64,000 nt of DNA, taken from assembly GCA_903970165.1 (NCBI GenBank), contig CAJCHZ010000028.1, positions 23,855-87,854 on the forward strand, read 5' to 3'. The stretch is from Betaproteobacteria bacterium. Lineage in GTDB: Bacteria; Acidobacteriota; Terriglobia; Acidiferrales; UBA7541. This document shows positions 1-64,000 of this stretch, in pieces (the first letter of the stretch is position 1; each line of letters begins with the position of its first letter). The position numbers were made by a program, and so were the translations under genes. The notes under the pieces are model-generated. The model was not told the origin of the DNA. It made no database searches and was given only the letters and a program-made list of their open reading frames with translations.

Positions 1-738
1 GTAGCCTTACGCTCTGCGGATTGGGGCACTGCCACCGAACTTCTTCAATCCAGCGCACCGCCCGACACTCTCCCCAATCTCCAGCTTCTCCAGCGCGAAC
101 TGAAACGTTTCGCAGCGGGCATGCAAGCGCTCGATCAACGCTCTTTATCCGCGGCAGAAACAGCCTCCACCGACTTCGACGCGGAACTTTGGCGAATTTC
201 CGAGCACTTGAAAGAAGAAGACGCCAAAGCGAAAGAAAAAGAGAAAAACAAAAAAGACGACAGCGCTTCCCCGCCAAAACTCCAGGTGATGCCAGATGCC
301 TATCCCAAGCCGCTGCTGAGTAATCTCTCCATAATGTCGCTTGAGCTACGCGCTGGAATCCTCATCCAAAAGCAGCAGTCCGAGGAAGCGAAAAAGCTCT
401 ACGCACAAGCCGCTCGCGAAGAAAAAGCCCTCGGCTATCACGAGCCTCCCGCCTACATTCGCCCCGTCGGGGAAACCGAAGCCGCCGCCTTCATGGCCGC
501 TTCCGACTGGAGCGACGCGAAAGCCGCTTATCAGGAGGCTCTCGCCGAGCGGCCCCGCTCCGGCTTCCCGCTCTACGGCATCGCCATGGCCAGCGAACAA
601 GCCGGCGACGCCAAGTCCGCCGCCTCCGCCTACGCGGATTTCCTCGCCGCTTGGAAGACCGCCGACGCGGCTCTTCCGCAAATCGAGCACGCTCGCGCTT
701 TCCTGGCATCCCACGGCAGCGTCAGAGCGAGCAAGTAG
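1..738 (+). CDS. TPR-like repeat protein, C-terminal part
   Basis: The reading frame is open from the first base, so the gene begins outside the window; the first ATG at 121 is probably internal. About 245 residues are visible. A very charged Lys/Glu stretch (about residues 72-88 of the visible part) precedes paired helices. The C-terminal half reads as tetratricopeptide-type units, with an Ala-rich helix pair ending in ERPRSGFPLYGIA and then EQAGD. No catalytic motif is visible. It ends convergently with the gene at 836. By family analogy it may be a scaffold or a secreted TPR protein, but the missing N-terminus prevents a localisation call. Function unknown. Confidence 0.7.
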   Translation, partial: VALRSADWGTATELLQSSAPPDTLPNLQLLQRELKRFAAGMQALDQRSLSAAETASTDFDAELWRISEHLKEEDAKAKEKEKNKKDDSASPPKLQVMPDAYPKPLLSNLSIMSLELRAGILIQKQQSEEAKKLYAQAAREEKALGYHEPPAYIRPVGETEAAAFMAASDWSDAKAAYQEALAERPRSGFPLYGIAMASEQAGDAKSAASAYADFLAAWKTADAALPQIEHARAFLASHGSVRASK

Positions 739-835
739 CTGAGATTGTTTCAGAATTTAGGATTGGATCCTGGCCCAGAACTCGGCAGACGTCTCCACTG
801 GCACCATCTCGAACTCCACCAGCATAGCAGCCGCG

Positions 836-2359
836 CTACTCACTTATCCGGAAGTACTGCCTCCAACCTACTTCTTGCCCCACCAACACATCAGCTCTAT
901 AAATTCCTGGACGCATATTTAAGGGAAAACTCCAGGAACGTTCCTGTGTTTCGCCGGTTCGAAGGTTGATTTTAATGGGATCGCCACGAGTGACGGGATG
1001 GTTGTCGACATCATAGATTTGCAACTGGACGATATCTCTCAAAGGTTCCATTGCCTGGAATGCAGCGACGACCGTTGCAAAGTCATCGCGAGCCGAAAAA
1101 TCCACCTTCATTTCCTTTGGAAAAGGTACTTTTCCTTTTTGCGGTTTGCCATGGGTAATCATTCCGAAAGAGATGTTGCGTCCAGCCGTGATTGGTGCAG
1201 TGAATTGGTTCGTGGACCATAAAGTTTGTAGGGGTGCCAGCGTACCAGTTAAGTCGGCATTCGCTAAACCGATCGGAACGACTGATCCAGTTGCCGTGAA
1301 TGTGTCACCTGCAGAATAAACGCGTGGTTCGGGTATCGTCCCGCCTAACAGGCCCAACACCTCGCCCTGATCGTTTAATACCGGACCACCCGTGGCGGTT
1401 GAGTCAAACGTCCCTGAAATGCTGAGCCGATCCCCCCAGCCTTCATGATTCTCGGTACCAGCGATCTGTCCGTCCGAGATCACACGGGCGCCGTCCGGCT
1501 TGGTATCGAGCCAATAACAGCGATCACCCACCGCGACGGATTTGGTATCCGCTCGATGCAGTTTGGCACTTTTTCCTGCAGCAACGTTGAGCAGCGCCCA
1601 GTCCTGTCGCCGATTCCATGCAAGAACCGTATCCGATTGAATTTGGCTCCCATCCGATAGACGTATCCTAAGAGCGTGAGCCCCATCAATTGCCCGAAAG
1701 GCGGTCAGAAGCAGTCCGTTCTCGAGAAAAAACCCCGACGCAGTTTCCATCGAGCGCCCCTTGTCGTCGAGTTTCTCAATAAAGGCGCTGGCGGTCACAG
1801 CACGCGCATATATCTCCGCTGCCGTCGGGAGTGGCGGCTCTTTTCTTACGAAGTCCTCAGGCCGCTTCCCGGCCACGACTTCGAAACTCAAAGCTCCGGC
1901 AGATTCCCCATCTACATGCGACTCGAAAGACCACATGCCCGCAGAGGTTTCTTCCAAAAGCGGTATCTTCCAGAATCCCCCGAATCTGGCTTGCGTTGCC
2001 GGATAATCGAAGCTCTGCATTACAACTAGCTGACCATTCGGTCCGTGGAGTGTGCCCTCGCAATGATGGGTGCCACGCGGAGCTTCCCACTCGAAATACA
2101 CGATTATCTGGCGATCATCGGGAACGAAGAAAGTCGTACGTGGGTCGGCCATCACAAATGAGCCGCCGCGTGAATCTCCTTTAGTCCCTGCCACGGACCG
2201 CACCATCTTGACTTTAGGGCCTGACGCCGGAACTCCTGCCGCCTGCTGTTTACTCCCTACTGGCTTGGGGCCAATTAAAAGTAACAGGACAGCAGAAGTC
2301 ATTAATTGGAGAAGGGCTCGAGAGTGACGCATACCTTGCTTTCTGTGTTCTCGAATCAT
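836..2359 (-). CDS. Secreted trypsin/HtrA-fold protein with degenerate catalytic triad
   Basis: 507 residues. An alternative start at 2332 gives a cleaner signal peptide (MRHSRALLQLM followed by a Leu/Val-rich core). Residues 60-165 look like a beta-rich N-terminal domain. Residues 185-365 follow the HtrA/trypsin-2 pattern: the His block reads LLTAFRAIDG, the Asp block RQDWALLNV and the Ser block TATGGPVLN. Aligned to LTNxHVVxG / DxALLxV / GNSGGP, the His is replaced by Arg222 and the nucleophilic Ser by Thr323, while Asp253 is kept. The C-terminal 130 residues are another beta-rich domain with no PDZ signature that I can see. It is probably a non-catalytic binding or scaffold protein. Confident as a gene and fold; the loss of activity is inferred from alignment by eye. 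Confidence 0.8.
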   Translation of the reverse strand: MIREHRKQGMRHSRALLQLMTSAVLLLLIGPKPVGSKQQAAGVPASGPKVKMVRSVAGTKGDSRGGSFVMADPRTTFFVPDDRQIIVYFEWEAPRGTHHCEGTLHGPNGQLVVMQSFDYPATQARFGGFWKIPLLEETSAGMWSFESHVDGESAGALSFEVVAGKRPEDFVRKEPPLPTAAEIYARAVTASAFIEKLDDKGRSMETASGFFLENGLLLTAFRAIDGAHALRIRLSDGSQIQSDTVLAWNRRQDWALLNVAAGKSAKLHRADTKSVAVGDRCYWLDTKPDGARVISDGQIAGTENHEGWGDRLSISGTFDSTATGGPVLNDQGEVLGLLGGTIPEPRVYSAGDTFTATGSVVPIGLANADLTGTLAPLQTLWSTNQFTAPITAGRNISFGMITHGKPQKGKVPFPKEMKVDFSARDDFATVVAAFQAMEPLRDIVQLQIYDVDNHPVTRGDPIKINLRTGETQERSWSFPLNMRPGIYRADVLVGQEVGWRQYFRISE

Positions 2360-2695
2360 AGTCGATGGCTTACAGTTTGATCGGACGATTACTATACTAA
2401 GAGTGGTTGTAGGGTACAGCCAGACGCAAAGAAGATTGTGATAATGAATGCGAGTCTTGGTCGCGTAATCGGCGACTCACCCACCACCATATTCCGCCCT
2501 CATTTGACGCGCCAGACATTTCGCGAGACCATGGGAGTTTTGGATAGGGTGCTAAAATGTCTCTGGTTCTACAGTACGCCGTCGGTATGCTCCAGGAAGT
2601 CGCAGCCGTCGTGCCTTTTCTCGCTTCGAACTCGAACCGTACGAACTGTGTTACCGCCGTCAATGGCGGCACCTCCAGGAGTCTCGCTTAATCTG
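2360..2695. other. Divergent intergenic region
   Basis: This stretch lies between the degenerate protease (leftward) and the ACT protein (rightward) and must hold both promoters. An open frame runs through it in phase with the ACT gene (from 2438), but its translation is low-complexity and Ser/Arg-rich, unlike a protein. I see no convincing -35/-10 pair or operator. Confidence 0.4.
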
Positions 2696-3100
2696 ATGAG
2701 TCTTTCCCTGCGTCGCTTTCACCTCTCTCTTATGCCCGAAAGTTTCGCCATCGTCGGCTTCCATCCGACCACTGACATCCCCGCTTGGGCCATGCAAGGC
2801 CCATTTTTTTCCATCACTCGCAGCAGCGATGAACTCTCCATCGTCGTCGAAGAATCCCAGGTCCCTCAGGGCGTCCAATCCCAGGGCGGCTGGCGCGTCA
2901 TGAAAGTCCACGGCCCATTCGTACTCACCGAAGTCGGCGTCCTCGCCTCTCTCGCTGGTCCGCTCGCCGCCGCCAAAATCAGCTCCTTCGTAATATCGAC
3001 ATTTGATACCGATTACCTTCTCGTCGCAGAGGAAAATCTCTCAGCAGCCATCTCCACGCTCGAGCGTGCAGGACACTCTTTTCAAAGGACCCAACCCTGA
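2696..3100 (+). CDS. ACT-domain protein (small-molecule-binding)
   Basis: About 134 residues from the ATG at 2696. The frame is open further upstream to 2438, but only the part from here on looks like protein. The start MSLSLRRFHLSL followed by FAIVGFHP fits the small ACT_7/COG3603-type proteins. The segment with GPFVLTEVGVLASLAGPLAAAKIS followed by FVISTFDTDYLLVAEENL is the typical ACT beta-alpha-beta core, with the Gly-containing turn before a helix. Such domains bind amino acids; no enzyme domain is attached. The stop codon shares one base with the ATG of the M1 aminopeptidase (TGATG), so the two are probably translationally coupled. A link between amino-acid sensing and peptide turnover is only an inference. 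Confidence 0.7.
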   Translation: MSLSLRRFHLSLMPESFAIVGFHPTTDIPAWAMQGPFFSITRSSDELSIVVEESQVPQGVQSQGGWRVMKVHGPFVLTEVGVLASLAGPLAAAKISSFVISTFDTDYLLVAEENLSAAISTLERAGHSFQRTQP

Positions 3101-5760
3101 TGCGCATCGCACCACGTACGACCGCCTCTTCGCGCCACCATCGCTCGGCAATCCTCGCTTTCGCCGGACTGTTCCTTGCGATTCTACTCCTTGCGCACTT
3201 CGCGCCTCACCTCCGCGCCGACGAACCCTACGCCCGCAGCCGCAACTACGACCTCCAGCACTCCAAAATTGCACTGCGCTTCGATCTGGACCACCAAAAA
3301 GTCATCGGCGACGTAACTCACACCCTCACGATCCTCCGAGACTCCACCTCGAAAATTGTTTTCGATTCCGCAGGCCTCACGATTCAGAACGTCACCGTAA
3401 ACAAATCCACCGCCAAATTCGAAACCAAAGACGACAAGCTAGTCATTTCGCTCTCCACGCCGGCCCACGCCGGCGAAAAATTCGATGTCAACGTCCGCTA
3501 CGAAGCCAAGCCCACAAAAGGTCTCTACTTCATCCTTCCCGACAAAGACTATCCCGATCGTCCCAAGGAAATTTGGACACAAGGCGAATCCGAAGACACG
3601 CGCTACTACCTCCCGACCTACGACTACCCGAACGACCGTCTCACTACGGAAACAATTCTCACCGTTCCTTCCACTTGGATCACCGTCGCCAACGGCAAGC
3701 TGATCAACGTCGTCGACGCGCCCAACAACATGAAAACTTGGACTTGGCGCGAATCCGTCCCCAGCTCCACGTATCTCATCACCGTAGTCGCCGGTGAATT
3801 CGAGGAAGTGAAGGATTCATGGCATGGCCTCCCCGTCACCTACTACGCCCCCAAAGGCCGCGGCGATCGCCTCCCCATCAATTACGGCCGCACACCGCAA
3901 ATGATCGAGCTCTTCAGCAAAAAACTGGGCGTCGATTACCCTTGGGAAAAATACGCGCAATCCATGGTGGATGATTTTGTGGCCGGCGGCATGGAAAACT
4001 CCAGCGCCACCACGAACACTAGCGACTCTCTTCAGCATCCCAAGCTCGCTCCCGAATACTACACGGGCCAGGACGACCTCATCTCTCACGAACTCGGCCA
4101 CCAATGGTTCGGCGACCTTGTCACCTGTAAAGACTGGGGCGACATCTGGCTCAACGAAGGTTTTGCAACTTTCATGGAAACCGTCTGGGCGGAAGCTCAC
4201 TTCGGCAAAGACCAAGCGGACTATGTAAGGTGGGCAAATGCGCACGAATGGTTCGCGCAAACAAATCTCTACAACAAGCCCATCGTTCGCCACGACTTCA
4301 ACGATTCCAGCGAATTCGACGGTAACGCCTACACCAAAGGGGGCTGGGTCCTCTACATGCTGCGGCACCAGCTTGGCGAGGATGCCTTCTATCGCGCCCT
4401 CAAGCACTATCTCGAAGTAAATCGCGGCAAAAACGTGGTCACCGCCGACCTCTCCAAAGCCATAGAAGAAACGACGCACGCCAACGTAGACGAATTCTTC
4501 AATCAATGGCTCTACAACGCAGGCGCTCCCAAATTCGATCTCAGCTACAAGTACGACGACGCCAAGCACGAACTGGCGCTCACCGTAAAACAAACACAAA
4601 AAGTGGAAGACCGCGTCGGCCTCTTTCGGATTCCCACCGACGTCGAAATCACCACCGCCTCCGGTCCAAAACTTTTCCCCATCACGGCTTACCGGGATAC
4701 TCAGACTTTTTCTTTTCCCGCGGATTCCGCCCCGCTGATGGTCCTCTTTGATAAAGGCGGCCACATCCTCAAATCCGCCGAATTTCATAAAGAAAAAAAG
4801 GAGTGGCTCTACCAGTTGAAAAACGCCGGCGAACTCGCCGACCGCCTCGATGCCGTCTCCGCACTCGGCAAACTCAAGAACGACGACGATGTCGTCGCGG
4901 CTCTTGGCGACACGCTTCACAACGATAAGGCCTGGGGCGCCCGCGCCAACTCTGCCGACGCTCTCGGCGAACTAGGTAGCCCCGCCGCCTCCAAGCAACT
5001 CCTCGATGCGCTCAACAGCGCGAAGGAACCCTGGGTGCGTAATCGCATCGCCGCGGCCCTCGGCAATTTCAAAGATGACCCCGCTATCATTGCCAGGCTG
5101 ACTGCCATCGCCAAGGAGGACACTTCCTATCGCGCCCGTGGTTCCGCTCTTCTCGCGTTAGGTCACCTCAAGCCCGCCGGCGCCCTCGCAACGCTCGAAG
5201 CCTCAGTCGCCGCCGATTCTCCTGACGGTTTCCTCCGCAACGCGGCTCTCCGTTCCATGGGCCCTCTGGGCGATGACAAAGCAGTCCCGCTCCTGCAGCA
5301 GTGGTCCGCCGTAGGCAAGCCCACCGAATCGCGTACCGCCGCCATCGCGAGCCTCGCGCGCCTTCAAAAGGACAACAAAGACATCACCAATCAAATCGCC
5401 TCGTTTCTCGACGAGCCCCACTTCCCCGTCCGTGTGGCCAGCATCTTCGCCCTGGGTGCGCGCGGTGACGCCTCCGCTATCCCCGCTCTGGAAGCCCTTC
5501 TCAAGCGCGACGACCTGAGCATCGAAATGGTCCCTATGATTAAAGGCCAAATCGCCCAACTGAAATCCCCATCAGCCAGCAAACGGCATGGCCGCGAAGA
5601 ACCTGACGAGGAAGAAGACGCGGACTCAACCCAACCAGCAGCTTCGGGCAACGATCAAGCCGCCATCACAAAGCGCCTCGATCGCCTCGATCACCTGATG
5701 CAAGAAACGCTCGACCGACTGAAAACAATCGAAACCCGTCTCCCACCTCCAAAGCAATAG
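3100..5760 (+). CDS. M1 family aminopeptidase with C-terminal HEAT-like repeats
   Basis: 886 residues. An N-terminal hydrophobic segment (about residues 16-36) indicates a signal peptide or anchor. The exopeptidase motif GGMEN is at 296-300. The zinc site HELGH is at 330-334, with the third ligand Glu353 in NEGFATF, exactly the HExxH-18-E spacing of gluzincins. Residues 570-800 form Ala/Leu-rich repeated helices (ALGxL, ALGxF, ALGHL patterns) like HEAT/PBS repeats. A charged Glu/Asp linker and a short coiled coil close the protein. The predicted reaction is zinc-dependent removal of N-terminal residues from peptides outside the cytoplasm. It overlaps the ACT gene by one base and ends with TAG, followed by a hairpin. 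Confidence 0.93.
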   Translation: MRIAPRTTASSRHHRSAILAFAGLFLAILLLAHFAPHLRADEPYARSRNYDLQHSKIALRFDLDHQKVIGDVTHTLTILRDSTSKIVFDSAGLTIQNVTVNKSTAKFETKDDKLVISLSTPAHAGEKFDVNVRYEAKPTKGLYFILPDKDYPDRPKEIWTQGESEDTRYYLPTYDYPNDRLTTETILTVPSTWITVANGKLINVVDAPNNMKTWTWRESVPSSTYLITVVAGEFEEVKDSWHGLPVTYYAPKGRGDRLPINYGRTPQMIELFSKKLGVDYPWEKYAQSMVDDFVAGGMENSSATTNTSDSLQHPKLAPEYYTGQDDLISHELGHQWFGDLVTCKDWGDIWLNEGFATFMETVWAEAHFGKDQADYVRWANAHEWFAQTNLYNKPIVRHDFNDSSEFDGNAYTKGGWVLYMLRHQLGEDAFYRALKHYLEVNRGKNVVTADLSKAIEETTHANVDEFFNQWLYNAGAPKFDLSYKYDDAKHELALTVKQTQKVEDRVGLFRIPTDVEITTASGPKLFPITAYRDTQTFSFPADSAPLMVLFDKGGHILKSAEFHKEKKEWLYQLKNAGELADRLDAVSALGKLKNDDDVVAALGDTLHNDKAWGARANSADALGELGSPAASKQLLDALNSAKEPWVRNRIAAALGNFKDDPAIIARLTAIAKEDTSYRARGSALLALGHLKPAGALATLEASVAADSPDGFLRNAALRSMGPLGDDKAVPLLQQWSAVGKPTESRTAAIASLARLQKDNKDITNQIASFLDEPHFPVRVASIFALGARGDASAIPALEALLKRDDLSIEMVPMIKGQIAQLKSPSASKRHGREEPDEEEDADSTQPAASGNDQAAITKRLDRLDHLMQETLDRLKTIETRLPPPKQ

Positions 5761-5775
5761 CTCCCCCAATAAATA

Positions 5776-5799
5776 TGGCGCCGACCTAAATCGGCGCCA
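5776..5799 (+). terminator. Perfect 9-bp hairpin after the aminopeptidase
   Basis: TGGCGCCGA and TCGGCGCCA pair perfectly around a 6-base loop, 15 bases after the aminopeptidase stop. There is no long T-tract, so termination may be Rho-assisted, or this may be a dispersed palindrome (a similar GC-rich hairpin lies at 8649). The converging kinase gene ends at 5892. Confidence 0.5.
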
Positions 5800-5891
5800 C
5801 AAAATTCTCCGTTCTCTATGCGCTCCGTCCTCTGTGTCCTCTGCGTTAAGCTTCTTTTTTCTTTTGATTTTTCTCTCTCGTCTCTTCTCTT
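5800..5891. repeat. Intergenic GCAGAGGACACAGAG-type repeat and pyrimidine tract
   Basis: Read on the minus strand, about 5826-5849 is TTAACGCAGAGGACACAGAG, followed by GGACGG. This matches a GCAGAGGAC/ACAGAGG repeat that I recall from intergenic regions of many unrelated environmental bacteria. The neighbouring 5850-5890 is a T/C-rich run. It is non-coding and lies between two converging genes. Confidence 0.45.
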
Positions 5892-7205
5892 CTACGGCTC
5901 CGCCAACAAAATCCTCAAATCCCGCATATTATTCCCGGTTGGCCCGGTAATAATCGTATCCCCCAACCGCGCAAAATAAGAATACGAGTCACTCTCCCGA
6001 AACATAAACCGCGCATTCAACCCAATCGCCTGCCCCCGTTCAAAAGTCTCCCCGTCCGCGACCGCACCAGCCGCCGGACTATTCCCATCCACTCCATCCG
6101 TCCCCGCGCTCAACACCGCAATGTTCTTCCCCGCAATTTTCTTCACGCAAGCCAGAACAAACGCCGCATTTCTCCCGCCAATGCCTTTCCCCTTGACCGG
6201 CGAACTAACCTCTCCATCCGCAATCACGGCAACGCGCTGCCCCGGATGCGCCTTGCGCTCCGCGTCAAGCTGCCCCAACAAATATTCCGCCGCCTTCTCC
6301 ACCGGCCAATCATCGGTCGTGTTATCGCACCGCGTCACAAATCCTTTCGCCTCTGCTGCGTGATGCGCCGGATGAAACAAATCCTCCAATCCCAGCAACA
6401 ACGAAAACCGTGCATTCCCGAACGACGCATGTCCCTCTTTCGGCGTATCCGGCATTTTCTCTTCGTCCATCCACCGCAAAAGCCTCGCCGGCAATTTCCC
6501 CCGCAAAGAAAACTCCTCTATCACACGTCGCACATCCGCAATGGAAGTTGGATCAGGCAAACTCGGCCCCGAAGCCAAAGCCGATTCCTTCTCAACAGGC
6601 ACATCGCTGACCGCCAGCGTAATTTTCGTCGCCCTCCCCGCCGCCACCGCGAGCCTCCCGCCCTTTACCGCCGACACATGCTTCCGCACTGTATTCATCG
6701 CATCAATCGACGCCCCGCAAGTCACCAGGGCCCGATGCATTTGCCGCACATCTTCCAGCGTCATGCGCTCGTCCAGCGGCAATTCCACCAATGCCGATCC
6801 GCCTCCCGACAAGAGAAAAAACACAATCGTCTTCTCGTCACACTCTTTCAAAAGCTCCAGAATGGCCTCCGCCGCTTTCCAGCTCTGCTCATCCGGCGTC
6901 GGATGCCCGCCACGAAAATACTTCATACCCGGTACCGCATTCTCGGGGGCCGTAGGCGCCGCAACAATCCCCTCCAACAAAAATCCGCCGGCCAGCAATC
7001 CTGCCAGTCCTTCCACCATCGCGTGCGCCGCTTTCCCGATCGCCACCACGCGCACTCGTTCAAATCCCTGCAAATCCACTGCGCCACCTGGCAGACGCAA
7101 AGTCATACCTTCGCGCCGCAGTTTCCTCTGCATCGCTTCCGGAATATCTATCGCCGAAATGGTTTCCTGGAAAATCCGGCGGGCAAGTTGCTTCAGTTCC
7201 GCCAT
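5892..7205 (-). CDS. Glycerate 2-kinase, MOFRL family
   Basis: 437 residues, full length for the two-domain GckA/TtuD/GLYCTK family. The N-terminal domain carries the glycine-rich SGGGSA (133-138) typical of the family, preceded by an IGKAAHAM segment. The C-terminal MOFRL domain carries GTDGVDGNSPAAGA. The expected reaction is ATP plus D-glycerate to 2-phosphoglycerate, in the cytoplasm. It lies 21 bases downstream of a 2-hydroxyacid dehydrogenase in the same direction. The pair would convert hydroxypyruvate or glyoxylate-derived tartronate semialdehyde to glycerate and feed it into lower glycolysis. The ribosome-binding site is weak, consistent with expression from the upstream gene's transcript. 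Confidence 0.93.
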   Translation of the reverse strand: MAELKQLARRIFQETISAIDIPEAMQRKLRREGMTLRLPGGAVDLQGFERVRVVAIGKAAHAMVEGLAGLLAGGFLLEGIVAAPTAPENAVPGMKYFRGGHPTPDEQSWKAAEAILELLKECDEKTIVFFLLSGGGSALVELPLDERMTLEDVRQMHRALVTCGASIDAMNTVRKHVSAVKGGRLAVAAGRATKITLAVSDVPVEKESALASGPSLPDPTSIADVRRVIEEFSLRGKLPARLLRWMDEEKMPDTPKEGHASFGNARFSLLLGLEDLFHPAHHAAEAKGFVTRCDNTTDDWPVEKAAEYLLGQLDAERKAHPGQRVAVIADGEVSSPVKGKGIGGRNAAFVLACVKKIAGKNIAVLSAGTDGVDGNSPAAGAVADGETFERGQAIGLNARFMFRESDSYSYFARLGDTIITGPTGNNMRDLRILLAEP

Positions 7206-7226
7206 AGAAAGGTCGCCGAAAAAAAC

Positions 7227-8207
7227 TCAGCTCGCCTTCAACGCCTGAGGATTCAGCATATTCGCCGGTTTCTGCCCTTTAAAAAAAGCCACCACATTTT
7301 CCGCTGCCATGCAAGCCATCTTCGTCCGCGTCTCAATCGAAGCCGAAGCCAAATGCGGCGCCAGCACCACGTTCGGTCTCTTCAATCCCGCATGAATGAA
7401 CGGCTCATTCTCATACACATCCAGCGCCGCCCCCGCAATCTTGCCGCTCTCCAATGCGTGTACCAGCGCCGCTTCGTCCACCACCGGCCCGCGCGCCGTA
7501 TTGATCAAGAACGCCGTCGGCTTCATTCGGTGGAACCGCGCCCCGTCGAACATCCCGCGCGTCTCCGGCAGCAACGGCACATGCAGGCTCACGAAGTCCG
7601 ATTCCGCCAGCAAATCGGTCATCCCACGATACGTCGCTTTCAACTCCTTCTCCACCGCTTCTGGCGCCTGCACCGCGTCAGCATAAACCACCTTCATCTG
7701 AAAACCCAGCGCACGCCGCGCCATCGCCTTTCCAATCCGCCCAAATCCTACAATCCCCAGCGTCTTCCCCCAGACGTCTGTCCCCACCAATTGGTCCAGG
7801 TCCCAGCCCTTCCACGCGCCGGATCTCGCCAGCGCCTCTCCTTCGCTCACTCGCCGCGCCACTGCCATCATCAATGCCCACGCAAAATCCGCCGTCGTTT
7901 CGTCCAGCACACCGGGCGTATTCGTCGCCACTACGCCGCGTTTCGTGCAAGCATCCAAATCAATATTGTCGAATCCCACCGCAACATTCGCGGCAATTCG
8001 CAATTTCGGCGCCGCGTTCAGCAATTCCTGGTTCACTTTCTCCGTCAGCAAACACACCAATCCCTCTTTATCCCTTAGCTTCTGCAACATCTCATTCTTC
8101 GAAATCGATTCCGCTTCCTTCCAATACTCCACATCGCATCCGGCATTTAAAATCGCCTGCGCCGCCGGAAACAACGGCCGCGTCGCCAGCACCTTCGGTT
8201 TCGCCAT
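7227..8207 (-). CDS. D-isomer 2-hydroxyacid dehydrogenase (glyoxylate/hydroxypyruvate reductase type)
   Basis: 326 residues, the usual length. The NAD(P)-binding GxGxxG is GFGRIG at 154-159. The catalytic Arg239 lies in INTARGPVVDE, the acidic residue in the LDVYENEP segment (263-269), and the catalytic His285 in APHLASAS. The start is preceded by GAGGAGAAT at good spacing. With the adjacent glycerate kinase, the likely substrate is glyoxylate, hydroxypyruvate or tartronate semialdehyde, but the substrate cannot be fixed from sequence alone. Cytoplasmic. First gene of the two-gene leftward unit. Confidence 0.92.
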   Translation of the reverse strand: MAKPKVLATRPLFPAAQAILNAGCDVEYWKEAESISKNEMLQKLRDKEGLVCLLTEKVNQELLNAAPKLRIAANVAVGFDNIDLDACTKRGVVATNTPGVLDETTADFAWALMMAVARRVSEGEALARSGAWKGWDLDQLVGTDVWGKTLGIVGFGRIGKAMARRALGFQMKVVYADAVQAPEAVEKELKATYRGMTDLLAESDFVSLHVPLLPETRGMFDGARFHRMKPTAFLINTARGPVVDEAALVHALESGKIAGAALDVYENEPFIHAGLKRPNVVLAPHLASASIETRTKMACMAAENVVAFFKGQKPANMLNPQALKAS

Positions 8208-8288
8208 GATTCTCCTCGCCAGTCCCCTGCTGAATTTCGGACCATCAAGCTACCACTTTCCGCAGCCGCTTACCGGCGAATTCCGCGC

Positions 8289-8612
8289 TTACCTTTTCCC
8301 TCGCTCCCGGCTGCCCTGTGCTCCCGCCACGCTCATCCGATGCACTTCGTAACGGTTCAAGCCGGCCCGCACCGAAGGGTCCTGCTCCATCAGCTGCCTC
8401 ACTTCCCCCTCGTCGTCGGCTTCAAAAACGCCTATCCCAAACGCCCCGGCGGCCGCCAGCACCGGACCGTAAACCAGGATCTTTCCATCATTAAACAAAT
8501 CCTTCGCATACTGCCCGTGCTCCCGCATCAATTCCCTTTCTTCCGGTGTTATGTCCCCCGGAAAAGTAGCCCGCGGCGGAATCAACTTCATAAAGTAGTG
8601 TTGTTTGCTCAT
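8289..8612 (-). CDS. YciI-like protein
   Basis: 107 residues. The N-terminus (KQHYFMKLIPPRATF) and the core LMREHGQYAKDLFNDGKILVYGPV, followed by GAFGIGVFEADDEGEVRQLM and a DPSVRAGLNRYEVH tail, fit the YciI/DGPF ferredoxin-like fold. The conserved His of the family is present in MREHGQY. The role is unknown; family members are small dimers sometimes proposed to have enzymatic activity. It lies upstream of the glycerate genes in the same direction with an 81-base gap, so co-transcription is possible. Confidence 0.8.
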   Translation of the reverse strand: MSKQHYFMKLIPPRATFPGDITPEERELMREHGQYAKDLFNDGKILVYGPVLAAAGAFGIGVFEADDEGEVRQLMEQDPSVRAGLNRYEVHRMSVAGAQGSRERGKR

Positions 8613-9028
8613 AAGCCGCCAATAATACCACTCCCAAATTCGTGTGTGGCGCCGGGTTTACCCCGGCGCTCGGGGGCTTATCCCCGCGCTCGGCCCCACA
8701 CGGCGCCAAGCCCCGTGACAGCGAAGCGGCCGGGGGCAGAAAAGCGATGCGCCTAAGTGTCTCTTCCTGGGCCACACTAGAAGAAGATGTAGATCGCCCA
8801 ATCAACGCAATATTAACGATTGCCGATAGCAGAACAAATAGATGAGAAGTTTCAAACTGCAAAGGCAACCATCCGCGCAAACTTATTCCGGCTGATGCTT
8901 CGCCCTCTGTGGCGTAGAACGATGACCGGACAGTTATCTCGTGAGTTAATAGTCTTGCGACCTAAGTCGCGCGATGTTAGTCTCTGCCGAATAACCCATC
9001 CGTTTGTCAAAGCAGAAAGGAACCACCA
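8613..9028. other. Divergent intergenic region with GC-rich hairpins
   Basis: No gene is seen here. GCGCCGGG (8649-8656) pairs with CCCGGCGC (8662-8669). An imperfect second hairpin follows at about 8667-8690, and more GGC/GCC-rich inverted sequence continues to about 8735. They resemble the hairpin at 5776. The right half is AT-richer and should carry the promoter of the TonB-C gene, whose ribosome-binding site AAAGGA is at 9015-9020. Confidence 0.5.
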
Positions 9029-10489
9029 GTGGGAAAGCAAATCCTCTCCTTGGGTGCGAGTTCCCTTTTGCTTTTTGGTTCACTCCAATCAATATTTACA
9101 GTTGAATCTCAAAATACAGCGAAACGACAAACCTCCGCGCCAACTGTTCAAACGCCCCAGCCAAATCGTGAAGAAACAAGCCTTCTACCTGGCCAATTCA
9201 TTCTCCAGGATGCCACTCCAGTTCTCCTTAGGCTCATGCGGAACGTATCCTCAGCGGATGCGCACGTAGGTGATTCAGTCGATTTTGAAGTCCTCGAGGA
9301 TGTTGCTGTAAACGGTATTCTTGTGATTCCAAAAGGCTCCGCCGCAGTAGGAACTGTGACGGAAGTTCGCTCTAAGCGGCGTTTGGGACGCGCTGGAAGA
9401 CTTGAGATCGTTTTGGATTACGTGAGTCTCGCTGACACCGGCAAAGCGGCGATTCGCGCGGTCAAGGACGCAAAGGGTGGAAGTCGCCTTGCGGGGATGA
9501 CCGCCGGAATTGTTGCTACAGGCCTTCTATTTTTCCCCGTCGCTCCGTTGTTCTTGTTGATTCACGGCAATGACATCACGGTCCCGAAGGGCGCTGCATT
9601 GGCGGCCTATGTGAATGGCGATGTCCGATTGGAGTCAAGTAAGTTTGATCCTGTCATAGCGCAAGCGGCGGCGCCAGAGTCTCCCTTGTGGCTGCTCCAA
9701 ACCGAGCACGTTGTTGGAGATGCGTATGACGGATTCAGAAAGACCTGTGTCATCGTTTCCCCGAACGGCGACTACCATCGTGAGGAACGAAAGCAAGTCC
9801 CTGCGGGTGTCCGCGCCGAATCGGAATGGGCACCGCCCAAGGTCTTCAAGGCGAAATTAACTCGGGCTGAGCTCGATGCGCTCCGGGCGATTCTCGCAAC
9901 TCCGGAGCTCTATTCCATGAACGGCGTTGTTGGAGACAGTGGAAGCATGGGGCATAAGCTGGTTTTTGACCCGCAAGGAGCCGTTAGGCCCCATGACGAC
10001 ATCGAAATCGTCACAATCGCGGTCGCGCGTTCCAATGAGCCGCAGCTATTCGAATTCGCAGATATTGGTTTGGCACGTCAGCAAGCGCCGGTAGGTGAAC
10101 TCCTCGACTGGATGAAAGGCACGGAACGCCGTCAACAGGAAAGCTTGCCTGCGTCCCAAGCCACCAACTGTTCGTCTCAAATCGCGACCGGCTCTTCTTC
10201 GGTGGGCGGAGCACCCATGGCCACCGGCATGTCCTTTCCGAAAGCGATCTTCGCGCCCGATCCACAGCTTCCGCATGGCACACCAAAGCCACAGCCGGTC
10301 GCGGTCGAAGTCTTGATAAATCCAGACGGAAGCGTGGCAAAGGCATCGTTGGAAAGCCGGCCAAGCCCGGATGTTGCGCAAAGCGTTCTCGACGCTGTCC
10401 GGAAATGGAAGTTTCAGCCAGCGAGGCTACTGGGCGTTCCCATTGCAGATACGGTGCATCTCAAAGTTGTAGAATTTCAAGAGAAGTAG
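9029..10489 (+). CDS. Exported protein with TonB C-terminal domain
   Basis: 486 residues from a GTG start that has AAAGGA eight bases upstream. A hydrophobic N-terminus (about residues 5-25) suggests a signal peptide or anchor. Residues 50-160 contain a beta-rich block with VNGILVIPKGSAAVGTVTEV, similar to TrbI/VirB10-like barrel fragments common in exported acidobacterial proteins. Residues 160-185 include a second hydrophobic stretch. The last 75 residues match a TonB C-terminal domain: VAVEVLINPDGSVAKASL, then a helix, then VRKWKFQPARLLGVP. A true TonB would need a Pro-rich periplasmic linker, which is short here, so an energy-transducer role for the receptor at 11011 is possible but not shown. 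Confidence 0.75.
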   Translation: MGKQILSLGASSLLLFGSLQSIFTVESQNTAKRQTSAPTVQTPQPNREETSLLPGQFILQDATPVLLRLMRNVSSADAHVGDSVDFEVLEDVAVNGILVIPKGSAAVGTVTEVRSKRRLGRAGRLEIVLDYVSLADTGKAAIRAVKDAKGGSRLAGMTAGIVATGLLFFPVAPLFLLIHGNDITVPKGAALAAYVNGDVRLESSKFDPVIAQAAAPESPLWLLQTEHVVGDAYDGFRKTCVIVSPNGDYHREERKQVPAGVRAESEWAPPKVFKAKLTRAELDALRAILATPELYSMNGVVGDSGSMGHKLVFDPQGAVRPHDDIEIVTIAVARSNEPQLFEFADIGLARQQAPVGELLDWMKGTERRQQESLPASQATNCSSQIATGSSSVGGAPMATGMSFPKAIFAPDPQLPHGTPKPQPVAVEVLINPDGSVAKASLESRPSPDVAQSVLDAVRKWKFQPARLLGVPIADTVHLKVVEFQEK

Positions 10490-10585
10490 CCATGTTGAGC
10501 AACCTCAAGTCATAGTCATGGCCGAGCGACCTATGCGCCGCTGGCTAAGGTCTCGGCATCCGCCACGCATGAACTTAGCGTCCCT
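10490..10585. other. Spacer before the direct repeat
   Basis: No recognised gene or signal. It separates the TonB-C gene from the left copy of the long direct repeat. Confidence 0.4.
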
Positions 10586-10864
10586 AGGCCAATGAATTCG
10601 TAGCCCCTTTAGAATCAACACTTGCAAAAGTGCATCAAAACAAAAGACTTTATCTATCTTTATATCTTTAGAATGAACACTTATGCAAAAACCCGGGGGA
10701 GGGGCCAGCACGCACTCAGCTACAAACCCTCAATTTAAAACTGATAATCTCGCTCACCGTTCGCCCATCAGATAACGGCAGCCATTCGGGCCCACCTTCG
10801 CCGAGTGCACCGTTCTCGCGAGAACATCGCAACGCGAATCTGCGCGATACGTCTCCGTCCGGCC
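10586..10864. repeat. Left copy of ~280-bp direct repeat
   Basis: This segment is repeated in the same orientation at 14608-14887, roughly 85% identical by eye, with small indels (eight extra bases near 10660). Both copies begin at AGGCCAATGAATTCG and end at GTCTCCGTCCGGCC. Each contains two related internal motifs, AGAATCAACACTTGCAAAA and AGAATGAACACTTATGCAAAA (the right copy has ATACAAAA at the end of the second). The part nearest the receptor gene is a truncated copy of the cupin gene's 3' end. Confidence 0.9.
10754..10864 (-). pseudogene. 5'-truncated remnant of the cupin gene
   Basis: Read leftward this gives GRTETYRADSRCDVLARTV, then HSAKVGPNGCRYLMGER and a stop. The intact cupin at 14777-15043 has GRTETYSAGSRCDVPARTV, then HSAKIGPNGCRYLIGER. 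The frame is still open but there is no start; immediately upstream the sequence diverges and an in-frame stop appears. It covers about 36 codons of an 88-codon gene. Confidence 0.85.
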
Positions 10865-11010
10865 TCATGGCGCGAAAATTCTGATTCATTACATTCAATG
10901 TTTGATAGTTGGGATAACAAATCCCTTACGAAGTTCCTGCGACTTATTTAGCTCCTTCCATCTAAGTTGGCCTTACTGAGTCAATCACAGGTCGAGTCGG
11001 GAGGTGTCCT
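10865..11010. promoter_or_regulatory. Receptor gene leader
   Basis: Unique sequence between the left repeat and the receptor start. The ribosome-binding site is GGGAGGTG at about 11000-11007, only 3 to 5 bases from the ATG. AT-rich sequence at 10880-10950 probably contains the promoter, but no clear -35/-10 pair could be picked out. Confidence 0.35.
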
Positions 11011-14000
11011 ATGCTGAACGGAAAGACTTCAAGACGCGCTGTATTCGCTTTATTCATCGTAATGGGATTCGCGGCGGCCGCCGCACATGCGCAGACCACC
11101 TTCGGTACCATTCGTGGCACGACACTGGACCAGAGCGGCTCGTCCATTCCGCAAGCGCAAGTCGACTTGCGCAGTGTTGACGAGAATACCGATTTCATGG
11201 CGACCAGCGATGATCACGGAAACTTTGTGTTTGAAAACGTCAAGCCGGGTCACTACCGCCTGGCGGCAACTAAGGAAGGCTTCGCCAACGCCATTGTCGA
11301 CAAAGTGGAATTGGCAGCGCGACAGGACTTGCGCGTGGACGTGAAGCTAACTTTGGCGTCTCAGAATCAAGTAATCGAAGTGAGTGAGGCCGCTGAATTG
11401 GTGAACACCGAAAACGCCACACTCACCGATTCCAAGCTCAATAGTGACATTACCCAATTGCCCCTAAATTCGCGGGCGGTATCAAGCAGTCCGTTGGCGG
11501 CCTTGGCTGTTTCTCCCGACGTAGTGAAGGACACCCAGGGCAATATTGCGGTGGCCGGCGCGACGTCGGCCCAGACGGGATTCTCCGTGGATGGAATCTC
11601 CACGGCTAATGTGCTGAAGAACGGCGCACTCCAAGACGCTTATCCTTCCTCCGAAGGCATTCAGGAGATGAGTGTCACTGCGTTTAACAATAATGCGGAG
11701 TTCGCGCAGATCGGCGACGTGACCTTTACAACGAAGAGTGGCACCAGCCTGTTTCACGGCAGTTTGTTCGAGTACCTGCAGAATGATGGGTTGGATGCCA
11801 AGATTTTCAATTTTACGAAGAGGGCTCCTAAACAATTCAATACTTTTGGCGGAAGTATTGGCGGCCCACTAACCATTCCGAAAGTCTACAACGGTAAGGA
11901 CAAAACATTTTTCTTCTTCGACTTTGAGGGAAACCGCAGACGTACTTCGGCTCCGGAAGAACTTCTCGTTCCCACACAAGCGGAACGAGCCGGCAACCTA
12001 AACGCTCTTGTAGCCCAACAACAAGCCGGTCCCGTAATGGATCCCTTTACCGGTCAGCCTTATCCCGACAACACCATCCCCAGCGGTAGTGCGTGCAGCA
12101 ATTCCAAGGACTGTGTCAATCCTGTCGCGCAAGCTCTCTTGAACTACTATCCGCTGCCCAACGCGAATCTAGGCGTGGCCAACCCCTCTTACAACTATGA
12201 AACTTTAGTGCCGATCCCTTCAAGCACGAATGGCTGGGATCTTCGAGTCGACCGAGCGATCACTCCGAAGCAGCAAATCTACGCTCGTTTTAGCTGGAAG
12301 AACGCGCTTTACAATGAGGGCGAAATGGGAGCGACGGCGGGCCAGTTTCTGCCCAACGTTGTGGCGCATGATCAAAATCGTAGTTTCCTGGTTTCCTACA
12401 ACTATGCGATCAGCCCGAGGTGGGTTAACGAATTTCGCTTCGGATTTACGAACTTTAATGAAAACGACAGTTTCCCGATTCAAGGCAGTTCTGCAATTAG
12501 TCAGCTCGGTCTGCAAGGCATAAATATCTCCCAACACGCCACGGGCGATGCCTTCCCGACATTCACTTTCTCGGATGGCACATTCTCGTCCATCGGCCAG
12601 GACCGAGTTGGAACGACGATCTCCAAAAATATGCAGTCCACCGATAACCTCACCCATGTCATGGGCAACCATACCCTGCGGTTTGGCGTGGATGCTCGCA
12701 AGGTGAGTTACAGCGGCGTCATGTTCTTTGAACCCTCCGACGACTATGGTCTCTTTACCTTTAGTCCGGGTCTGTTTACGAATTATTCTTTCGGCGATTT
12801 TATGCTCGGTGTACCGCAGCAATCCTTCTTTGCCGTTACCTGTCCTCAGATTAACGCGGGCGCAACCCAGTACGGCGTCTACGGTCAGGACGCGTGGCAG
12901 GTGAATAGCCACCTGACACTGAATCTCGGCTTGCGCTGGGAACTGCTTCCTCCGTTTAACGAAACCATTGGCGACCTGGCCAGCTTCGATCCACAAACCA
13001 ACAGCGTTCTCATCCCCAATAAGTTTTTGCAGACCATTGCAAATAATACCGATCTGCAAAATCAATACACCGGCTTCCTCGAGTCCTTTAATTCCTGCTC
13101 GCTTCCTCAGAGGAATATGGCTCTGCCTTGCTCCAACGTGGCAACTGCTAGTCAAGCGGGTGTGACCCAAGGCCTAAGGAAGCTCTATACGCGCGATTTT
13201 GATCCGCGGATCAGTGTGGCCTACAGGCCCTTCAAGGACAGCAAGACGGTCATTCGCGCCGGTTTCGGCATCTTCACCATGACCACTCTGGGACCTATGT
13301 CTTGGAACAATGCTGGCAACCCCACGTCCGATTTGATCACCAATGTGAATTCCATCTCCAATATTGCGCCGCAATTTCAGTTCCCGCAGACGGCTCCGAC
13401 CAGCTCATCGATCACCTACGGGGGTGGCAGCCTGGAGGAGGCCAATGATCCGAACTGGCGAGATCCGCAATCGGCGCAATGGAATCTGACCGTAGAACGG
13501 CAGGTTGCGCCCAATACGATCGCCCGGATCAGTTACGTTGGCATGTCCTCGTACCGCCTGCCGTACACCATCGACTTGAACCAGATTCCCGCCAGCACTA
13601 CACCCTACACCGTGGCTGCGGGGGCATTTGTTGACCCCCGTGCGCCGTATCAAAACTGGTTGCTTTTGATGACCTCCGTGAGCGAAGGCAATGCAAGTTA
13701 CCAGGCTATGAAAGGCCAAGTGGAGCACAAGTTCTCGCACGGTTTGTCGTTTCAAGGGAGTTACACCTGGGCGAAGAACATCAGCGACGCACAAGGCAGC
13801 GACGCGCCCATAGCTTTCGGAAGCGAAGAGCCATACGCTGTCGAGGTCGCCAATCGTTTCGACCTCCGCCAGGATCGCGGCAACGTGGTGGCAACGCCGC
13901 GGCAGCGACTGCTGGTCACTGGCACATATCAGATCCCGTTAAAGGGCGCACGGTCGCGGTTTCTAAAAACTGCGTTGGGAGGTTGGAACGCCAGCACGGT

Positions 14001-14463
14001 CACCACGATCCAGACTGGGCAATGGCTCACACCGACGATTAGTCCGATCTACGATCAGTCGAACACGGATATGGTCGTTCGATCCGGCGGCGGCGCCATG
14101 GCGCGTCCAGACTGCATTGGAAATCCGACCCCTTCCAACCAGACGCCCCAGGATTTCTTCAACATCAACGCTTTCGCGCCGACCCCTGTCGGTGCCGGTA
14201 GGTTTGGAAATTGCGGTTTGGGCATCCTGCAGGGTCCCGGAATGATTGATGTGGATGCGGGCGTAGCCAAGAATTTCCAGATCACGGAACGGCTTCGTTT
14301 GCGCTTTGAAGCTTCCTTCACCAACGTGATTAATCACACGAATTACGCGCCACCGGCCACGAACGTAAGTAACCCGAGCACGTTCGGCGTCCTGGAATCT
14401 GCACTGCCGCAAGGTTCTGGCGGAAATCGCACCGGGCAATTGGCTCTGCGTTTCGACTTCTAA
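11011..14463 (+). CDS. TonB-dependent receptor, Oar-like, with carboxypeptidase-regulatory-like domain
   Basis: 1150 residues. The signal peptide ends near AHAQ (residue 28). Residues 32-110 form the carboxypeptidase-regulatory-like beta-sandwich (GTIRGTTLDQSGSSIPQAQV, ending in a GHYRLAATKEGF motif). Residues 115-240 are the plug (NSRAVSSSPLAALAVSP, then GFSVDGIS). The rest is the 22-strand-type barrel, ending in Phe (LALRFDF), the usual outer-membrane insertion signal. It contains several TonB-receptor-like segments, such as FFFFDFEGNRRRTSAPEELL and YGQDAWQVNSHLTLNLGLRWE. Substrate unknown; this family is greatly expanded in Acidobacteria and often linked to glycan or peptide uptake. The gene is bracketed by the 280-bp direct repeats, which suggests that it arrived or was duplicated as a unit. 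Confidence 0.95.
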   Translation: MLNGKTSRRAVFALFIVMGFAAAAAHAQTTFGTIRGTTLDQSGSSIPQAQVDLRSVDENTDFMATSDDHGNFVFENVKPGHYRLAATKEGFANAIVDKVELAARQDLRVDVKLTLASQNQVIEVSEAAELVNTENATLTDSKLNSDITQLPLNSRAVSSSPLAALAVSPDVVKDTQGNIAVAGATSAQTGFSVDGISTANVLKNGALQDAYPSSEGIQEMSVTAFNNNAEFAQIGDVTFTTKSGTSLFHGSLFEYLQNDGLDAKIFNFTKRAPKQFNTFGGSIGGPLTIPKVYNGKDKTFFFFDFEGNRRRTSAPEELLVPTQAERAGNLNALVAQQQAGPVMDPFTGQPYPDNTIPSGSACSNSKDCVNPVAQALLNYYPLPNANLGVANPSYNYETLVPIPSSTNGWDLRVDRAITPKQQIYARFSWKNALYNEGEMGATAGQFLPNVVAHDQNRSFLVSYNYAISPRWVNEFRFGFTNFNENDSFPIQGSSAISQLGLQGINISQHATGDAFPTFTFSDGTFSSIGQDRVGTTISKNMQSTDNLTHVMGNHTLRFGVDARKVSYSGVMFFEPSDDYGLFTFSPGLFTNYSFGDFMLGVPQQSFFAVTCPQINAGATQYGVYGQDAWQVNSHLTLNLGLRWELLPPFNETIGDLASFDPQTNSVLIPNKFLQTIANNTDLQNQYTGFLESFNSCSLPQRNMALPCSNVATASQAGVTQGLRKLYTRDFDPRISVAYRPFKDSKTVIRAGFGIFTMTTLGPMSWNNAGNPTSDLITNVNSISNIAPQFQFPQTAPTSSSITYGGGSLEEANDPNWRDPQSAQWNLTVERQVAPNTIARISYVGMSSYRLPYTIDLNQIPASTTPYTVAAGAFVDPRAPYQNWLLLMTSVSEGNASYQAMKGQVEHKFSHGLSFQGSYTWAKNISDAQGSDAPIAFGSEEPYAVEVANRFDLRQDRGNVVATPRQRLLVTGTYQIPLKGARSRFLKTALGGWNASTVTTIQTGQWLTPTISPIYDQSNTDMVVRSGGGAMARPDCIGNPTPSNQTPQDFFNINAFAPTPVGAGRFGNCGLGILQGPGMIDVDAGVAKNFQITERLRLRFEASFTNVINHTNYAPPATNVSNPSTFGVLESALPQGSGGNRTGQLALRFDF

Positions 14464-14607
14464 GATGCGCAACAACCAGCCCGGAAACATCACCTGCAGA
14501 AGTTCAGCCAAGGGACGGTAAAGCTACGGCTGGCTTTTCCGCGTAAGGTCAACGCCGTTCGACAACGTAAGGAAGATAGCCCAACAGCCCTCTCGGGAAA
14601 ATACCCG
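14464..14607. other. Receptor 3' region with small hairpin
   Basis: CTCGGG (14592-14597) and CCCGAG (14604-14609) pair around AAAATA just at the left edge of the right repeat. It could be a weak terminator; there is no T-tract. Nothing else is recognised. Confidence 0.35.
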
Positions 14608-14887
14608 AGGCCAATGAATTCGTAGCCCCTTTAGAATCAACACTTGCAAAAGTGTATCAAAACGAAGGACTTTATCTATCTTTAGAATGAACACTTATAC
14701 AAAACCTAGGTTAGGAGGAGGGGTCTGCCCGCAACGTAACTACAAACCCGCAGTTACCAACCGACGAGCGGATCGCTCACCGTTCGCCAATCAGATAACG
14801 GCAGCCATTCGGTCCGATCTTCGCCGAGTGCACCGTTCTCGCAGGAACATCGCAACGCGAACCTGCGCTATATGTCTCCGTCCGGCC
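14608..14887. repeat. Right copy of ~280-bp direct repeat
   Basis: Partner of 10586-10864. It includes the last ~37 codons of the cupin gene and about 170 bases downstream of it. Because this copy contains the functional gene end, it is probably the parental copy. Confidence 0.9.
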
Positions 14888-15043
14888 CGCCATGGTCAAG
14901 GCCATCTCTCCGCTCAAAATGATGTGCGCAGTCTCACTGTCGTGCGTATGCTCCGAATAAAATGCGTTCGGGCGATCCTCCCAAACGTAAGTCTGGCCAA
15001 ATCCGTCGCGCTTCAACTGCTCCCCCAGCTCTTTTTCATCCAT
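14777..15043 (-). CDS. Small cupin-domain protein
   Basis: 88 residues, a single minimal cupin barrel. The first metal-site motif is represented by EHTHDSETAHIILSGEM, where His and Glu positions fit the G(X)5HXH(X)3-4E(X)6G pattern loosely. The second motif region is AGSRCDVPARTVHSAKIGPNGC. The function of single-domain cupins ranges from enzymes to binding proteins, so it cannot be assigned. A partial duplicate of its 3' end lies at 10754-10864. It is transcribed toward the receptor gene and separated from the secreted-protein gene by a strong hairpin. Confidence 0.85.
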   Translation of the reverse strand: MDEKELGEQLKRDGFGQTYVWEDRPNAFYSEHTHDSETAHIILSGEMALTMAGRTETYSAGSRCDVPARTVHSAKIGPNGCRYLIGER

Positions 15044-15072
15044 GGCCGCATTCTACATCGCTAGAAACGGGA

Positions 15073-15114
15073 ACGCCCCTTCCGCGTTGATGGGGGCAGA
15101 CGCGGAAAGGGCGT
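15073..15114 (-). terminator. 15-bp stem hairpin after the sigma operon
   Basis: ACGCCCCTTCCGCGT (15073-15087) pairs with ACGCGGAAAGGGCGT (15100-15114), 14 of 15 positions matching, around a 12-base loop. On the minus strand it follows the secreted-protein gene (ends 15206) and precedes the cupin start. The downstream T-rich stretch is weak. Confidence 0.6.
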
Positions 15115-15205
15115 ACCGTCTTCAGGAGAGAAGATCGTTATGGCTTTGCAGCCTGTTAGCAGCGGGCTGGGGAGAAACCCTCCGCCCACTGCTTCTTTGT
15201 TTTAT

Positions 15206-16051
15206 TTAGTCGACAGGAGGAGGACCAGGGCGCCCGCCGCGGCCACCCGGCTCGGGATCGCCGGCCTGCACCGTGTAATCGGCCGGCACTGTGAACAGGC
15301 TAGCCGCGGGTTCCGTCCGTTGAACGCTTGTCACGGTATACGTCGTCGTGCCAGTCCGGGGATCCGTCCGCGTGCTCTTCAAGAGGATTTGCAGGTCCGT
15401 CGAAACCCAGCGTTCGGAAACAATCTGGAGCGCCTTTTCATTTCCGATCTGTCCGGCCGGGATCGTGCGTGTAGTGCGGGTTCCTTCCGCCACCAGACCG
15501 CTGATCGTCTGCGTCCCGAGAGATTCTTTCTTTAGCAGGCCCGCAGCAATGTCTTTCTGCTCTCGCTCCTGCATTCTGGACTCGAAATTAGCAGCAGAGT
15601 CCGTGCCCGTGCTTGAGCCATTCCCACCGGGCTGGCGGATGGCCGACTTGTGCGCCACCTTCTTGTCGTTATCCAGCATGATATGCACGCCTGCCACCGG
15701 ATCGGAAATCGAAATCATGGTCTTCGGTGCTCCCGAAGCCGTAAGCGGCCCGACGCCGCTGAGCGTAACCTCATGGCGCGACCTTCCCTGGCTGTCGCGG
15801 TACATCGTCACCTGCGAGGACCGGTGAATCGCCGATCCGTCTTGCAGGGTTTCCGTCGTCTCCGACGTAGCCGTCGCCGAAAACGCCGCGCCCTTGATGA
15901 CTTTGCCGCCATGCATCCCTTCAAAGCCCATCAACTCCATCGGGGCTCCGAAAGGCGGACCATCCGGACCGTACCTCTGCGCTTCCATCGCAACGGCGCT
16001 GAACAACAATGCGCCGCTCAGGACCAAACACGTTTTCATCTTCGAGTTCAT
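15206..16051 (-). CDS. Secreted protein of a sigma/anti-sigma operon, function unknown
   Basis: 281 residues with a clear signal peptide (KTCLVLSGALLFSAVAMEAQ). The mature part is Ser/Thr/Gly-rich and mostly beta-strand-like, with a repeated Thr-rich strand (ATATSETTETLQDGS) and a Pro/Gly-rich tail (GGRGGRPGPPP). I recognise no enzyme motif. It is the third gene of the leftward operon behind an ECF sigma factor and a zinc-finger anti-sigma-like protein, so it is likely a target or sensor in the same envelope response. By position it resembles MucB/RseB-type partners, but I see no sequence proof. Confidence 0.7.
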   Translation of the reverse strand: MNSKMKTCLVLSGALLFSAVAMEAQRYGPDGPPFGAPMELMGFEGMHGGKVIKGAAFSATATSETTETLQDGSAIHRSSQVTMYRDSQGRSRHEVTLSGVGPLTASGAPKTMISISDPVAGVHIMLDNDKKVAHKSAIRQPGGNGSSTGTDSAANFESRMQEREQKDIAAGLLKKESLGTQTISGLVAEGTRTTRTIPAGQIGNEKALQIVSERWVSTDLQILLKSTRTDPRTGTTTYTVTSVQRTEPAASLFTVPADYTVQAGDPEPGGRGGRPGPPPVD

Positions 16052-16111
16052 TATTCCCTCTCCTCTTCTCTCCTAATCCGCGGGGCTTTCTTCACCCGCG
16101 GGAATCCCTTT

Positions 16112-16771
16112 TCAGTTTTCTTCCTGCGCCAGCCGCACCGCTTGCGGCAGCCCATCGTTCCCGACCAGCAAATCTACCTGAATCCATTCGCCCGCCCGCT
16201 CTTCATTTACCGGCAAGCCCAGCGCGCCAAGCGAACCGCGCTGCATCCGCACACGCAAAATCGAGGCCTCTTCCGTCTCGTCCTCCACAGCTCCCGGCAC
16301 AGGAGTGAATTCCCCTGAGTTGTCTCCGGAGAGCGCCGCGGCGCTCGTGCCCGGCTCCTCGCCTGGCAGCTTTGTGTTGTCGGCAACCAGCGTGGCCTGC
16401 GCTTCGTTCTGCTTTGCCACATCAGCCGGCCGCGCACGGCGCGAATTCCACAAGCTCACCGTGCCAACAAGAACTGCCGCGGCCGCCAACGCCCAAACCG
16501 CCACAAGCCCCGCGCGCCGCACAAGCACGGCACGATGCCGCATGCGAAATTCCTGCCGCAGCCGCATCTCGACTCGCGACGGTGCGCGTGCCTCTAAAGT
16601 CTCTCCGCTCAGCGAACGCAACTCTTCGCGCGCCGCCTGCCAGGATTCCTGCAACGCCGCGCAACGCGAGCAATGGCTCAAGTGGGCCAACGCCGCTGCG
16701 CGCTCCAGCGGCTCCGGCCCATCCGCGCGGTCCATATCCAGAACAATCGCTTCCACCTGCTCGCAATTCAT
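16112..16771 (-). CDS. Anti-sigma factor-like membrane protein with zinc-finger N-terminus
   Basis: 219 residues from the ATG at 16771, which has GGAAGG six bases upstream; a start at 16798 adds nine residues. The N-terminal 45 residues hold MNCEQVEAIVLD and HLSHCSRCAAL, the HxxxCxxC element of anti-sigma zinc-finger (zf-HC2/ZAS) domains. One membrane helix follows at about residues 90-112 (AGLVAVWALAAAAVLVGTVSLW). The C-terminal 110 residues are predicted outside and end in a TonB-C-like strand (WIQVDLLVGNDGLPQAVRLAQ). It sits close behind the sigma gene (31 bases), the standard arrangement for a membrane anti-sigma that holds its sigma inactive. Confidence 0.82.
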   Translation of the reverse strand: MNCEQVEAIVLDMDRADGPEPLERAAALAHLSHCSRCAALQESWQAAREELRSLSGETLEARAPSRVEMRLRQEFRMRHRAVLVRRAGLVAVWALAAAAVLVGTVSLWNSRRARPADVAKQNEAQATLVADNTKLPGEEPGTSAAALSGDNSGEFTPVPGAVEDETEEASILRVRMQRGSLGALGLPVNEERAGEWIQVDLLVGNDGLPQAVRLAQEEN

Positions 16772-16802
16772 TGCATTCCTTCCAAAAGTTCCCGTCATTC
16801 GC

Positions 16803-17555
16803 TTACCTCGCCGCTTTCAGGCGCTGCGGCTCGCCTCGCAACATTTCCAATTTCGCCAGCAACAAAGCCCGTCCCCGGTGCAGCCGCGAGCGAATCGTTC
16901 CAATCGGGCAGCCCGTCATTTGCGCTGCTTCTTCGTAGCTCATCTCTTCCAGCTCGCACATCACCACGGCCTCGCGGAACTCGGTGGGCAACTCCAGCAC
17001 GGCCGATCTAACCCGTTCCATACGCTGTCGCTTTTCCACCCACATCGCCGGTGTAAAATTGTCCTGCAGTACGATCCCTGATCCCGTGCCGTCCTCGTTC
17101 TTTTCTTCGAGCGAAACTTCCCTTGGCCTCCGCTCGAGATGCTTCATGACGCGGTTGCGCGCTATTCCAAAAAGGAGCCCGCCCACTGTGCCCCGCTCCG
17201 GATCGTACTTTTTCGGATCACGAATCAGTGTCATGAACACGTCCTGCACAATCTCCTCAGCGCCCCAGGCGCTTCCGGTCATGCGGAGGGCGAACCGGTA
17301 CAGCGCGCCCTGGTGCCGCCGGTAGAGGAGCGCAAAGGCTTCCTCCTCTCCCTTGGCGGCACGCCGCAACAGAAGGTCGTCTGTGTCTTGCGCTGCGATC
17401 TTCGTATCTCCGGGTGCGGCTTTTTGCTCAGTGACAGGTGCGTGTTCTGCCTTCCCTCGTATTTCCCGGGGAGGTGGCAAAAAGTTCCCAGGGCGGTCTA
17501 GCGCCTGTGCCGGAGGTTTGGTAGGCGTGGGTTTCATAGTAAATGTGGGTTTCAC
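16803..17555 (-). CDS. ECF RNA polymerase sigma factor
   Basis: 250 residues from a GTG at 17555; an ATG at 17537 is equally possible, as the two start regions are near repeats of each other. The first ~60 residues are a Pro/Lys-rich extension. Region 2 spans about 70-115 (EAFALLYRRHQGALYRFALRM, then EIVQDVF). Region 4 spans about 180-235 (LPTEFREAVVMCELEEMSYEE, then the helix-turn-helix with GCPIGTIRSRLHRGRALL). There is no region 3, as expected for the extracytoplasmic-function group. It heads a three-gene leftward operon with an anti-sigma-like and a secreted protein. Confidence 0.93.
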   Translation of the reverse strand: MKPTFTMKPTPTKPPAQALDRPGNFLPPPREIRGKAEHAPVTEQKAAPGDTKIAAQDTDDLLLRRAAKGEEEAFALLYRRHQGALYRFALRMTGSAWGAEEIVQDVFMTLIRDPKKYDPERGTVGGLLFGIARNRVMKHLERRPREVSLEEKNEDGTGSGIVLQDNFTPAMWVEKRQRMERVRSAVLELPTEFREAVVMCELEEMSYEEAAQMTGCPIGTIRSRLHRGRALLLAKLEMLRGEPQRLKAAR

Positions 17556-17746
17556 TGCAATTTAGACGCGCGCGGAAGGACGCCCGTGTCAGCAAGGCTA
17601 ACTTCCAACCAGGGCTTCGGCTCAATCCCCAACCCAAGGGTGGTAGAGAAAGCGGATGGGCGAGGAGAGAGGCCGCTCGCGCGTATCCATCTCCTAGGCA
17701 AGCCCCTATCGGGCCCCCATCGGGCACCTATCCGGCGGTCCTGTCC

Positions 17747-18646
17747 TTATACTGCGGCGGGGGAGGGTTTCGTTAAACCTGCGTCTTCGGCTGCGACGCT
17801 TCCGATCACGGACCAGTCTTTGTCCTGGTTTCCGCGAGCCATCGCGGTAATAAAGCGATCGCGCACGACGCTCGCGATGGGCATCGGCACGCTGGCGGAT
17901 TCGGCAGCTTGCAGAACGAGGCGCATATCCTTCAAACCGAGCGGGAGCGAAAACCCTGCGGGCTCATGCTTCCCTTCCACGATCAAATTTCCATAGGTTT
18001 TATAAAGCGGCGCGGTGAAAAGCGTGGAGGTCAGAAAGTCCAGGAGCGCGCCCGCGTCCACGCCGGATTTCCGCGCGAAGGCGATTGCTTCCCCGAGCGA
18101 TTCGAGCACTGTGGCGATCAGGAAATTTCCGGATAGTTTTACGACGTTGGCCAGCGAAGGCTTTTCGCCCACAACAAACAATTTTGGCCCCATGGAATCA
18201 AAAAGCGGTCTGCATTTCTGCACCAAATCGGCCGGGCCGCCCACAACCACCGCGAGGCGGGCCGCTTCCGCAGCTTCAGGACGGCCGAACACCGGGGCAG
18301 CCAGGAATCCTTGCCCAGCATTGGCGTGCTCGGCGGCAAGTTTGTCGCTCAAGGCCACGCTGATCGTACTGAGCGAAACATGCACGGCGCCGCGCGGGAG
18401 CGAGGCCAATATTCCGCCCCCGGAAAACACCAAACTTTCGAGCGCGGCGTCGTCGGCGACCATGGTGAAAACCACTTCGCTGCGGCAAGCTTCGGCGATC
18501 GAAGCCGCGACCTGTGCGCCATCGTCGCGAAGCGCTTCCGCGCGCGAAATCGTGCGGTTATAGACGGTGAGGCGATGCCCGCCACGCAGCAGACTTTTGG
18601 CGATTCCCGTGCCCATCATTCCAAGGCCGATCAAAGCGGCTTCCAT
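17747..18646 (-). CDS. NAD(P)-dependent beta-hydroxyacid dehydrogenase family protein
   Basis: 299 residues from the ATG at 18646, preceded by GGAGG at seven bases; the frame is open to 18682. The Rossmann motif is at the N-terminus (ALIGLGMMGTGIAKSLL), followed by TVYNRT. The substrate motif region VHVSLSTISVALSD and the catalytic Lys region (VVKLSGNFLIATVLESLGEA) fit the 3-hydroxyisobutyrate dehydrogenase / GlxR / GLYR1 family, cytoplasmic. Likely substrates are a small beta-hydroxyacid or succinic-semialdehyde-type aldehyde. The exact substrate is not decidable. Confidence 0.9.
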   Translation of the reverse strand: MEAALIGLGMMGTGIAKSLLRGGHRLTVYNRTISRAEALRDDGAQVAASIAEACRSEVVFTMVADDAALESLVFSGGGILASLPRGAVHVSLSTISVALSDKLAAEHANAGQGFLAAPVFGRPEAAEAARLAVVVGGPADLVQKCRPLFDSMGPKLFVVGEKPSLANVVKLSGNFLIATVLESLGEAIAFARKSGVDAGALLDFLTSTLFTAPLYKTYGNLIVEGKHEPAGFSLPLGLKDMRLVLQAAESASVPMPIASVVRDRFITAMARGNQDKDWSVIGSVAAEDAGLTKPSPAAV

Positions 18647-18694
18647 AGCAGTGGCCTCCAAGCCTGGATTCGAACAGTACAACGATTACGTCAA

Positions 18695-18967
18695 TCAAGT
18701 CGTTTCGTTGGATTCGGCGGGGTCTTTGTCGGGTGCATTCTTCGGGTAGGGCCAAACCACGTTGCGCACGCGGTCACTCTCACGCTTGATGCGGTCCATG
18801 AGACGCCGGGCCCACACAAATTCCGCGGCGAGCAAACCAAGCCCTAACAAAATTACAAGCCACCCAGGACCGGGCGTGACAATCATAACGATTCCGACGA
18901 GCAAAAGTGTGAACCCGCCCACGATGCGAGAGAGGCGGCGGACTTGCTCGACTGTGCGAAGAATCAT
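18695..18967 (-). CDS. PGPGW-motif small membrane protein
   Basis: 90 residues. A hydrophobic core at about residues 14-50 (IVGGFTLLLVGIVMIV, then LVILLGLGLLAAEFVWA) contains the signature TPGPGW between two membrane helices. A basic and then acidic cytosolic tail follows. It matches the putative transmembrane PGPGW/TIGR02611-type family, function unknown. It is 48 bases upstream of the dehydrogenase in the same direction. Confidence 0.85.
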   Translation of the reverse strand: MILRTVEQVRRLSRIVGGFTLLLVGIVMIVTPGPGWLVILLGLGLLAAEFVWARRLMDRIKRESDRVRNVVWPYPKNAPDKDPAESNETT

Positions 18968-19153
18968 GGGACGTTATGGGCTGCGGCTTTCCGGATGGAG
19001 GGAGATCCAATCACGATTGAGCTTTCTCATTATCCCTCACTTTTCGGGGGCGTGCACGCGACTCTAAAAAGCGTGTTCCATGACGGACCTAAGTTTGAGT
19101 GCGGGCAAGATTGGCAGGAGGGACACAATCCTGGCCGTACTTATTCTTGTTCG

Positions 19154-19184
19154 TTGACATTTCGTTTATTCGAGCATATATGTC
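19154..19184 (+). promoter_or_regulatory. Promoter and candidate PadR operator
   Basis: TTGACA (19154-19159), a 17-base spacer and TATATG (19177-19182) form a good housekeeping promoter 21 bases before the PadR start. GACAT (19156-19160) and ATGTC (19180-19184) form an inverted pair overlapping both boxes; ATGT/ACAT half-sites are typical of PadR operators. Autorepression is therefore likely, as an inference. Confidence 0.6.
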
Positions 19185-19202
19185 GTCTTTCTAGGTATCG
19201 CG

Positions 19203-19544
19203 ATGACCGAAAGCAAACAAGAACTTCTCCGCGGGACTCTCGACATGTTGGTCCTGAAGGTTGTCGCCCTCGGCCCCAGCCACGGCTATGCCATCGCGCA
19301 GCGGCTTCAACAAATTTCGAAAGAATTCTTCCAGGTCCACCAGGGATCTCTCTATCCCGCGCTCCATCGGTTGGAAGACAAGGGCTGGCTGCAAGCCAAA
19401 TGGAAAGAATCCGAAACCGGTCGACAAGCCAAGTTCTACGAGCTGACCAGAAAGGGCCGCAAGAAAATGGAGTCCGAGGTCGTGAATTGGGAACGCCTCT
19501 GCGGTGCCGTCGGCCTCATCCTGCGCGCGGAGGAGGAGTCCTAA
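19203..19544 (+). CDS. PadR family transcriptional regulator
   Basis: 113 residues, the short acidobacterial PadR type. The winged-helix core contains LRGTLDMLVLKVVALGPSHGY, QRLQQISKEFFQVHQGSLYPALHRLE and a basic wing (ESETGRQAKFYELTRKGR), followed by a dimerising C-terminal helix. DNA-binding repressor in the cytoplasm. Its stop overlaps the start of the ADOP permease (TAATG), the usual PadR-ADOP pair in Acidobacteria. It probably represses this transcript through the palindrome at 19156-19184. Confidence 0.93.
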   Translation: MTESKQELLRGTLDMLVLKVVALGPSHGYAIAQRLQQISKEFFQVHQGSLYPALHRLEDKGWLQAKWKESETGRQAKFYELTRKGRKKMESEVVNWERLCGAVGLILRAEEES

Positions 19545-22270
19545 TGCTGCGCTGGATTCGCCGCCTTTTTCAAAAATCCCGCGCGGAGACGGAACTCGAT
19601 CAAGAACTCCTTGACCACCTCGATCGCCAAATCGCCGGCTATGTGGCCGCAGGATTGAGCCCAGAAGAAGCTCGGCGCCGCGCGAAACTCGAATTTGGCG
19701 GACTCGAACGCGTCAAAGAAGAAGTCCGCGACGCCCACTGGGAAACTCACCTCGACAACCTCGTCCGCGATTTCCGCTAGGCTATCCGCAATCTTCGCAA
19801 AGACCGCCGCTTCACCTTCGTCGCCATTTTTGCCCTGGCCCTTGGCATCGGCGCTTCCACTGTAGTTTTCAGCATTTTCTACAATCTATTCTTCAACGAG
19901 TTTTCTGCAAGAGACGCGAGCCGGTTGGTTGTTCCGGTCATTCAAAATATAGCAGCCACCGGCCAGACAGACACCAGCATGGAGTCTCTTACCCTTCATT
20001 TGGCAGATCTGGATGTTATACGCGAGCAGAACCAAGTCTTCGAAAATATGGCTGGCTACATCACGGCGGGTGGGATCGTGCTCGCCAACGACGGTTCTCA
20101 GATGTACCAGTTCTACGATGCTCGCGTTACGTCCGACGCTTTTGACTTTTATGGCGTGCCCCCGCTACTGGGACGCGGTCTCGTGCCGGAAGACGGAAAG
20201 TCCGGTGCTCCTCCCGTTTTTGTGATGAGTTACCAGACCTGGAAACGTGTTTTCCACGAGGACGCTAAAATTCTCGGCAAGACACTTACTGTCGATGGCG
20301 AGCCGCGAACGGTCGTGGGCGTCATGCCGGCGCGCTTCGAGGCCTTCGGGACACAAACCAATATTTGGATTCCCATAACCCGCTCACGCGACACCCCGCG
20401 CGCCGACGGAGAATTTCCGGCTGAGGTGCTGGCGCGCCTAAAGCCTGGCGTAACGATGGAGACCGCTTCAGCGGACCTTGAGGTGATCGTCAAACGCCTG
20501 GCCCTTCTTCATCCCGACGATTTTCCAAAGCATTTCAGGACGCGAGTCGTGTCGGCGGTTGACTTCTTCATGACACCGCAGAAGGGATGGGACGGGGTTA
20601 GTTCTGACTTAAAGCATTTGCTCTATAACATGCTCGCGGCGGCCGCGATACTGCTCTTGATTGCTTGCAGTAATGTGGCGAATCTTCTGCTAGCGCGCGC
20701 GACCGTGCGAGAAAAAGAGATGGCAGTGCGTTCAGCCCTGGGTGCTACGCGCGACCGGCTGGTTCGCCAACTCTTGGCTGAAAGTTCCGTACTGGCTGCG
20801 GCCGCTTGCGCCGTGGGATGTCTCTTTGCTTGGGTTGGGACGAAATTCCTCCCGGCGTTTGTACCCCGCACGGGAGATGTCGCTTCAGGCGGGCATATTG
20901 GAGGTGAAACAGGACTCGGGCTCAATCCGCAAGTTTTATTTTTTGCCCTAGGCCTCACTTTCCTCACGACGCTCATCTGTGGCCTGGCTCCTTCGCTTCA
21001 CGTGATGCGGGCCGATTTGCAACCGCAACTGGCCGGCGCGGGCAAGGGCGCAAACGGAGGCTTCCGCCACGGCAAACTGCGCGCAGGACTAGTCGTCGCC
21101 GAAGTCGCTTTCTCGATTGTCCTTTTGATCGGCACAGGATTGATGATGCGTAGCTTTTTCGTTCTGACGCGCGTTGACCTGGGTTTCAACCCCAAGAATG
21201 TTTTGCTGCTCTACTTCATGCCTCCACCCAGTCACGACAGAACTTCCAGTACCCAGAGATTCGCTTCGCCGCAGGGACGGGCCGTATTGCTGGGCGTAGT
21301 AGAACGATTGAAAGCCTTACCAGGTGTGATCCACGTTTCGATCGAGGATGCGCTTCCCGGATATTCGCCTGGCCGTGGACTACAGGTGGCCGTACCGGGA
21401 GCGACGCACTCTGAGGAGGCTGGCCTTATAGCTTGCGATGAAAATTTTCTAGCAACTTTAGAGTTGCGCCAAATCCAGGGCAGGTGGCTCTCCGAAAACG
21501 AAGTAAGAATGGCGCAATACGCTGGCGTGATCAATCAGCGATTAGCCCACGACCTCTTCGGAGATGCGAACCCCATCGGCCAACAGCTTCAAGTAAAAGC
21601 CTTCAAGAGCATCACACTGCCGCCGCGGGACTCCGATTTCCAAATTGTTGGTGTCGTGGGGGATATGAAGAACGCCGGACCTCAGCGGCCTGCAATGCCC
21701 ATGATCTTCCTTCCTTATACCGTTCGGGGGGGACCTGCAATTCTGTTGAAGACCACCGTAGATCCAGCCTCCTTGAGAAACGCCGTTCAAGAGCAAATTT
21801 GGGCGGTCAACCGCGACGAGATTATTGGCCTAGCCAGCCCGCTCGAAGATTTCCTGCAAAGATTTGCTTACTCCACGCCCGAGTTTGGCCTATTAATCTG
21901 CACGCCGCTGGCGAGCATCGCTCTGGTGCTCGTGATGATTGGCGTGTTCAGCGTGATGGCCTATACCGTTTCGCTGCAGACTAGGGAGCTCGGCATCCGC
22001 ATGGCTCTCGGCGCACAGCAACGCAGCATTTTGCAGATGATTCTTTCGCAAGGCGCGCGGTTGCTTGCAACTGGAATTGTCCTCGGACTCTTCGCCAGTT
22101 ACGGGCTAACGCGTTTCCTGGCGAGCCAAATTTGGGGCGTCTCCGCCACGGATCCGTTGACATTTACCATTGTGGCCGCCCTCGTCGTCGCGGTGGGCTT
22201 AGCCGCTTGCTACATGCCAGCACTTCGAGCCACGCGCGTCGATCCTCTCGTCGCTTTGCGTCACGAATGA
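19544..22270 (+). pseudogene. ADOP-type ABC transporter permease interrupted by one in-frame amber codon
   Basis: The frame runs 908 codons from the ATG at 19544, which overlaps the PadR stop, with a single TAG at codon 79 (19778-19780). Before it come MLRWIRRLFQKSR and the usual ADOP leader helix (LDQELLDHLDRQIAGYVAAGL). After it the typical sequence AIRNLRKDRRFTFVAIFALALG continues without a frame change. In homologues this position is usually an aromatic residue (FRY/FRFA), so TAC or TAT to TAG is the simplest cause. Downstream are two FtsX-like permease blocks (each with four membrane helices) and MacB-type periplasmic domains, including SNVANLLLARATVREKEMAV. It is either a young pseudogene, translation restarts after the stop (TTG at 19925), or there is a base-call error. 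Confidence 0.88.
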
Positions 22271-22377
22271 TCGCCCCCGGTTCGCTTCGCCACGTAATCG
22301 CACAATAAAGTCTACTTGCAAGATCGGTAGAGAGGTTGGGGGCGAGTCATCGGCGACCCGCTTCCATATCCGATGCG
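22271..22377. other. Converging gap
   Basis: Short space between the permease stop and the end of the propeller gene on the other strand. No hairpin or other signal recognised. Confidence 0.3.
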
Positions 22378-24516
22378 TCAGGGAAGCTGGAGGTCAAGCG
22401 AGTAGACCTCTTCGTTGCTGATGTCGCGCACCAGCAGCGGAGAGCCGTCGGGAGTAACTCCCGTCCAAGGGCCAAATGCGCCGTAGTAAGGATGGAGGCC
22501 GCTGATGCTGGCGATGGCCTGGGGCTGGTGGTCGGAAATGCGCATGCGGTAAAAACCGGGTTCCGGCACTTCCAGAGTGTCGTAAAAGATTTCTTTGCTG
22601 TCGCTCGACCACTGCATGTAACCGGTTCGGCCGGCATCCTTGACCAGGGTGCTCCATTTTCGGGTGGCGAATTCATAGAGAAGAATGTCTTCGCTATTGG
22701 GATGTGCGGCGATGAGGTAGCGTCCATCGGGAGACCAGCGCGGACAACAGATGCCTTCCGAGCCAGGTAGCAAAGTTGCGCGGCGCGAAACCATATCCAG
22801 CATTTGTATGGAGACGGTTTGCTGACCGTCTTCGAAGCGCGTCTGGCCGAAGGCAAGCGTCGAGCCGTCAGGTGACCACGATGGATCGAGATCGTAGATG
22901 GCCCCATTGGTAATTTGCTCCGCGGGACCGCCTGCGGCGGAAATCAAAAAGATGTTCCAGGGCTTGCCGGGACGCGAGCCGGAAAAGGCGATGCGCTTGC
23001 CATCGGGAGACCAGTGCGGGAGCGCGGCACGAAGAGATGGCCCCGTGAGCTGCGCGGCTTGCGAACCATCGGCTTTCGCCCGCCAGAGGGCCATTTCCGG
23101 ATAGCGGACGTAAGTGAAGAATTGGCGGTCGCGAGAAGCTTCCACATCCGCGGCGGAGATTCCGGAGAGATAGGGCACAAATTGCTTTGAAAGCGAATCG
23201 TAGCGGACGAGTTCGGCGCGTGGCTGCGAGGCGGTTACATAGAGTTTCTTGCCGTCCTCGCTGACGCCGCCCATATAGAAGTTGGGAGGAACGGTGGTGA
23301 GTTCGATGGGGGCAGGCGCTCCGGTCCAGAACGAGTGGGTTTCGGGCAACGCCCAAATGCGGCTGGCGCCGTTGCGCTCGGTCTGGAAGAAATAATAGCG
23401 GCCATCGGGAGACCACTCCCCGCAACAACGCTCCGTCAAGTTAGGCAAACTGGTCAGAATTTCGTGAAGTCCACTGCCGTCGGCACGCGCTTCCCAAATT
23501 GTATGTTGCTGCACATGCTTACTGCCCACCGTGAAACGCAGGCGAGCGCCGTCTGGCGAAAACCGCATGTTGGTCACCGGTCCCGGAGCGGCGAGCAGGT
23601 TGCGCGGGTTGGAGCCGTCACCGCCGGCAACAAAAATATTGCCACCGTTCGCGAAGACAATGCGGCCGCCAGGCGCCCACGAAGCAGCCTCGCCCTCAAG
23701 GCCGTCGACATTTTGGATGGAGCCGGAAGCCAGGTCCATGAGCTTCAATCGGTATGGGCCCTTCTCCATATTCACCGGGGATCCGATCAGTAACTTCGAT
23801 CCGTCCGGCGAAATGTCCGCGACATAAAGGCCGGGGTATGCCGAAGCCAAGACGACCGGCGTACCTCCCAAGGCGGGAACCTGCACGAGAGCGGCATGGT
23901 TGAAAGACGACTCGTTGAAATAAATCTGGCCGCGCCGAGCATGAACGTTGCCTTTTGCCAAGCCGTCGAACGTGATTTGAGTTGAGTCGCTCACGCGAGG
24001 CAGAGGCGCTGAGGTGCGCAGCGTGACGATTAGCGCGCCTACAGCGGCGGCAAGGAACAGCCCTCCAGCGACGACTCCCACGCGAATGGATCGCGGCGGT
24101 GCGCCTGCGATCGCCGGCTCAACACCAGGCTGCTGAATAGGGAAAAGTCCGCCGTTTCTGATGACCTGCACAGGAGCCAGAAAGCGATAGCCGCGCCTTG
24201 GGATCGTTTCGATAAAGACGGGAACCTCCGCGGAGTCTCCCAGGACTTCCCTGAGGCGCTTGATGGCGGTGTTGAGGCTGGTATCAAAATCCACGAAGGT
24301 GTCGGCGGGCCAGAGCGCGGCGTGCAGATCCTCGCGAGCAACCACCGTGCCGGCAGCTTCCAGCAACTTGCGTAGAACGAGGAAGGGCTGATCTTGCAAG
24401 CGCTGCTTTACACCGCTCTTGCGCAACTCCCCCGATTGGACGTCCAGCTCAAACGTACCGAAACGATACCTAGGCAGGCTCGCCGGAAGAGGGACAGCAC
24501 GCGGTGTGACGGACAT
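22378..24516 (-). CDS. Winged-helix (OmpR-type) protein with membrane helix and TolB-like beta-propeller
   Basis: 712 residues. Residues 15-115 are an OmpR/CadC-type winged helix (FELDVQSGELRKSG, then DTSLNTAIKRLREVLGD and IETIPRRGYRF). A membrane helix lies at about 147-167. The outside part holds at least six SPDGxxL/WSPDG motifs spaced as in WD40-like TolB propeller blades (for example WSPDGKRIAFSGSRPG). The architecture matches the membrane-anchored CadC-like regulators abundant in Acidobacteria, where the DNA-binding domain is inside and the propeller senses an outside ligand. Target genes are not visible. It is divergent from the aspartic-protease-like gene, which might be one of them. 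Confidence 0.92.
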   Translation of the reverse strand: MSVTPRAVPLPASLPRYRFGTFELDVQSGELRKSGVKQRLQDQPFLVLRKLLEAAGTVVAREDLHAALWPADTFVDFDTSLNTAIKRLREVLGDSAEVPVFIETIPRRGYRFLAPVQVIRNGGLFPIQQPGVEPAIAGAPPRSIRVGVVAGGLFLAAAVGALIVTLRTSAPLPRVSDSTQITFDGLAKGNVHARRGQIYFNESSFNHAALVQVPALGGTPVVLASAYPGLYVADISPDGSKLLIGSPVNMEKGPYRLKLMDLASGSIQNVDGLEGEAASWAPGGRIVFANGGNIFVAGGDGSNPRNLLAAPGPVTNMRFSPDGARLRFTVGSKHVQQHTIWEARADGSGLHEILTSLPNLTERCCGEWSPDGRYYFFQTERNGASRIWALPETHSFWTGAPAPIELTTVPPNFYMGGVSEDGKKLYVTASQPRAELVRYDSLSKQFVPYLSGISAADVEASRDRQFFTYVRYPEMALWRAKADGSQAAQLTGPSLRAALPHWSPDGKRIAFSGSRPGKPWNIFLISAAGGPAEQITNGAIYDLDPSWSPDGSTLAFGQTRFEDGQQTVSIQMLDMVSRRATLLPGSEGICCPRWSPDGRYLIAAHPNSEDILLYEFATRKWSTLVKDAGRTGYMQWSSDSKEIFYDTLEVPEPGFYRMRISDHQPQAIASISGLHPYYGAFGPWTGVTPDGSPLLVRDISNEEVYSLDLQLP

Positions 24517-24716
24517 GGCTGATTTCCTTGCCTATATAGACGCAGAGAGGCTGCAATTGTTTCGTTTGGGGCATGTCAGATGGCCCCGCAAGTTAATGCA
24601 AGGACGTGGCTTAGCGTGTCAGGTGGGTTCCAGAGGGGAGTCAGGGGCCAACCATGGTGCTGCTTTTTCATGTCGGCGAGCTTTGACGCTACCGCAACTG
24701 CGGTTGGGGTGGCGAT
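24517..24716. promoter_or_regulatory. Divergent promoter region
   Basis: This 200-base space lies between the winged-helix regulator and the aspartic-protease-like gene and must hold both promoters. G-rich and without a clear consensus. An operator for the adjacent regulator would be expected here, but no clear inverted repeat was found. Confidence 0.35.
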
Positions 24717-25586
24717 ATGGAATGGAAAAGTGCGATGGCTTTGGTTCTTGCCGTGGGGCTTACGATGACGGCAAATGATGCGAGGGCCAATAAGCGAACA
24801 CCGGACGCGACCAATGAGATGCCAGTAGAAATTTACGACGGGTACTTGATTGTGGCGGAGGTCAGCGTGGGAGAGCTGCATGGCCTGCATTTTCTGTTGG
24901 ATACGGGAACCAGCAGGACGGCGATTGACCGGCGGTTGGCCAAGCGGCTGGGAATCGGCGGGCATCAGACGAAGGTCATTAATTTCGATAAGACAGTGTC
25001 TGTGGGATTGGGGGAAGTCCAGGAAATCACGTATGGCCCGGAAAGGGCTTTCAACGTTCCTGTCTTGATCGAAGATTTGCGCTATTTGTACGTTGGCCGC
25101 GAGCCGCTGGACGGCGTCATCGGGCTGGACCTGCTTGGCCGCAAGAACTTCCTCGTGGACTACGCGAAGAAAAACGTGGTTTTCGGGGCGGAAGCCAGCA
25201 GCGGAATGCGCGCCGCCCCCCTGCGCGTGGAGGGAAACGTGTTGCGTGTGGAAGCAGAACTGGACGATAGGCAGGTATGGATGATCGCAGACACTGGAAT
25301 GGTGGGAGCTGTACTTTATGAACGCGGCCAAGACACGACTCCGGACAATTGCCGGATGGCAGGGCCAAAGCCAGGCCGCAGCATCGGCGGGGCACTTGAA
25401 AGCCGGAGCGCTTTCGTAACACGATTCAAGCTGGGCGGACAAGACCTGGAAAGGCGAGTGGCGCTGGTCAGTCCGCCGGACGCAAAGGCGCTCAATGATA
25501 TTGCGGGTTTTTTGGGGCCGGTGTCCCTGCATGCGAAACAGATCGTATTTGATTTTGAAGCGAACGAACTACGCTGGAAAAAGTGA
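24717..25586 (+). CDS. Pepsin/retropepsin-like aspartic protease family protein with two DTG motifs
   Basis: 289 residues. The N-terminal hydrophobic stretch (about residues 5-20, ending near DARA) is a likely signal peptide. Two DTG triads stand at 62-64 (HFLLDTGTSRTAID) and 192-194 (VWMIADTGMVGAVLY), each followed by a Psi-loop-like hydrophobic segment. DGVIGLDLLGRKNFLVDY is the classic retropepsin flap/strand region. Two catalytic Asp in one chain would allow a pepsin-like intramolecular active site instead of a homodimer. Likely periplasmic; the substrate is unknown. The gene ends two bases before the end of the converging desaturase. Confidence 0.85.
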   Translation: MEWKSAMALVLAVGLTMTANDARANKRTPDATNEMPVEIYDGYLIVAEVSVGELHGLHFLLDTGTSRTAIDRRLAKRLGIGGHQTKVINFDKTVSVGLGEVQEITYGPERAFNVPVLIEDLRYLYVGREPLDGVIGLDLLGRKNFLVDYAKKNVVFGAEASSGMRAAPLRVEGNVLRVEAELDDRQVWMIADTGMVGAVLYERGQDTTPDNCRMAGPKPGRSIGGALESRSAFVTRFKLGGQDLERRVALVSPPDAKALNDIAGFLGPVSLHAKQIVFDFEANELRWKK

Positions 25587-25588
25587 TT

Positions 25589-26857
25589 TCAGTCAAACGT
25601 ACGAAGGCTGGTGCGCTTTGCGAGCAGCGCTAATTTTTGCTCGTGATTCATGGGCTCCCAAGGGACGAGTTTTTCGGCGAGAACATCCATTCTGCGAAAA
25701 AGAGTCAGCTCGAGGAAAAGCCCCATAAAATCCAGGTCGCGAAAAACCAAAGCGCCGGCTTTCTTCATGCGATCACTGATACGCTCGAAATGGGCGGGCA
25801 TCTCGGTCCAGTGAAGGCTGGAGCGGTGGTGATGGCAGAGGTGGTACCCTTCGTTCAGAAAGTTCACTTCGTCCATGACGGTGACGCTGTTCGCAAAATA
25901 ATCCTCGGGATGTTCGGGATCACAGAAAGCGTGCTGGACCCAAGCGGTGATGGCGTTGATGAAATTCATGCACAGAATCGGGACGAGGACGAAGAAAATT
26001 CCAATTTCCCAGTTGTAAATAAAGACCGCTGAGAAGTATGCGTAGTAGCGGGCCATTCCCCAGAACATGCGTTTACGGTTTTTTTCGTCTCCGTGCGCCT
26101 TGAAGTAGGCGTAGGGAGCAACACCTAGGACGGTCCACATATTGTCCGAGAGATACCAGAGGAAATCGAGACGACTGGTGCGATCGTAGCCCATGTTGGT
26201 GCGCGTGTCGTCGGGGCCGGCGTTTTCGCGGTGATGGAGACATACATGCGCGGTGCGCCCGAGTTCGGGAGCGTTTCCATAAAAATAGCCGAGGAAAAAT
26301 TCAAGGTAGCGGCCAAAGACTTTGTCGTATTTTTCAGCGAAGTAGCCGTTGCGGCGGTGAGCTTCGAGATGGCTGGCGCTGAACATGCGCACGAAGCGCT
26401 GAAACTTGGAACCATAGAGGGCAAGATAGAAAGCAACCACGAGCAGCAGGCGCGGTTTTACCAGCACGAGTTGGATCGCGAAAATAGGAACGACGGTGAG
26501 GGTCAAGGAGACCATCAGGCGCAGCGCGGGGGCGTCGCGTGGGTCGCGCAGAATTTTTTGGGCTAGGCGCTCGATGATGCGGTCGTAAGTCCGCGAGAAA
26601 AATTCGTACAGCTGCCGCAAAGGCCAAACTCTGCCGAGTAGGAGGGCTAATCCCCAGGATCCGAAGGAAAGCGCAGCCACCGGCACGGCGGCAACGATGC
26701 TTGCCACGCCCATCAGGACGGCCAACCACCGATAGAGGAAGAGAAACCTAGGCCTGGCGCTGAAACTCATCGCCAGGGAAGCGGCGCCTATTTCGGGGCT
26801 GTCCATTTCCATGTGATCACCGCGCGGGACGATCTGCTTGTAGACCCGAGTGGCCAT
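25589..26857 (-). CDS. Fatty acid desaturase family protein
   Basis: 422 residues with several membrane segments (LYRWLAVLMGVASIV, LVSLTLTVVPIFAIQLVLV, FIYNWEIGIFFVLVPIL). Three His boxes typical of membrane diiron desaturases or hydroxylases are present: HLEAHR, HVCLHHREN and EGYHLCHHHRS. It probably inserts a double bond or hydroxyl group into a membrane lipid acyl chain using an electron donor that is not encoded nearby. The specific regiochemistry cannot be told. A start downstream, at MEMDSPEIG, is possible. Confidence 0.85.
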   Translation of the reverse strand: MATRVYKQIVPRGDHMEMDSPEIGAASLAMSFSARPRFLFLYRWLAVLMGVASIVAAVPVAALSFGSWGLALLLGRVWPLRQLYEFFSRTYDRIIERLAQKILRDPRDAPALRLMVSLTLTVVPIFAIQLVLVKPRLLLVVAFYLALYGSKFQRFVRMFSASHLEAHRRNGYFAEKYDKVFGRYLEFFLGYFYGNAPELGRTAHVCLHHRENAGPDDTRTNMGYDRTSRLDFLWYLSDNMWTVLGVAPYAYFKAHGDEKNRKRMFWGMARYYAYFSAVFIYNWEIGIFFVLVPILCMNFINAITAWVQHAFCDPEHPEDYFANSVTVMDEVNFLNEGYHLCHHHRSSLHWTEMPAHFERISDRMKKAGALVFRDLDFMGLFLELTLFRRMDVLAEKLVPWEPMNHEQKLALLAKRTSLRTFD

Positions 26858-26969
26858 CTTAGGCTGCGGCGCGGAAGCAAGTCAACGGTATCGTGGCTGA
26901 TCGTGAACGACGCAAGCAAAAATCCCGAAAAAGCCGCGCGATTCCCTTCCCTGCCGGGCGAATGAAAAA

Positions 26970-26993
26970 CCCCGCTCGAGCTACGGAGCGGGG
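26970..26993 (-). terminator. Rho-independent terminator
   Basis: CCCCGCTC and GAGCGGGG pair perfectly around an 8-base loop. On the minus strand TTTTTC follows directly, after the LVIVD-type gene that ends at 27020. On the plus strand a TCTTCGTTTTT run follows too, so it may work in both directions. Confidence 0.85.
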
Positions 26994-27019
26994 TCTTCGT
27001 TTTTAGGATTGCGTCGTGG

Positions 27020-29041
27020 TTAGGCTACGGGATGCTTCAGGACTTCCGCCAAAGAATGCATGCGTGTCGAATCGACAGGGCTCTTGGCGGTCCCGGCGTT
27101 CGTTTCCACGGTCGCCGACATGGTCTTTAACTTCGCAAGGCTCTTCTTGTTCAAGTGCGATTTCTCCGCACCGAGGATGGCCTCGCGCAAAGAGGCAATC
27201 TGCTCTGCCGGCAAAGCCTGCGACCGTTCCAGTTGATCCAGGTACGCCTTGGCAATGACCAGCTTCGCCGGCCACTCAAGCTTCTGCTGGTTCTGTACGT
27301 TGAGTTCGTTCACGTGAACGGTCTTCGCAGCGTCGATTTCGTTCTGCGTCAGGAATTTCGTCGGCGTCAGCTCAAATACATCGAGTCCGCGTGCGATTTC
27401 CGAGCCGTAGATCGAGCCGTTGTACCAATAAGCTGACCAATCCCCGCCCAGAATCAGCATTTTGGGGTCGATCGGCCCGCGGTCGAAGTAGGCCATTTCA
27501 AAGGGGTGAGCGATGTCCGTGAAGTCCACCACCGAGACACCGCCCTGATACCACGCCTGCACTTCGATATCGCGGCCAGGAACGGGGATCAGCGAGCCGT
27601 TGTGCGCCACGCAGTTTTCCGTGTCGCCCTGCGCCGCGGGAAGCTTGTAATAGGTTTCGAAATTCAGCTTGTTGTCCTTCAAAGTGAACAGCGCATCCGC
27701 GCCCCACTTGTTCGGATCGTTTGGACGGCACCGCGCGCCGAGGCCGCCGCCCCACTCGTCGGTAAACACGACTTTCGTTCCATCATTCGAGAACGAAGCA
27801 GAATGCCAGTACGAGTAGTTCGGATCGTTCACTGCATCTACACGCTTTGGATGCACGGGATCTTTGATGTCCAGCAAAAGCCCGTTGCCCGAGCACGCGC
27901 CGGCAGCCAACCCAATCGCCGAGTACACCGTGATGTCGTGGCACTGGTTGGTGTCCTTCGGCGTTTCCGCTCCCTTGCCATGGCTGCCGCCGTTGTTGAG
28001 GCCGTTGATTGCGCCCGTGCGCGGATCGATGAACACGCGGGGACTCGATACGATCTTCGCGTCCTGCGGCGCCGCCATCGGAACCTTGATCACATCAATG
28101 CGAAAGAGCGAAGTATTCGGATCCTTGTCGGGTTCTTCGTTCGAGCAACCAGCCAGTTCTTCCGGCTGGCGCACGAACGATGTGCCGGACACGTAGATAT
28201 AAGCATTTTCCCTGTCGTTTGGATCGAGCACGAGCGTATGCGTATGCGAACCGCGGCAAGTCTGTACAGCCGCCACTTGCTTGGGGTTCTTGATGTCCGA
28301 AATGTCGAAGATCCTAACGCCGCGAAAACGGTCTTTCTGGGCCGCTGGGATGTGACGCTTTTTTTCTTCACCGGCAGGCGGCGGAGGCTCCGGCGGAAAC
28401 CCTTGTGAGCCGCAATCCACCCGTCCATTGGGCATTTCCACGGACATGAACAGCAGGTTCTTATAGACCGAGACATCGCCTTGCCCGCCAGGGCAAACCA
28501 GCGTGGTTAGCAGGGCCGCCTTCGCGGGATTGGAGATGTCGTAGATGCTCACACCATAGAAGTTTCCCTGGAAGAGGTGGGTGCCTTGAAAAGCAAAGTC
28601 CGAATTCGAGAAAGCGAGCTCGGCGATAACCAACTGGAGCGGCTTGGGCGCCTTCGAGGCGTTGCCCATGCCAAGCAAGCCGAGTGTCTTCTGCACCTTC
28701 GGATCGTCGGGGTCCGTGGTGCCCAGCTGAAACACATCCGGCTTCTTGAGCAACAAAACGTGTTTCAGACCCATGGAAGTCTCGCCAGCGTCATACAATC
28801 CCGGCGTCAATGTGTAGCGCGGGTCATTTGTGTCCGAGCCGGTCATGCCAGGCGGTAGCGTCGGAGCGGGCTGCGGCGCAAACGGATTCCCTTCATCTTC
28901 GTCCGCTTTCGCTGGCGCTTTGTCGGGCGCCTGTGCCGGCGGGGGCGTAGGCGTTTGCGCGTGCATCGTGCTTACACCGAAATAAAAGACATTCGCAGCC
29001 AAAGCCAGACGGAAAATAAAACTTTGCAATCGGTTCATCAT
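27020..29041 (-). CDS. Secreted LVIVD-type beta-propeller protein, function unknown
   Basis: 673 residues with a signal peptide (FRLALAANVFYFGVSTMHAQ) and a Pro/Ala-rich linker to about residue 60. The body has LVIVD-like blades (GVSIYDISNPAKAALLTTLVCPGG; RGVRIFDISDIKNPKQVAAV; VSVVDFTDIAHPFEMAYFDR), consistent with a propeller. The last ~110 residues form a helical domain after the propeller (NEIDAAKTVHVNELNVQNQQKL). The gene sits 14 bases downstream of the DUF305 gene, so the two are probably co-transcribed. Role unknown; the His-rich DUF305 neighbour suggests a surface or metal-related function. A strong terminator follows. Confidence 0.78.
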   Translation of the reverse strand: MMNRLQSFIFRLALAANVFYFGVSTMHAQTPTPPPAQAPDKAPAKADEDEGNPFAPQPAPTLPPGMTGSDTNDPRYTLTPGLYDAGETSMGLKHVLLLKKPDVFQLGTTDPDDPKVQKTLGLLGMGNASKAPKPLQLVIAELAFSNSDFAFQGTHLFQGNFYGVSIYDISNPAKAALLTTLVCPGGQGDVSVYKNLLFMSVEMPNGRVDCGSQGFPPEPPPPAGEEKKRHIPAAQKDRFRGVRIFDISDIKNPKQVAAVQTCRGSHTHTLVLDPNDRENAYIYVSGTSFVRQPEELAGCSNEEPDKDPNTSLFRIDVIKVPMAAPQDAKIVSSPRVFIDPRTGAINGLNNGGSHGKGAETPKDTNQCHDITVYSAIGLAAGACSGNGLLLDIKDPVHPKRVDAVNDPNYSYWHSASFSNDGTKVVFTDEWGGGLGARCRPNDPNKWGADALFTLKDNKLNFETYYKLPAAQGDTENCVAHNGSLIPVPGRDIEVQAWYQGGVSVVDFTDIAHPFEMAYFDRGPIDPKMLILGGDWSAYWYNGSIYGSEIARGLDVFELTPTKFLTQNEIDAAKTVHVNELNVQNQQKLEWPAKLVIAKAYLDQLERSQALPAEQIASLREAILGAEKSHLNKKSLAKLKTMSATVETNAGTAKSPVDSTRMHSLAEVLKHPVA

Positions 29042-29055
29042 TTCTCCTCGAGGGA

Positions 29056-29805
29056 TTACTTGTCTAAACCTTTCTTGTCCAACATGGACTGCATAATCCG
29101 GATCTCCGCTCGCTGTGTGTTATCCGCGTCCGTCGCGAAGTTGAAGATGTCCGCTTCCTGTCCCGCACCCGCGGTATCAAACAAATCCTTGACCATCGTC
29201 AGCGCGCCATTGTGGTGCTGAATCATGCCAATCAAAAACAGGCGGTCGAACTCCGCGCCGTGGGCTTTGCGTAGCGCCTCCATCTGCTCCGGCGACAACA
29301 TGCCGGGCATGAGAGCCATAGCGGGCCCAGACTTATCCATGTCCGGCATTCCCGGCATGGCCATTGAGATAGCTTCTCCGCGGGCAGCGAGCCACCGCTT
29401 CATAAATTTTATTTCGTCTGATTGGGAGCTGCTGATGCGCGCGCCGAGCGATTGCAATTCCTTGTTCTCGGTGTGAGACGGGATCAAAGCGGTCATCTCC
29501 ACCGCTTGAGCGTGGTGCATGATCATTCCCTGCATGAATTCCACATCCGCGGGAGATTTTGGCGGAAGCGTACCCTTCGTCGAAGGTGGCAGCGTCTTGC
29601 TGGGCTTCCCCGGCGCGCCTGGCTGCACGACAACGGGCGGGGTTGTCGAATTCTGTTGTTGCGCGCGCGCGTCAAAAGATAAGGAGGAAGCAAGAGCGCT
29701 CGCGATTAGAAAGCCGCAGCGCAGCCCGACAACCTGGGTTCCGGTCCGGCTCGCGCTCTTGACCGTGAATAACTGCAACTTCGCGTTCTGTCTGTAACCA
29801 AACAT
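29056..29805 (-). CDS. DUF305-family exported protein
   Basis: 249 residues from the ATG at 29805, with GAAGGG a short way upstream; the frame is open to 29949, but that part is not protein-like. A hydrophobic signal region (LRCGFLIASALASSLSFDARA) is followed by a Pro/Thr linker. Two ferritin-like DUF305 motifs follow: FMQGMIMHHAQAVEMTAL and FLIGMIQHHNGALTMVKDLF. A Met-rich stretch (AMPGMPDMDKSGPAMALMPGM) lies between them. DUF305 proteins occur near copper-handling genes in other bacteria, so metal binding via His/Met is plausible. Start uncertain. It precedes the LVIVD-type gene in one unit. Confidence 0.87.
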   Translation of the reverse strand: MFGYRQNAKLQLFTVKSASRTGTQVVGLRCGFLIASALASSLSFDARAQQQNSTTPPVVVQPGAPGKPSKTLPPSTKGTLPPKSPADVEFMQGMIMHHAQAVEMTALIPSHTENKELQSLGARISSSQSDEIKFMKRWLAARGEAISMAMPGMPDMDKSGPAMALMPGMLSPEQMEALRKAHGAEFDRLFLIGMIQHHNGALTMVKDLFDTAGAGQEADIFNFATDADNTQRAEIRIMQSMLDKKGLDK

Positions 29806-30038
29806 TTTTAGGCCCTTCACGCTATCACAATCCAATAGGATGCACGGCGGAGAATTGTAGTTCGCCACCCGAGAGGCTTCCGAAACACGCTTTGTCCTCG
29901 ACCGAAGACAACTAATTAGCCAGTAAAAGGAATCTTGGCCACGCCTCAAACTTCGCTTCCGGGCCTTTCAGCTATGCAAGAAGCAATTCGCGTTATGATG
30001 ATTCCCTAAACAGCTCAGTATTGACGTGAGGTTCGCTC

Positions 30039-31109
30039 TTGGCGAAATCGACGCCCCACATACCGACGTCGCTGTCCGCGATACAGGGTTACGGCCTGGC
30101 GGTTCTTTCCTTCGCCGCGGCTCTTGGCGGAGCTGTGCTTCTGGAGCGTTTCCACTTCCGCGACGTCGAGGTTCCGCTCTTCCTGTTTTCCGTCGCTTTG
30201 AGCGCGTGGTATGGCGGTACTGGGCCGGCCATTCTGGCGCTTGTCCTCTCTTGTGTGGGGTTCGACTTCTTCTTCGTACAACCTCTCTATACGTTGTATA
30301 TCACGCGTGACGACCTGCCTTACTTCCTTGTTTTCGCCGCTTTCGCGTCGCTGGTCACCTGGTTCAGCACCGTGCGGCGCCGCGTCGAGCGCGAACTAGG
30401 AACACGAACGGCCGAACTCGAAGCAGTAAACAAGGAGCTGGAGGCTTTTGCGTATTCCGTTTCGCATGACCTTCGAGCGCCTCTCCGCCATATGGCTGGA
30501 TTTACGCAGCTTTTGCAAAGAAGTTCAGAGTCGGTTCTAAACGAGAAAAGCCAGCGTTATGTAAAAATGATCCTCGAATCGGCAAACCGGATGGGCGTGC
30601 TGATCGACGACCTGCTATCGTTCTCCAGAATCGGCCGCGCGGAAACCCACAAGAGCTTGTTCAGTCTCGATCAACTCATGCAAGAAGTTCTGACGGAAGT
30701 CCGTCAAGAGACGGAGGGCCGCAACATCTCCTGGAAGGTTGCCAGGCTGCCTTCTTTGTATGGAGACCGTTCCATGCTCCGCCTCGCTCTTGTGAACCTG
30801 ATTTCCAATGCCATGAAATTCACCCGTACCCGTTCTCAAGCCGAGATCGAAGTGGGATATACGGACCAGCAAGATAAGGTTATTGTCTTTGTTCGTGACA
30901 ACGGCGTTGGCTTTGATATGAAATACGTTGATAAACTATTTGGAGTCTTTCAACGACTGCATCCTTCAGAGGCTTTTGAAGGCACCGGCATTGGGCTGGC
31001 CACTGTTCAGCGCATCGTGCTTCGGCACGGGGGCCGCGTGTGGGGTGAAGGTCAAGTGGATAAGGGCGCCACGTTTTACATTTCGCTGTCTAAATCTCAG
31101 GGAGTCTGA
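30039..31109 (+). CDS. Membrane histidine kinase with DUF4118-like sensor region
   Basis: 356 residues from a TTG start. Three or four membrane helices occupy about residues 15-110 in the DUF4118/KdpD-like arrangement (DVEVPLFLFSVALSAWYGG, then FDFFFVQPLY). The dimerisation box is YSVSHDLRAPLRHM with His143, and the ATP domain has RLALVNLISNAMKFTRTR, DNGVGFDMKYVDKLFGVF and GTGIGLATVQRIV. It is followed six bases later by an Rcp1-like receiver and then by a sigma-54 activator, so it probably phosphorylates one of them. The sensed signal is unknown. Confidence 0.92.
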   Translation: MAKSTPHIPTSLSAIQGYGLAVLSFAAALGGAVLLERFHFRDVEVPLFLFSVALSAWYGGTGPAILALVLSCVGFDFFFVQPLYTLYITRDDLPYFLVFAAFASLVTWFSTVRRRVERELGTRTAELEAVNKELEAFAYSVSHDLRAPLRHMAGFTQLLQRSSESVLNEKSQRYVKMILESANRMGVLIDDLLSFSRIGRAETHKSLFSLDQLMQEVLTEVRQETEGRNISWKVARLPSLYGDRSMLRLALVNLISNAMKFTRTRSQAEIEVGYTDQQDKVIVFVRDNGVGFDMKYVDKLFGVFQRLHPSEAFEGTGIGLATVQRIVLRHGGRVWGEGQVDKGATFYISLSKSQGV

Positions 31110-31115
31110 CAACTT

Positions 31116-31568
31116 ATGAGCATTCTTGGACGCATCTTGATGGTGGAAGACGACCCCAAAGACGTGGAGCTTTCGCTCACGGCTTTGGAGGAATACAACC
31201 TGGCCAATGAGGTTGTCGTGGCGCGTGACGGCGAGGAGGCTCTGGACTATCTTTATAAGCGCGGCAAATTCGCGGACCGCCTTAACGGCAATCCCGCCGT
31301 TCTTCTGCTCGATCTGAAACTGCCGAAGATCAATGGGTTGGAAGTCCTGCAACGAGTGCGCGCCGATGAAAAGCTCATGATGATTCCCGTGGTGGTGCTC
31401 ACCTCATCTCACGAGGAAAAAGACATGGTGGCCAGCTACAAGCTGGGCGTGAACGCCTACGTCGTGAAGCCTGTGGAGTTTCATCAGTTTGTAAACGCAA
31501 TCAAAGAACTTGGCGTTTTCTGGGCCGTCATTAACCAGCCGCCTCCAGGAAGCATCCGAAAGAATTAA
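31116..31568 (+). CDS. Single-domain response regulator, Rcp1/CheY-like
   Basis: 150 residues, only a receiver. The acidic pocket is VEDDP (10-14) and the phospho-acceptor is Asp66 in LLLDLKLPK. The conserved Thr/Ser lies in VVVLTSSHEEKD, with Lys in YVVKPVEF. The extended loop with DYLYKRGKFAD is typical of Rcp1-type (phytochrome-linked) receivers. It lies between the membrane kinase and the sigma-54 activator, with gaps of six and nine bases, as one transcript. It is probably a phosphotransfer intermediate or a competing phosphate sink. Confidence 0.93.
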   Translation: MSILGRILMVEDDPKDVELSLTALEEYNLANEVVVARDGEEALDYLYKRGKFADRLNGNPAVLLLDLKLPKINGLEVLQRVRADEKLMMIPVVVLTSSHEEKDMVASYKLGVNAYVVKPVEFHQFVNAIKELGVFWAVINQPPPGSIRKN

Positions 31569-31577
31569 CATCCGGAA

Positions 31578-34571
31578 ATGAAATCTCCGCTGCGAATCCT
31601 GCATCTGGAAGATGACCCGCACGATGCGGAACTGTTGCACGAAACGCTCGAGAGCGAAGGGATCGCCTCCGAGGTCACCCGCGTGGAAGCGGAGGCCGAT
31701 TTCGTCGCGGCTCTCCAGCACAGCAGTTTTGATTTGATACTTGCGGACTACACCCTCCCTTCTTTCGACGGCCTCTCCGCTTTGAGAATCGCACAGCGGG
31801 ATCGGCCGCAGATACCGTTCATCTTTGTTTCGGGAACCCTTGGCGAAGAAGTCGCGGTTGAGGCCCTCAAGTTTGGGGCCACGGATTATGTTTTCAAAAC
31901 GCGCCTCTTCCGAATCATTCCTTCCGTTCGGCGCGCGTTGCGCGAAGCCAAAGAACGAGCTGATCTCCAGCGTTCGGAAGCGGCACTCCGGCTCAGCGAA
32001 GCCTATCTGACCGAAGCCCAGAAAATCAGCCGCACCGGCAGCTTCGGATGGAATGTTTCGACAGGAGCCGTCTACTGGTCCGAAGAAACCTTTCGGATTT
32101 TTGGCTGCCACCCGGCGACCGAAATCAACCTGGACTTCATTATTCAGCGCATTCACCCCGAAGATAGAGAGTCTCACGCGCAATTGCTCGAACGCGCGGC
32201 GAAAGAGCGGCAGGAATGGGTTCACGAACATCGGCTGCTCATGCCCGATGGAACCGTCAAGCATCTGCGCGTCATCGGACATCCTTCCCAGGACGCCTCC
32301 GGCCAGTTCGAATTCGTAGGCGCGATCACGGATATCACCGAGCTGAAACGCAGCGAAGAGGAAATGCGGAAGCTTGCCTCGCTGGTGGAAAACAGCACGG
32401 ATTTTATCGGCATGGCTTCGCTACAAGGCGACGTTCTCTTTCTCAATCCCGCCGGACAAATGATGTTGGGCTTAGCGGGAGACAGACAAGTGCGGGAATC
32501 GAAGATCGCCGACTACATCGCGGAGCAGGATCTGCAAAAATTGATGAACGAAGTTCTGCCGGCTGTTTTCAACAAGGGCCGCTGGGAAGGTGAAACGCTC
32601 TTCAAACATTTTCAGACCGGCGCATCCGTTCCCGTCTGGCAATATATTTTCTTTATCACCGAGGAAGGCAGCGGGCGCCGTCTGGCACTGGCCACAATTT
32701 GCCGTGATATCACCGAACGCAAGCGGGTCGAAGAGGAGTTGCGGCGCAGCGAGAACAACCTGGCGCAGGCCCAGAGGCTCACGCACACGGGCAGTTGGGT
32801 CTGGCGCGCCAGTGATCGTGCTTCCGTGCACCTTTCCGAAGAATGGTTCCACATTTTCGGTTTCTCTCCGGACGAAGGCATGCCCGCGTGGGAAAAAAGA
32901 TTGGAGCGCGTGCATCCGGAAGATCGCGGCCTCTGGCAGGGAGCAGTGGACAGGGTTATTCGTGAAAGATCGAGCCTGGACCTGGAATTCCGAATCAATC
33001 TCCCGGATGGCACGGAAAGGTGGTTGAAGTCCGTCGGACAGCCAGTTTTTGATTCCTCCGGGGAATTTGTAGAGTTCGTGGGCAGCACGATGGACATCAC
33101 CGAGCGCAAGCGCTCCGAGTATGAGTTGCGGCGGAGTGAGACTTATCTCGCCGAAGCTCAGAAATTAAGCCACACGGGCAGTTGGGCTTTCAGCGTCCCG
33201 GCTATCGAGAACGTTTATTGGTCGCAGGAAATGTACCGCATCTTCGGCCTCGAGCCATCTCCGAATCCACCATCTTACATGGAAGTCGCCAGTCGGCTGC
33301 TTCACCCGGAAGACACCGAGTATCACTCCATCGTGCAACAGGCGATTCGAGACAAAACCGATTATGAGACGGAATACCGCCTGGTTTTTCCCGATGGCAC
33401 TCTCAAATATATCCGTGCTACTGGGCATCCGGTCCTGAATGCTTCCGGTGAGGTCGTCGAAGTAGTCGGTACGGCCATGGACGTCACCGAACAGAACGAA
33501 GCGCGCGCTGCTCTGGAGATCGCTTTTGCGGAAATAAAAAAGTTAAAAGACCAGCTCCTCAAAGAGAACATTGCCCTGCGCGATGAAATCAACAAGACCT
33601 CCATGTTCGAGGAAATAGTCGGAGAGTCTCCTGCGTTGCAGTCGGTTCTGGCCCGGGTCGCTAAAGTTGCTCCGACGGATTCCACCGTGCTGATCACCGG
33701 GGAAACTGGCACGGGCAAGGAACTTATCGCCCGCGCCATTCATAAACGCTCGCCGCGCTCCTCGCGAGCGTTCGTCAGCGTCAATTGCGCGGCCATACCC
33801 GCCACCTTGATTTCCTCGGAGCTTTTCGGTCACGAGAAAGGAGCCTTCACGGGAGCCTTAAGTCGCCGTCTAGGACGTTTTGAGCTTGCCGAGGGCGGCA
33901 CCATCTTCCTGGATGAAATCGGCGAGCTTCCCCCGGAAACACAGATCGCTCTGCTGCGCATCTTGCAGGAGCGCGAGTTCGAACGTATCGGCGGAACTCA
34001 TCCCATTCGCGCGGATATTCGCGTCATTACCGCTACCAATCGGGATTTGGAAAGTGCCATCGCCGCAGGCACCTTTCGCCGGGATCTGTTTTACAGGCTC
34101 AATGTATTCCCCATTGAGGTACCGCCACTGCGCGAACGAAGAGAAGATATTCCTACGCTGGTGAAATACTTCATCCATCGCTATTCCAGAAAAGCCGGGA
34201 AGAAGATTGAGACAATCGAAACAGCTACCATGGAATTGCTTCAATCCTATGCCTGGCCCGGAAACATTCGCGAACTGCAGAACGTGATTGAGCGCTCAGT
34301 CATCGTTTGCGACACATCCCAATTTTCCGTCGATCCTAGCTGGCTTTCCCTGGATTCTTCCCCCTCGGGCCATCACGCGATATCCACGGGTCCTGTTCCC
34401 AGGAAATCCGCCGCGCAAGAAAGAGAAGCGATCGAGGAAGCTCTTGCTGCCACCGGTGGCCGCGTTTCCGGCCCCCAAGGCGCAGCTGCCCGCCTTCTGA
34501 TGCCGGCCTCCACACTGGAATCTAAAATTCGAGCCCTCAAAATCAACAAATTCCGGTTTCGTGGAATTTGA
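31578..34571 (+). CDS. Sigma-54-dependent activator: REC, four PAS, AAA+, Fis HTH
   Basis: 997 residues. The receiver spans 1-125 (acidic pair EDDP, Asp57 in LADYTLP). Four PAS/PAC modules follow at about 140-265, 265-385, 385-510 and 515-640; three begin with a shared motif like [17 protein letters not shown] / [14 protein letters not shown], so they arose by duplication. The AAA+ domain has Walker A GETGTGKE from Gly708, the sigma-54 loop GAFTGA at 755-760, then [14 protein letters not shown] and [12 protein letters not shown]. The last 55 residues form a Fis-type DNA-binding helix-turn-helix ([18 protein letters not shown]). It should bind enhancer DNA, read phosphate or small-molecule signals, and open a sigma-54 promoter; one such promoter lies immediately downstream. 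Confidence 0.96.
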
Positions 34572-34646
34572 CGTTCCCCGGTTTACGCCCCCGTGTTATG
34601 TCGTCGTCTGAAGCAGGCACATCTTTCTGCTTTACTTAGCCATTAC

Positions 34647-34696
34647 GTTAAATACAAAGGCTTGTGTTTTGTATTTAACCTCGTGGTTAAATATAA
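34647..34696. promoter_or_regulatory. Perfect 12-bp inverted repeat, candidate enhancer
   Basis: GTTAAATACAAA (34647-34658) and TTTGTATTTAAC (34668-34679) form a perfect palindrome with a 9-base centre. A third half-site, GTTAAATATAA, follows at 34686-34696. The centre lies about 137 bases upstream of the -24 box of the sigma-54 promoter, within the usual range of activator-binding sites. It could also form a hairpin after the activator gene. Confidence 0.55.
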
Positions 34697-34720
34697 GTCC
34701 GTGTCCGCAAAACCGTGGAG

Positions 34721-34755
34721 TTCGCGAAAACTTCGCGAATTCGCGAGGTTCGCGA
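34721..34755. promoter_or_regulatory. Four TTCGCGA repeats, two as TTCGCGAA palindromes
   Basis: TTCGCGA occurs at 34721-34727, 34732-34738, 34740-34746 and 34749-34755, with start-to-start distances of 11, 8 and 9 bases. The first two copies extend to the self-complementary TTCGCGAA. They lie 45 to 80 bases upstream of the -24 element, where an activator or an accessory protein could bind. Confidence 0.5.
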
Positions 34756-34798
34756 GCGCTTGTTTCCTATTAAACCACTTATTATCAGCAATTTGCAT

Positions 34799-34814
34799 TG
34801 GCACCTTGCTTGCA
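34799..34814 (+). promoter_or_regulatory. Sigma-54 (-24/-12) promoter
   Basis: TGGCAC (34799-34804), five bases, TTGCA (34810-34814) match the sigma-54 consensus exactly. GG (34800-34801) and GC (34812-34813) are separated by exactly ten bases. Transcription would start near 34825, leaving a 14-base leader that carries AGG before the ATG at 34839. It lies between the sigma-54 activator gene and the STAS-kinase-regulator genes. Confidence 0.85.
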
Positions 34815-34838
34815 CTGTTTGTGCTCTATCAGGTACCT

Positions 34839-35111
34839 ATGCTGGTCATTAATCGCTCGTCAGATGGTGGTTCGGTTGTTTTCAGGTTGAGTGGGCGGAT
34901 TGAGCCCGAAGATGTCGAGGAGCTGCAAAGGCTCATCGGTTTGGAGCAAGGGCAGGTTATCGTGCTCGATTTAAAAGACTTAACGATCATCGACCGCGAA
35001 GCCGTGACGTTCCTGGCGCGATGCCAAGCAGCAAACATCAAGCTGGAAGCTTGCCCAGCTTATATACGCGAGTGGATAGACGCAGAAAGAGGTCGAGGCG
35101 GTCGGGACTAG
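34839..35111 (+). CDS. STAS-like protein without the conserved phosphorylatable serine
   Basis: 90 residues from the ATG at 34839. A longer frame from 34593 is excluded because the sigma-54 promoter lies inside it. The sequence alternates strands and helices as in STAS domains (VVFRLSGRIEPEDVEELQRLIG, then VIVLDLKDLTIIDREAVTFLARCQ). In SpoIIAA-type proteins the DSS motif carries the phospho-Ser; here it reads DRE, so classical phosphorylation control is unlikely. It may bind a partner or a nucleotide. It is the first gene of the unit with the histidine kinase and NarL-type regulator. Confidence 0.72.
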   Translation: MLVINRSSDGGSVVFRLSGRIEPEDVEELQRLIGLEQGQVIVLDLKDLTIIDREAVTFLARCQAANIKLEACPAYIREWIDAERGRGGRD

Positions 35112-35172
35112 AGTAAGGTGTTGAAAATTAAGGCCCTTATCGTTCGGCGAATCGTAGCTTAGGAGGATTGCA

Positions 35173-36054
35173 ATGAACTTCAACGGTCTCGGAACTCCGC
35201 AATTGCAATATAGCGCGATAGGCGCGGTGAATGGTCTCGCCGGAATTGCAGATAGCGATCTGACTTATGAACCGCTTGCCGAGAAAGCTACTTACGATCC
35301 AACTTCAATCCTAGATGTGCATGCAAAGGCGCGGCTTGCGGAACGCACGCGCATTGCGCAAGAACTGCACGACACGTTGCTACAGGGATTCTTCGCCGTT
35401 TCCATGCAGTTGCACGCCGCGGTGGACCAGTTGCGCGCCGACACACCAGCTAAGTCTCGATTCAGCAATGTCTTACAGGCCATGGACCGCGTCATGGAAG
35501 AAGGGCGGCGGGTGGTGCAAGGGCTACGGTCTAATCCGAGTAGTTTCTCTTCCTTAGCACAAGCGCTCGCCGCCGTTCCTGGCGATATGGGTTTCACTTC
35601 GGCCATCAAATTCCGCGTACTCGTAGAAGGGCGGCAACGCGAAGTTTGGTCCGGGCTCAGCGAAGAGTTGTATCGCATTGGGCGGGAAGCCATTATCAAC
35701 GCGTATCGCCATTCCAACGCTCGGAATGTTGAGGTCGAAGTTGAATATCGAGCCAGCGGGATACGCATCGTTGTGCGAGATGACGGCAGCGGCATAGACT
35801 ACCAACTTCTGCAATCAGGACGGGAGGGACACTGGGGTTTGTCTGGAATGAAAGAGCGCGCGCAAAGCATCGGCGGAAAGTTGAGGATCATGAGTCGCGC
35901 GGGGGCCGGGACGGAAGTCGAGCTATTTGTGGGTGCGCGGATCGCTTTCGAGGCGCCTCCCGACGAACTTTCCACAGAATGGCAGAACCCGCTTTTTCAG
36001 GGGACGAAGGCGGCGAACATTCTTCATTTCAGGATGAGCAGGGTCAGTGAATAA
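35173..36054 (+). CDS. Soluble NarX-type histidine kinase (HisKA_3)
   Basis: 293 residues. A perfect AGGAGG lies six bases before the ATG. The first ~50 residues show no known sensor fold and no membrane helix. The dimerisation box is RIAQELHDTLLQGFF with His66. The catalytic domain has IGREAIINAYRHSNARNVEVEV, DDGSGID and GHWGLSGMKERAQSIGGKL. The kinase must therefore be controlled by a partner, perhaps the preceding STAS-like protein. It overlaps the NarL-type regulator by eight bases. Confidence 0.93.
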   Translation: MNFNGLGTPQLQYSAIGAVNGLAGIADSDLTYEPLAEKATYDPTSILDVHAKARLAERTRIAQELHDTLLQGFFAVSMQLHAAVDQLRADTPAKSRFSNVLQAMDRVMEEGRRVVQGLRSNPSSFSSLAQALAAVPGDMGFTSAIKFRVLVEGRQREVWSGLSEELYRIGREAIINAYRHSNARNVEVEVEYRASGIRIVVRDDGSGIDYQLLQSGREGHWGLSGMKERAQSIGGKLRIMSRAGAGTEVELFVGARIAFEAPPDELSTEWQNPLFQGTKAANILHFRMSRVSE

Positions 36055-36676
36055 AGAAGCCCCCATCCGCATTCTAAGCGTAGATGACCACCCTCTTCTG
36101 CGCGAAGGCCTTGCTGTCATCATCAACAACCAGCCGGACATGCAACTTGTAGCGCAGGCATCGAACGGCAAGGAAGCCATTCAGCAGTTTCGGCAGCACC
36201 TCCCCTCCGTAACTCTAATGGACCTGAGGTTTCCAGACGAAAGTGGCATCGACGTAATGAAAGCGGTCTACACGGAATTTCCTGAGGCGCGCATCATTAT
36301 GCTGACGACGTTCGAGGGAGACGTAGAAATCCAGCGGGCGCTTGAAGCCGGCGCCCGGGGCTATTTCTTGAAAAGCATGCCACCGAAGGAACTGGTGGAG
36401 GTGATTCGCCAAGTTCATTCCGGGAAGAAGCGCATCCCGGCGCAGGTGGCCGCACATCTCGCAGACCATTTAAGCGACGAAGACCTGACGGAGCGCGAGG
36501 TCGAAGTCCTGGAGCACGTTGCCGCAGGGAATCGCAATCGCGACATCGCAAAGAAGCTGTTCATAACGGAAGAAACGGTCAAAGTTCACGTGAAGCACAT
36601 CATGGAGAAGCTTGGAGCCGTAGATCGCACGGGAGCCGTTGCGATCGGCATCCGCAGAGGAATTATTCGCCTGTAA
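36047..36676 (+). CDS. NarL/FixJ-family response regulator
   Basis: 209 residues. The receiver has acidic residues in SVDDHPLLREG and Asp59 in LMDLRFPDESG; the Lys is in YFLKSMPP. The LuxR-type helix-turn-helix follows (DLTEREVEVLEHVAAGNRNRDIAKKLFI, then TVKVHVKHIMEKLG). It overlaps the kinase gene by eight bases and is its likely partner. Target genes are not evident. Confidence 0.95.
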   Translation: MNKEAPIRILSVDDHPLLREGLAVIINNQPDMQLVAQASNGKEAIQQFRQHLPSVTLMDLRFPDESGIDVMKAVYTEFPEARIIMLTTFEGDVEIQRALEAGARGYFLKSMPPKELVEVIRQVHSGKKRIPAQVAAHLADHLSDEDLTEREVEVLEHVAAGNRNRDIAKKLFITEETVKVHVKHIMEKLGAVDRTGAVAIGIRRGIIRL

Positions 36677-36887
36677 GACCTGACCAGCCCGCTGCTCTCA
36701 TTCACCAAATAGCTGAAAACAATTCTGCAATTTAGGATTTCACCCAGCATGCTTGTTCGCGAATTCTCTCCGTGCGTTTCTTGAAAGCGCGGCAAGGAGA
36801 ATGCGCTGCAAAAATTATTTGCCACGTTTCCTGGAGGCTGGCCGGGCGCGGGTCTCGAGCTGCGAAAAAACCGGTTGCACGGGCTCG
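36677..36887. other. Converging gap
   Basis: No gene or strong hairpin seen between the regulator and the small leftward gene. The sequence is mixed, without a recognisable terminator. Confidence 0.3.
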
Positions 36888-37148
36888 CTAATTCGGTCGA
36901 AATCTTCCATCTACCAGCAAAGCGAATGCGGTTTCGAGAGTTACGCCAGCGGACAAGAGCGGTTTGATCGAGTTTTGATGGAACTTCTCCGGGCTTTCTT
37001 CACACTCGTTCAGGATGCAATCGAAGGCTTCCAGAATCCAACGGCGTTCCATGTCTTCGCGTTCCAGTCTTTCGCGATACTCTTGGGCGGCCATTTTGGA
37101 GCGTTGATCATTACCTGCGAGAATCGATTTGTCTTTGCGATTTTTCAT
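36888..37148 (-). CDS. Small helical, charged protein downstream of htrA
   Basis: 86 residues from the ATG at 37148, which has AGGAAGAG at about seven bases. The frame runs further to 37274, but that part crosses a hairpin and lacks a site. The protein is helical and charged (KMAAQEYRERLEREDMERRWILEAFDCIL). It ends in SIKPLLSAGVTLETAFALLV, with no membrane helix or known motif. It follows htrA in the same direction with a 132-base gap occupied by a strong two-part hairpin, so it may be on the same transcript. Not recognised. Confidence 0.6.
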   Translation of the reverse strand: MKNRKDKSILAGNDQRSKMAAQEYRERLEREDMERRWILEAFDCILNECEESPEKFHQNSIKPLLSAGVTLETAFALLVDGRFRPN

Positions 37149-37200
37149 GAGTGCTCTTCCTTTTAGATGCGGCTCACGGCGGTTTGGTAAGACAGCAAGC

Positions 37201-37258
37201 GCCTCTTCCGTCCCAGCGCCAGCCTTGAGGGGCTGGCGCCAGAAACCGGAAGAGGCGC
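37201..37258 (-). repeat. Long two-part hairpin between htrA and the small gene
   Basis: The outer arms CGCCTCTTCCG (37201-37211) and CGGAAGAGGCG (37248-37258) pair perfectly. The inner arms GCGCCAGCC (37217-37225) and GGCTGGCGC (37232-37240) also pair perfectly around TTGAGG. It begins 23 bases after the htrA stop on the minus strand. There is no T-tract, so an mRNA-stabilising or attenuating role fits better than simple termination. Confidence 0.7.
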
Positions 37259-37280
37259 ACGGAAGCCGGGCCAACCGGAA

Positions 37281-38756
37281 TTACGAAGCGATGAAAAGAG
37301 TTCGGCCCTCGCGATTCACGAGGAGCAGCGGATCCGTTCCGCTCTTGCGAACAGCGCTCTGGAACTCAGAGACGTTTTTCACCTGCTGATGGTTCACTTC
37401 CTGGATCACGTCGCCCTTTTGCAATCCGGCGTCGGCCAACTTGCTGGATGGGTCCACATCGGTCACCACAACGCCCTTGGTGGAAGCAGGCAGATTCAGC
37501 TGCTCGGCAATTTCCGGATTCATGTTGCTGACATCCACGCCATCCAGAGCCTTTTCCACGCCTTCCTCACCGGACTTGGCTTTGGCCGTTTCGGTTGGCA
37601 TCTCGGCGAGCTTAACGGACAGCTCACGCGGGCTGCCATTGCGAACCAGCTTCAGTTTGATGGTGGTGCCTGGCTCCATCATGGAGATGGTCATGCGGAG
37701 TTGGTTGCTGTCGTCCACCGGTTTGCCGTTCATCTCCTGGATGATGTCGCCGCGCTGCAGGCCGGCTTCTTGCGCTGGACTGCTTGGTGTAACGTCACCG
37801 ACAACCACGCCCTTGGCATCTTTCTCGCCAAAAGCTTTTGCCATCGTAGGAGTGACGTCCTGCGGGAGAATTCCCAGGTATGCGCGAGTCACTTGGCCAT
37901 TCTTTAGAATCTGGCCCATGACGTTGCGCGCGAGGTTCACCGGAACGGCAAATCCAATACCCTGGCTGCCGCCGGAGCCGTGCGTGATGATCGCGGTGTT
38001 GATGCCAACCAACTCGCCGCGATCGTTGACCAATGCACCGCCGGAATTTCCCGGATTAATCGGCGCATCGGTTTGAAGAAAGTCCTCGTAGTCTTCGATG
38101 CCGAGGTTTCCGCGGCCGGTGGCGCTGATAATGCCCTTGGTGACGGTTTGTCCAACACCGAAAGGATCGCCGATGGCCAGGGCCACGTCGCCAACTTCAA
38201 CCTTGGACGAGTCCCCAATGGTGATGGGAATCAGCTTTTCCGCGTCAATTTTCAATATGGCGACGTCCGTCTTCGAATCGGTTCCTACGATCCGCGCCTG
38301 GAATTCGCGTTTGTCGGAGAGAGTGACGCGAACGTCGGTCGCCCCATCCACGACATGGTTGTTCGTCAAAATGTAGCCTTCCGGGCTGACGATTACGCCG
38401 GAACCCAGAGCTTTCTCTCTGCGGTCTTTCGGAACATTGAAATGTCCGCCCTGGCCCCCTCCGAAAAACTGTCTAAAAAAAGGATCCATCGGCTGCTGCT
38501 CGGCGGATTCCTCGCCGCCGTGAACAATTTTCGAAGATGAGATGTTAACGACAGACGGTAATACCGCTTTGACAACGGGGGCGTAGCTTGTCTTGCTCGG
38601 CCCTTCGTTGACATCGGCCAGCTTAAGAGTCGCTGGTGGATTTTTGGCCAGCGAGTTCGCAGTCGTGTGAGCGATGGAGATGCCAGCCGCCCCCAGAACG
38701 AAGCCAACCGCCAGCGCCAATAGTTTTGAGCCTGACGACGAAATAAATCGGTTCAT
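37281..38756 (-). CDS. htrA: Do-family periplasmic serine protease (HtrA/DegP)
   Basis: 491 residues from the ATG at 38756, preceded by GGAAGG; the frame is open to 38822. An N-terminal hydrophobic helix (LLALAVGFVLGAAGISI) gives export or anchoring. The catalytic triad is complete: His134 in LTNNHVVDGA, Asp164 in TDVAILKID and Ser238 in GNSGGALVN. Two PDZ domains follow, with the motifs GVVVGDVTPSSPAQEAGLQRG and VTDVDPSSKLADAGLQKGDVIQEVN. It degrades or refolds misfolded envelope proteins. The gene lies downstream of a kinase/regulator pair in the same direction, with a gap of about 190 bases. Confidence 0.96.
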   Translation of the reverse strand: MNRFISSSGSKLLALAVGFVLGAAGISIAHTTANSLAKNPPATLKLADVNEGPSKTSYAPVVKAVLPSVVNISSSKIVHGGEESAEQQPMDPFFRQFFGGGQGGHFNVPKDRREKALGSGVIVSPEGYILTNNHVVDGATDVRVTLSDKREFQARIVGTDSKTDVAILKIDAEKLIPITIGDSSKVEVGDVALAIGDPFGVGQTVTKGIISATGRGNLGIEDYEDFLQTDAPINPGNSGGALVNDRGELVGINTAIITHGSGGSQGIGFAVPVNLARNVMGQILKNGQVTRAYLGILPQDVTPTMAKAFGEKDAKGVVVGDVTPSSPAQEAGLQRGDIIQEMNGKPVDDSNQLRMTISMMEPGTTIKLKLVRNGSPRELSVKLAEMPTETAKAKSGEEGVEKALDGVDVSNMNPEIAEQLNLPASTKGVVVTDVDPSSKLADAGLQKGDVIQEVNHQQVKNVSEFQSAVRKSGTDPLLLVNREGRTLFIAS

Positions 38757-38949
38757 GTGCCCTTCCTTCTCTCTGATGGCAACCTGCCGAGCGTCCCCGG
38801 GCGGGTTGTGTTTTTGCCACACTCCATCAGACGTCAGGAACCAGAAGATGATGCTCCCGGGCAGTGGGGATATTCCATACCGACGATTGGGTAGGAGGGA
38901 ACCGCTCTTCTATGCAAAAGGAACCGCAAAAGAATGGATGCGGTTGGAA

Positions 38950-39600
38950 CTACGAAATGATGCCTTTTCGAACGGCGTACAAGATTAATTCAGGGACACC
39001 GCGCAAATGGAGTTTTTCCATAATATTCGAACGATGGGTTTCGACGGTGTAAACGCTTAAATTCAGAAGGTTGGCTACATCCTTGTTCGATTTTCCCTCA
39101 GCAATCAACTGAAGGATTTCGCGTTCGCGCGGCGTCAACAGATCGTAGGCATCTTCGGATCCGCTGCGTTTCAGTTTGCGCACGTAGTCGTCGAGGAGAA
39201 TCTTGCTGATCGCGGGGCTGAAGAATGACTTTCCGCCAGCTACCGCATGTACAGCTTTGATGAGATCCGCTTCGGCTGAATCCTTCAAAAGATAGCCCTT
39301 GGCTCCCGCTTTCAGGACGCGAAGGACATAGCTTTCGTCCGAATGCATGCTGAGCATGACCACGGCAATTTCCGGGTGACTTTGCGTAATTTGTTGGGCC
39401 GCTTCAATGCCGTTAAGATTCGGCATACCGATATCCATTACGACCACGTCCGGCTTGAGGGATTTCGCCAAGGCTACTGCTTCCCTGCCGTCGCCCGCTT
39501 CGCCGGCCACGGCTAAATCGGGCTGCTGTTCCAGCATGAGGCGCAGGCCTTTGCGCATGAGCTGATGATCGTCGGCGAGTAGAATGCGAATTTTTTTCAT
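38950..39600 (-). CDS. NarL-family response regulator
   Basis: 216 residues. Receiver: LLADDHQLMRKG and Asp56 in VVMDIGMPNLNG, Lys in KGYLLKDSAEAD. LuxR-type helix-turn-helix: LTPREREILQLIAEGKSNKDV, then VETHRSNIMEKL. Four bases separate it from the kinase gene upstream, a classical kinase-regulator pair. A role in controlling the adjacent htrA is an inference from position. Confidence 0.95.
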   Translation of the reverse strand: MKKIRILLADDHQLMRKGLRLMLEQQPDLAVAGEAGDGREAVALAKSLKPDVVVMDIGMPNLNGIEAAQQITQSHPEIAVVMLSMHSDESYVLRVLKAGAKGYLLKDSAEADLIKAVHAVAGGKSFFSPAISKILLDDYVRKLKRSGSEDAYDLLTPREREILQLIAEGKSNKDVANLLNLSVYTVETHRSNIMEKLHLRGVPELILYAVRKGIIS

Positions 39601-39604
39601 GAAA

Positions 39605-41023
39605 TCAGAGTGATTTTGCCGAAGGCAGCGGGAGTTCCGCTTTCACGGTGGCACCTTTCCCCGGGGTGGACTGCAGAGCCAGCGTTCCACCAAGGCGTTT
39701 CACGCGCTCTTCCATCCCCAGGATTCCCATGCCACGCTGGCGCTCGGGTTCGAAACCGCGACCGTCGTCAGAGACTTCGACGGAGATTTCGCCGGCTGCC
39801 TGAATCACCGAGACCTTTACATTTTTGGCTGCCGCGTGTGTGGACGCATTATTCAGTGCTTCCTGCACCAAACGATAGATACAGACTTTAATTTCGTCGG
39901 ACAGTTTCTCCGACACGTTTTCAGAAACAATTTCCACTTCCGTCTCGCTGCGGCGGGAGACTTCGCGCGCTTGCCATTCGAGGGCTGGGACCAAGCCGAG
40001 ATCATCGAGCATGGGGGGACGGAGCAAAAGCGCCATGTCACGGATGGATTTCACAGCGCGTTCGGCGACGGATTTAATGCTGTCGATTTGTCCGTGGATG
40101 GCGCGGTCTCCGGGAGGGACTAGTTTCGACAATTGGCCAACGTCAACGAGGAGTGCTCCGAGAGTTTGCCCAACTTCATCATGAAGCTCTCGAGAAATGG
40201 AGTGGCGCTCTTCTTCCTGGACCTCAAGGAGACGGGCAGACAGACCTTCCAATTCTTCCCTGCCACGCAGTAAAGCCTGATAGCGCAAACGGCCCTGGCG
40301 CTCGAGGCGGAGGATGTAAAGTCCGGTGACGAGGGACAACAAAATTCCAGCCGTCAGGGTGAGGATGACCATCCACTGAATCCTCGTCTGGACATTCACA
40401 AAATTCACATCGAGAGCCGTTTTCTCTTCGCCGAGCTTTTTGCGATTGAGCAAGGAAATTTCCTGAGAAACCTGAAGGAAGCGCATGCGCTGAGGAATGA
40501 GCTGTTCGCCAATGAAAAGATGAGTGCGTTTGTCGCGGTCCTCGGGCCCCCAGGAGGAAGTGGCGGCGAACGCGTTTTCCTGCTGCGTGAGTACTTGCAG
40601 GAGCTCCTGGACGAGGAGTTGTTCGTCCGGCTCCTCGTCCGATGGATAGCTGAGGAGCGCGGCGTGAATTTCGGCGCTGCGGGTAACGGGATCAAATGGC
40701 TTCGCGGAATCCGCAGTTTTTTGACCCCGCAAAAGAGATTGCTCCATCTGGTCGTCATAGACATGGACAGAAATGACGATAGCGGAGAGTGCCTGGCTGT
40801 GTGTGACGAAGCGGCGGTTGACTTCCTGCTCGATGCCGCTGAGTTTGCGGACGGAAAGGAGGGCGTTCAGTCCGCCGAGTATCAAGAGGAAAAGCAAGCC
40901 TGCAAACGCCGCGAACAGTATTCGGCCGAGTTGGCGCGAGTGCTCCTCAGATTGGGAATCTTCGCCGGGAGCGCGCGTGCGCGAGATATTTTTTTGTGAA
41001 GAGGCTGGCATTGGATCAGGCAT
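39605..41023 (-). CDS. Membrane histidine kinase (HisKA_3) with four-helix-bundle-like sensor
   Basis: 472 residues. Membrane helices at about 32-53 (LFAAFAGLLFLLILGGL) and 212-232 (TLTAGILLSLVTGLYIL) flank a helical outer region of ~160 residues resembling a chemoreceptor-type bundle. The HisKA_3 box is HSISRELHDEVGQTLGAL, followed by the HATPase with VQEALNNASTHAAAKNVKV, DDGRGFE and GILGMEERVKRLGG. It starts six bases after lhr and is paired with the NarL regulator. Signal unknown. Confidence 0.93.
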   Translation of the reverse strand: MPDPMPASSQKNISRTRAPGEDSQSEEHSRQLGRILFAAFAGLLFLLILGGLNALLSVRKLSGIEQEVNRRFVTHSQALSAIVISVHVYDDQMEQSLLRGQKTADSAKPFDPVTRSAEIHAALLSYPSDEEPDEQLLVQELLQVLTQQENAFAATSSWGPEDRDKRTHLFIGEQLIPQRMRFLQVSQEISLLNRKKLGEEKTALDVNFVNVQTRIQWMVILTLTAGILLSLVTGLYILRLERQGRLRYQALLRGREELEGLSARLLEVQEEERHSISRELHDEVGQTLGALLVDVGQLSKLVPPGDRAIHGQIDSIKSVAERAVKSIRDMALLLRPPMLDDLGLVPALEWQAREVSRRSETEVEIVSENVSEKLSDEIKVCIYRLVQEALNNASTHAAAKNVKVSVIQAAGEISVEVSDDGRGFEPERQRGMGILGMEERVKRLGGTLALQSTPGKGATVKAELPLPSAKSL

Positions 41024-41028
41024 GAGAA

Positions 41029-44000
41029 TCAGCGTGCGGCAGGCATTGCTATAACGTTTGCGAGTTCTTCCGGCTCGACGAAAACGCCGTCACGGAAGGA
41101 GACAAGTTTGCCGGAATTTGCAGGGACGCGTTTGCCCGGGACGATGATGCCGGCAAGATTCAGCGGATCGGCTGCGTGCACGGTGACGAGCTCACCGGCA
41201 GGATGGCGGCTTCGCATGACTCGTAAGGACTCGACGGCAACGGGCAAAGCGAACTGCTCGCCCAAAAAGCCGCTGACAAAGCGGCCGCCGCGGATCTCGC
41301 CGCGATCTTCGAGCCGGCGGAGGGTGATGAGCAGCTCGCGCCATTTGGGGAGGATCGTTTCGCCCATGCGGAGTTCGCGAAAGACAATTCCATAGCGATG
41401 CAGCAACATCCAGCACGTGGCTTCGAGCGCTTGAGCGCGGTCCTGGATTTCGCCGGAATAAAGAACAGACCAGCGGCCTGCGCTGTGCCGGGGGCGTGAA
41501 GTCCGTCCGATGCCCTGGCCGGAACGCCGCTTGGGATCGATCAAGGCGCGGAGATTATCGAAACCGTCGGCTGTAAGAACGCCTGCGGCCACGAGTTCCC
41601 AGAGACCAGTTTCTACTTCAGATTTCAATCTGCCCGTGCCACGCACAATGTCCACGAAAAAAGATGCGCCTCGTTGGCGCAGGAATTGCAAGATTGCATA
41701 GGCATCGGGGCTGAGGCCGATTGTTTCGGCCTCGTTAGCTTCACGCCGTGGGATCATCCAGTCCGCATCTTCGCGAACGAAAAAAGTAATCGGGGCAACG
41801 CTTGTCGGCATGACGCGGCGTTTTTCGTTCGTGAGCGCCCCGAGAGTCGCGGGATGCGGAGATAGCCGGCCCCATCCAACCGCTCCCGTCAGACAAAGCT
41901 GGTCGAGTATCTTGGGGTCGAAGTCGGCAACTCGGCGCTTAAGGATCTGGCTTTCCCAGGAGTTGGCGGGAGCTTCGAATCCCTGCACCTGGCGAATGGC
42001 TTCGAGCATGCCGCGGTCGCCGAGGAGTTGCGTGCCAGGAGCGACATGCTGCCAGGAAAGCAGCCAGTTCATGAATTGGGCCGGCGTGACGGGCTGAATT
42101 TTTTTGCGGAGTTGTCCGAGAGTCAGGCGATGGATCCGTGCAAGCAAGCGGCGCTCGCACCATTCCGTTTGCGGTGAGGAGGGATCGGTGAACTTGCCAC
42201 GCAGAATTACGCCGCTGGATTCCAGACGCAGGAAAGTTTTTTCGATGTCTAAAACCGGTACTGCGAGCACTTCGCTTAGATGGTTGGCTATGATAGGGCC
42301 GCTGTGGGAGATCCATCCTGTAACGAGGGAGCGCAGGGCGTCTTCTCGAGACTCGGCCGGTGACCCGATATTTGCGAGCGGTGCGTCGAGGACGGCAGAG
42401 GGGAATATCTGGGTGAAGACGGGCAGGCGCTCAGCGGCAACCCAATAGATATTGTTGCCCACGGAAACGCGCGCGGCTCTTCCTTCTTCTTCTAGATAAG
42501 CAAAAAACGAGTTCCAGCCTGGCAGTGATTCCTGGAGCTTGGCGTACAAACGATTGCTCGCGTCCTCGACCGCTTCGACGCAGACGGGCCAGGCAATCAA
42601 AATCTGCAAGGCATCGTGGAGCTCTTCGGCGTCGCGCACATCGGGCCACGCATCCTCGCGCACTTCTGCGATCGCTTCCGGATTGAGGCGGCCAATCTCT
42701 CCGAGCACGGCATCGGGGAGGACGCGGCGCATTTCTACGGCGCGTGCGCGGCGCTCCTCGAGAGGAGCGTCATCGAGATAAGCGTAGGGATTGGCGTTGA
42801 GGATTTCGTGGGAAAACTGCGAGGGCATGGGCGTATCTACGGCGAGACACGTGATGCGGCCGCTGGCGATATCGCCGAGCACACGCTGGAGGCCATCAAG
42901 ATCAAGCGCTTCGGTGAGTACGTCTTTCATCACCTCGCGGATGAGCGGGTGATTGGAGATGTTGATTTCTCCGGGGATATTCTCCTGGCAAGCGAGCGCT
43001 TCGGGAAAAACAGCGGCCAGCAAATCATCGGCGCGCATGCGCTGGATGGGCGGAGGAACTTTTTTGCCGGCACGAAAGCGAGGCAGAGCCAGCGCGCGGC
43101 CGGCGTCCCAGCGCCAGCGAGTGGTGAAAAGAGGAGAAGCGAGAACGGCCTGCTCCAGAACCGAGCGTACGGAGTTTGGATGGAGGAAGTGAAAGACATC
43201 GGCGAGCGGGAAGCTATGTTGCTCGCTGAGCGAAATGTTCAGACCATTGTCGGTGGCTGCGGCTTGCAGTTCAAAATTGAAGGAGCGGCAGAAGCGCTTG
43301 CGTAAGGCGAGGCCCCAAGCTTTGTTGATGCGCGCGCCAAAGGGGGCGTGAATGATCAGTTGCATCCCGCCGCTTTCATCGAAGAAGCGCTCGGCAACGA
43401 CGGTGGTTAGCGAAGGAACGGCATGCAGGAGTGCGCGTCCTGCGGCCAGGTACTCTACAGCCTGCTCGGCCCCCGCTTCGTCGAGCCCGCATTCGAGCTC
43501 GAGCCAGTTCATCGCGGCGCTGGCGCCAGTGCCATTGGTCGCGCAAGTCTGCTCTCCAGAACCGAGCTTCTCCAAAGCCAATGGAACGAAATCGCTGATT
43601 TTTTCGCGTAATTCCGAAACGTGAGCGGAAAGCTCGTCGGTTCGCGATGGCGCTTCCCCGCGCCAGAACGGGACATTGGGCGCCGCACCTTGCGCGTCTT
43701 CCACTTGTACAGTGCCGGAGGAGGTCACGCGCCGAATACGCCAGGAAGTGTTCCCGAGCAGCATGATGTCGCCCGCCAGACTCTCCACCGCGAAGTCTTC
43801 GTCCACCGTGCCGATGATCGCCCCTTCGGGCTGCGCTACAACGCTATACAAAGAGTTTTCTGGAATCGCACCGCCGCCCATGATGGCCGCGAGGCGTGCG
43901 CCACGCCGTCCGCGCAGCATGCCGTTCACACGGTCGCGATGGAGGTGCGCGCCGTAACTTCCTCGCTGACTGGCGATGCCTTCGGAAAGCATTTCGACGA

Positions 44001-45381
44001 TTTCGTCGAAATCCATGCGCGAAAGATTGCGATAGGGATACGCTCGGCGGACGGAGTGGTAGAGTTCCTCCTCCTTCCAATCTTCGGCGGCGCACATGGC
44101 GACGATTTGCTGAGCGAGGATGTCCAGGGGCGCTTCGGGAATGGCGATGCGGTCGAGGTCACCCTGGCGAATCGCTCGCACCAGCGCAGCGCACTCCAAC
44201 AGGTCGTCACGCGTTGTCGCGAAAATGCGTCCTTTCGGAATTGCGCCGCGCCAGTGACCTGCGCGGCCGATGCGCTGTAAGGCCACCGAAATCGAGCGCG
44301 GCGAGCCAATCTGGCAAACCAGATCGACACTGCCAATATCAATCCCCAATTCCAGGGATGCCGTCGCGACCAGCGCGCGGATTTCACCAGCCTTTAATTT
44401 TTTCTCGGCGATAAGCCGCAGCTTGCGCGACAAGCTGCCATGATGCGCGGCAACCGTATCTTTGCCCAGGCGTTCCCCAAGATGATGCGCCATGCGCTCC
44501 GCGAGGCGCCGGGCGTTCACAAAAACAAGCGTCGAGCGGTGCTGCATGGCGAGCTCGGCGATGCGGTCGTAAATTTCATCCCACATTTCGTTGGACGCAA
44601 CCGGGCCAAGCTCACTTCTGGGAACTTCGATGGCCAAGTCGAGTTCGCGACGATGACCTATTTGCACGATTACTGGATCGGGCTGGCCAGCACCGGTCAG
44701 AAAATTGGCCACCAGTTCGATGGGCTTCTGCGTGGCGGAGAGGCCAATGCGCGTGAGGCGCCTGCCGGCCAAATGGTCGAGCCGTTCCAGAGAGAGCGCC
44801 AGATGCGCGCCACGCTTGTCATCGGCCACAGCGTGGATTTCATCCACGATGACAGATTCGACGTTTCGCAGGATCTCCCGACTTTTCGCAGCCGTCAACA
44901 GGATGTAGAGAGATTCGGGAGTCGTGACCAAAATGTGCGGTGGATGCGTCAGCATGGCTCGTCGTTCGTTCGCGAGGGTGTCGCCCGTGCGAACGGCAGT
45001 GCGAATCTCCGCCATCGCCAACCCACGCTCGGCTGCGAGATGCAGGATTTCCGCGAGAGGAATTTCGAGATTTTTCTGAATGTCGTTGCTGAGCGCCTTG
45101 AGCGGCGACACGTAGAGGACTTCGGTGGAATCGGTCAATTCCCCGCTCAGGGCCTTCCGCACCAAGCGGTCAATGCAGATGAGAAATGCCGCCAGGGTTT
45201 TTCCTGAACCAGTGGGAGCAGAAATCAGCGTGGTTTTGCGGGCCAGAATATGTGGCCAGCCCTCTTGCTGCGGTTCGGTAGGAGAGCCGAAGCGGCTGAC
45301 AAACCAATCGCGGACGAGGGGGTGAGCCCATCCGAGGAACGAGGGAGTCGGCAGCGAATTCTCGGCCAGCATGGCTTGCAA
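41029..45381 (-). CDS. lhr: Lhr family ATP-dependent DNA helicase, large form
   Basis: 1450 residues, close to the long Lhr of enterobacteria. The N-terminal helicase core has Walker A PTGSGKTLAAFL, the SPLKAL motif, DEIHAVADDKRG and IGRAGHWRG. The winged-helix and beta-barrel Lhr core follow. About 600 further C-terminal residues fit the Lhr-CTD of long forms. 3'-5' helicase with DNA repair association in characterised members. Its end is six bases from a histidine kinase gene in the same direction, an unusual neighbour for this enzyme. Confidence 0.95.
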   Translation of the reverse strand: MQAMLAENSLPTPSFLGWAHPLVRDWFVSRFGSPTEPQQEGWPHILARKTTLISAPTGSGKTLAAFLICIDRLVRKALSGELTDSTEVLYVSPLKALSNDIQKNLEIPLAEILHLAAERGLAMAEIRTAVRTGDTLANERRAMLTHPPHILVTTPESLYILLTAAKSREILRNVESVIVDEIHAVADDKRGAHLALSLERLDHLAGRRLTRIGLSATQKPIELVANFLTGAGQPDPVIVQIGHRRELDLAIEVPRSELGPVASNEMWDEIYDRIAELAMQHRSTLVFVNARRLAERMAHHLGERLGKDTVAAHHGSLSRKLRLIAEKKLKAGEIRALVATASLELGIDIGSVDLVCQIGSPRSISVALQRIGRAGHWRGAIPKGRIFATTRDDLLECAALVRAIRQGDLDRIAIPEAPLDILAQQIVAMCAAEDWKEEELYHSVRRAYPYRNLSRMDFDEIVEMLSEGIASQRGSYGAHLHRDRVNGMLRGRRGARLAAIMGGGAIPENSLYSVVAQPEGAIIGTVDEDFAVESLAGDIMLLGNTSWRIRRVTSSGTVQVEDAQGAAPNVPFWRGEAPSRTDELSAHVSELREKISDFVPLALEKLGSGEQTCATNGTGASAAMNWLELECGLDEAGAEQAVEYLAAGRALLHAVPSLTTVVAERFFDESGGMQLIIHAPFGARINKAWGLALRKRFCRSFNFELQAAATDNGLNISLSEQHSFPLADVFHFLHPNSVRSVLEQAVLASPLFTTRWRWDAGRALALPRFRAGKKVPPPIQRMRADDLLAAVFPEALACQENIPGEINISNHPLIREVMKDVLTEALDLDGLQRVLGDIASGRITCLAVDTPMPSQFSHEILNANPYAYLDDAPLEERRARAVEMRRVLPDAVLGEIGRLNPEAIAEVREDAWPDVRDAEELHDALQILIAWPVCVEAVEDASNRLYAKLQESLPGWNSFFAYLEEEGRAARVSVGNNIYWVAAERLPVFTQIFPSAVLDAPLANIGSPAESREDALRSLVTGWISHSGPIIANHLSEVLAVPVLDIEKTFLRLESSGVILRGKFTDPSSPQTEWCERRLLARIHRLTLGQLRKKIQPVTPAQFMNWLLSWQHVAPGTQLLGDRGMLEAIRQVQGFEAPANSWESQILKRRVADFDPKILDQLCLTGAVGWGRLSPHPATLGALTNEKRRVMPTSVAPITFFVREDADWMIPRREANEAETIGLSPDAYAILQFLRQRGASFFVDIVRGTGRLKSEVETGLWELVAAGVLTADGFDNLRALIDPKRRSGQGIGRTSRPRHSAGRWSVLYSGEIQDRAQALEATCWMLLHRYGIVFRELRMGETILPKWRELLITLRRLEDRGEIRGGRFVSGFLGEQFALPVAVESLRVMRSRHPAGELVTVHAADPLNLAGIIVPGKRVPANSGKLVSFRDGVFVEPEELANVIAMPAAR

Positions 45382-45496
45382 TTAAATTATAGCGCGAACA
45401 TTGGGAGCGCGCCCCGCGGCGGGCCAGCCATCCTGCAGGAAGCTGAACTACGGATAGCCTTCTCTTGCGGCATCGCGGCCGAAACGGAGAGGAACT

Positions 45497-46387
45497 CTAC
45501 TCGGAGTCAAAAGGAGAAGGTCTGTCAATCGGGCTGGACGGCAGAGCAGTGTGCAAGAAGGCAGGTTGGGTGCTTCGTCCCGTCAGAAGATGGATCGTTA
45601 GAATGGCCGCGGGAAGCAGATAAATGAGCGTGATACAGGTCCACATCAGAGCGCCGGCGCACTGCTGGTCGTCGAGGACAGAAAGACCTAAGGGGCGGGT
45701 GGTGGAAAGGTACGCCGGGTAGGCGACGCGCTCGGAGAAGACCAGAAAAGCGGAGAGGATGTCACATGGCAACGTCGCAAGAAACAAGTAGAAGAGGATG
45801 GCCCAGCGCGAACATTTTTGAACGCTTGGCCAGGGCTGAACAACAGGCCACCAAAAAAGGAATCCGGCGCTGAGGAAAGAGGAGTGCTGGACGATGTGCC
45901 ATGCTTCGGAGCGCAGCGCGAGATTAAACGCCGCGGGAATATGCCAACCCAACAAGGCCGCGGCGGCGGCCAGCCAGCAGAACACAGGCTGCGAGAGAAG
46001 ATGCCCAAGCCGCTGCAGCGGCGGGCAGCGGAAGATAGGACCGAGAACGGTCTTCACGAATGTCCGCGGCAGACCGTGCATGAACGGCATCACGGGCGCA
46101 CCGAGCAGAATCAGAGGAGGGGCGATGGTCATAAGCAGCAGATGTTGAATCATGTGCACCGTCAGCAACTGCTCGTCGAACACCGAGAGCGGCGAGCCCA
46201 ACGCAATCCAAATTGAGAACAAGCCGAGGAGAAGACTTCCTGCCCGCCAACCGGGAATTTCATTCACAGAAGACAAACGAAGCCGGAGCCATCCGCGAAG
46301 GTACACAAACGCGGCGAGGATCAGAGCTAGCGTAAGCGGAACCGGAATCCTCCAGGATTCCAGGGCGACTTGAAGAGTTGGCGGCAT
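45497..46387 (-). CDS. ctaG: caa3-type oxidase assembly factor CtaG-like membrane protein
   Basis: 296 residues with about seven membrane helices. The motifs HMIQHLLLMTIAPPLILLGAPV and WHIVQHSSFLSAG carry the conserved histidines of the caa3_CtaG family, probably involved in copper delivery to cytochrome c oxidase. It is not the heme-maturation CtaG/Cox11 type. It is the last gene of the leftward oxidase/bc operon (8 bases after cytochrome b). Confidence 0.88.
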   Translation of the reverse strand: MPPTLQVALESWRIPVPLTLALILAAFVYLRGWLRLRLSSVNEIPGWRAGSLLLGLFSIWIALGSPLSVFDEQLLTVHMIQHLLLMTIAPPLILLGAPVMPFMHGLPRTFVKTVLGPIFRCPPLQRLGHLLSQPVFCWLAAAAALLGWHIPAAFNLALRSEAWHIVQHSSFLSAGFLFWWPVVQPWPSVQKCSRWAILFYLFLATLPCDILSAFLVFSERVAYPAYLSTTRPLGLSVLDDQQCAGALMWTCITLIYLLPAAILTIHLLTGRSTQPAFLHTALPSSPIDRPSPFDSE

Positions 46388-46395
46388 GAATTGTC

Positions 46396-47883
46396 TTAAG
46401 GTTGCGCTGGAGCGTGTCCCTCTGGAGTCTCGCTGAGTGCCAAGTCACGCGAAGCATCTCGCGCGGGAGCTTGTCCGGCCGGATGCAAGGTCTCAAGAAA
46501 CGCCACAAGCGCGGTTGTTTCCGCAGGACTCAGATTCTTTCCGTAGGCGGGCATGTTGCCGCCACCCTGAATTACCTGGCGGATGAGTTGGTCTTGTGTG
46601 AGCCGCACAGCAACGCTATCCAAAGCCGGTCCTCGCTGGCCGCCCAAGTCACCGAGCGAATGGCAGTTGCGGCACTGCTTCACCTGAAATACGAGCGCGC
46701 CTTGCCGTTGAAGCGCCGTCGTGCCGCGGAGAAATCGATCCGGGACAGGATCACCGCTCCACGCGTTCATGTGCGGGCTCCAGGGCGTATAGCCTGAAAG
46801 ATGCGTAAGGGTGCCCAGCGATATCGCGATCAACGAAATCGTAAGAACCGCGATCGGCCGGCGGCGCCAGCTTTTTTCTCCCTCGCCGGAAAGGAATGGC
46901 AGAAGGAGCAGAAGCAGGATGACAACGACGGGGCCGATGAGAAGCGCGGGCGTCTCCATAGAAGGAGGCAAAAGAGAAAGCAAGGCGTAGAGCCACAGGA
47001 AAAAGTAATCGGGCTTCGGCGATGTCTGGATGATTGTGGGATCGGGGCGGCCGGTTGGACCGAATGGGCCGAAGTAAACCGCACAAGCGGCAATCGCCAC
47101 GAGGATGAAGGCCACGAAGAACATGTCCTTCCAGACGGCGTAAGGGACGAACGGCGCGCCATCCTTTTTTGTTAATTCGTGGTATTCACTCACGTAGGTC
47201 GAACGCTTCACGAGGCGCCCGGGCATCGGCCATTCGTTGATTCCCAGCTTCAACACCATCAAGAGATGCAAGCTGACGAATCCGACGAGCATCCCCGGAA
47301 TCACAAAGACATGCAGGGCGAAAAATCTGGAGAGTGTTGCGCCGGCGATAATCGGGCCGCCCAACATCAACTTTACGGCAAACGGACCGATGATCGGAAC
47401 GCGGCTGGCAATCGAAGCGCCAATACCGAGTCCCCAATAAGCGTCCTGATCGAAGCGCAGAACTTGTCCGCTGAACGCCATCCCCAGTGTCATCAACAAA
47501 AGAAAAATGCCGATGATCCAGGTGAGTTCGCGCGGAAACTTGTAGGCCCCGAAAAGGAAGACTTGCATCATGTGAATGAGGACCACCGCGACCATGAAGT
47601 TCGAGCCCCATCCGTGCATCGCGCGGATAAACCAGCCAAGAGTCACGTCGTGGTTCAGGGACTGAAGACTACTCCACGCTTCGCCGGCCGAAGGAACGTA
47701 AATCATGGCGAGCAGAATTCCGGTAACGATTTGAAGGACAAAAATAGTCAGCGCGGCGCTGCCAAATACGTACCACCAGCTGGCCGAGCTGCGAGGAACG
47801 GGGTGCTCCGAGATTTCACGAATGGGGGCGGCCAGCTGCAAGCGCTGGTCGAACCATTCGCCGATCTGCGAAATCAGGCGCAT
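46396..47883 (-). CDS. Cytochrome b with fused C-terminal cytochrome c domain
   Basis: 495 residues. The N-terminal ~220 residues match cytochrome b/b6 with four membrane helices (heme-ligand His in FIRAMHGWGSNFMV, LHVFVIPGMLVGFVSLHL). The next ~160 have three or four helices as in the b C-terminal/subunit IV part, including PDPTIIQTSPKPDYFFLWLY, the PDWY-like Qo region. The last ~100 residues contain one haem c site (QCRNCHSLGDLGGQRG) with Met in NMPAYGKNL. Quinol is oxidised at Qo and one electron passes to the fused haem c. The 3' part overlaps the Rieske frame by ten bases. Confidence 0.93.
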   Translation of the reverse strand: MRLISQIGEWFDQRLQLAAPIREISEHPVPRSSASWWYVFGSAALTIFVLQIVTGILLAMIYVPSAGEAWSSLQSLNHDVTLGWFIRAMHGWGSNFMVAVVLIHMMQVFLFGAYKFPRELTWIIGIFLLLMTLGMAFSGQVLRFDQDAYWGLGIGASIASRVPIIGPFAVKLMLGGPIIAGATLSRFFALHVFVIPGMLVGFVSLHLLMVLKLGINEWPMPGRLVKRSTYVSEYHELTKKDGAPFVPYAVWKDMFFVAFILVAIAACAVYFGPFGPTGRPDPTIIQTSPKPDYFFLWLYALLSLLPPSMETPALLIGPVVVILLLLLLPFLSGEGEKSWRRRPIAVLTISLIAISLGTLTHLSGYTPWSPHMNAWSGDPVPDRFLRGTTALQRQGALVFQVKQCRNCHSLGDLGGQRGPALDSVAVRLTQDQLIRQVIQGGGNMPAYGKNLSPAETTALVAFLETLHPAGQAPARDASRDLALSETPEGHAPAQP

Positions 47884-48413
47884 GGAAGCTTCTTTCCAAT
47901 GAGGGCCGCGCTGGCTCCGGGTGTCGGCAATTCGCCCGCCTGAATGGTGATCAGGCCGTTCTCCACTTTGTGCGGATATTCAAACAGGCCGCGTTCCGGC
48001 GGACCCGAAGCGCGCGAGCCATCACGATAATAAGCTCCGCCGTGGCACGGGCACATGAACAAACCGGATTGCGGAAACCATCGCACTGGACAACCGAGAT
48101 GCGCGCAGTTGATAGCAAAAACCTGGAATTGGTCGCCTTCGACTCGGCGCACCCAGCACGACGTGTCCACGGTCTTGCCATCGGTCGGCATCACGTTAGG
48201 ATTCTTGAACGTCGCCAGCCGCGTTTCACCTTCCGGAAATTGATTGACTGGCCCGAGGGGCACCCACGCAAGGTAGGCGTTCGAGCGCCCACGCGTGATG
48301 GACGACAACACGAATCCCACAATGGGCACCGCCAGCGCCGTCGCCACCAGGCCATTGAAGAGGATTCCCAGTTTCATGAATAGCCCGCGGCGCGAAATGG
48401 ATTCATCTGCCAT
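47874..48413 (-). CDS. Rieske iron-sulfur protein
   Basis: 179 residues from the ATG at 48413, preceded by TAGGAG at 8 bases; the open frame upstream to 48773 is not protein-like. A twin-Arg leader (SRRGLFMKLG) and an N-terminal helix come first. The 2Fe-2S ligands are in CAHLGCPVRWF and CPCHGGAYYRDG. It is the high-potential subunit of the cytochrome bc complex. Confidence 0.95.
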   Translation of the reverse strand: MADESISRRGLFMKLGILFNGLVATALAVPIVGFVLSSITRGRSNAYLAWVPLGPVNQFPEGETRLATFKNPNVMPTDGKTVDTSCWVRRVEGDQFQVFAINCAHLGCPVRWFPQSGLFMCPCHGGAYYRDGSRASGPPERGLFEYPHKVENGLITIQAGELPTPGASAALIGKKLPCA

Positions 48414-48423
48414 CGTAAAACTC

Positions 48424-49152
48424 CTAGTGATTCGCTGCATTCGAAACGGAATACGGCCGGCCCGGGTTCCGCGCACGCCGGGAAATGAGCCAGGCAACGA
48501 CGTCGCTGATTTCCTGGTCAGACATCGGCTTGCCCGACACATTGGCCCGCCAGTCTGGCGCACCCAATTCAGGTCGGCCGGTGATGACAATGGTTCGCAG
48601 CCCTTGATCGCTGACAAGCGCCAGGAACGAGTCATCCGTGATGGCGCTTCCCTTTTGCGCTCCGCGGCCGCCCGGGCCGTGACATGATTCGCAATACGTT
48701 TTGTAAGCGGCTTCGCCTTGCTGGGCATTGCCGGAGGACTTCGACGCATAGGAAGGCGGATTTGCCGCGTCAAGAATTCCGGGCTTGCTCCAGTTCGATC
48801 GGATTCCGCTGGTGATTATTTCAATCTGCTTGTCGGTCAGCAATCCGCCGGCGCTTTCTGCGAAAGCCGGCATCGCGGTTCCCGGCACGCCCTTGGAAAT
48901 GTCTTTACGAATGGTCGCGTCATCCGCAATCGCAAGATAAACAGGGTTGGCCAGGCCGATGGCGGCGCCTCCATGCCCTTCCGTGCCGTGGCAGCCCGCG
49001 CAGTTTTGGGAATAGAGCGTGGCAAAGTCTGAAATTTCGCTGGGAGCGATGGTTTCCGAACCCGCTTTCGGTTTTCCGGGAGCGGCATCGCAGCCGGAAA
49101 AAAAAATCGCGCCGAGCATTGCGAATGCGCAGACGTTGCGGAGAGGATTCAC
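48424..49152 (-). CDS. Dihaem cytochrome c lipoprotein
   Basis: 242 residues. Lipobox FFSGC at about residue 20, so it is probably membrane-anchored. Two haem c sites: NCAGCHGTEGHGG and YCESCHGPGGRGAQ, each in a cytochrome-c domain. In the middle of a bc/oxidase operon it most likely carries electrons from the bc complex to the oxidase, or acts as the cytochrome c1 equivalent. It starts four bases inside the preceding membrane-protein gene. Confidence 0.92.
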   Translation of the reverse strand: MNPLRNVCAFAMLGAIFFSGCDAAPGKPKAGSETIAPSEISDFATLYSQNCAGCHGTEGHGGAAIGLANPVYLAIADDATIRKDISKGVPGTAMPAFAESAGGLLTDKQIEIITSGIRSNWSKPGILDAANPPSYASKSSGNAQQGEAAYKTYCESCHGPGGRGAQKGSAITDDSFLALVSDQGLRTIVITGRPELGAPDWRANVSGKPMSDQEISDVVAWLISRRARNPGRPYSVSNAANH

Positions 49153-50033
49153 GAGCGATTCTCCCCCTCCCCCCGGGTTTCCATCATTCCCGGAGCTTCA
49201 ATCCCCGCGCGTAAAGCGAAGGGCATATTTTCGTGGGTTCGCACGCGCGATTGGCGCACGACGACAAGCCCCGCCACAACGCCAAACGCTACCTGAGAAG
49301 CGATGAACCATACCCAATGAATGTGGCTGCCGAGCACGGGATTCAAAAGGTCCATGGTGGAATACAAGAGTCCAGACCAAAGAACGGGAACGATAAGGCC
49401 GCCCAGGACGATAGGCCGGCGCGCAAACATAGGGAGCATCGCTCCATAAAGCAGACCGACAAGAGTGGATCCGGTGATATGCAGAATCACGGCGATAAGA
49501 AACATCCAGGGGTGAAAAGAGTTCAGCCACTCCGGAGTCAACGCCCGCGCCTCTTGCCGCGAATACACAACCGCCGCCAGCAAGTTGATGGGATACCAGA
49601 TGCTTGCCTGACTAATGAGCCCGTAGAGGCACGCGATCACGGCCATCGCTGCGCCACCGGCAATGCCGCCCTTCAGACCGGCAGAAATTGGGTAAGTCTC
49701 GACGGGCAGCCACGCGCGCAACTGATCCGGGGCGATGGCGAGGGGGAAACTGTCAACGACGCGACGCTCCGTGGTAATGGGAGTTTCGTCGGCGAGGATC
49801 GGCACGACCTCCTCGTGTTCGTGAGGAAATACCTCGCGGAACCATCCGACACAACCAGCAATCGCGAGCACCCCGCCAAGTACGCTTACAGAGACACTCG
49901 TCAAGAGTCCCGCAAAAAGCAAAGTGGATCCAAATGCAAGGACCAGAGGCCATGCTGTCCGAGCAGGAACTTCGATCTCGCTCGGGGTGTAGGTGCCGCG
50001 GTCTTTTTGTTCCGCGGATGACAGCGTTGCCAT
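49149..50033 (-). CDS. Unrecognised membrane protein of the bc-oxidase operon
   Basis: 294 residues with about six membrane helices (LVLAFGSTLLFAGLLTSV, VLGGVLAIAGCVGWF, GIAGGAAMAVIACLYGLI, WMFLIAVILHITGSTLVGLLYG). The N-terminal two-helix part, ending in a charged REVFPHEHEE segment, resembles the small oxidase subunit IV type. I do not recognise the C-terminal four-helix part. Position between subunit III and the dihaem cytochrome suggests a structural or assembly subunit joining the bc complex and the oxidase. Confidence 0.7.
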   Translation of the reverse strand: MATLSSAEQKDRGTYTPSEIEVPARTAWPLVLAFGSTLLFAGLLTSVSVSVLGGVLAIAGCVGWFREVFPHEHEEVVPILADETPITTERRVVDSFPLAIAPDQLRAWLPVETYPISAGLKGGIAGGAAMAVIACLYGLISQASIWYPINLLAAVVYSRQEARALTPEWLNSFHPWMFLIAVILHITGSTLVGLLYGAMLPMFARRPIVLGGLIVPVLWSGLLYSTMDLLNPVLGSHIHWVWFIASQVAFGVVAGLVVVRQSRVRTHENMPFALRAGIEAPGMMETRGEGENRS

Positions 50034-50042
50034 TTCTTCTCC

Positions 50043-50639
50043 TCAGCGCCCGACCACGTAAACGACAGTGAAAACAACGACCCAGACGGCGTCCACAAAA
50101 TGCCAGTACATGGCGAGGACTCCAACGCGCTTGGACTGTTCCGGGACGACACGGCCGGCCAGACCAAACAGCAACACCGCCGTGAGCATTAGCAGACCAA
50201 CCGTTACGTGCGTTGCGTGCAAACCTACCAGCGAATAGTAGGTCGTTCCGAAAAGGTTGGTAGAGATGGTCAGACCATGCTCGTAAATCAGGCGGTGCCA
50301 TTCCATGCCAGTGCCGAACAGAAAGAGGCCGCCGAGCACGATGGTGAGAAGCCATAATCCGAGGAATCCGCCACGCTTGCCGCGTTCAAGAAATCTTGCG
50401 GCGAAATGGATCGTCAGGCTGCTCGACAGTAGGCAAATCGTGTAGAAAATCGGCGTCTCGAGAACTTCGCGCGGAGTCGGACCTGTGAGGCTTTTGCCCA
50501 CATAGAAAAGATAGGCCACAACGAAAATCGTGAAAATGGACGATTCCGCGATAATGAGGCAGGCCATCCCGACCGTCCCGCGATAAGGCAGGTTCCAAAC
50601 CGGAGGCGCCTGCGTGATGGGAGCTGTGGTTGTGCTCAT
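50043..50639 (-). CDS. coxC: Cytochrome c oxidase subunit III
   Basis: 198 residues with about five membrane helices, the short bacterial type. WHLVDAVW-like segment (MYWHFVDAVWVVVFTVVYVVG) and GLHATHVTVGLLML are conserved subunit III motifs. No metal centre. Part of the leftward operon, between subunit I and the unrecognised membrane protein. Confidence 0.93.
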   Translation of the reverse strand: MSTTTAPITQAPPVWNLPYRGTVGMACLIIAESSIFTIFVVAYLFYVGKSLTGPTPREVLETPIFYTICLLSSSLTIHFAARFLERGKRGGFLGLWLLTIVLGGLFLFGTGMEWHRLIYEHGLTISTNLFGTTYYSLVGLHATHVTVGLLMLTAVLLFGLAGRVVPEQSKRVGVLAMYWHFVDAVWVVVFTVVYVVGR

Positions 50640-50651
50640 GGCTTGTTCCCT

Positions 50652-52325
50652 TCACTCATAGCGGCTGTCCGGGTCTTCGGGATGCTTGATATCCCACAAG
50701 GGCCGGCGGCTCGCCACGGTTGGGATTGTGGCGAAATTGTATTCGGGCGGCGGTGAACTCACCGACCATTCGAGCGTCCAAGCATCCCAGGGATCGTTTC
50801 CAGCGTCGCGTCCTTTGAAATAAGAAATAATCAGGTTGGCCACAAACACTAGCGTGGCGATGCTCTGGATCAATGCGCCGATCGTGACCAGCAGGTTCCA
50901 GGTGTCCCATCCGCGGCCGGGCTCGTACGTATAAATGCGGCGCGGCATGCCGAGCAACCCGGGAATGTGCATCAAGTCGAACGTCATGTGAAATCCAATA
51001 AAGAAAAGCCAAAAATGAATTTTGCCGAGGGTTTCGCTGAGCATTTTTCCCGTGATTTTCGGGTACCAGTAATAAAACGCGCCAAAGAGTGCGAAAAGAA
51101 TTCCACCCACGATCACGTAATGAAAATGCGCCACAACAAAGTAGGAGCCGGTAAGCTGCCAGTTAAAAGCCGCGCTGCCCAGCATGATGCCGGTGAGTCC
51201 GGCAATTAAAAACTGAAACAAAAATGCGATGGAGAAGAGCATCGGCGTCTTGAATTGAATCCTGCCGCCCCACATGGTGCCGAGCCAGTTAAAGATTTTG
51301 ATTCCTGTGGGGACGCCTACGGAGAGAGTGGTGATCGTGAAAAAGGCGTTGGCGTACGAAGTCATTCCGATGGAGAACATGTGGTGCGCCCACACGCTCA
51401 TGCTCACGAAGCCGATGCAGACCGAGGCACCAACCATCACCGGGTAACCGAAAATCGGCTTGCGCGAAAAGACTGGAATGATCTCCGACATGAACGCAAA
51501 GCAAGGAAGAATCAGGATGTAGACTTCCGGATGTCCGAAGATCCAGAAAAAGTGCATCCACAGTGTTGCCGAGCCGCCTGCCTGGGTATCGAAGAAATGG
51601 CTTCCAAGATAGCGGTCCGCGAGCAGCATAATCTGCGCCGCTGACAAAGGCGTGAGAGCGATGAGCACCATTCCGGACATCACCAGATTTAGCCACGCCA
51701 GCAAAGGCATGCGGCCGAGCGTCATGCCCGGGCACCGCATGCAGAGGATTGTGGTGATGAGGTTGATGGCCGTACCGATGCTGCCGAAACCGGAGACGAG
51801 CAGAGCGATTGTCCAGTAATCCGTGCTGTGGCCGGGGGAGAATGCGCGCGAAGTCAATGGAGCGTATGCCCACCAGCCCACGTCCGGGGCATTCCCGGCT
51901 CCATAGAGGCCGCTCCCTCCCACAAAGCTGAAGTACAAGAGAAATCCCCCGAACGCGGACAGCCAAAAACTAAACGCATTCAGGCGGGGAAACGCCATAT
52001 CTCTCGCGCCTACCATCAGGGGAACCAGATAGTTGGCAAATCCGAAAAGCACGGGCATGGCCACGAAAAAAATCATGGTAGTGCCGTGCATCGTAAACAT
52101 CCGGTTGAATACCTGCGGTGAAACAAAGTCGTTCAAGGGTCGTATCAGCTGGATGCGAATGATGACAGCTTCTATTCCGCCGATAACCAGAAAGACCAGC
52201 GCGTAAACTATGTAAAGAACGCCCAGCCGCTTGTGATCGACTGTGGTCACCCACTCGTGGAGGATCTCGACCCATGGCCGACCCGCAGCTTCCGCGGTCC
52301 GAATGGCCATCGCATCCGATGACAT
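50652..52325 (-). CDS. coxA: Cytochrome c oxidase subunit I
   Basis: 557 residues, twelve membrane helices. Haem and copper ligands are visible: TMHGTTMIFFVAMP (low-spin haem His), FWIFGHPEVYILILP with the cross-linked His-Tyr, and WAHHMFSIGM (CuB His pair). FVVAHFHYVIVGG carries the remaining haem ligands. It pumps protons and reduces oxygen to water. It lies 13 bases upstream of subunit III and 44 bases downstream of subunit II. Confidence 0.97.
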   Translation of the reverse strand: MSSDAMAIRTAEAAGRPWVEILHEWVTTVDHKRLGVLYIVYALVFLVIGGIEAVIIRIQLIRPLNDFVSPQVFNRMFTMHGTTMIFFVAMPVLFGFANYLVPLMVGARDMAFPRLNAFSFWLSAFGGFLLYFSFVGGSGLYGAGNAPDVGWWAYAPLTSRAFSPGHSTDYWTIALLVSGFGSIGTAINLITTILCMRCPGMTLGRMPLLAWLNLVMSGMVLIALTPLSAAQIMLLADRYLGSHFFDTQAGGSATLWMHFFWIFGHPEVYILILPCFAFMSEIIPVFSRKPIFGYPVMVGASVCIGFVSMSVWAHHMFSIGMTSYANAFFTITTLSVGVPTGIKIFNWLGTMWGGRIQFKTPMLFSIAFLFQFLIAGLTGIMLGSAAFNWQLTGSYFVVAHFHYVIVGGILFALFGAFYYWYPKITGKMLSETLGKIHFWLFFIGFHMTFDLMHIPGLLGMPRRIYTYEPGRGWDTWNLLVTIGALIQSIATLVFVANLIISYFKGRDAGNDPWDAWTLEWSVSSPPPEYNFATIPTVASRRPLWDIKHPEDPDSRYE

Positions 52326-52368
52326 AGCTGCTCCCCCAGTCCTTCGACTACTAAGCCCTGCTTAAGCT

Positions 52369-53445
52369 CTATTTCAGCGTCTCGAGATAACGCACGAGCG
52401 CGTCCAAATCAGCGTCGCTCAACTTCATGGCTGGCATCAGCGAACCGAACTTGATAGCGTCCGGGTTCTGAATCCAAAGTCGCAGATTCGCTGGGGTGTT
52501 TTCAGCCGCGCCCGCCGCGATAGTTTGGCGGCTCATCAAGTGCGTCAGATCCGGCCCAAAACGTCCCGTGCCGTTGGTGCCGCCCACCGCGTGGCAGTTC
52601 AAACAAGCCGTCGTCTCGAAAACGCGTCTTCCCGCGGATTCCTTTTCGTCCTGAATCGCAGGCTCCTTTTGCGCCTGAATCCACGCGTCAAAATCTTCCT
52701 CGCTCTCTACGGATACGCGGAGAAGCATTTTGGCGTGCTGCGTGCCGCAATACTGTGCACACTGGCCGAGAAAAAGCCCCGTCTCCTGCGGCGAGAACCA
52801 GATCCTGTTGATGTGATTCGGTATGAGATCTGTCTTCCCGCCCAGCTGAGGAACCCAAAAGCTGTGATCGGTGTCCGCGGAAAGCAGCTTAAGGAATGTG
52901 GGCCTGGGATGCGCCCGATCGCTCACGGGGATATGTAACTCGTTCGCCGTGACTACGCCAAGGGCCGGAAACCGATATTCCCACCAGAACTGATGACCTA
53001 TGGCGGTAACCTCGAGTGCCTCCGCGGGCTCCGGGGCATCCTGAATCGCGTGGATCACACGCGCCGTAGCCAAAAACAGCACGACCACAATGAGAATCGG
53101 GATGACCGTCCAGGCCAACTCAATCTGGTTGCTTCCGTAAACCTGGGCCGGCTCGCGCCCGGCATTCGTTGGCCGTTCGCGAAACCTTATGACCACGTAG
53201 ACCAACAGAGTGAAAACAACCACAAAAATCAAACCTGTAATGGAAAGCACGAAGCCCGAGAGCCGATAGAGGAGGTCAGCATTTCCCGAGTGCGGATCAA
53301 AAATGCTGGGAACCTGACTATGATCCGCTGGGCTTGCAAGGCACAACTGAGCAGCAAAGAGTATCCCCGCCAGGATCACCAGCACGCTCAAAACCCGGCC
53401 CAAGACTGCTCCGCCCTCTATCTGCCCATTCTTCGCCATGGTCAC
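52369..53445 (-). CDS. coxB: Cytochrome c oxidase subunit II fused to cytochrome c (caa3 type)
   Basis: 358 residues; a second Met two codons in is another start. The N-terminal signal/anchor and two membrane helices come first (VLVILAGILFAAQL, LVYVVIRFRERP). The CuA site is the CAQYCGTQHAKM segment with the aromatic-rich WWEYRFPALG. The last ~100 residues add a haem c domain (TACLNCHAVGG), typical of caa3 oxidases, which receive electrons through their own fused cytochrome. It is the first gene of the eight-gene leftward operon. Confidence 0.95.
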   Translation of the reverse strand: MTMAKNGQIEGGAVLGRVLSVLVILAGILFAAQLCLASPADHSQVPSIFDPHSGNADLLYRLSGFVLSITGLIFVVVFTLLVYVVIRFRERPTNAGREPAQVYGSNQIELAWTVIPILIVVVLFLATARVIHAIQDAPEPAEALEVTAIGHQFWWEYRFPALGVVTANELHIPVSDRAHPRPTFLKLLSADTDHSFWVPQLGGKTDLIPNHINRIWFSPQETGLFLGQCAQYCGTQHAKMLLRVSVESEEDFDAWIQAQKEPAIQDEKESAGRRVFETTACLNCHAVGGTNGTGRFGPDLTHLMSRQTIAAGAAENTPANLRLWIQNPDAIKFGSLMPAMKLSDADLDALVRYLETLK

Positions 53446-53569
53446 CTGCGTTTCCTTCTCAAACTGCTACGAGACCAACTCGCCGTCCAACGGGGGCCGC
53501 CAACTTACTTCTTCTCGAAGCATGAAAACAATCTTAATTTTTTGAATTTCTGTAATCATCGGACGACTT

Positions 53570-53592
53570 TTTCTTAAAGTGTTTCTTAAAGT
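53570..53592 (-). promoter_or_regulatory. Direct repeat upstream of the oxidase operon
   Basis: TTTCTTAAAGT occurs at 53570-53580 and again at 53582-53592, one base apart, about 125 bases upstream of the coxB start. The surroundings are AT-rich (53520-53595), unlike the rest of the window. This is the most likely promoter/operator zone of the operon; the binding protein is unknown. Confidence 0.4.
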
Positions 53593-54225
53593 CTAGATAC
53601 ACCCACACTCGCCGTGCGCACCCTGCGTTCAATACAACCTGCTCTCTCAACTTCCAGCCATCTCTCTTATTAGCAGCAGTTTCGGGCTGATGCCCGGCAA
53701 TCCAAATTCTAGAAGCAGTAGTAATGCCCCGTCGCGAGATGACAGGTCCGCGAATTCCTTGACGGACGGAATCCGAATTCTTTCACCTACTTCAGCTAAT
53801 GGATGCGCGACGCCTACCACGAGATGAAGTTTTTTTTGGTGTGAACAACATAGGGGCCATGCCCAAGACAGGCGTCCTTATTTGTGGAATTACCGGGGAA
53901 GTTAGCTCCGGAACCGCTTGACTGGCAACTAGGTCTAACTAACCTGGTCACCCGTTGGAGGCTATCGCAGCTAAAGCTGAGTGGCGCCATTCCTCGTCAA
54001 GGACTCGATCTTTTGGAAGGGCTCGAAGCTGCTGCAAACATTAGGCACGAGGTTTTGAATATACAGGAAACACTGTAGGCCCGGGTTTCCGCCATTGTGG
54101 TATTTCTGCATGTAAATACATGACATGGATGATTCCTGTGGCTGTCGCAATCGTCCCCACCTTAATAAATCGAACCCGGCCCCGTAGGGTCGTGAATTTT
54201 ATTTTGGCGATGCCTGGAGCAGAAA
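53593..54225. other. Divergent intergenic region before the giant HAMP kinase
   Basis: A 64-codon frame (GTG at 53884 to 54078) could encode a small protein but has no ribosome-binding site and resembles nothing. The kinase ribosome-binding site is GGAG seven bases before its ATG. The rest shows no clear promoter, hairpin or repeat. Confidence 0.35.
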
Positions 54226-57200
54226 ATGAAAAGAGGTAACCACAATTCAGCGGGAAATAAGGGCAGTTTGCCGTCTCAGGCGAGCTCTGAGGCAGCAGGT
54301 GTGACGAGCGCGCTCGCGGAATTCTCCGAGCCCAATCTGGGTGTAATCCTTGCTGGCTTGCAGACCATGCGGGACGGGGATTTTTCAGTGCGCTTGCCCG
54401 GGTCCTGGACGGGGCTCGCCGGGAAACTAGCAGACACGTTTAATGAAATCGTTACCGCGAATCAACAGATTGCAAACGACTTAAATCGCGTGGGAAAGGT
54501 GGTAGGCAAGGAAGGCCGAACCAGGGAACGGGCCCGTTTTCATCAGTCGCGAGGCGCCTGGGGCGACATGGAAGTCTCCGTGAACACTTTGATGGACGAC
54601 CTGCTGCGGCCTACCACGGAGGTTACACGCGCCATCGCTGGAGTCGCTCAGGGAAACTTGACGCAAACGATTCGTCTTGACGTGGACGGCCGGCCGCTCG
54701 AAGGAGAATTTTTGCGATCCGCGACGATCGTGAACACGATGATTCAGCAATTGAGCGTTTTCACGGCTGAAGTGACGCGTGTGGCGCGGGAAGTCGGTAC
54801 CGACGGAAAACTTGGAGGCCAGGCGCAGGTTCCCGGCGTGGCTGGGACCTGGAAAGACCTGACGGATTCCGTGAATTCCATGGCCAGCAACCTGACTGGA
54901 CAGGTGCGCAACATTGCTGAGGTCGCCACCGCGGTTGCCAGCGGAGACCTCTCGCGCAAGATTACAGTGGATGTGCGCGGCGAAATTTTGCAGTTGAAGG
55001 AAGCCATCAACACCATGGTGGACCAGTTGCGGTCGTTCGCCTCGGAAGTGACGCGTGTCGCCCGTGAAGTTGGAACAGACGGCAAGCTGGGAGGGCAAGC
55101 CGTCGTGCCAGGCGTTGCGGGAACGTGGAAGGATCTAACCGACTCCGTGAACGCGATGGCGGGGAACCTGACAGCTCAGGTCCGCAACATTGCGGAAGTA
55201 ACCACAGCGGTCGCGCGCGGAGACCTCTCTCGCAAGATCACGGTCGACGTGAAAGGCGAAATCCTTGAACTGAAAAACACCATTAATACGATGGTGGACC
55301 AGCTGAATGCCTTCGCGGGAGAAGTGACGCGTGTCGCGCGCGAGGTCGGAACCGAAGGAAAACTGGGCGGGCAGGCACAGGTGCCCGGTGTCGGCGGCAC
55401 ATGGAAGGATCTCACCGACAACGTCAATTTCATGGCCAGCAACCTGACTGGACAGGTGCGTAACATCGCGGAAGTGGCGACCGCAATCGCCAGCGGCGAC
55501 CTTTCGAGAAAGATTACCGTGGACGTCCGCGGAGAAATTCTTCAGCTCAAAGAGACGCTCAACACGATGGTGGACCAGCTCAACCGGTTTGCCGGTGAAG
55601 TCACGCGCGTGGCGCGCGAGGTTGGCAGCGAAGGGCGACTGGGAGGACAGGCGAACGTCCCAGGCGTGGCTGGGACGTGGAAGGACCTGACGGACTCTGT
55701 TAATTCGATGGCAGGTAATTTGACGGACCAAGTGCGTAACATCGCCGAGGTGACCACGGCGGTGGCGCGCGGAGATTTGTCGCGCAAGATTACGGTGGAC
55801 GTAAAAGGCGAAATCCTGGAGCTGAAAAATACGATCAATACGATGGTGGATCAGCTGAATGCTTTCGCCGGAGAGGTGACGCGCGTGGCGCGCGAAGTCG
55901 GTACGGAAGGAAAGCTGGGAGGGCAGGCGCAAGTTCCCGGCGCGGGCACGTGGAAAGACTTGACGGACAACGTTAACTTCATGGCGAGTAACTTGACGGG
56001 GCAGGTGCGAAACATTGCCGAGGTGGCGACCGCGGTGGCGCGCGGAGATTTGTCGCGCAAGATTACCGTGGACGTGAAGGGCGAAATCCTGGAGCTGAAA
56101 GACACCATCAATACGATGGTGGACCAGCTTAACGCGTTTGCCGCCGAAGTAACGCGTGTAGCGCGCGAGGTCGGGACGGACGGCAAGCTCGGCGGACAGG
56201 CGCAAGTTCCCGGCGTGGCGGGAACCTGGAAGGATCTCACAGACTCGGTCAATTCGATGGCCAGCAACCTGACTGGCCAAGTCCGAAACATTGCGGATGT
56301 GGCGACCGCTATTGCAAGCGGGGACCTTTCCAAGAAAATTACCGTGAACGTGAGCGGCGAAATTCTTCTTTTGAAGGACACCATCAACACGATGGTGGAG
56401 CAGCTGAATGCGTTTGCGGGCGAAGTGACGCGCGTGGCGCGCGAAGTGGGTTCCGACGGCAAGTTGGGCGGGCAGGCCAAAGTCCCGGGTGTCGCCGGTA
56501 CATGGAAAGATTTGACGGACAACGTCAACTCCATGGCAGGAAATTTGACGGGCCAGGTGCGCAACATCGCGGAGGTCACGACGGCAGTAGCTCGCGGAGA
56601 CTTGTCACGCAAAATCACAGTGGACGTTAAAGGCGAAATTCTTGAGCTGAAAAATACGATTAATACGATGGTCGACCAGCTGAATGCGTTCGCCGGAGAA
56701 GTGACTCGCGTCGCGCGCGAAGTCGGCACGGAAGGAAAACTGGGAGGGCAGGCGCAGGTGCCCGGCGTCGGCGGCACCTGGAAGGATCTTACCGACAACG
56801 TAAATTTTATGGCGTCGAACCTGACGGGCCAGGTTCGAAATATTGCCGAGGTGGCAACAGCGATTGCGACCGGCGACCTTTCCCGCAAAATCACGGTGGA
56901 CGTGCGCGGCGAAATTCTGCAACTCAAAGAAACTCTGAACACCATGGTCGAGCAGTTGCGCTCGTTCGCCGCCGAAGTAACCCGAGTAGCACGCGAGGTG
57001 GGCAGCGAAGGGCGCCTGGGCGGGCAAGCCAACGTGCCCGGTGTCGCGGGGACCTGGAAGGACTTGACGGATTCCGTAAACGCCATGGCTGGAAACCTGA
57101 CCGGCCAGGTGCGCAACATCGCCGAGGTCACGACGGCCGTAGCCCGGGGCGACTTGTCCCGCAAGATTACCGTGGACGTCAAAGGCGAAATTCTTGAATT

Positions 57201-60200
57201 AAAAAACACCATCAACACGATGGTGGACCAACTCAATGCCTTCGCCGCAGAAGTGACGCGCGTTGCGCGCGAAGTTGGAACCGACGGAAAACTTGGTGGT
57301 CAGGCCAAAGTCCCTGGCGTTGCGGGAACCTGGAAGGACTTGACGGATAACGTAAACGTGATGGCCGCCAACCTCACGGAACAGGTGAGAGGTATCGTGA
57401 AAGTGGTGACTGCCGTCGCCAACGGTGAACTCACCCAAAAGCTCACCGTTAATGCCAAGGGTGAAGTCGCCGCACTCGCCGACACAATCAACAACATGAC
57501 CGACACACTGGCCACGTTTGCCGACCAGGTTACGACGGTTGCGCGTGAAGTGGGAGTGGACGGCCGGCTTGGCGGACAGGCCAACGTTCCCGGCGCATCT
57601 GGCACGTGGAAAGACCTCACCGGAAACGTGAACCTCCTCGCGGATAACCTCACTAACCAGGTGCGTGCTATCGCAGAAGTTGCAACCGCCGTGACGAAAG
57701 GCGACTTGACGCGATCGGTTCAGGTAGAAGCACGCGGTGAAGTTGCCGAGCTAAAGGACTACATCAACACGATGATCGACAACCTGCGGCTCACCACCGA
57801 CCGCAACAAGGAACAAGACTGGCTGAAAACCAATCTCGCGCGGTTTACGGGTATGTTGCAGGGACAGCGCGACTTGAGCACTGTCGGGCGAATGTTGCTC
57901 TCGGAATTGGTTCCGCTTGTAAACGCGCAACAGGGCGTGATCTACCAGATGGACGCCGAGGAATCTTCCGAAATGGCTTTGCTATCCGCCTATGCGGACG
58001 GAGGTCACGATGGGCACATCCTTCATTTGCGGGTGGGCGAGGGTCTGGTAGGACAGTGCGCTGCTGAAAAGCGGCGCATGTTGATCACGGACCTCCCTGC
58101 TGAGGCGGTCCCCATACGGTCCAGTCTTTTTCAATCCGTGCCAAGAAACGTCATCGTTCTTCCCATTCTCTTTGAAGACCGGGTAAAGGCGGTCATCGAA
58201 CTCGGCTCCTTAAGTACCTTCACAGCCTCACACCTTTCGTTTCTCGAACAACTGACGTCCAGCATTGGCATCGTGCTGAACAGCATTGAAGCCACGATGC
58301 AAACGGAAGGACTGCTCAAGCAATCACAACAACTGGCGAAAGAATTGCAAACTCAGCAAACAGAACTTCAGCAAACGAATGAGCAGCTCGCGCAAAAAGC
58401 TCAACAACTCGCCGAACAGAACGTGGAAGTCGAACGCAAGAACCAGGAAATTGAACAGGCCCGCCGGGCCGTCGAAGAAAAGGCCAAGGAATTGGCACTC
58501 ACTTCGAAATACAAGTCAGAATTTTTGGCCAACATGTCGCACGAACTTCGCACTCCGCTGAATAGCATCCTGGTTCTCGGGCAGCAGCTGACCGACAATC
58601 CGGATCGTAATTTGACTCCGAAACAGGTAGAGTTCGCCCGCACAATCCACGGTGCGGGGACGGATTTGTTGAACCTGATCAGCGATATCCTCGACCTGTC
58701 CAAAATTGAATCGGGGACTGTCTCCGTCGAAGCGGAAGAGGTATTTTTTGCCAGCTTGCTCGAGATGATAGCGCGTCCGTTCCGCCACGAAGCCGAGCAC
58801 CGCCGGTTGGCGTTCGAAATCCAGACAGCCGCGGATCTCATGCGCAGCATGGTCACAGACTCGAAACGCTTGCAACAGGTTCTCAAGAACCTCTTGTCCA
58901 ACGCATTTAAATTCACAGAACAAGGGAGCGTAAAGCTTTCCGTCTCGATTGCCGATGCCGGCTGGACCGAAGATCATCCCGTTCTCAGCCGCGCAGGCAT
59001 GGTCGTAGCCTTTGAAGTGACGGATACCGGGATTGGCATTCCTTCGGAGAAGCAGAGAATTATTTTTGAAGCATTTCAACAGGCAGATGCCGGAACCAGC
59101 CGCAAGTATGGCGGTACGGGATTAGGCCTTGCCATCAGCCGCGAGTTGGCCGGACTTTTGGGAGGTGAAATTCAGCTGCGGAGCACGGTAGGCGAAGGGA
59201 GCGTATTTACACTTTACTTGCCGCAAACCTATGTAGGCTCATCAACAGGTGTCAATCCTCCGGACAGAAAATCTGCGGCTCCTCCTATCGCTCTGCAGAC
59301 GGCATCGGCAAATGTCGCCGACCGTGCCCATGAGCGTGTGCCCGATGACAGGGAAAATCTGCAAGAAGGCGACGTTATCGTGCTCATTGTCGAAGACGAT
59401 GCGCATTACGCCCGCGTGCTGAGCGATTTGGCACACGACAAAGGATTTAAGGTTTTGGTGGCGGCACGAGGTGCTGACGCCCTGACCTTGGCTCGCGAAT
59501 TTCACCCCAGCGCGGTGTCCTTGGATGTTTTCCTGCCTGACATGTTGGGCTGGACGGTGCTCAACCACTTGAAACAAGATCCTTCCACGCGACATATCCC
59601 GGTTCAAATTCTAACCATGGACGAAGACAGGCAGCATGGATTGTCACGCGGCGCGTTTGCGTTTCTGACGAAGCCAACGACAGCGGAAGGCATCGAGGCC
59701 GCATTTGAGCGAATGAAGGAATGCGCGACTCCGCGGATCAAGGAGCTCCTGATAGTCGAAGACAGTCCCGCCGAACAGCTGAGCATCCAGGAACTGCTCG
59801 GTAGCGACGATGTCCGAATTACGGTTGCCTCTACGGGTGGCGAGGCGCTTGCCGCGGTCGAGGAGAGATCCTTCGACTGCATGGTGCTTGATTTGCGTCT
59901 CCCAGACATGTCGGGGTTTCAGGTATTGGAAAAGCTTCGCGATACACCATCGCTAACGGACTTGCCGGTTGTCGTATTTACAGGCAAGGATTTGTCATCG
60001 GATGAAGACTCGCGATTGTATACACTGGCGCGCAGCGTGGTCGTGAAAGGCGTCGAATCTCCCGAACGGCTGCTGGACGAGACGGCGCTATTCCTGCATC
60101 GGGTTGTCACGGACCTTCCTCCGGAGAAGCAAAGAATGCTGGAACGACTTCACCGGTCTGACGACGCGTTGGAGGGCAAGAAGGTCCTTGTCGTGGACGA

Positions 60201-60543
60201 TGACGTGCGAAATATTTTTGCGCTCAGCAGCGTGCTGGAACGTCGAGGTATGGTTGTGCTGACCGCCGGAACCGGGCGCGAGGCAATCCAATTATTGGAG
60301 GCAACACCGGACCTTGCTATCGTGTTGATGGATATCATGATGCCGGAAATGGATGGTTATGAAACGATGCAGGTCATTCGGCAAAACGCATTGTTTCGCC
60401 GGTTGCCAATTATTGCTCTAACCGCCAAAGCCATGAAAGGCGATCGTGAAAAATGCCTCGAAGCAGGGGCTTCCGAGTATTTGGCGAAGCCGGTGAACAC
60501 CGAGCAGCTTTTGTCCGCGCTTCGGATGTGGCTGCATCGCTAG
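54226..60543 (+). CDS. Giant soluble hybrid histidine kinase with HAMP array and three receivers
   Basis: 2105 residues, no signal peptide or membrane helix. Residues ~40-1220 are a tandem HAMP array: two divergent leading copies, then eleven 92-residue units, each pairing a canonical segment ([16 protein letters not shown]) with a divergent one ([18 protein letters not shown]). A GAF-like domain follows at ~1235-1385, then a coiled coil. HisKA has His1439 in [15 protein letters not shown], followed by the HATPase ([25 protein letters not shown]). Three receivers follow, with Asp1767, Asp1889 and Asp2036 ([22 protein letters not shown]). The layout matches fungal group III (Nik1/Os-1-type) kinases and their bacterial relatives. 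The final receiver may pass phosphate on. Confidence 0.95.
54769..57801 (+). repeat. Eleven tandem 276-bp units encoding HAMP pairs
   Basis: Unit starts fall at 54769, 55045, 55321, 55597, 55873, 56146 and so on every 276 bases. Unit 5 is one codon shorter (PGAG instead of PGVAG). Units 1-4 are most like units 6-9, so the array probably grew by duplication of blocks of about five units. Units 10 and 11 are the most diverged. Confidence 0.9.
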
Positions 60544-60602
60544 CCAAGACCTTACAGTCAGCGGAGGTTTTTCTGAATCTCAATGTGGCCGAGAGCAGAA
60601 TT

Positions 60603-61682
60603 ATGGGCGCAAATGAAAAAGTAAACATCCTGATGGTTGATGACCAGCCCAGCAAGCTATTGAGCTATGAGGTCATCCTCGGAGAACTCGGGGAGAACCT
60701 GATCAAGGCCCGCTCAGGCAGGGAGGCGTTGGACTATTTGTTGAAGACGGATGTTGCCGTAGTCCTCATGGACGTTAGCATGCCTGATCTGGACGGGTTC
60801 GAATTGGCTGATATGATCCGCCAGCATCCCCGGTTTCAAGATATAGCGATTATCTTCATTTCGGCTGTGCATTTGACGGATCTGGATCGCTTGCGCGGCT
60901 ACGAGCAGGGGGCCGTAGATTACATTTCTGTCCCTGTGGTCCCGGAATTGCTACGGGCAAAGGTCAGCGTTTTCGCGGATTTAAACCGGAAGACTCGCCA
61001 GCTGGAGACATTAAACGAGGAACTGCGGCGGCTTTCCGCCCGCCTGATTGCCGCACAAGATGATGAACGCCGCAGGATTGCGCGCGAACTCCATGATGGG
61101 CTCGGGCAAGAGCTGGCCGCTGCCAAGATGATGGTCGATGGGATCTTGAGACCCGGCCAGACTGCCGAACGAAAAGAATCGGCAGCTTTGGAATGCAGTT
61201 CCATGATTGATCGGGCCGTACGGCAGGTGCGAAGCATCTCTCATCTCTTGCATCCCCCTTTGCTTGATGAACTCGGGTTGCAATCCGCGCTTCAATTCTA
61301 TGTGCAAGGATTTACAACCCGCAGTGGTATCGCAACAACCATGAAATCGGACCCACCCGAGTTTCCACGGCTCAGCGCCGAGATGGAAACCGCGATATTC
61401 CGCGTTGTGCAGGAAGCTCTTACGAATGTACTTCGACACTCCGGAGCGAGTAAGGCTCTTGTGGAATTAACGCATGCCGGAACTCAGGTTGTGCTTTCCG
61501 TACGCGACGACGGTAAAGGCATGTCCGAGAAAACTATTCAGTTTCAAGCGGGAAGCGTGGGGATCGGTATTGGGGGAATAAAGCAGAGAATCGAGGAATT
61601 TAACGGCCGAATCCTGTTAAAAAATACGGACCCAGGGTCACTGGTCGAAGTGATGATTCCCGTTAGCTCCAGTGGTTCTTAA
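60603..61682 (+). CDS. Receiver-first histidine kinase (REC-HisKA_3-HATPase)
   Basis: 359 residues from the ATG at 60603, 59 bases after the giant kinase; the longer frame upstream overlaps the previous gene and is not protein-like. The receiver spans 1-125 (LMVDDQPSKLL, Asp57 in LMDVSMPDLDG, VPVV instead of the usual KP). A short helix leads to the HisKA_3 box RRIARELHDGLGQELAA with His164, and the HATPase has VQEALTNVLRHSGASKALVEL. The receiver probably tunes the attached kinase. It is the likely downstream partner of the giant kinase's receivers. Confidence 0.92.
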   Translation: MGANEKVNILMVDDQPSKLLSYEVILGELGENLIKARSGREALDYLLKTDVAVVLMDVSMPDLDGFELADMIRQHPRFQDIAIIFISAVHLTDLDRLRGYEQGAVDYISVPVVPELLRAKVSVFADLNRKTRQLETLNEELRRLSARLIAAQDDERRRIARELHDGLGQELAAAKMMVDGILRPGQTAERKESAALECSSMIDRAVRQVRSISHLLHPPLLDELGLQSALQFYVQGFTTRSGIATTMKSDPPEFPRLSAEMETAIFRVVQEALTNVLRHSGASKALVELTHAGTQVVLSVRDDGKGMSEKTIQFQAGSVGIGIGGIKQRIEEFNGRILLKNTDPGSLVEVMIPVSSSGS

Positions 61683-61720
61683 GATGGGCGCAAATCGAAC
61701 GTCTCAAAATAAATAAACAT

Positions 61721-62203
61721 TCACTGCAGCAGCCACTGATTAGATTTTCCGACTTTCGCAGCCGCGTTCTCTATAATCCTGACAAGATCCCAGGCCTGAG
61801 CCTTCGAAACGACCGCTGAAACACCAGCCTCGCGTGCTGGCCCTTCCAGTCCCTCGAGGTCTAAGACCGTAAACAAAATAACAGGCACCCTCGGATTTAA
61901 TGTAGACATACGCTTTGCGACTTCCAGCCCATTAAGACCGGGCATGGCCAAATCAACAATCACCAGGTTGGGCCTTAACACCTCGAATTGACTCACTCCT
62001 GCCCAACCCGAGTTAGCTTCGCCGCAGATCGTCCACTCATGAGACTCCACAATCGCCCGAATAATCCTTCGGGTCGTATCCGAATCGTCGACAATGAGAA
62101 TGCGCATATCCGTTGGGCTATTACTGTCCACATTTTTTATATCGAAAGAGAGAGTATCTAGAGAATACAGCTTATTACTGATGCCCGAGCCGCGTTGCCA
62201 CAT
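61721..62203 (-). CDS. Single-domain response regulator
   Basis: 160 residues from the ATG at 62203, which has GAGGA at seven bases; an inner start at 62107 would give the bare receiver. After a ~32-residue leader, the receiver has LIVDDSDTTRR and Asp84 in VIVDLAMPGLNG, with Ser and Lys in VSAVVSKAQAW. There is no output domain. It converges with the receiver-first kinase and diverges from the efflux operon, so it may connect or regulate either by phosphotransfer. Confidence 0.88.
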   Translation of the reverse strand: MWQRGSGISNKLYSLDTLSFDIKNVDSNSPTDMRILIVDDSDTTRRIIRAIVESHEWTICGEANSGWAGVSQFEVLRPNLVIVDLAMPGLNGLEVAKRMSTLNPRVPVILFTVLDLEGLEGPAREAGVSAVVSKAQAWDLVRIIENAAAKVGKSNQWLLQ

Positions 62204-62406
62204 TACTACTTCCTCTATTTCGGGGCGTTCTACGGCATTGCTGCTCGGAAACTCGGCAATTCCACCGATACCACGCAAGCTTGACCTGATGTTATCTGGG
62301 GCCGGTTCCGCTTGTATCCAAAATTGCTTTAATATCCGTCCATATATTACGGATTAGGGTGGTACCGTCCGAACTATGCGAACTACGTGTTCTGAAGAGG
62401 TTTGAC
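62204..62406. promoter_or_regulatory. Divergent control region
   Basis: Space between the receiver gene and the efflux adaptor, which must carry both promoters. AAGAGG (62395-62400) is the adaptor ribosome-binding site. No clear -35/-10 or operator found. Confidence 0.35.
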
Positions 62407-63645
62407 TTGACTGATCAAAATGAACACCCCGACGACGGGCTGGGAAGCCAGGCGTCCGCAACCCCACCGAAGGAGCACAAAGCCGTAAAGGGGATTGTGT
62501 GGATTGCCTTGCTGTTGATTTTCGGTGTCGGATTCTTTCTCGTGCTGCGCCATCATGACGATACGGCAAAGGCCGCGAAATCCCCCAAGGGTGGAGGCGG
62601 ACCGATCACCGTCACAACGGTAACGGCGCAGAAGGGTGATATCGGCGTCTACTTGGACTCGATTGGGACGATCACGCCGGTCTATACCGCTTCGATTACA
62701 AGCCAGGTAAATGGAATTGTCATCGCCGTTCACTACACCGAAGGACAAATTGTCCAAAAAGGCGACGCGCTAATTGATATTGATCCCAGGACGTACCAGG
62801 CCACGCTGCTGCAGGCCCAGGGCACGCTCGATCGTGACGACAATATTCTGGGGCAAGCGAAAATGGATCTCGAACGTTACCGCGATGCCTGGGCTCGGAA
62901 CGCCATCCCCAAACAGACTCTGGATGATCAGGAAAAGATCGTCCTGCAAGACCAGGGCACGGTAAAACTCGACCAGGGCGTTGTGCAATACGACCAAATC
63001 CAAGTCGAGTATTGCCACATCGTCGCACCGATCAGCGGCAAAGTGGGTTTGCGGCTGGTGGATCCCGGGAATGTAGTGCAGTCCACGGGAACGCTTACGC
63101 TGGCGGTAATCACGCAATTGCAGCCCATTACCGTAATCTTCACCATTCCGGAAGATAATCTTAACCAGGTGCAACAGCGGCTTCGCAAAGGCGCCAAACT
63201 CACGGTGGATGCATTCGACCGCGCGGGCCAAAAGAAAATAGCCTCAGGAACGCTGCTTACTCTGGACAATCAGATTGACACCACAACGGGGACCGTGAAG
63301 GGCCGGGGCTCGTTTGAAAATCGAGACATGTCGCTTTTCCCGAACGAGTTTGTGAATGTGCGACTGCTGGTGGACACGGAGCATGGCGCAACCCTGATTC
63401 CCGCATCAGCCATTCAACACAATGGTCAGGCGGCATTTGTTTACGTTTTGCAGGACAACACGGCGCACGTGAAAACCGTTAAGCCCGGAGTGTCGGACTC
63501 CGGACAAACCGAAGTAACGGGCATCAATCCCGGGGATGTCCTCGCGAACAGTAGTTTTGACAAACTGCAGGACAACGCAAAGGTTGTCGTAGCAAGCTCA
63601 GGTAAGCAGGCTCCTGGAAACTCCACTGGGAGCGCCACTCCTTGA
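62407..63645 (+). CDS. RND efflux periplasmic adaptor (MdtA/AcrA-like)
   Basis: 412 residues from a TTG at 62407, which has AAGAGG at six bases; an open GTG at 62359 gives a non-protein-like extension. A membrane helix at about residues 28-46 ([17 protein letters not shown]) anchors it. Biotinyl-lipoyl strands ([30 protein letters not shown]), an alpha-hairpin ([18 protein letters not shown]), a beta-barrel and a membrane-proximal domain follow. It links an inner-membrane RND pump with an outer-membrane channel. It overlaps the pump gene (TTGA). Confidence 0.93.
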
Positions 63646-64000
63646 GTCCGTCGCGTCCTTTTATTTTGCGGCCGGTTGCGACGGCTCTGCTAATGGCGGC
63701 GATCCTTCTCGTGGGGATTGTCTGTTATACGCAACTGCCTGTCTCGGCTTTGCCGCAGCTGGACTATCCCACAATACAAGTCGTAACTTTTTATCCGGGG
63801 GCAAGCCCGGATGTCGTGGCCACGACGGTGACCGCCCCACTGGAACGCCAATTCGGCCAGCTGCAGGGCTTGAGCCAAATGACCTCGAACAGTTCCGGCG
63901 GCTGCTCCGTCATCGTGATGCAGTTCAACCTGAGCTTAAATATTGATATCGCGGAAGAAGAAGTGCAGTCAGGCATCAACGCGGCGCAGAGTTACCTGCC
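63642..64000 (+). CDS. RND efflux pump, N-terminal part (MdtB/AcrB-like), cut by window end
   Basis: 119 residues visible. The TTG start overlaps the adaptor stop (TTGA). [23 protein letters not shown] is the first membrane helix region. Then [37 protein letters not shown] and [16 protein letters not shown] are highly conserved among hydrophobe/amphiphile efflux-1 family RND pumps. The gene continues beyond the window. Confidence 0.93.

Follow-up and report, generated by a model that had tools for sequence, protein, structure and literature searches.

The window analysed here is a 64,000-nucleotide stretch of a 5.6-Mb genome from the Acidobacteriota, a phylum abundant in soil. Six genes and several putative control elements, all within about 7 kb, make up the locus of interest (Table 1). 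The activator has an AAA+ domain with a GAFTGA motif and a C-terminal HTH, the combination that marks a bEBP, and its gene is separated by 267 nt from the STAS gene on the same strand. The positions given in the initial annotation for a promoter, TTCGCGA repeats and an inverted repeat in this gap are borne out by the sequence, and the rpoN gene on which its sigma-54 reading depends is present in the genome, as are three genes of the HU/IHF family.

Table 1 Genes and sequence elements of the locus, in window coordinates
Feature	Position	Strand	Remark
Membrane histidine kinase, DUF4118-HisKA-HATPase (Pfam)	30039..31109	+	Predicted circuit input; TTG start as listed
Stand-alone receiver, Rcp-like (Pfam)	31116..31568	+	
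Sigma-54 activator: REC, PAS repeats, AAA+ with GAFTGA, Fis-type HTH (Pfam)	31578..34571	+	
Perfect 12-bp inverted repeat	34647..34679	no strand	
Four TTCGCGA half-sites	34721..34755	no strand	Predicted UAS (enhancer) for the neighbouring activator
TATCAGCAATTTG, exact WATCARxxxxTTR match	34783..34795	+	Predicted IHF/HU-type bend
Predicted sigma-54 -24/-12 promoter, TGGCAC-N5-TTGCA	34799..34814	+	Transcription start expected at ~34825
Single-domain STAS protein, 90 aa	34839..35111	+	ATG at 34839; family tail NCPxYIREWI
Soluble HisKA_3/HATPase kinase (Pfam)	35173..36054	+	H-box RTRIAQELHDTLLQ intact
NarL-type response regulator, REC/GerE (Pfam)	36047..36676	+	Overlaps kinase gene by 8 nt

The predicted promoter (TGGCACCTTGCTTGCA) combines a GG-N10-GC core with TGGCAC and TTGC elements, a sigma-54 layout shared by Salmonella promoters listed in PMC3844500. 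Taken by itself, this match is not beyond chance, because sites with at most one mismatch number 90 in the genome versus 89 for a reversed-pattern control; the exact 11-letter match occurs four times in 5.6 Mb, both strands counted. The match alone was dropped as evidence, and the weight therefore rests on conservation of its spacing beside the STAS gene, which does exceed chance. STAS genes were detected at 71 loci, spread over 47 of the 399 genomes of the class. At 49 of these loci, the window's own included, TGG-N8-TTGC is located no more than 120 nt from the start of STAS, and each other TGG-to-TTGC spacing from 3 to 15 is present at 0–2 of the 71. A sigma-54 activator gene stands directly upstream of STAS on the same strand at 53 loci, 42 of which carry the TGG-N8-TTGC site, versus 7 of the 18 loci that lack such a neighbour; the pairing of activator and STAS is thus not strict. 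Nine weak STAS matches (E 1e-8 to 6e-4), four of which have TGG-N8-[TCA]TGC within 320 nt, were left out of these counts, as was one further match (G013:C4, E 1.2e-10). Elsewhere in the Acidobacteriota, 12 STAS loci were found in 10 genomes. The TGG-N8 spacing is present at eight of them and the site is absent from four; a preset test (any base before TGC, 15–120 nt upstream) was positive for six, and for four with TTGC. Only at 5 of these 12 loci is STAS immediately preceded by an activator gene. Where relatives share the gene order, the predicted sigma-54 promoter between activator and STAS is retained, so the proposal of the initial annotation withstands one of its own refuting conditions, the lack of a conserved -24/-12 element in such relatives. 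No sigma-70-like promoter was found in 34540–34860.

The TTCGCGA copies start at 34721, 34732, 34740 and 34749, such that the second and fourth are 17 bp apart, and the exact array core TTCGCGAATTCGCGA has a single genomic occurrence, at this array. Tandem palindromes are seen upstream of the promoter in many loci, and 5-mer repeats at a lag of 17 number 97 versus 3.1 in letter shuffles (47 loci). To compare enhancer and HTH, 45 of the 53 activator-linked loci were used, six with gaps below 55 nt and two without a helix label (L109 and L146) being left out. Of the seven loci whose helix is of type [A/P]S-E, six contain TTCGCGA or TCGCGAA, which is present at none of the 38 others, and GGCACTT at 6 of 7 RSD-helix loci and at none of the 38 others; both sets of counts are post hoc, as the helix labels were picked after inspection of the data. 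The cross-family nearest neighbour by enhancer shares the helix label for 19.7 of 45 loci with 7-mers and 16.7 with 6-mers, compared with ~4 after permutation (p 0.001). When this wiring test was restricted to STAS identity below 0.5, p was 0.03 (7-mers) and 0.11 (6-mers). A class test on distant locus pairs, in which the automatic selection of arrays passed over the window's TTCGCGA array, gave p 0.09, and a general k-mer comparison of HTH and enhancer gave rho 0.18, partial 0.16 and Mantel p 0.002. Finally, one genome (G373) has four paralogous loci, each with its own different array. Together, the lag-17 repeats and the covariation with the HTH support the earlier proposal that the TTCGCGA array is a likely enhancer. 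At the level of sequence, the enhancer letters agree with the recognition helix of the neighbouring activator, and this array is likely bound by the adjacent activator as its own enhancer.

Between the array and the -24 element sits the IHF-like box. Such a box lies just 5′ of TGG at 27 of the 53 activator-linked loci, versus 0.03 expected, and the strict pattern is absent from the remaining 26; among aligned loci it is present at 28 of 68. In the eight genomes scanned for exact box and promoter together, which were selected for holding STAS loci, 10 matches were found, nine of them preceding STAS and one inside an ORF. The inverted repeat (arms GTTAAATACAAA at 34647–34658 and TTTGTATTTAAC at 34668–34679), which had also been put forward as an enhancer, was rejected in that role: inspection by eye of the activator–STAS gaps of relatives revealed none. 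This repeat also has a longer imperfect version.

The STAS protein scores below the Pfam threshold (20.6 bits, cut-off 29.2), and neither a matching NCBIfam family nor a match in the plasmids searched was found. Its AlphaFold model (mean pLDDT 90.9) has the STAS fold that is common to the anti-sigma-factor antagonists SpoIIAA and RsbV, and the best structural matches are SpoIIAA in complex with SpoIIAB and RsbV in complex with RsbW. Unlike these antagonists, whose phosphorylatable serine follows the Asp of the fourth segment, the window protein has Arg53 and Glu54 at this place. Arg is found at position 53 in 42 of 71 family members and Glu or Asp at position 54 in 56. Further differences from SpoIIAA and RsbV are Trp79, present in all 71 proteins, the NCPxYIREWI tail and the predicted sigma-54 promoter.

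The soluble kinase and its neighbour resemble NarX/NarL-type pairs in that a HisKA_3 domain with an H-box and a HATPase domain are accompanied by a REC-GerE partner. In contrast to NarX/NarL, no sensor domain was found in the kinase by Pfam and the pair was not found in relatives; both proteins score below the NCBIfam cut-offs for NarX and NarL. Relatives of the kinase lie behind STAS at 9 of 71 loci, and only in the window is a NarL-type gene seen after it, although the contig of L087 ends within the kinase gene, so that this locus cannot be judged. The phospho-acceptor His is missing from the kinases of six of the nine: Gln replaces it in L087, the closest relative, and no H-box was found in L091, L099, L102, L107 and L112. 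In all of these five except L107, the called kinase frame, whose start is that of the longest ORF, overlaps STAS. For the two-tier two-component cascade of the initial annotation, the window retains both the His and a NarL regulator, so a second tier may still run here, as judged from sequence; as a general purpose of the cassette it is weakened by the missing His and the lone NarL gene. The annotated gene order itself recurs. A kinase and receiver precede STAS at 9 of 71 loci, and kinase, receiver, activator, STAS and kinase-like gene follow one another at eight, including the window. Behind STAS, the cargo differs among loci and includes second activators, GHKL ATPases, efflux pumps, hydrolases and ECF sigma factors. 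With such different cargo, the two-tier cascade would be one version of a more general unit, and the recurrence of the layout with other genes behind it makes a plug-in control circuit the likely nature of the cassette.

The conserved layout, the promoter spacing and the agreement between enhancer and helix make it likely that the local activator drives STAS and the genes downstream. It is quite probable that the window holds a self-wired sigma-54 circuit, in which the REC-PAS-AAA+-Fis activator would bind the tandem TTCGCGA enhancer directly behind its own gene and fire the predicted -24/-12 promoter, giving a transcript of STAS, soluble histidine kinase and NarL regulator. The activator would itself be controlled by phosphorylation from the DUF4118 kinase and the receiver, the DNA at the box may be bent by a protein of IHF/HU type, and the operon would stay silent until the activator becomes active. 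The SpoIIAA-like STAS protein, lacking the usual serine, would be the shared first product that adjusts the cargo behind it; in the window, this would be the sensor-less kinase that feeds NarL.

Other arrangements were weighed against this self-wired circuit. The promoter could be genuine and yet respond to some other activator of the cell, with the adjacent one working elsewhere, as might be expected from the class loci that keep the site without an adjacent activator and from the seven activator-less loci outside the class, four of which (L194, L195, L197 and L198) keep TGG-N8-[T/G]TGC. That enhancer letters track the recognition helix of the neighbour across families, and that the four paralogous loci of G373 carry four different arrays, renders this improbable. 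It is very unlikely that transcripts of STAS, kinase and NarL arise by read-through out of the activator operon, or start at a sigma-70-type promoter that went unrecognised, with the TTCGCGA palindromes acting as a terminator or attenuator. A simple scan does rate the palindromes at 34732–34756 as terminator-like, and the genes are co-directional across the 267-nt gap; however, no sigma-70-like site was found in the region, the GG-N10-GC spacing is fixed in relatives, and the palindrome letters vary with the HTH between loci, which a terminator would not need.

A different question concerns the products. STAS and the HATPase protein could form a sigma-54-induced partner-switching pair resembling SpoIIAA/SpoIIAB, the kinase His and NarL being leftovers or a local addition. 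The best fits of the STAS model, the loss of the His or H-box in L087 and the five other relatives, and the overlapping kinase frames are consistent with such a pair. Against it, the window protein has Arg/Glu where phosphorylated STAS proteins have serine, and the window kinase retains its H-box and has a NarL partner; on balance, the pair is considered unlikely. Also doubtful is the broadest extension of the plug-in reading, in which Acidobacteriota phylum-wide would possess circuits with a private enhancer for each activator, a composite IHF–sigma-54 promoter and a non-phosphorylatable STAS protein that is made first and acts as a partner switch on the sensor-less cargo behind it (a GHKL ATPase, a second activator, an ECF sigma factor, or enzymes of efflux or detoxification).

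A literature search returned no paper on such sigma-54 control in Acidobacteriota. The STAS-led operons suggest a repeated route to private sigma-54 control of stress and detoxification genes, and, with 47 loci whose gaps are long enough to read the likely enhancer beside its own HTH, a Fis-type recognition code becomes directly testable. In Desulfovibrio, the orp promoters have IHF sites around -42, with the enhancer on one side and the sigma-54 promoter on the other (PMC3897727); those operons are divergent and their IHF sites tested, whereas the box predicted here keeps an almost constant distance to -24. The self-wired circuit proposed for the window shares a GAFTGA AAA+ activator, a Fis HTH, a palindromic enhancer and a -24/-12 promoter with local bEBP circuits such as those of FhlA, PspF, NorR and ZraR (Salmonella list in PMC4987338). 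In contrast to those circuits, the target operon here runs in the same direction as the activator gene and follows it immediately, with exchangeable cargo; it is led by STAS (a feature of all loci, because the search was built on that gene); and its enhancer consists of two palindromes ~17 bp apart. The half-site TTCG..CGAA of the window resembles the FhlA site CATTTCGTACGAAATG. Among the relatives, another type of array is TTCACGAA.

In the window, the gap between the sigma-54 activator gene and the STAS gene contains, in agreement with the initial annotation, an inverted repeat, TTCGCGA half-sites and the letters of a -24/-12 promoter, as well as an IHF-type box. The gap is preceded by genes for a DUF4118 histidine kinase, a receiver on its own and the REC-PAS-AAA+-Fis activator, and followed by those for STAS, a kinase of the HisKA_3 type and a regulator of the NarL type. 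In the genome, which is 94% complete in 131 contigs, there is one match to rpoN, on which the promoter proposed initially would depend, and there are three to the HU/IHF family.

Elements of the gap between activator and STAS genes (window positions)
Feature	Position	Remark
Intergenic gap, activator gene to STAS gene	34572-34838	
Perfect 12-bp inverted repeat	34647-34679	first element in the gap
Four TTCGCGA half-sites	34721-34755	second element in the gap
IHF-type box TATCAGCAATTTG	34783-34795	exact match to IHF consensus
Predicted sigma-54 promoter TGGCACCTTGCTTGCA	34799-34814	40 nt before STAS ATG at 34839

Three neighboring features lie on the minus strand: an HtrA/DegP-like trypsin-PDZ protease (37281-38822) that converges on the cassette, a second REC-GerE regulator (38950-39600) that faces it, and an ORF adjoining this regulator (39605-41023) with weak similarity to the soluble kinase.

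The promoter match alone proves nothing: its 11 fixed letters have four exact matches in the 5.6-Mb genome, and the count with at most one mismatch (90) equals that of the reversed pattern (89). The string TTCGCGAATTCGCGA has a single exact occurrence in the genome, in this cassette. With a cut-off of E ≤1e-10, the STAS protein is found at 71 loci in 47 of 399 genomes of the class, each taken with flanks of about 5 kb, or less at contig ends. In 53 of these, the window's own locus included, the next gene upstream codes for a sigma-54 activator in the same orientation, at most 900 nt away. In 49 of the 71 loci (42/53 with an adjoining activator, 7/18 without), TGG-N8-TTGC, the correctly spaced -24/-12 core, lies no more than 120 nt from the STAS start; each other spacing from 3 to 15 is seen in 0-2 loci. 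Allowing any base before TGC (TGG-N8-NTGC) raises these counts to 49/53 and 12/18. Across the phylum, a search of 396 genomes gave matches in 16, ten of which hold 12 new loci outside the class. Six of the 12 pass a site test set beforehand (TGG-N8-NTGC, 15-120 nt upstream): L193, L195, L202 and L203 with TTGC, and L197 and L198 with GTGC. In L194 and L204 TTGC is present, but the site end falls in the last 15 nt before STAS; with these two, the TGG-N8-[T/G]TGC spacing is kept in 8/12, other spacings with TTGC occur in 0-1, and the site is absent in L196, L199 (contig edge), L200 and L201. Five of the 12 (L193, L201, L202, L203, L204) have an adjoining activator upstream. The promoter spacing is kept in relatives with the same gene order, the check that the initial annotation had proposed, and the conserved sigma-54 layout is more general than was thought there; its function, binding and transcription are predicted from sequence. 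In the open-access literature, no paper was found that links sigma-54 or RpoN in Acidobacteria with STAS, an enhancer-binding protein or two-component systems, and the titles and abstract openings retrieved for sigma54 in acidobacteria mention no such layout; one further paper retrieved concerns copper sensing.

A GG-N10-GC site can be aligned in 68 of the 71 class loci, and since that alignment used a wide search range, TGG-N8-TTGC within 120 nt is the fair promoter count. In the aligned columns before TGG, T, T, C and A prevail at positions -16 to -13 (71-79%) and T at both -7 and -6 (76-81%), a pattern similar to the IHF consensus WATCARxxxxTTR of PMC3897727, in which IHF sites at -42/-43 separate the enhancer from the sigma-54 promoter. 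The strict IHF-like form is present in 28 of the 68 aligned loci, and WWTCAR-N4-TT[AGC] precedes TGG in 27 of the 53 activator-linked loci vs 0.03 expected from shuffles. In eight genomes picked for holding STAS loci, the box plus promoter pattern, itself derived from these loci, has 28 matches with at most one mismatch vs 4 for its reverse; nine of the ten exact matches precede STAS and the tenth is inside an ORF. The window is not among these matches because its box sits one base nearer TGG. Outside the class, an IHF-like box is clear by eye only in L193 and L202.

The predicted enhancer is two palindromes about 17 bp apart. Upstream of the box, 97 direct repeats at lag 17 are counted vs 3.1 in letter-shuffled sequence (47 loci with enough gap), and inverted repeats are also many; outside the class, repeats at lag 16-19 with at least 12/17 letters are found in 3/5 activator-linked loci, counted without a shuffle control. 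From locus to locus, the palindrome letters change together with the neighboring activator's recognition helix. Among 45 loci with helix labels, which were picked after data inspection, TTCGCGA or TCGCGAA occurs in 6/7 of type [A/P]S-E and 0/38 others, and GGCACTT in 6/7 of type RSD and 0/38 others. The cross-family nearest neighbor by enhancer carries the same label in 19.7/45 cases vs 4.0 permuted for 7-mers (p 0.001) and 16.7/45 vs 4.1 for 6-mers (p 0.001); the test weakens at STAS identity <0.5 (p 0.03 or 0.11), and two cruder tests are weak. In one genome (G373), four paralogs of the locus each carry a different array. The TTCGCGA half-site is similar to the FhlA site CATTTCGTACGAAATG in PMC4987338.

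The two-tier cascade of the initial annotation is one version of this conserved layout. STAS is preceded by a kinase and receiver in 9/71 loci, and 9/71 have a gene related to the window's soluble kinase no more than 700 nt downstream; eight loci have both (Fisher p 7.5e-9), five of them from one genus (g37) and so not independent. The order kinase, receiver, STAS, soluble kinase therefore recurs as proposed, but among the class loci a NarL-type regulator behind the STAS-kinase pair is found only in the window (the contig of L087 stops within the kinase gene). A NarL-type regulator directly follows STAS, with no intervening kinase, in L142 (5007-5708, minus strand). The phospho-acceptor His is missing in 6/9 relatives with the soluble-kinase gene (eight of the class set plus L084). 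In the closest relative, the L087 kinase (2-955, minus strand; same as L083; 58% identical to that of the window), Gln replaces it (RIAQELQDTLLQ) and the ATPase part is intact; an H-box is not seen in the kinases of L091, L099, L102, L107 and L112. The window's kinase and those of L084, L110 and L104 retain the His.

The 90-aa STAS protein ends in the tail NCPxYIREWI and has Trp79 in 71/71 loci. Arg/Glu stands at the place of the serine in phosphorylated STAS proteins. A model of the protein built with AlphaFold from 60 sequences (mean pLDDT 90.9) matches the structures of SpoIIAA bound by SpoIIAB and of RsbV bound by RsbW, and many relatives are annotated at source as anti-anti-sigma regulatory factor. 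Our guess is that STAS adjusts the sensor-less cargo behind it. A first same-strand downstream ORF, up to 1280 nt away, was called in 62/71 loci by a simple longest-ORF rule, and some calls look spurious; these match sigma-54 activator domains (11), HATPase_c (10), alpha/beta hydrolase families (5), and RND pumps, dehydrogenase types and ECF-type sigma factors (2 each). Ten of the downstream activators were checked closely: GAFTGA is kept in nine, and nine have <120 residues ahead of the Walker A motif. Directly behind STAS, L109 and L114 carry a gene resembling those of ECF-type sigma factors; the first called genes in L095 and L131 encode RND efflux pumps, and inspection by eye suggests an MFS transporter for that of L088. 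In L115, the gene behind STAS (5323-7338) encodes a second activator with its own long N-terminal part and a Fis-type HTH, possibly forming a two-step activator chain.
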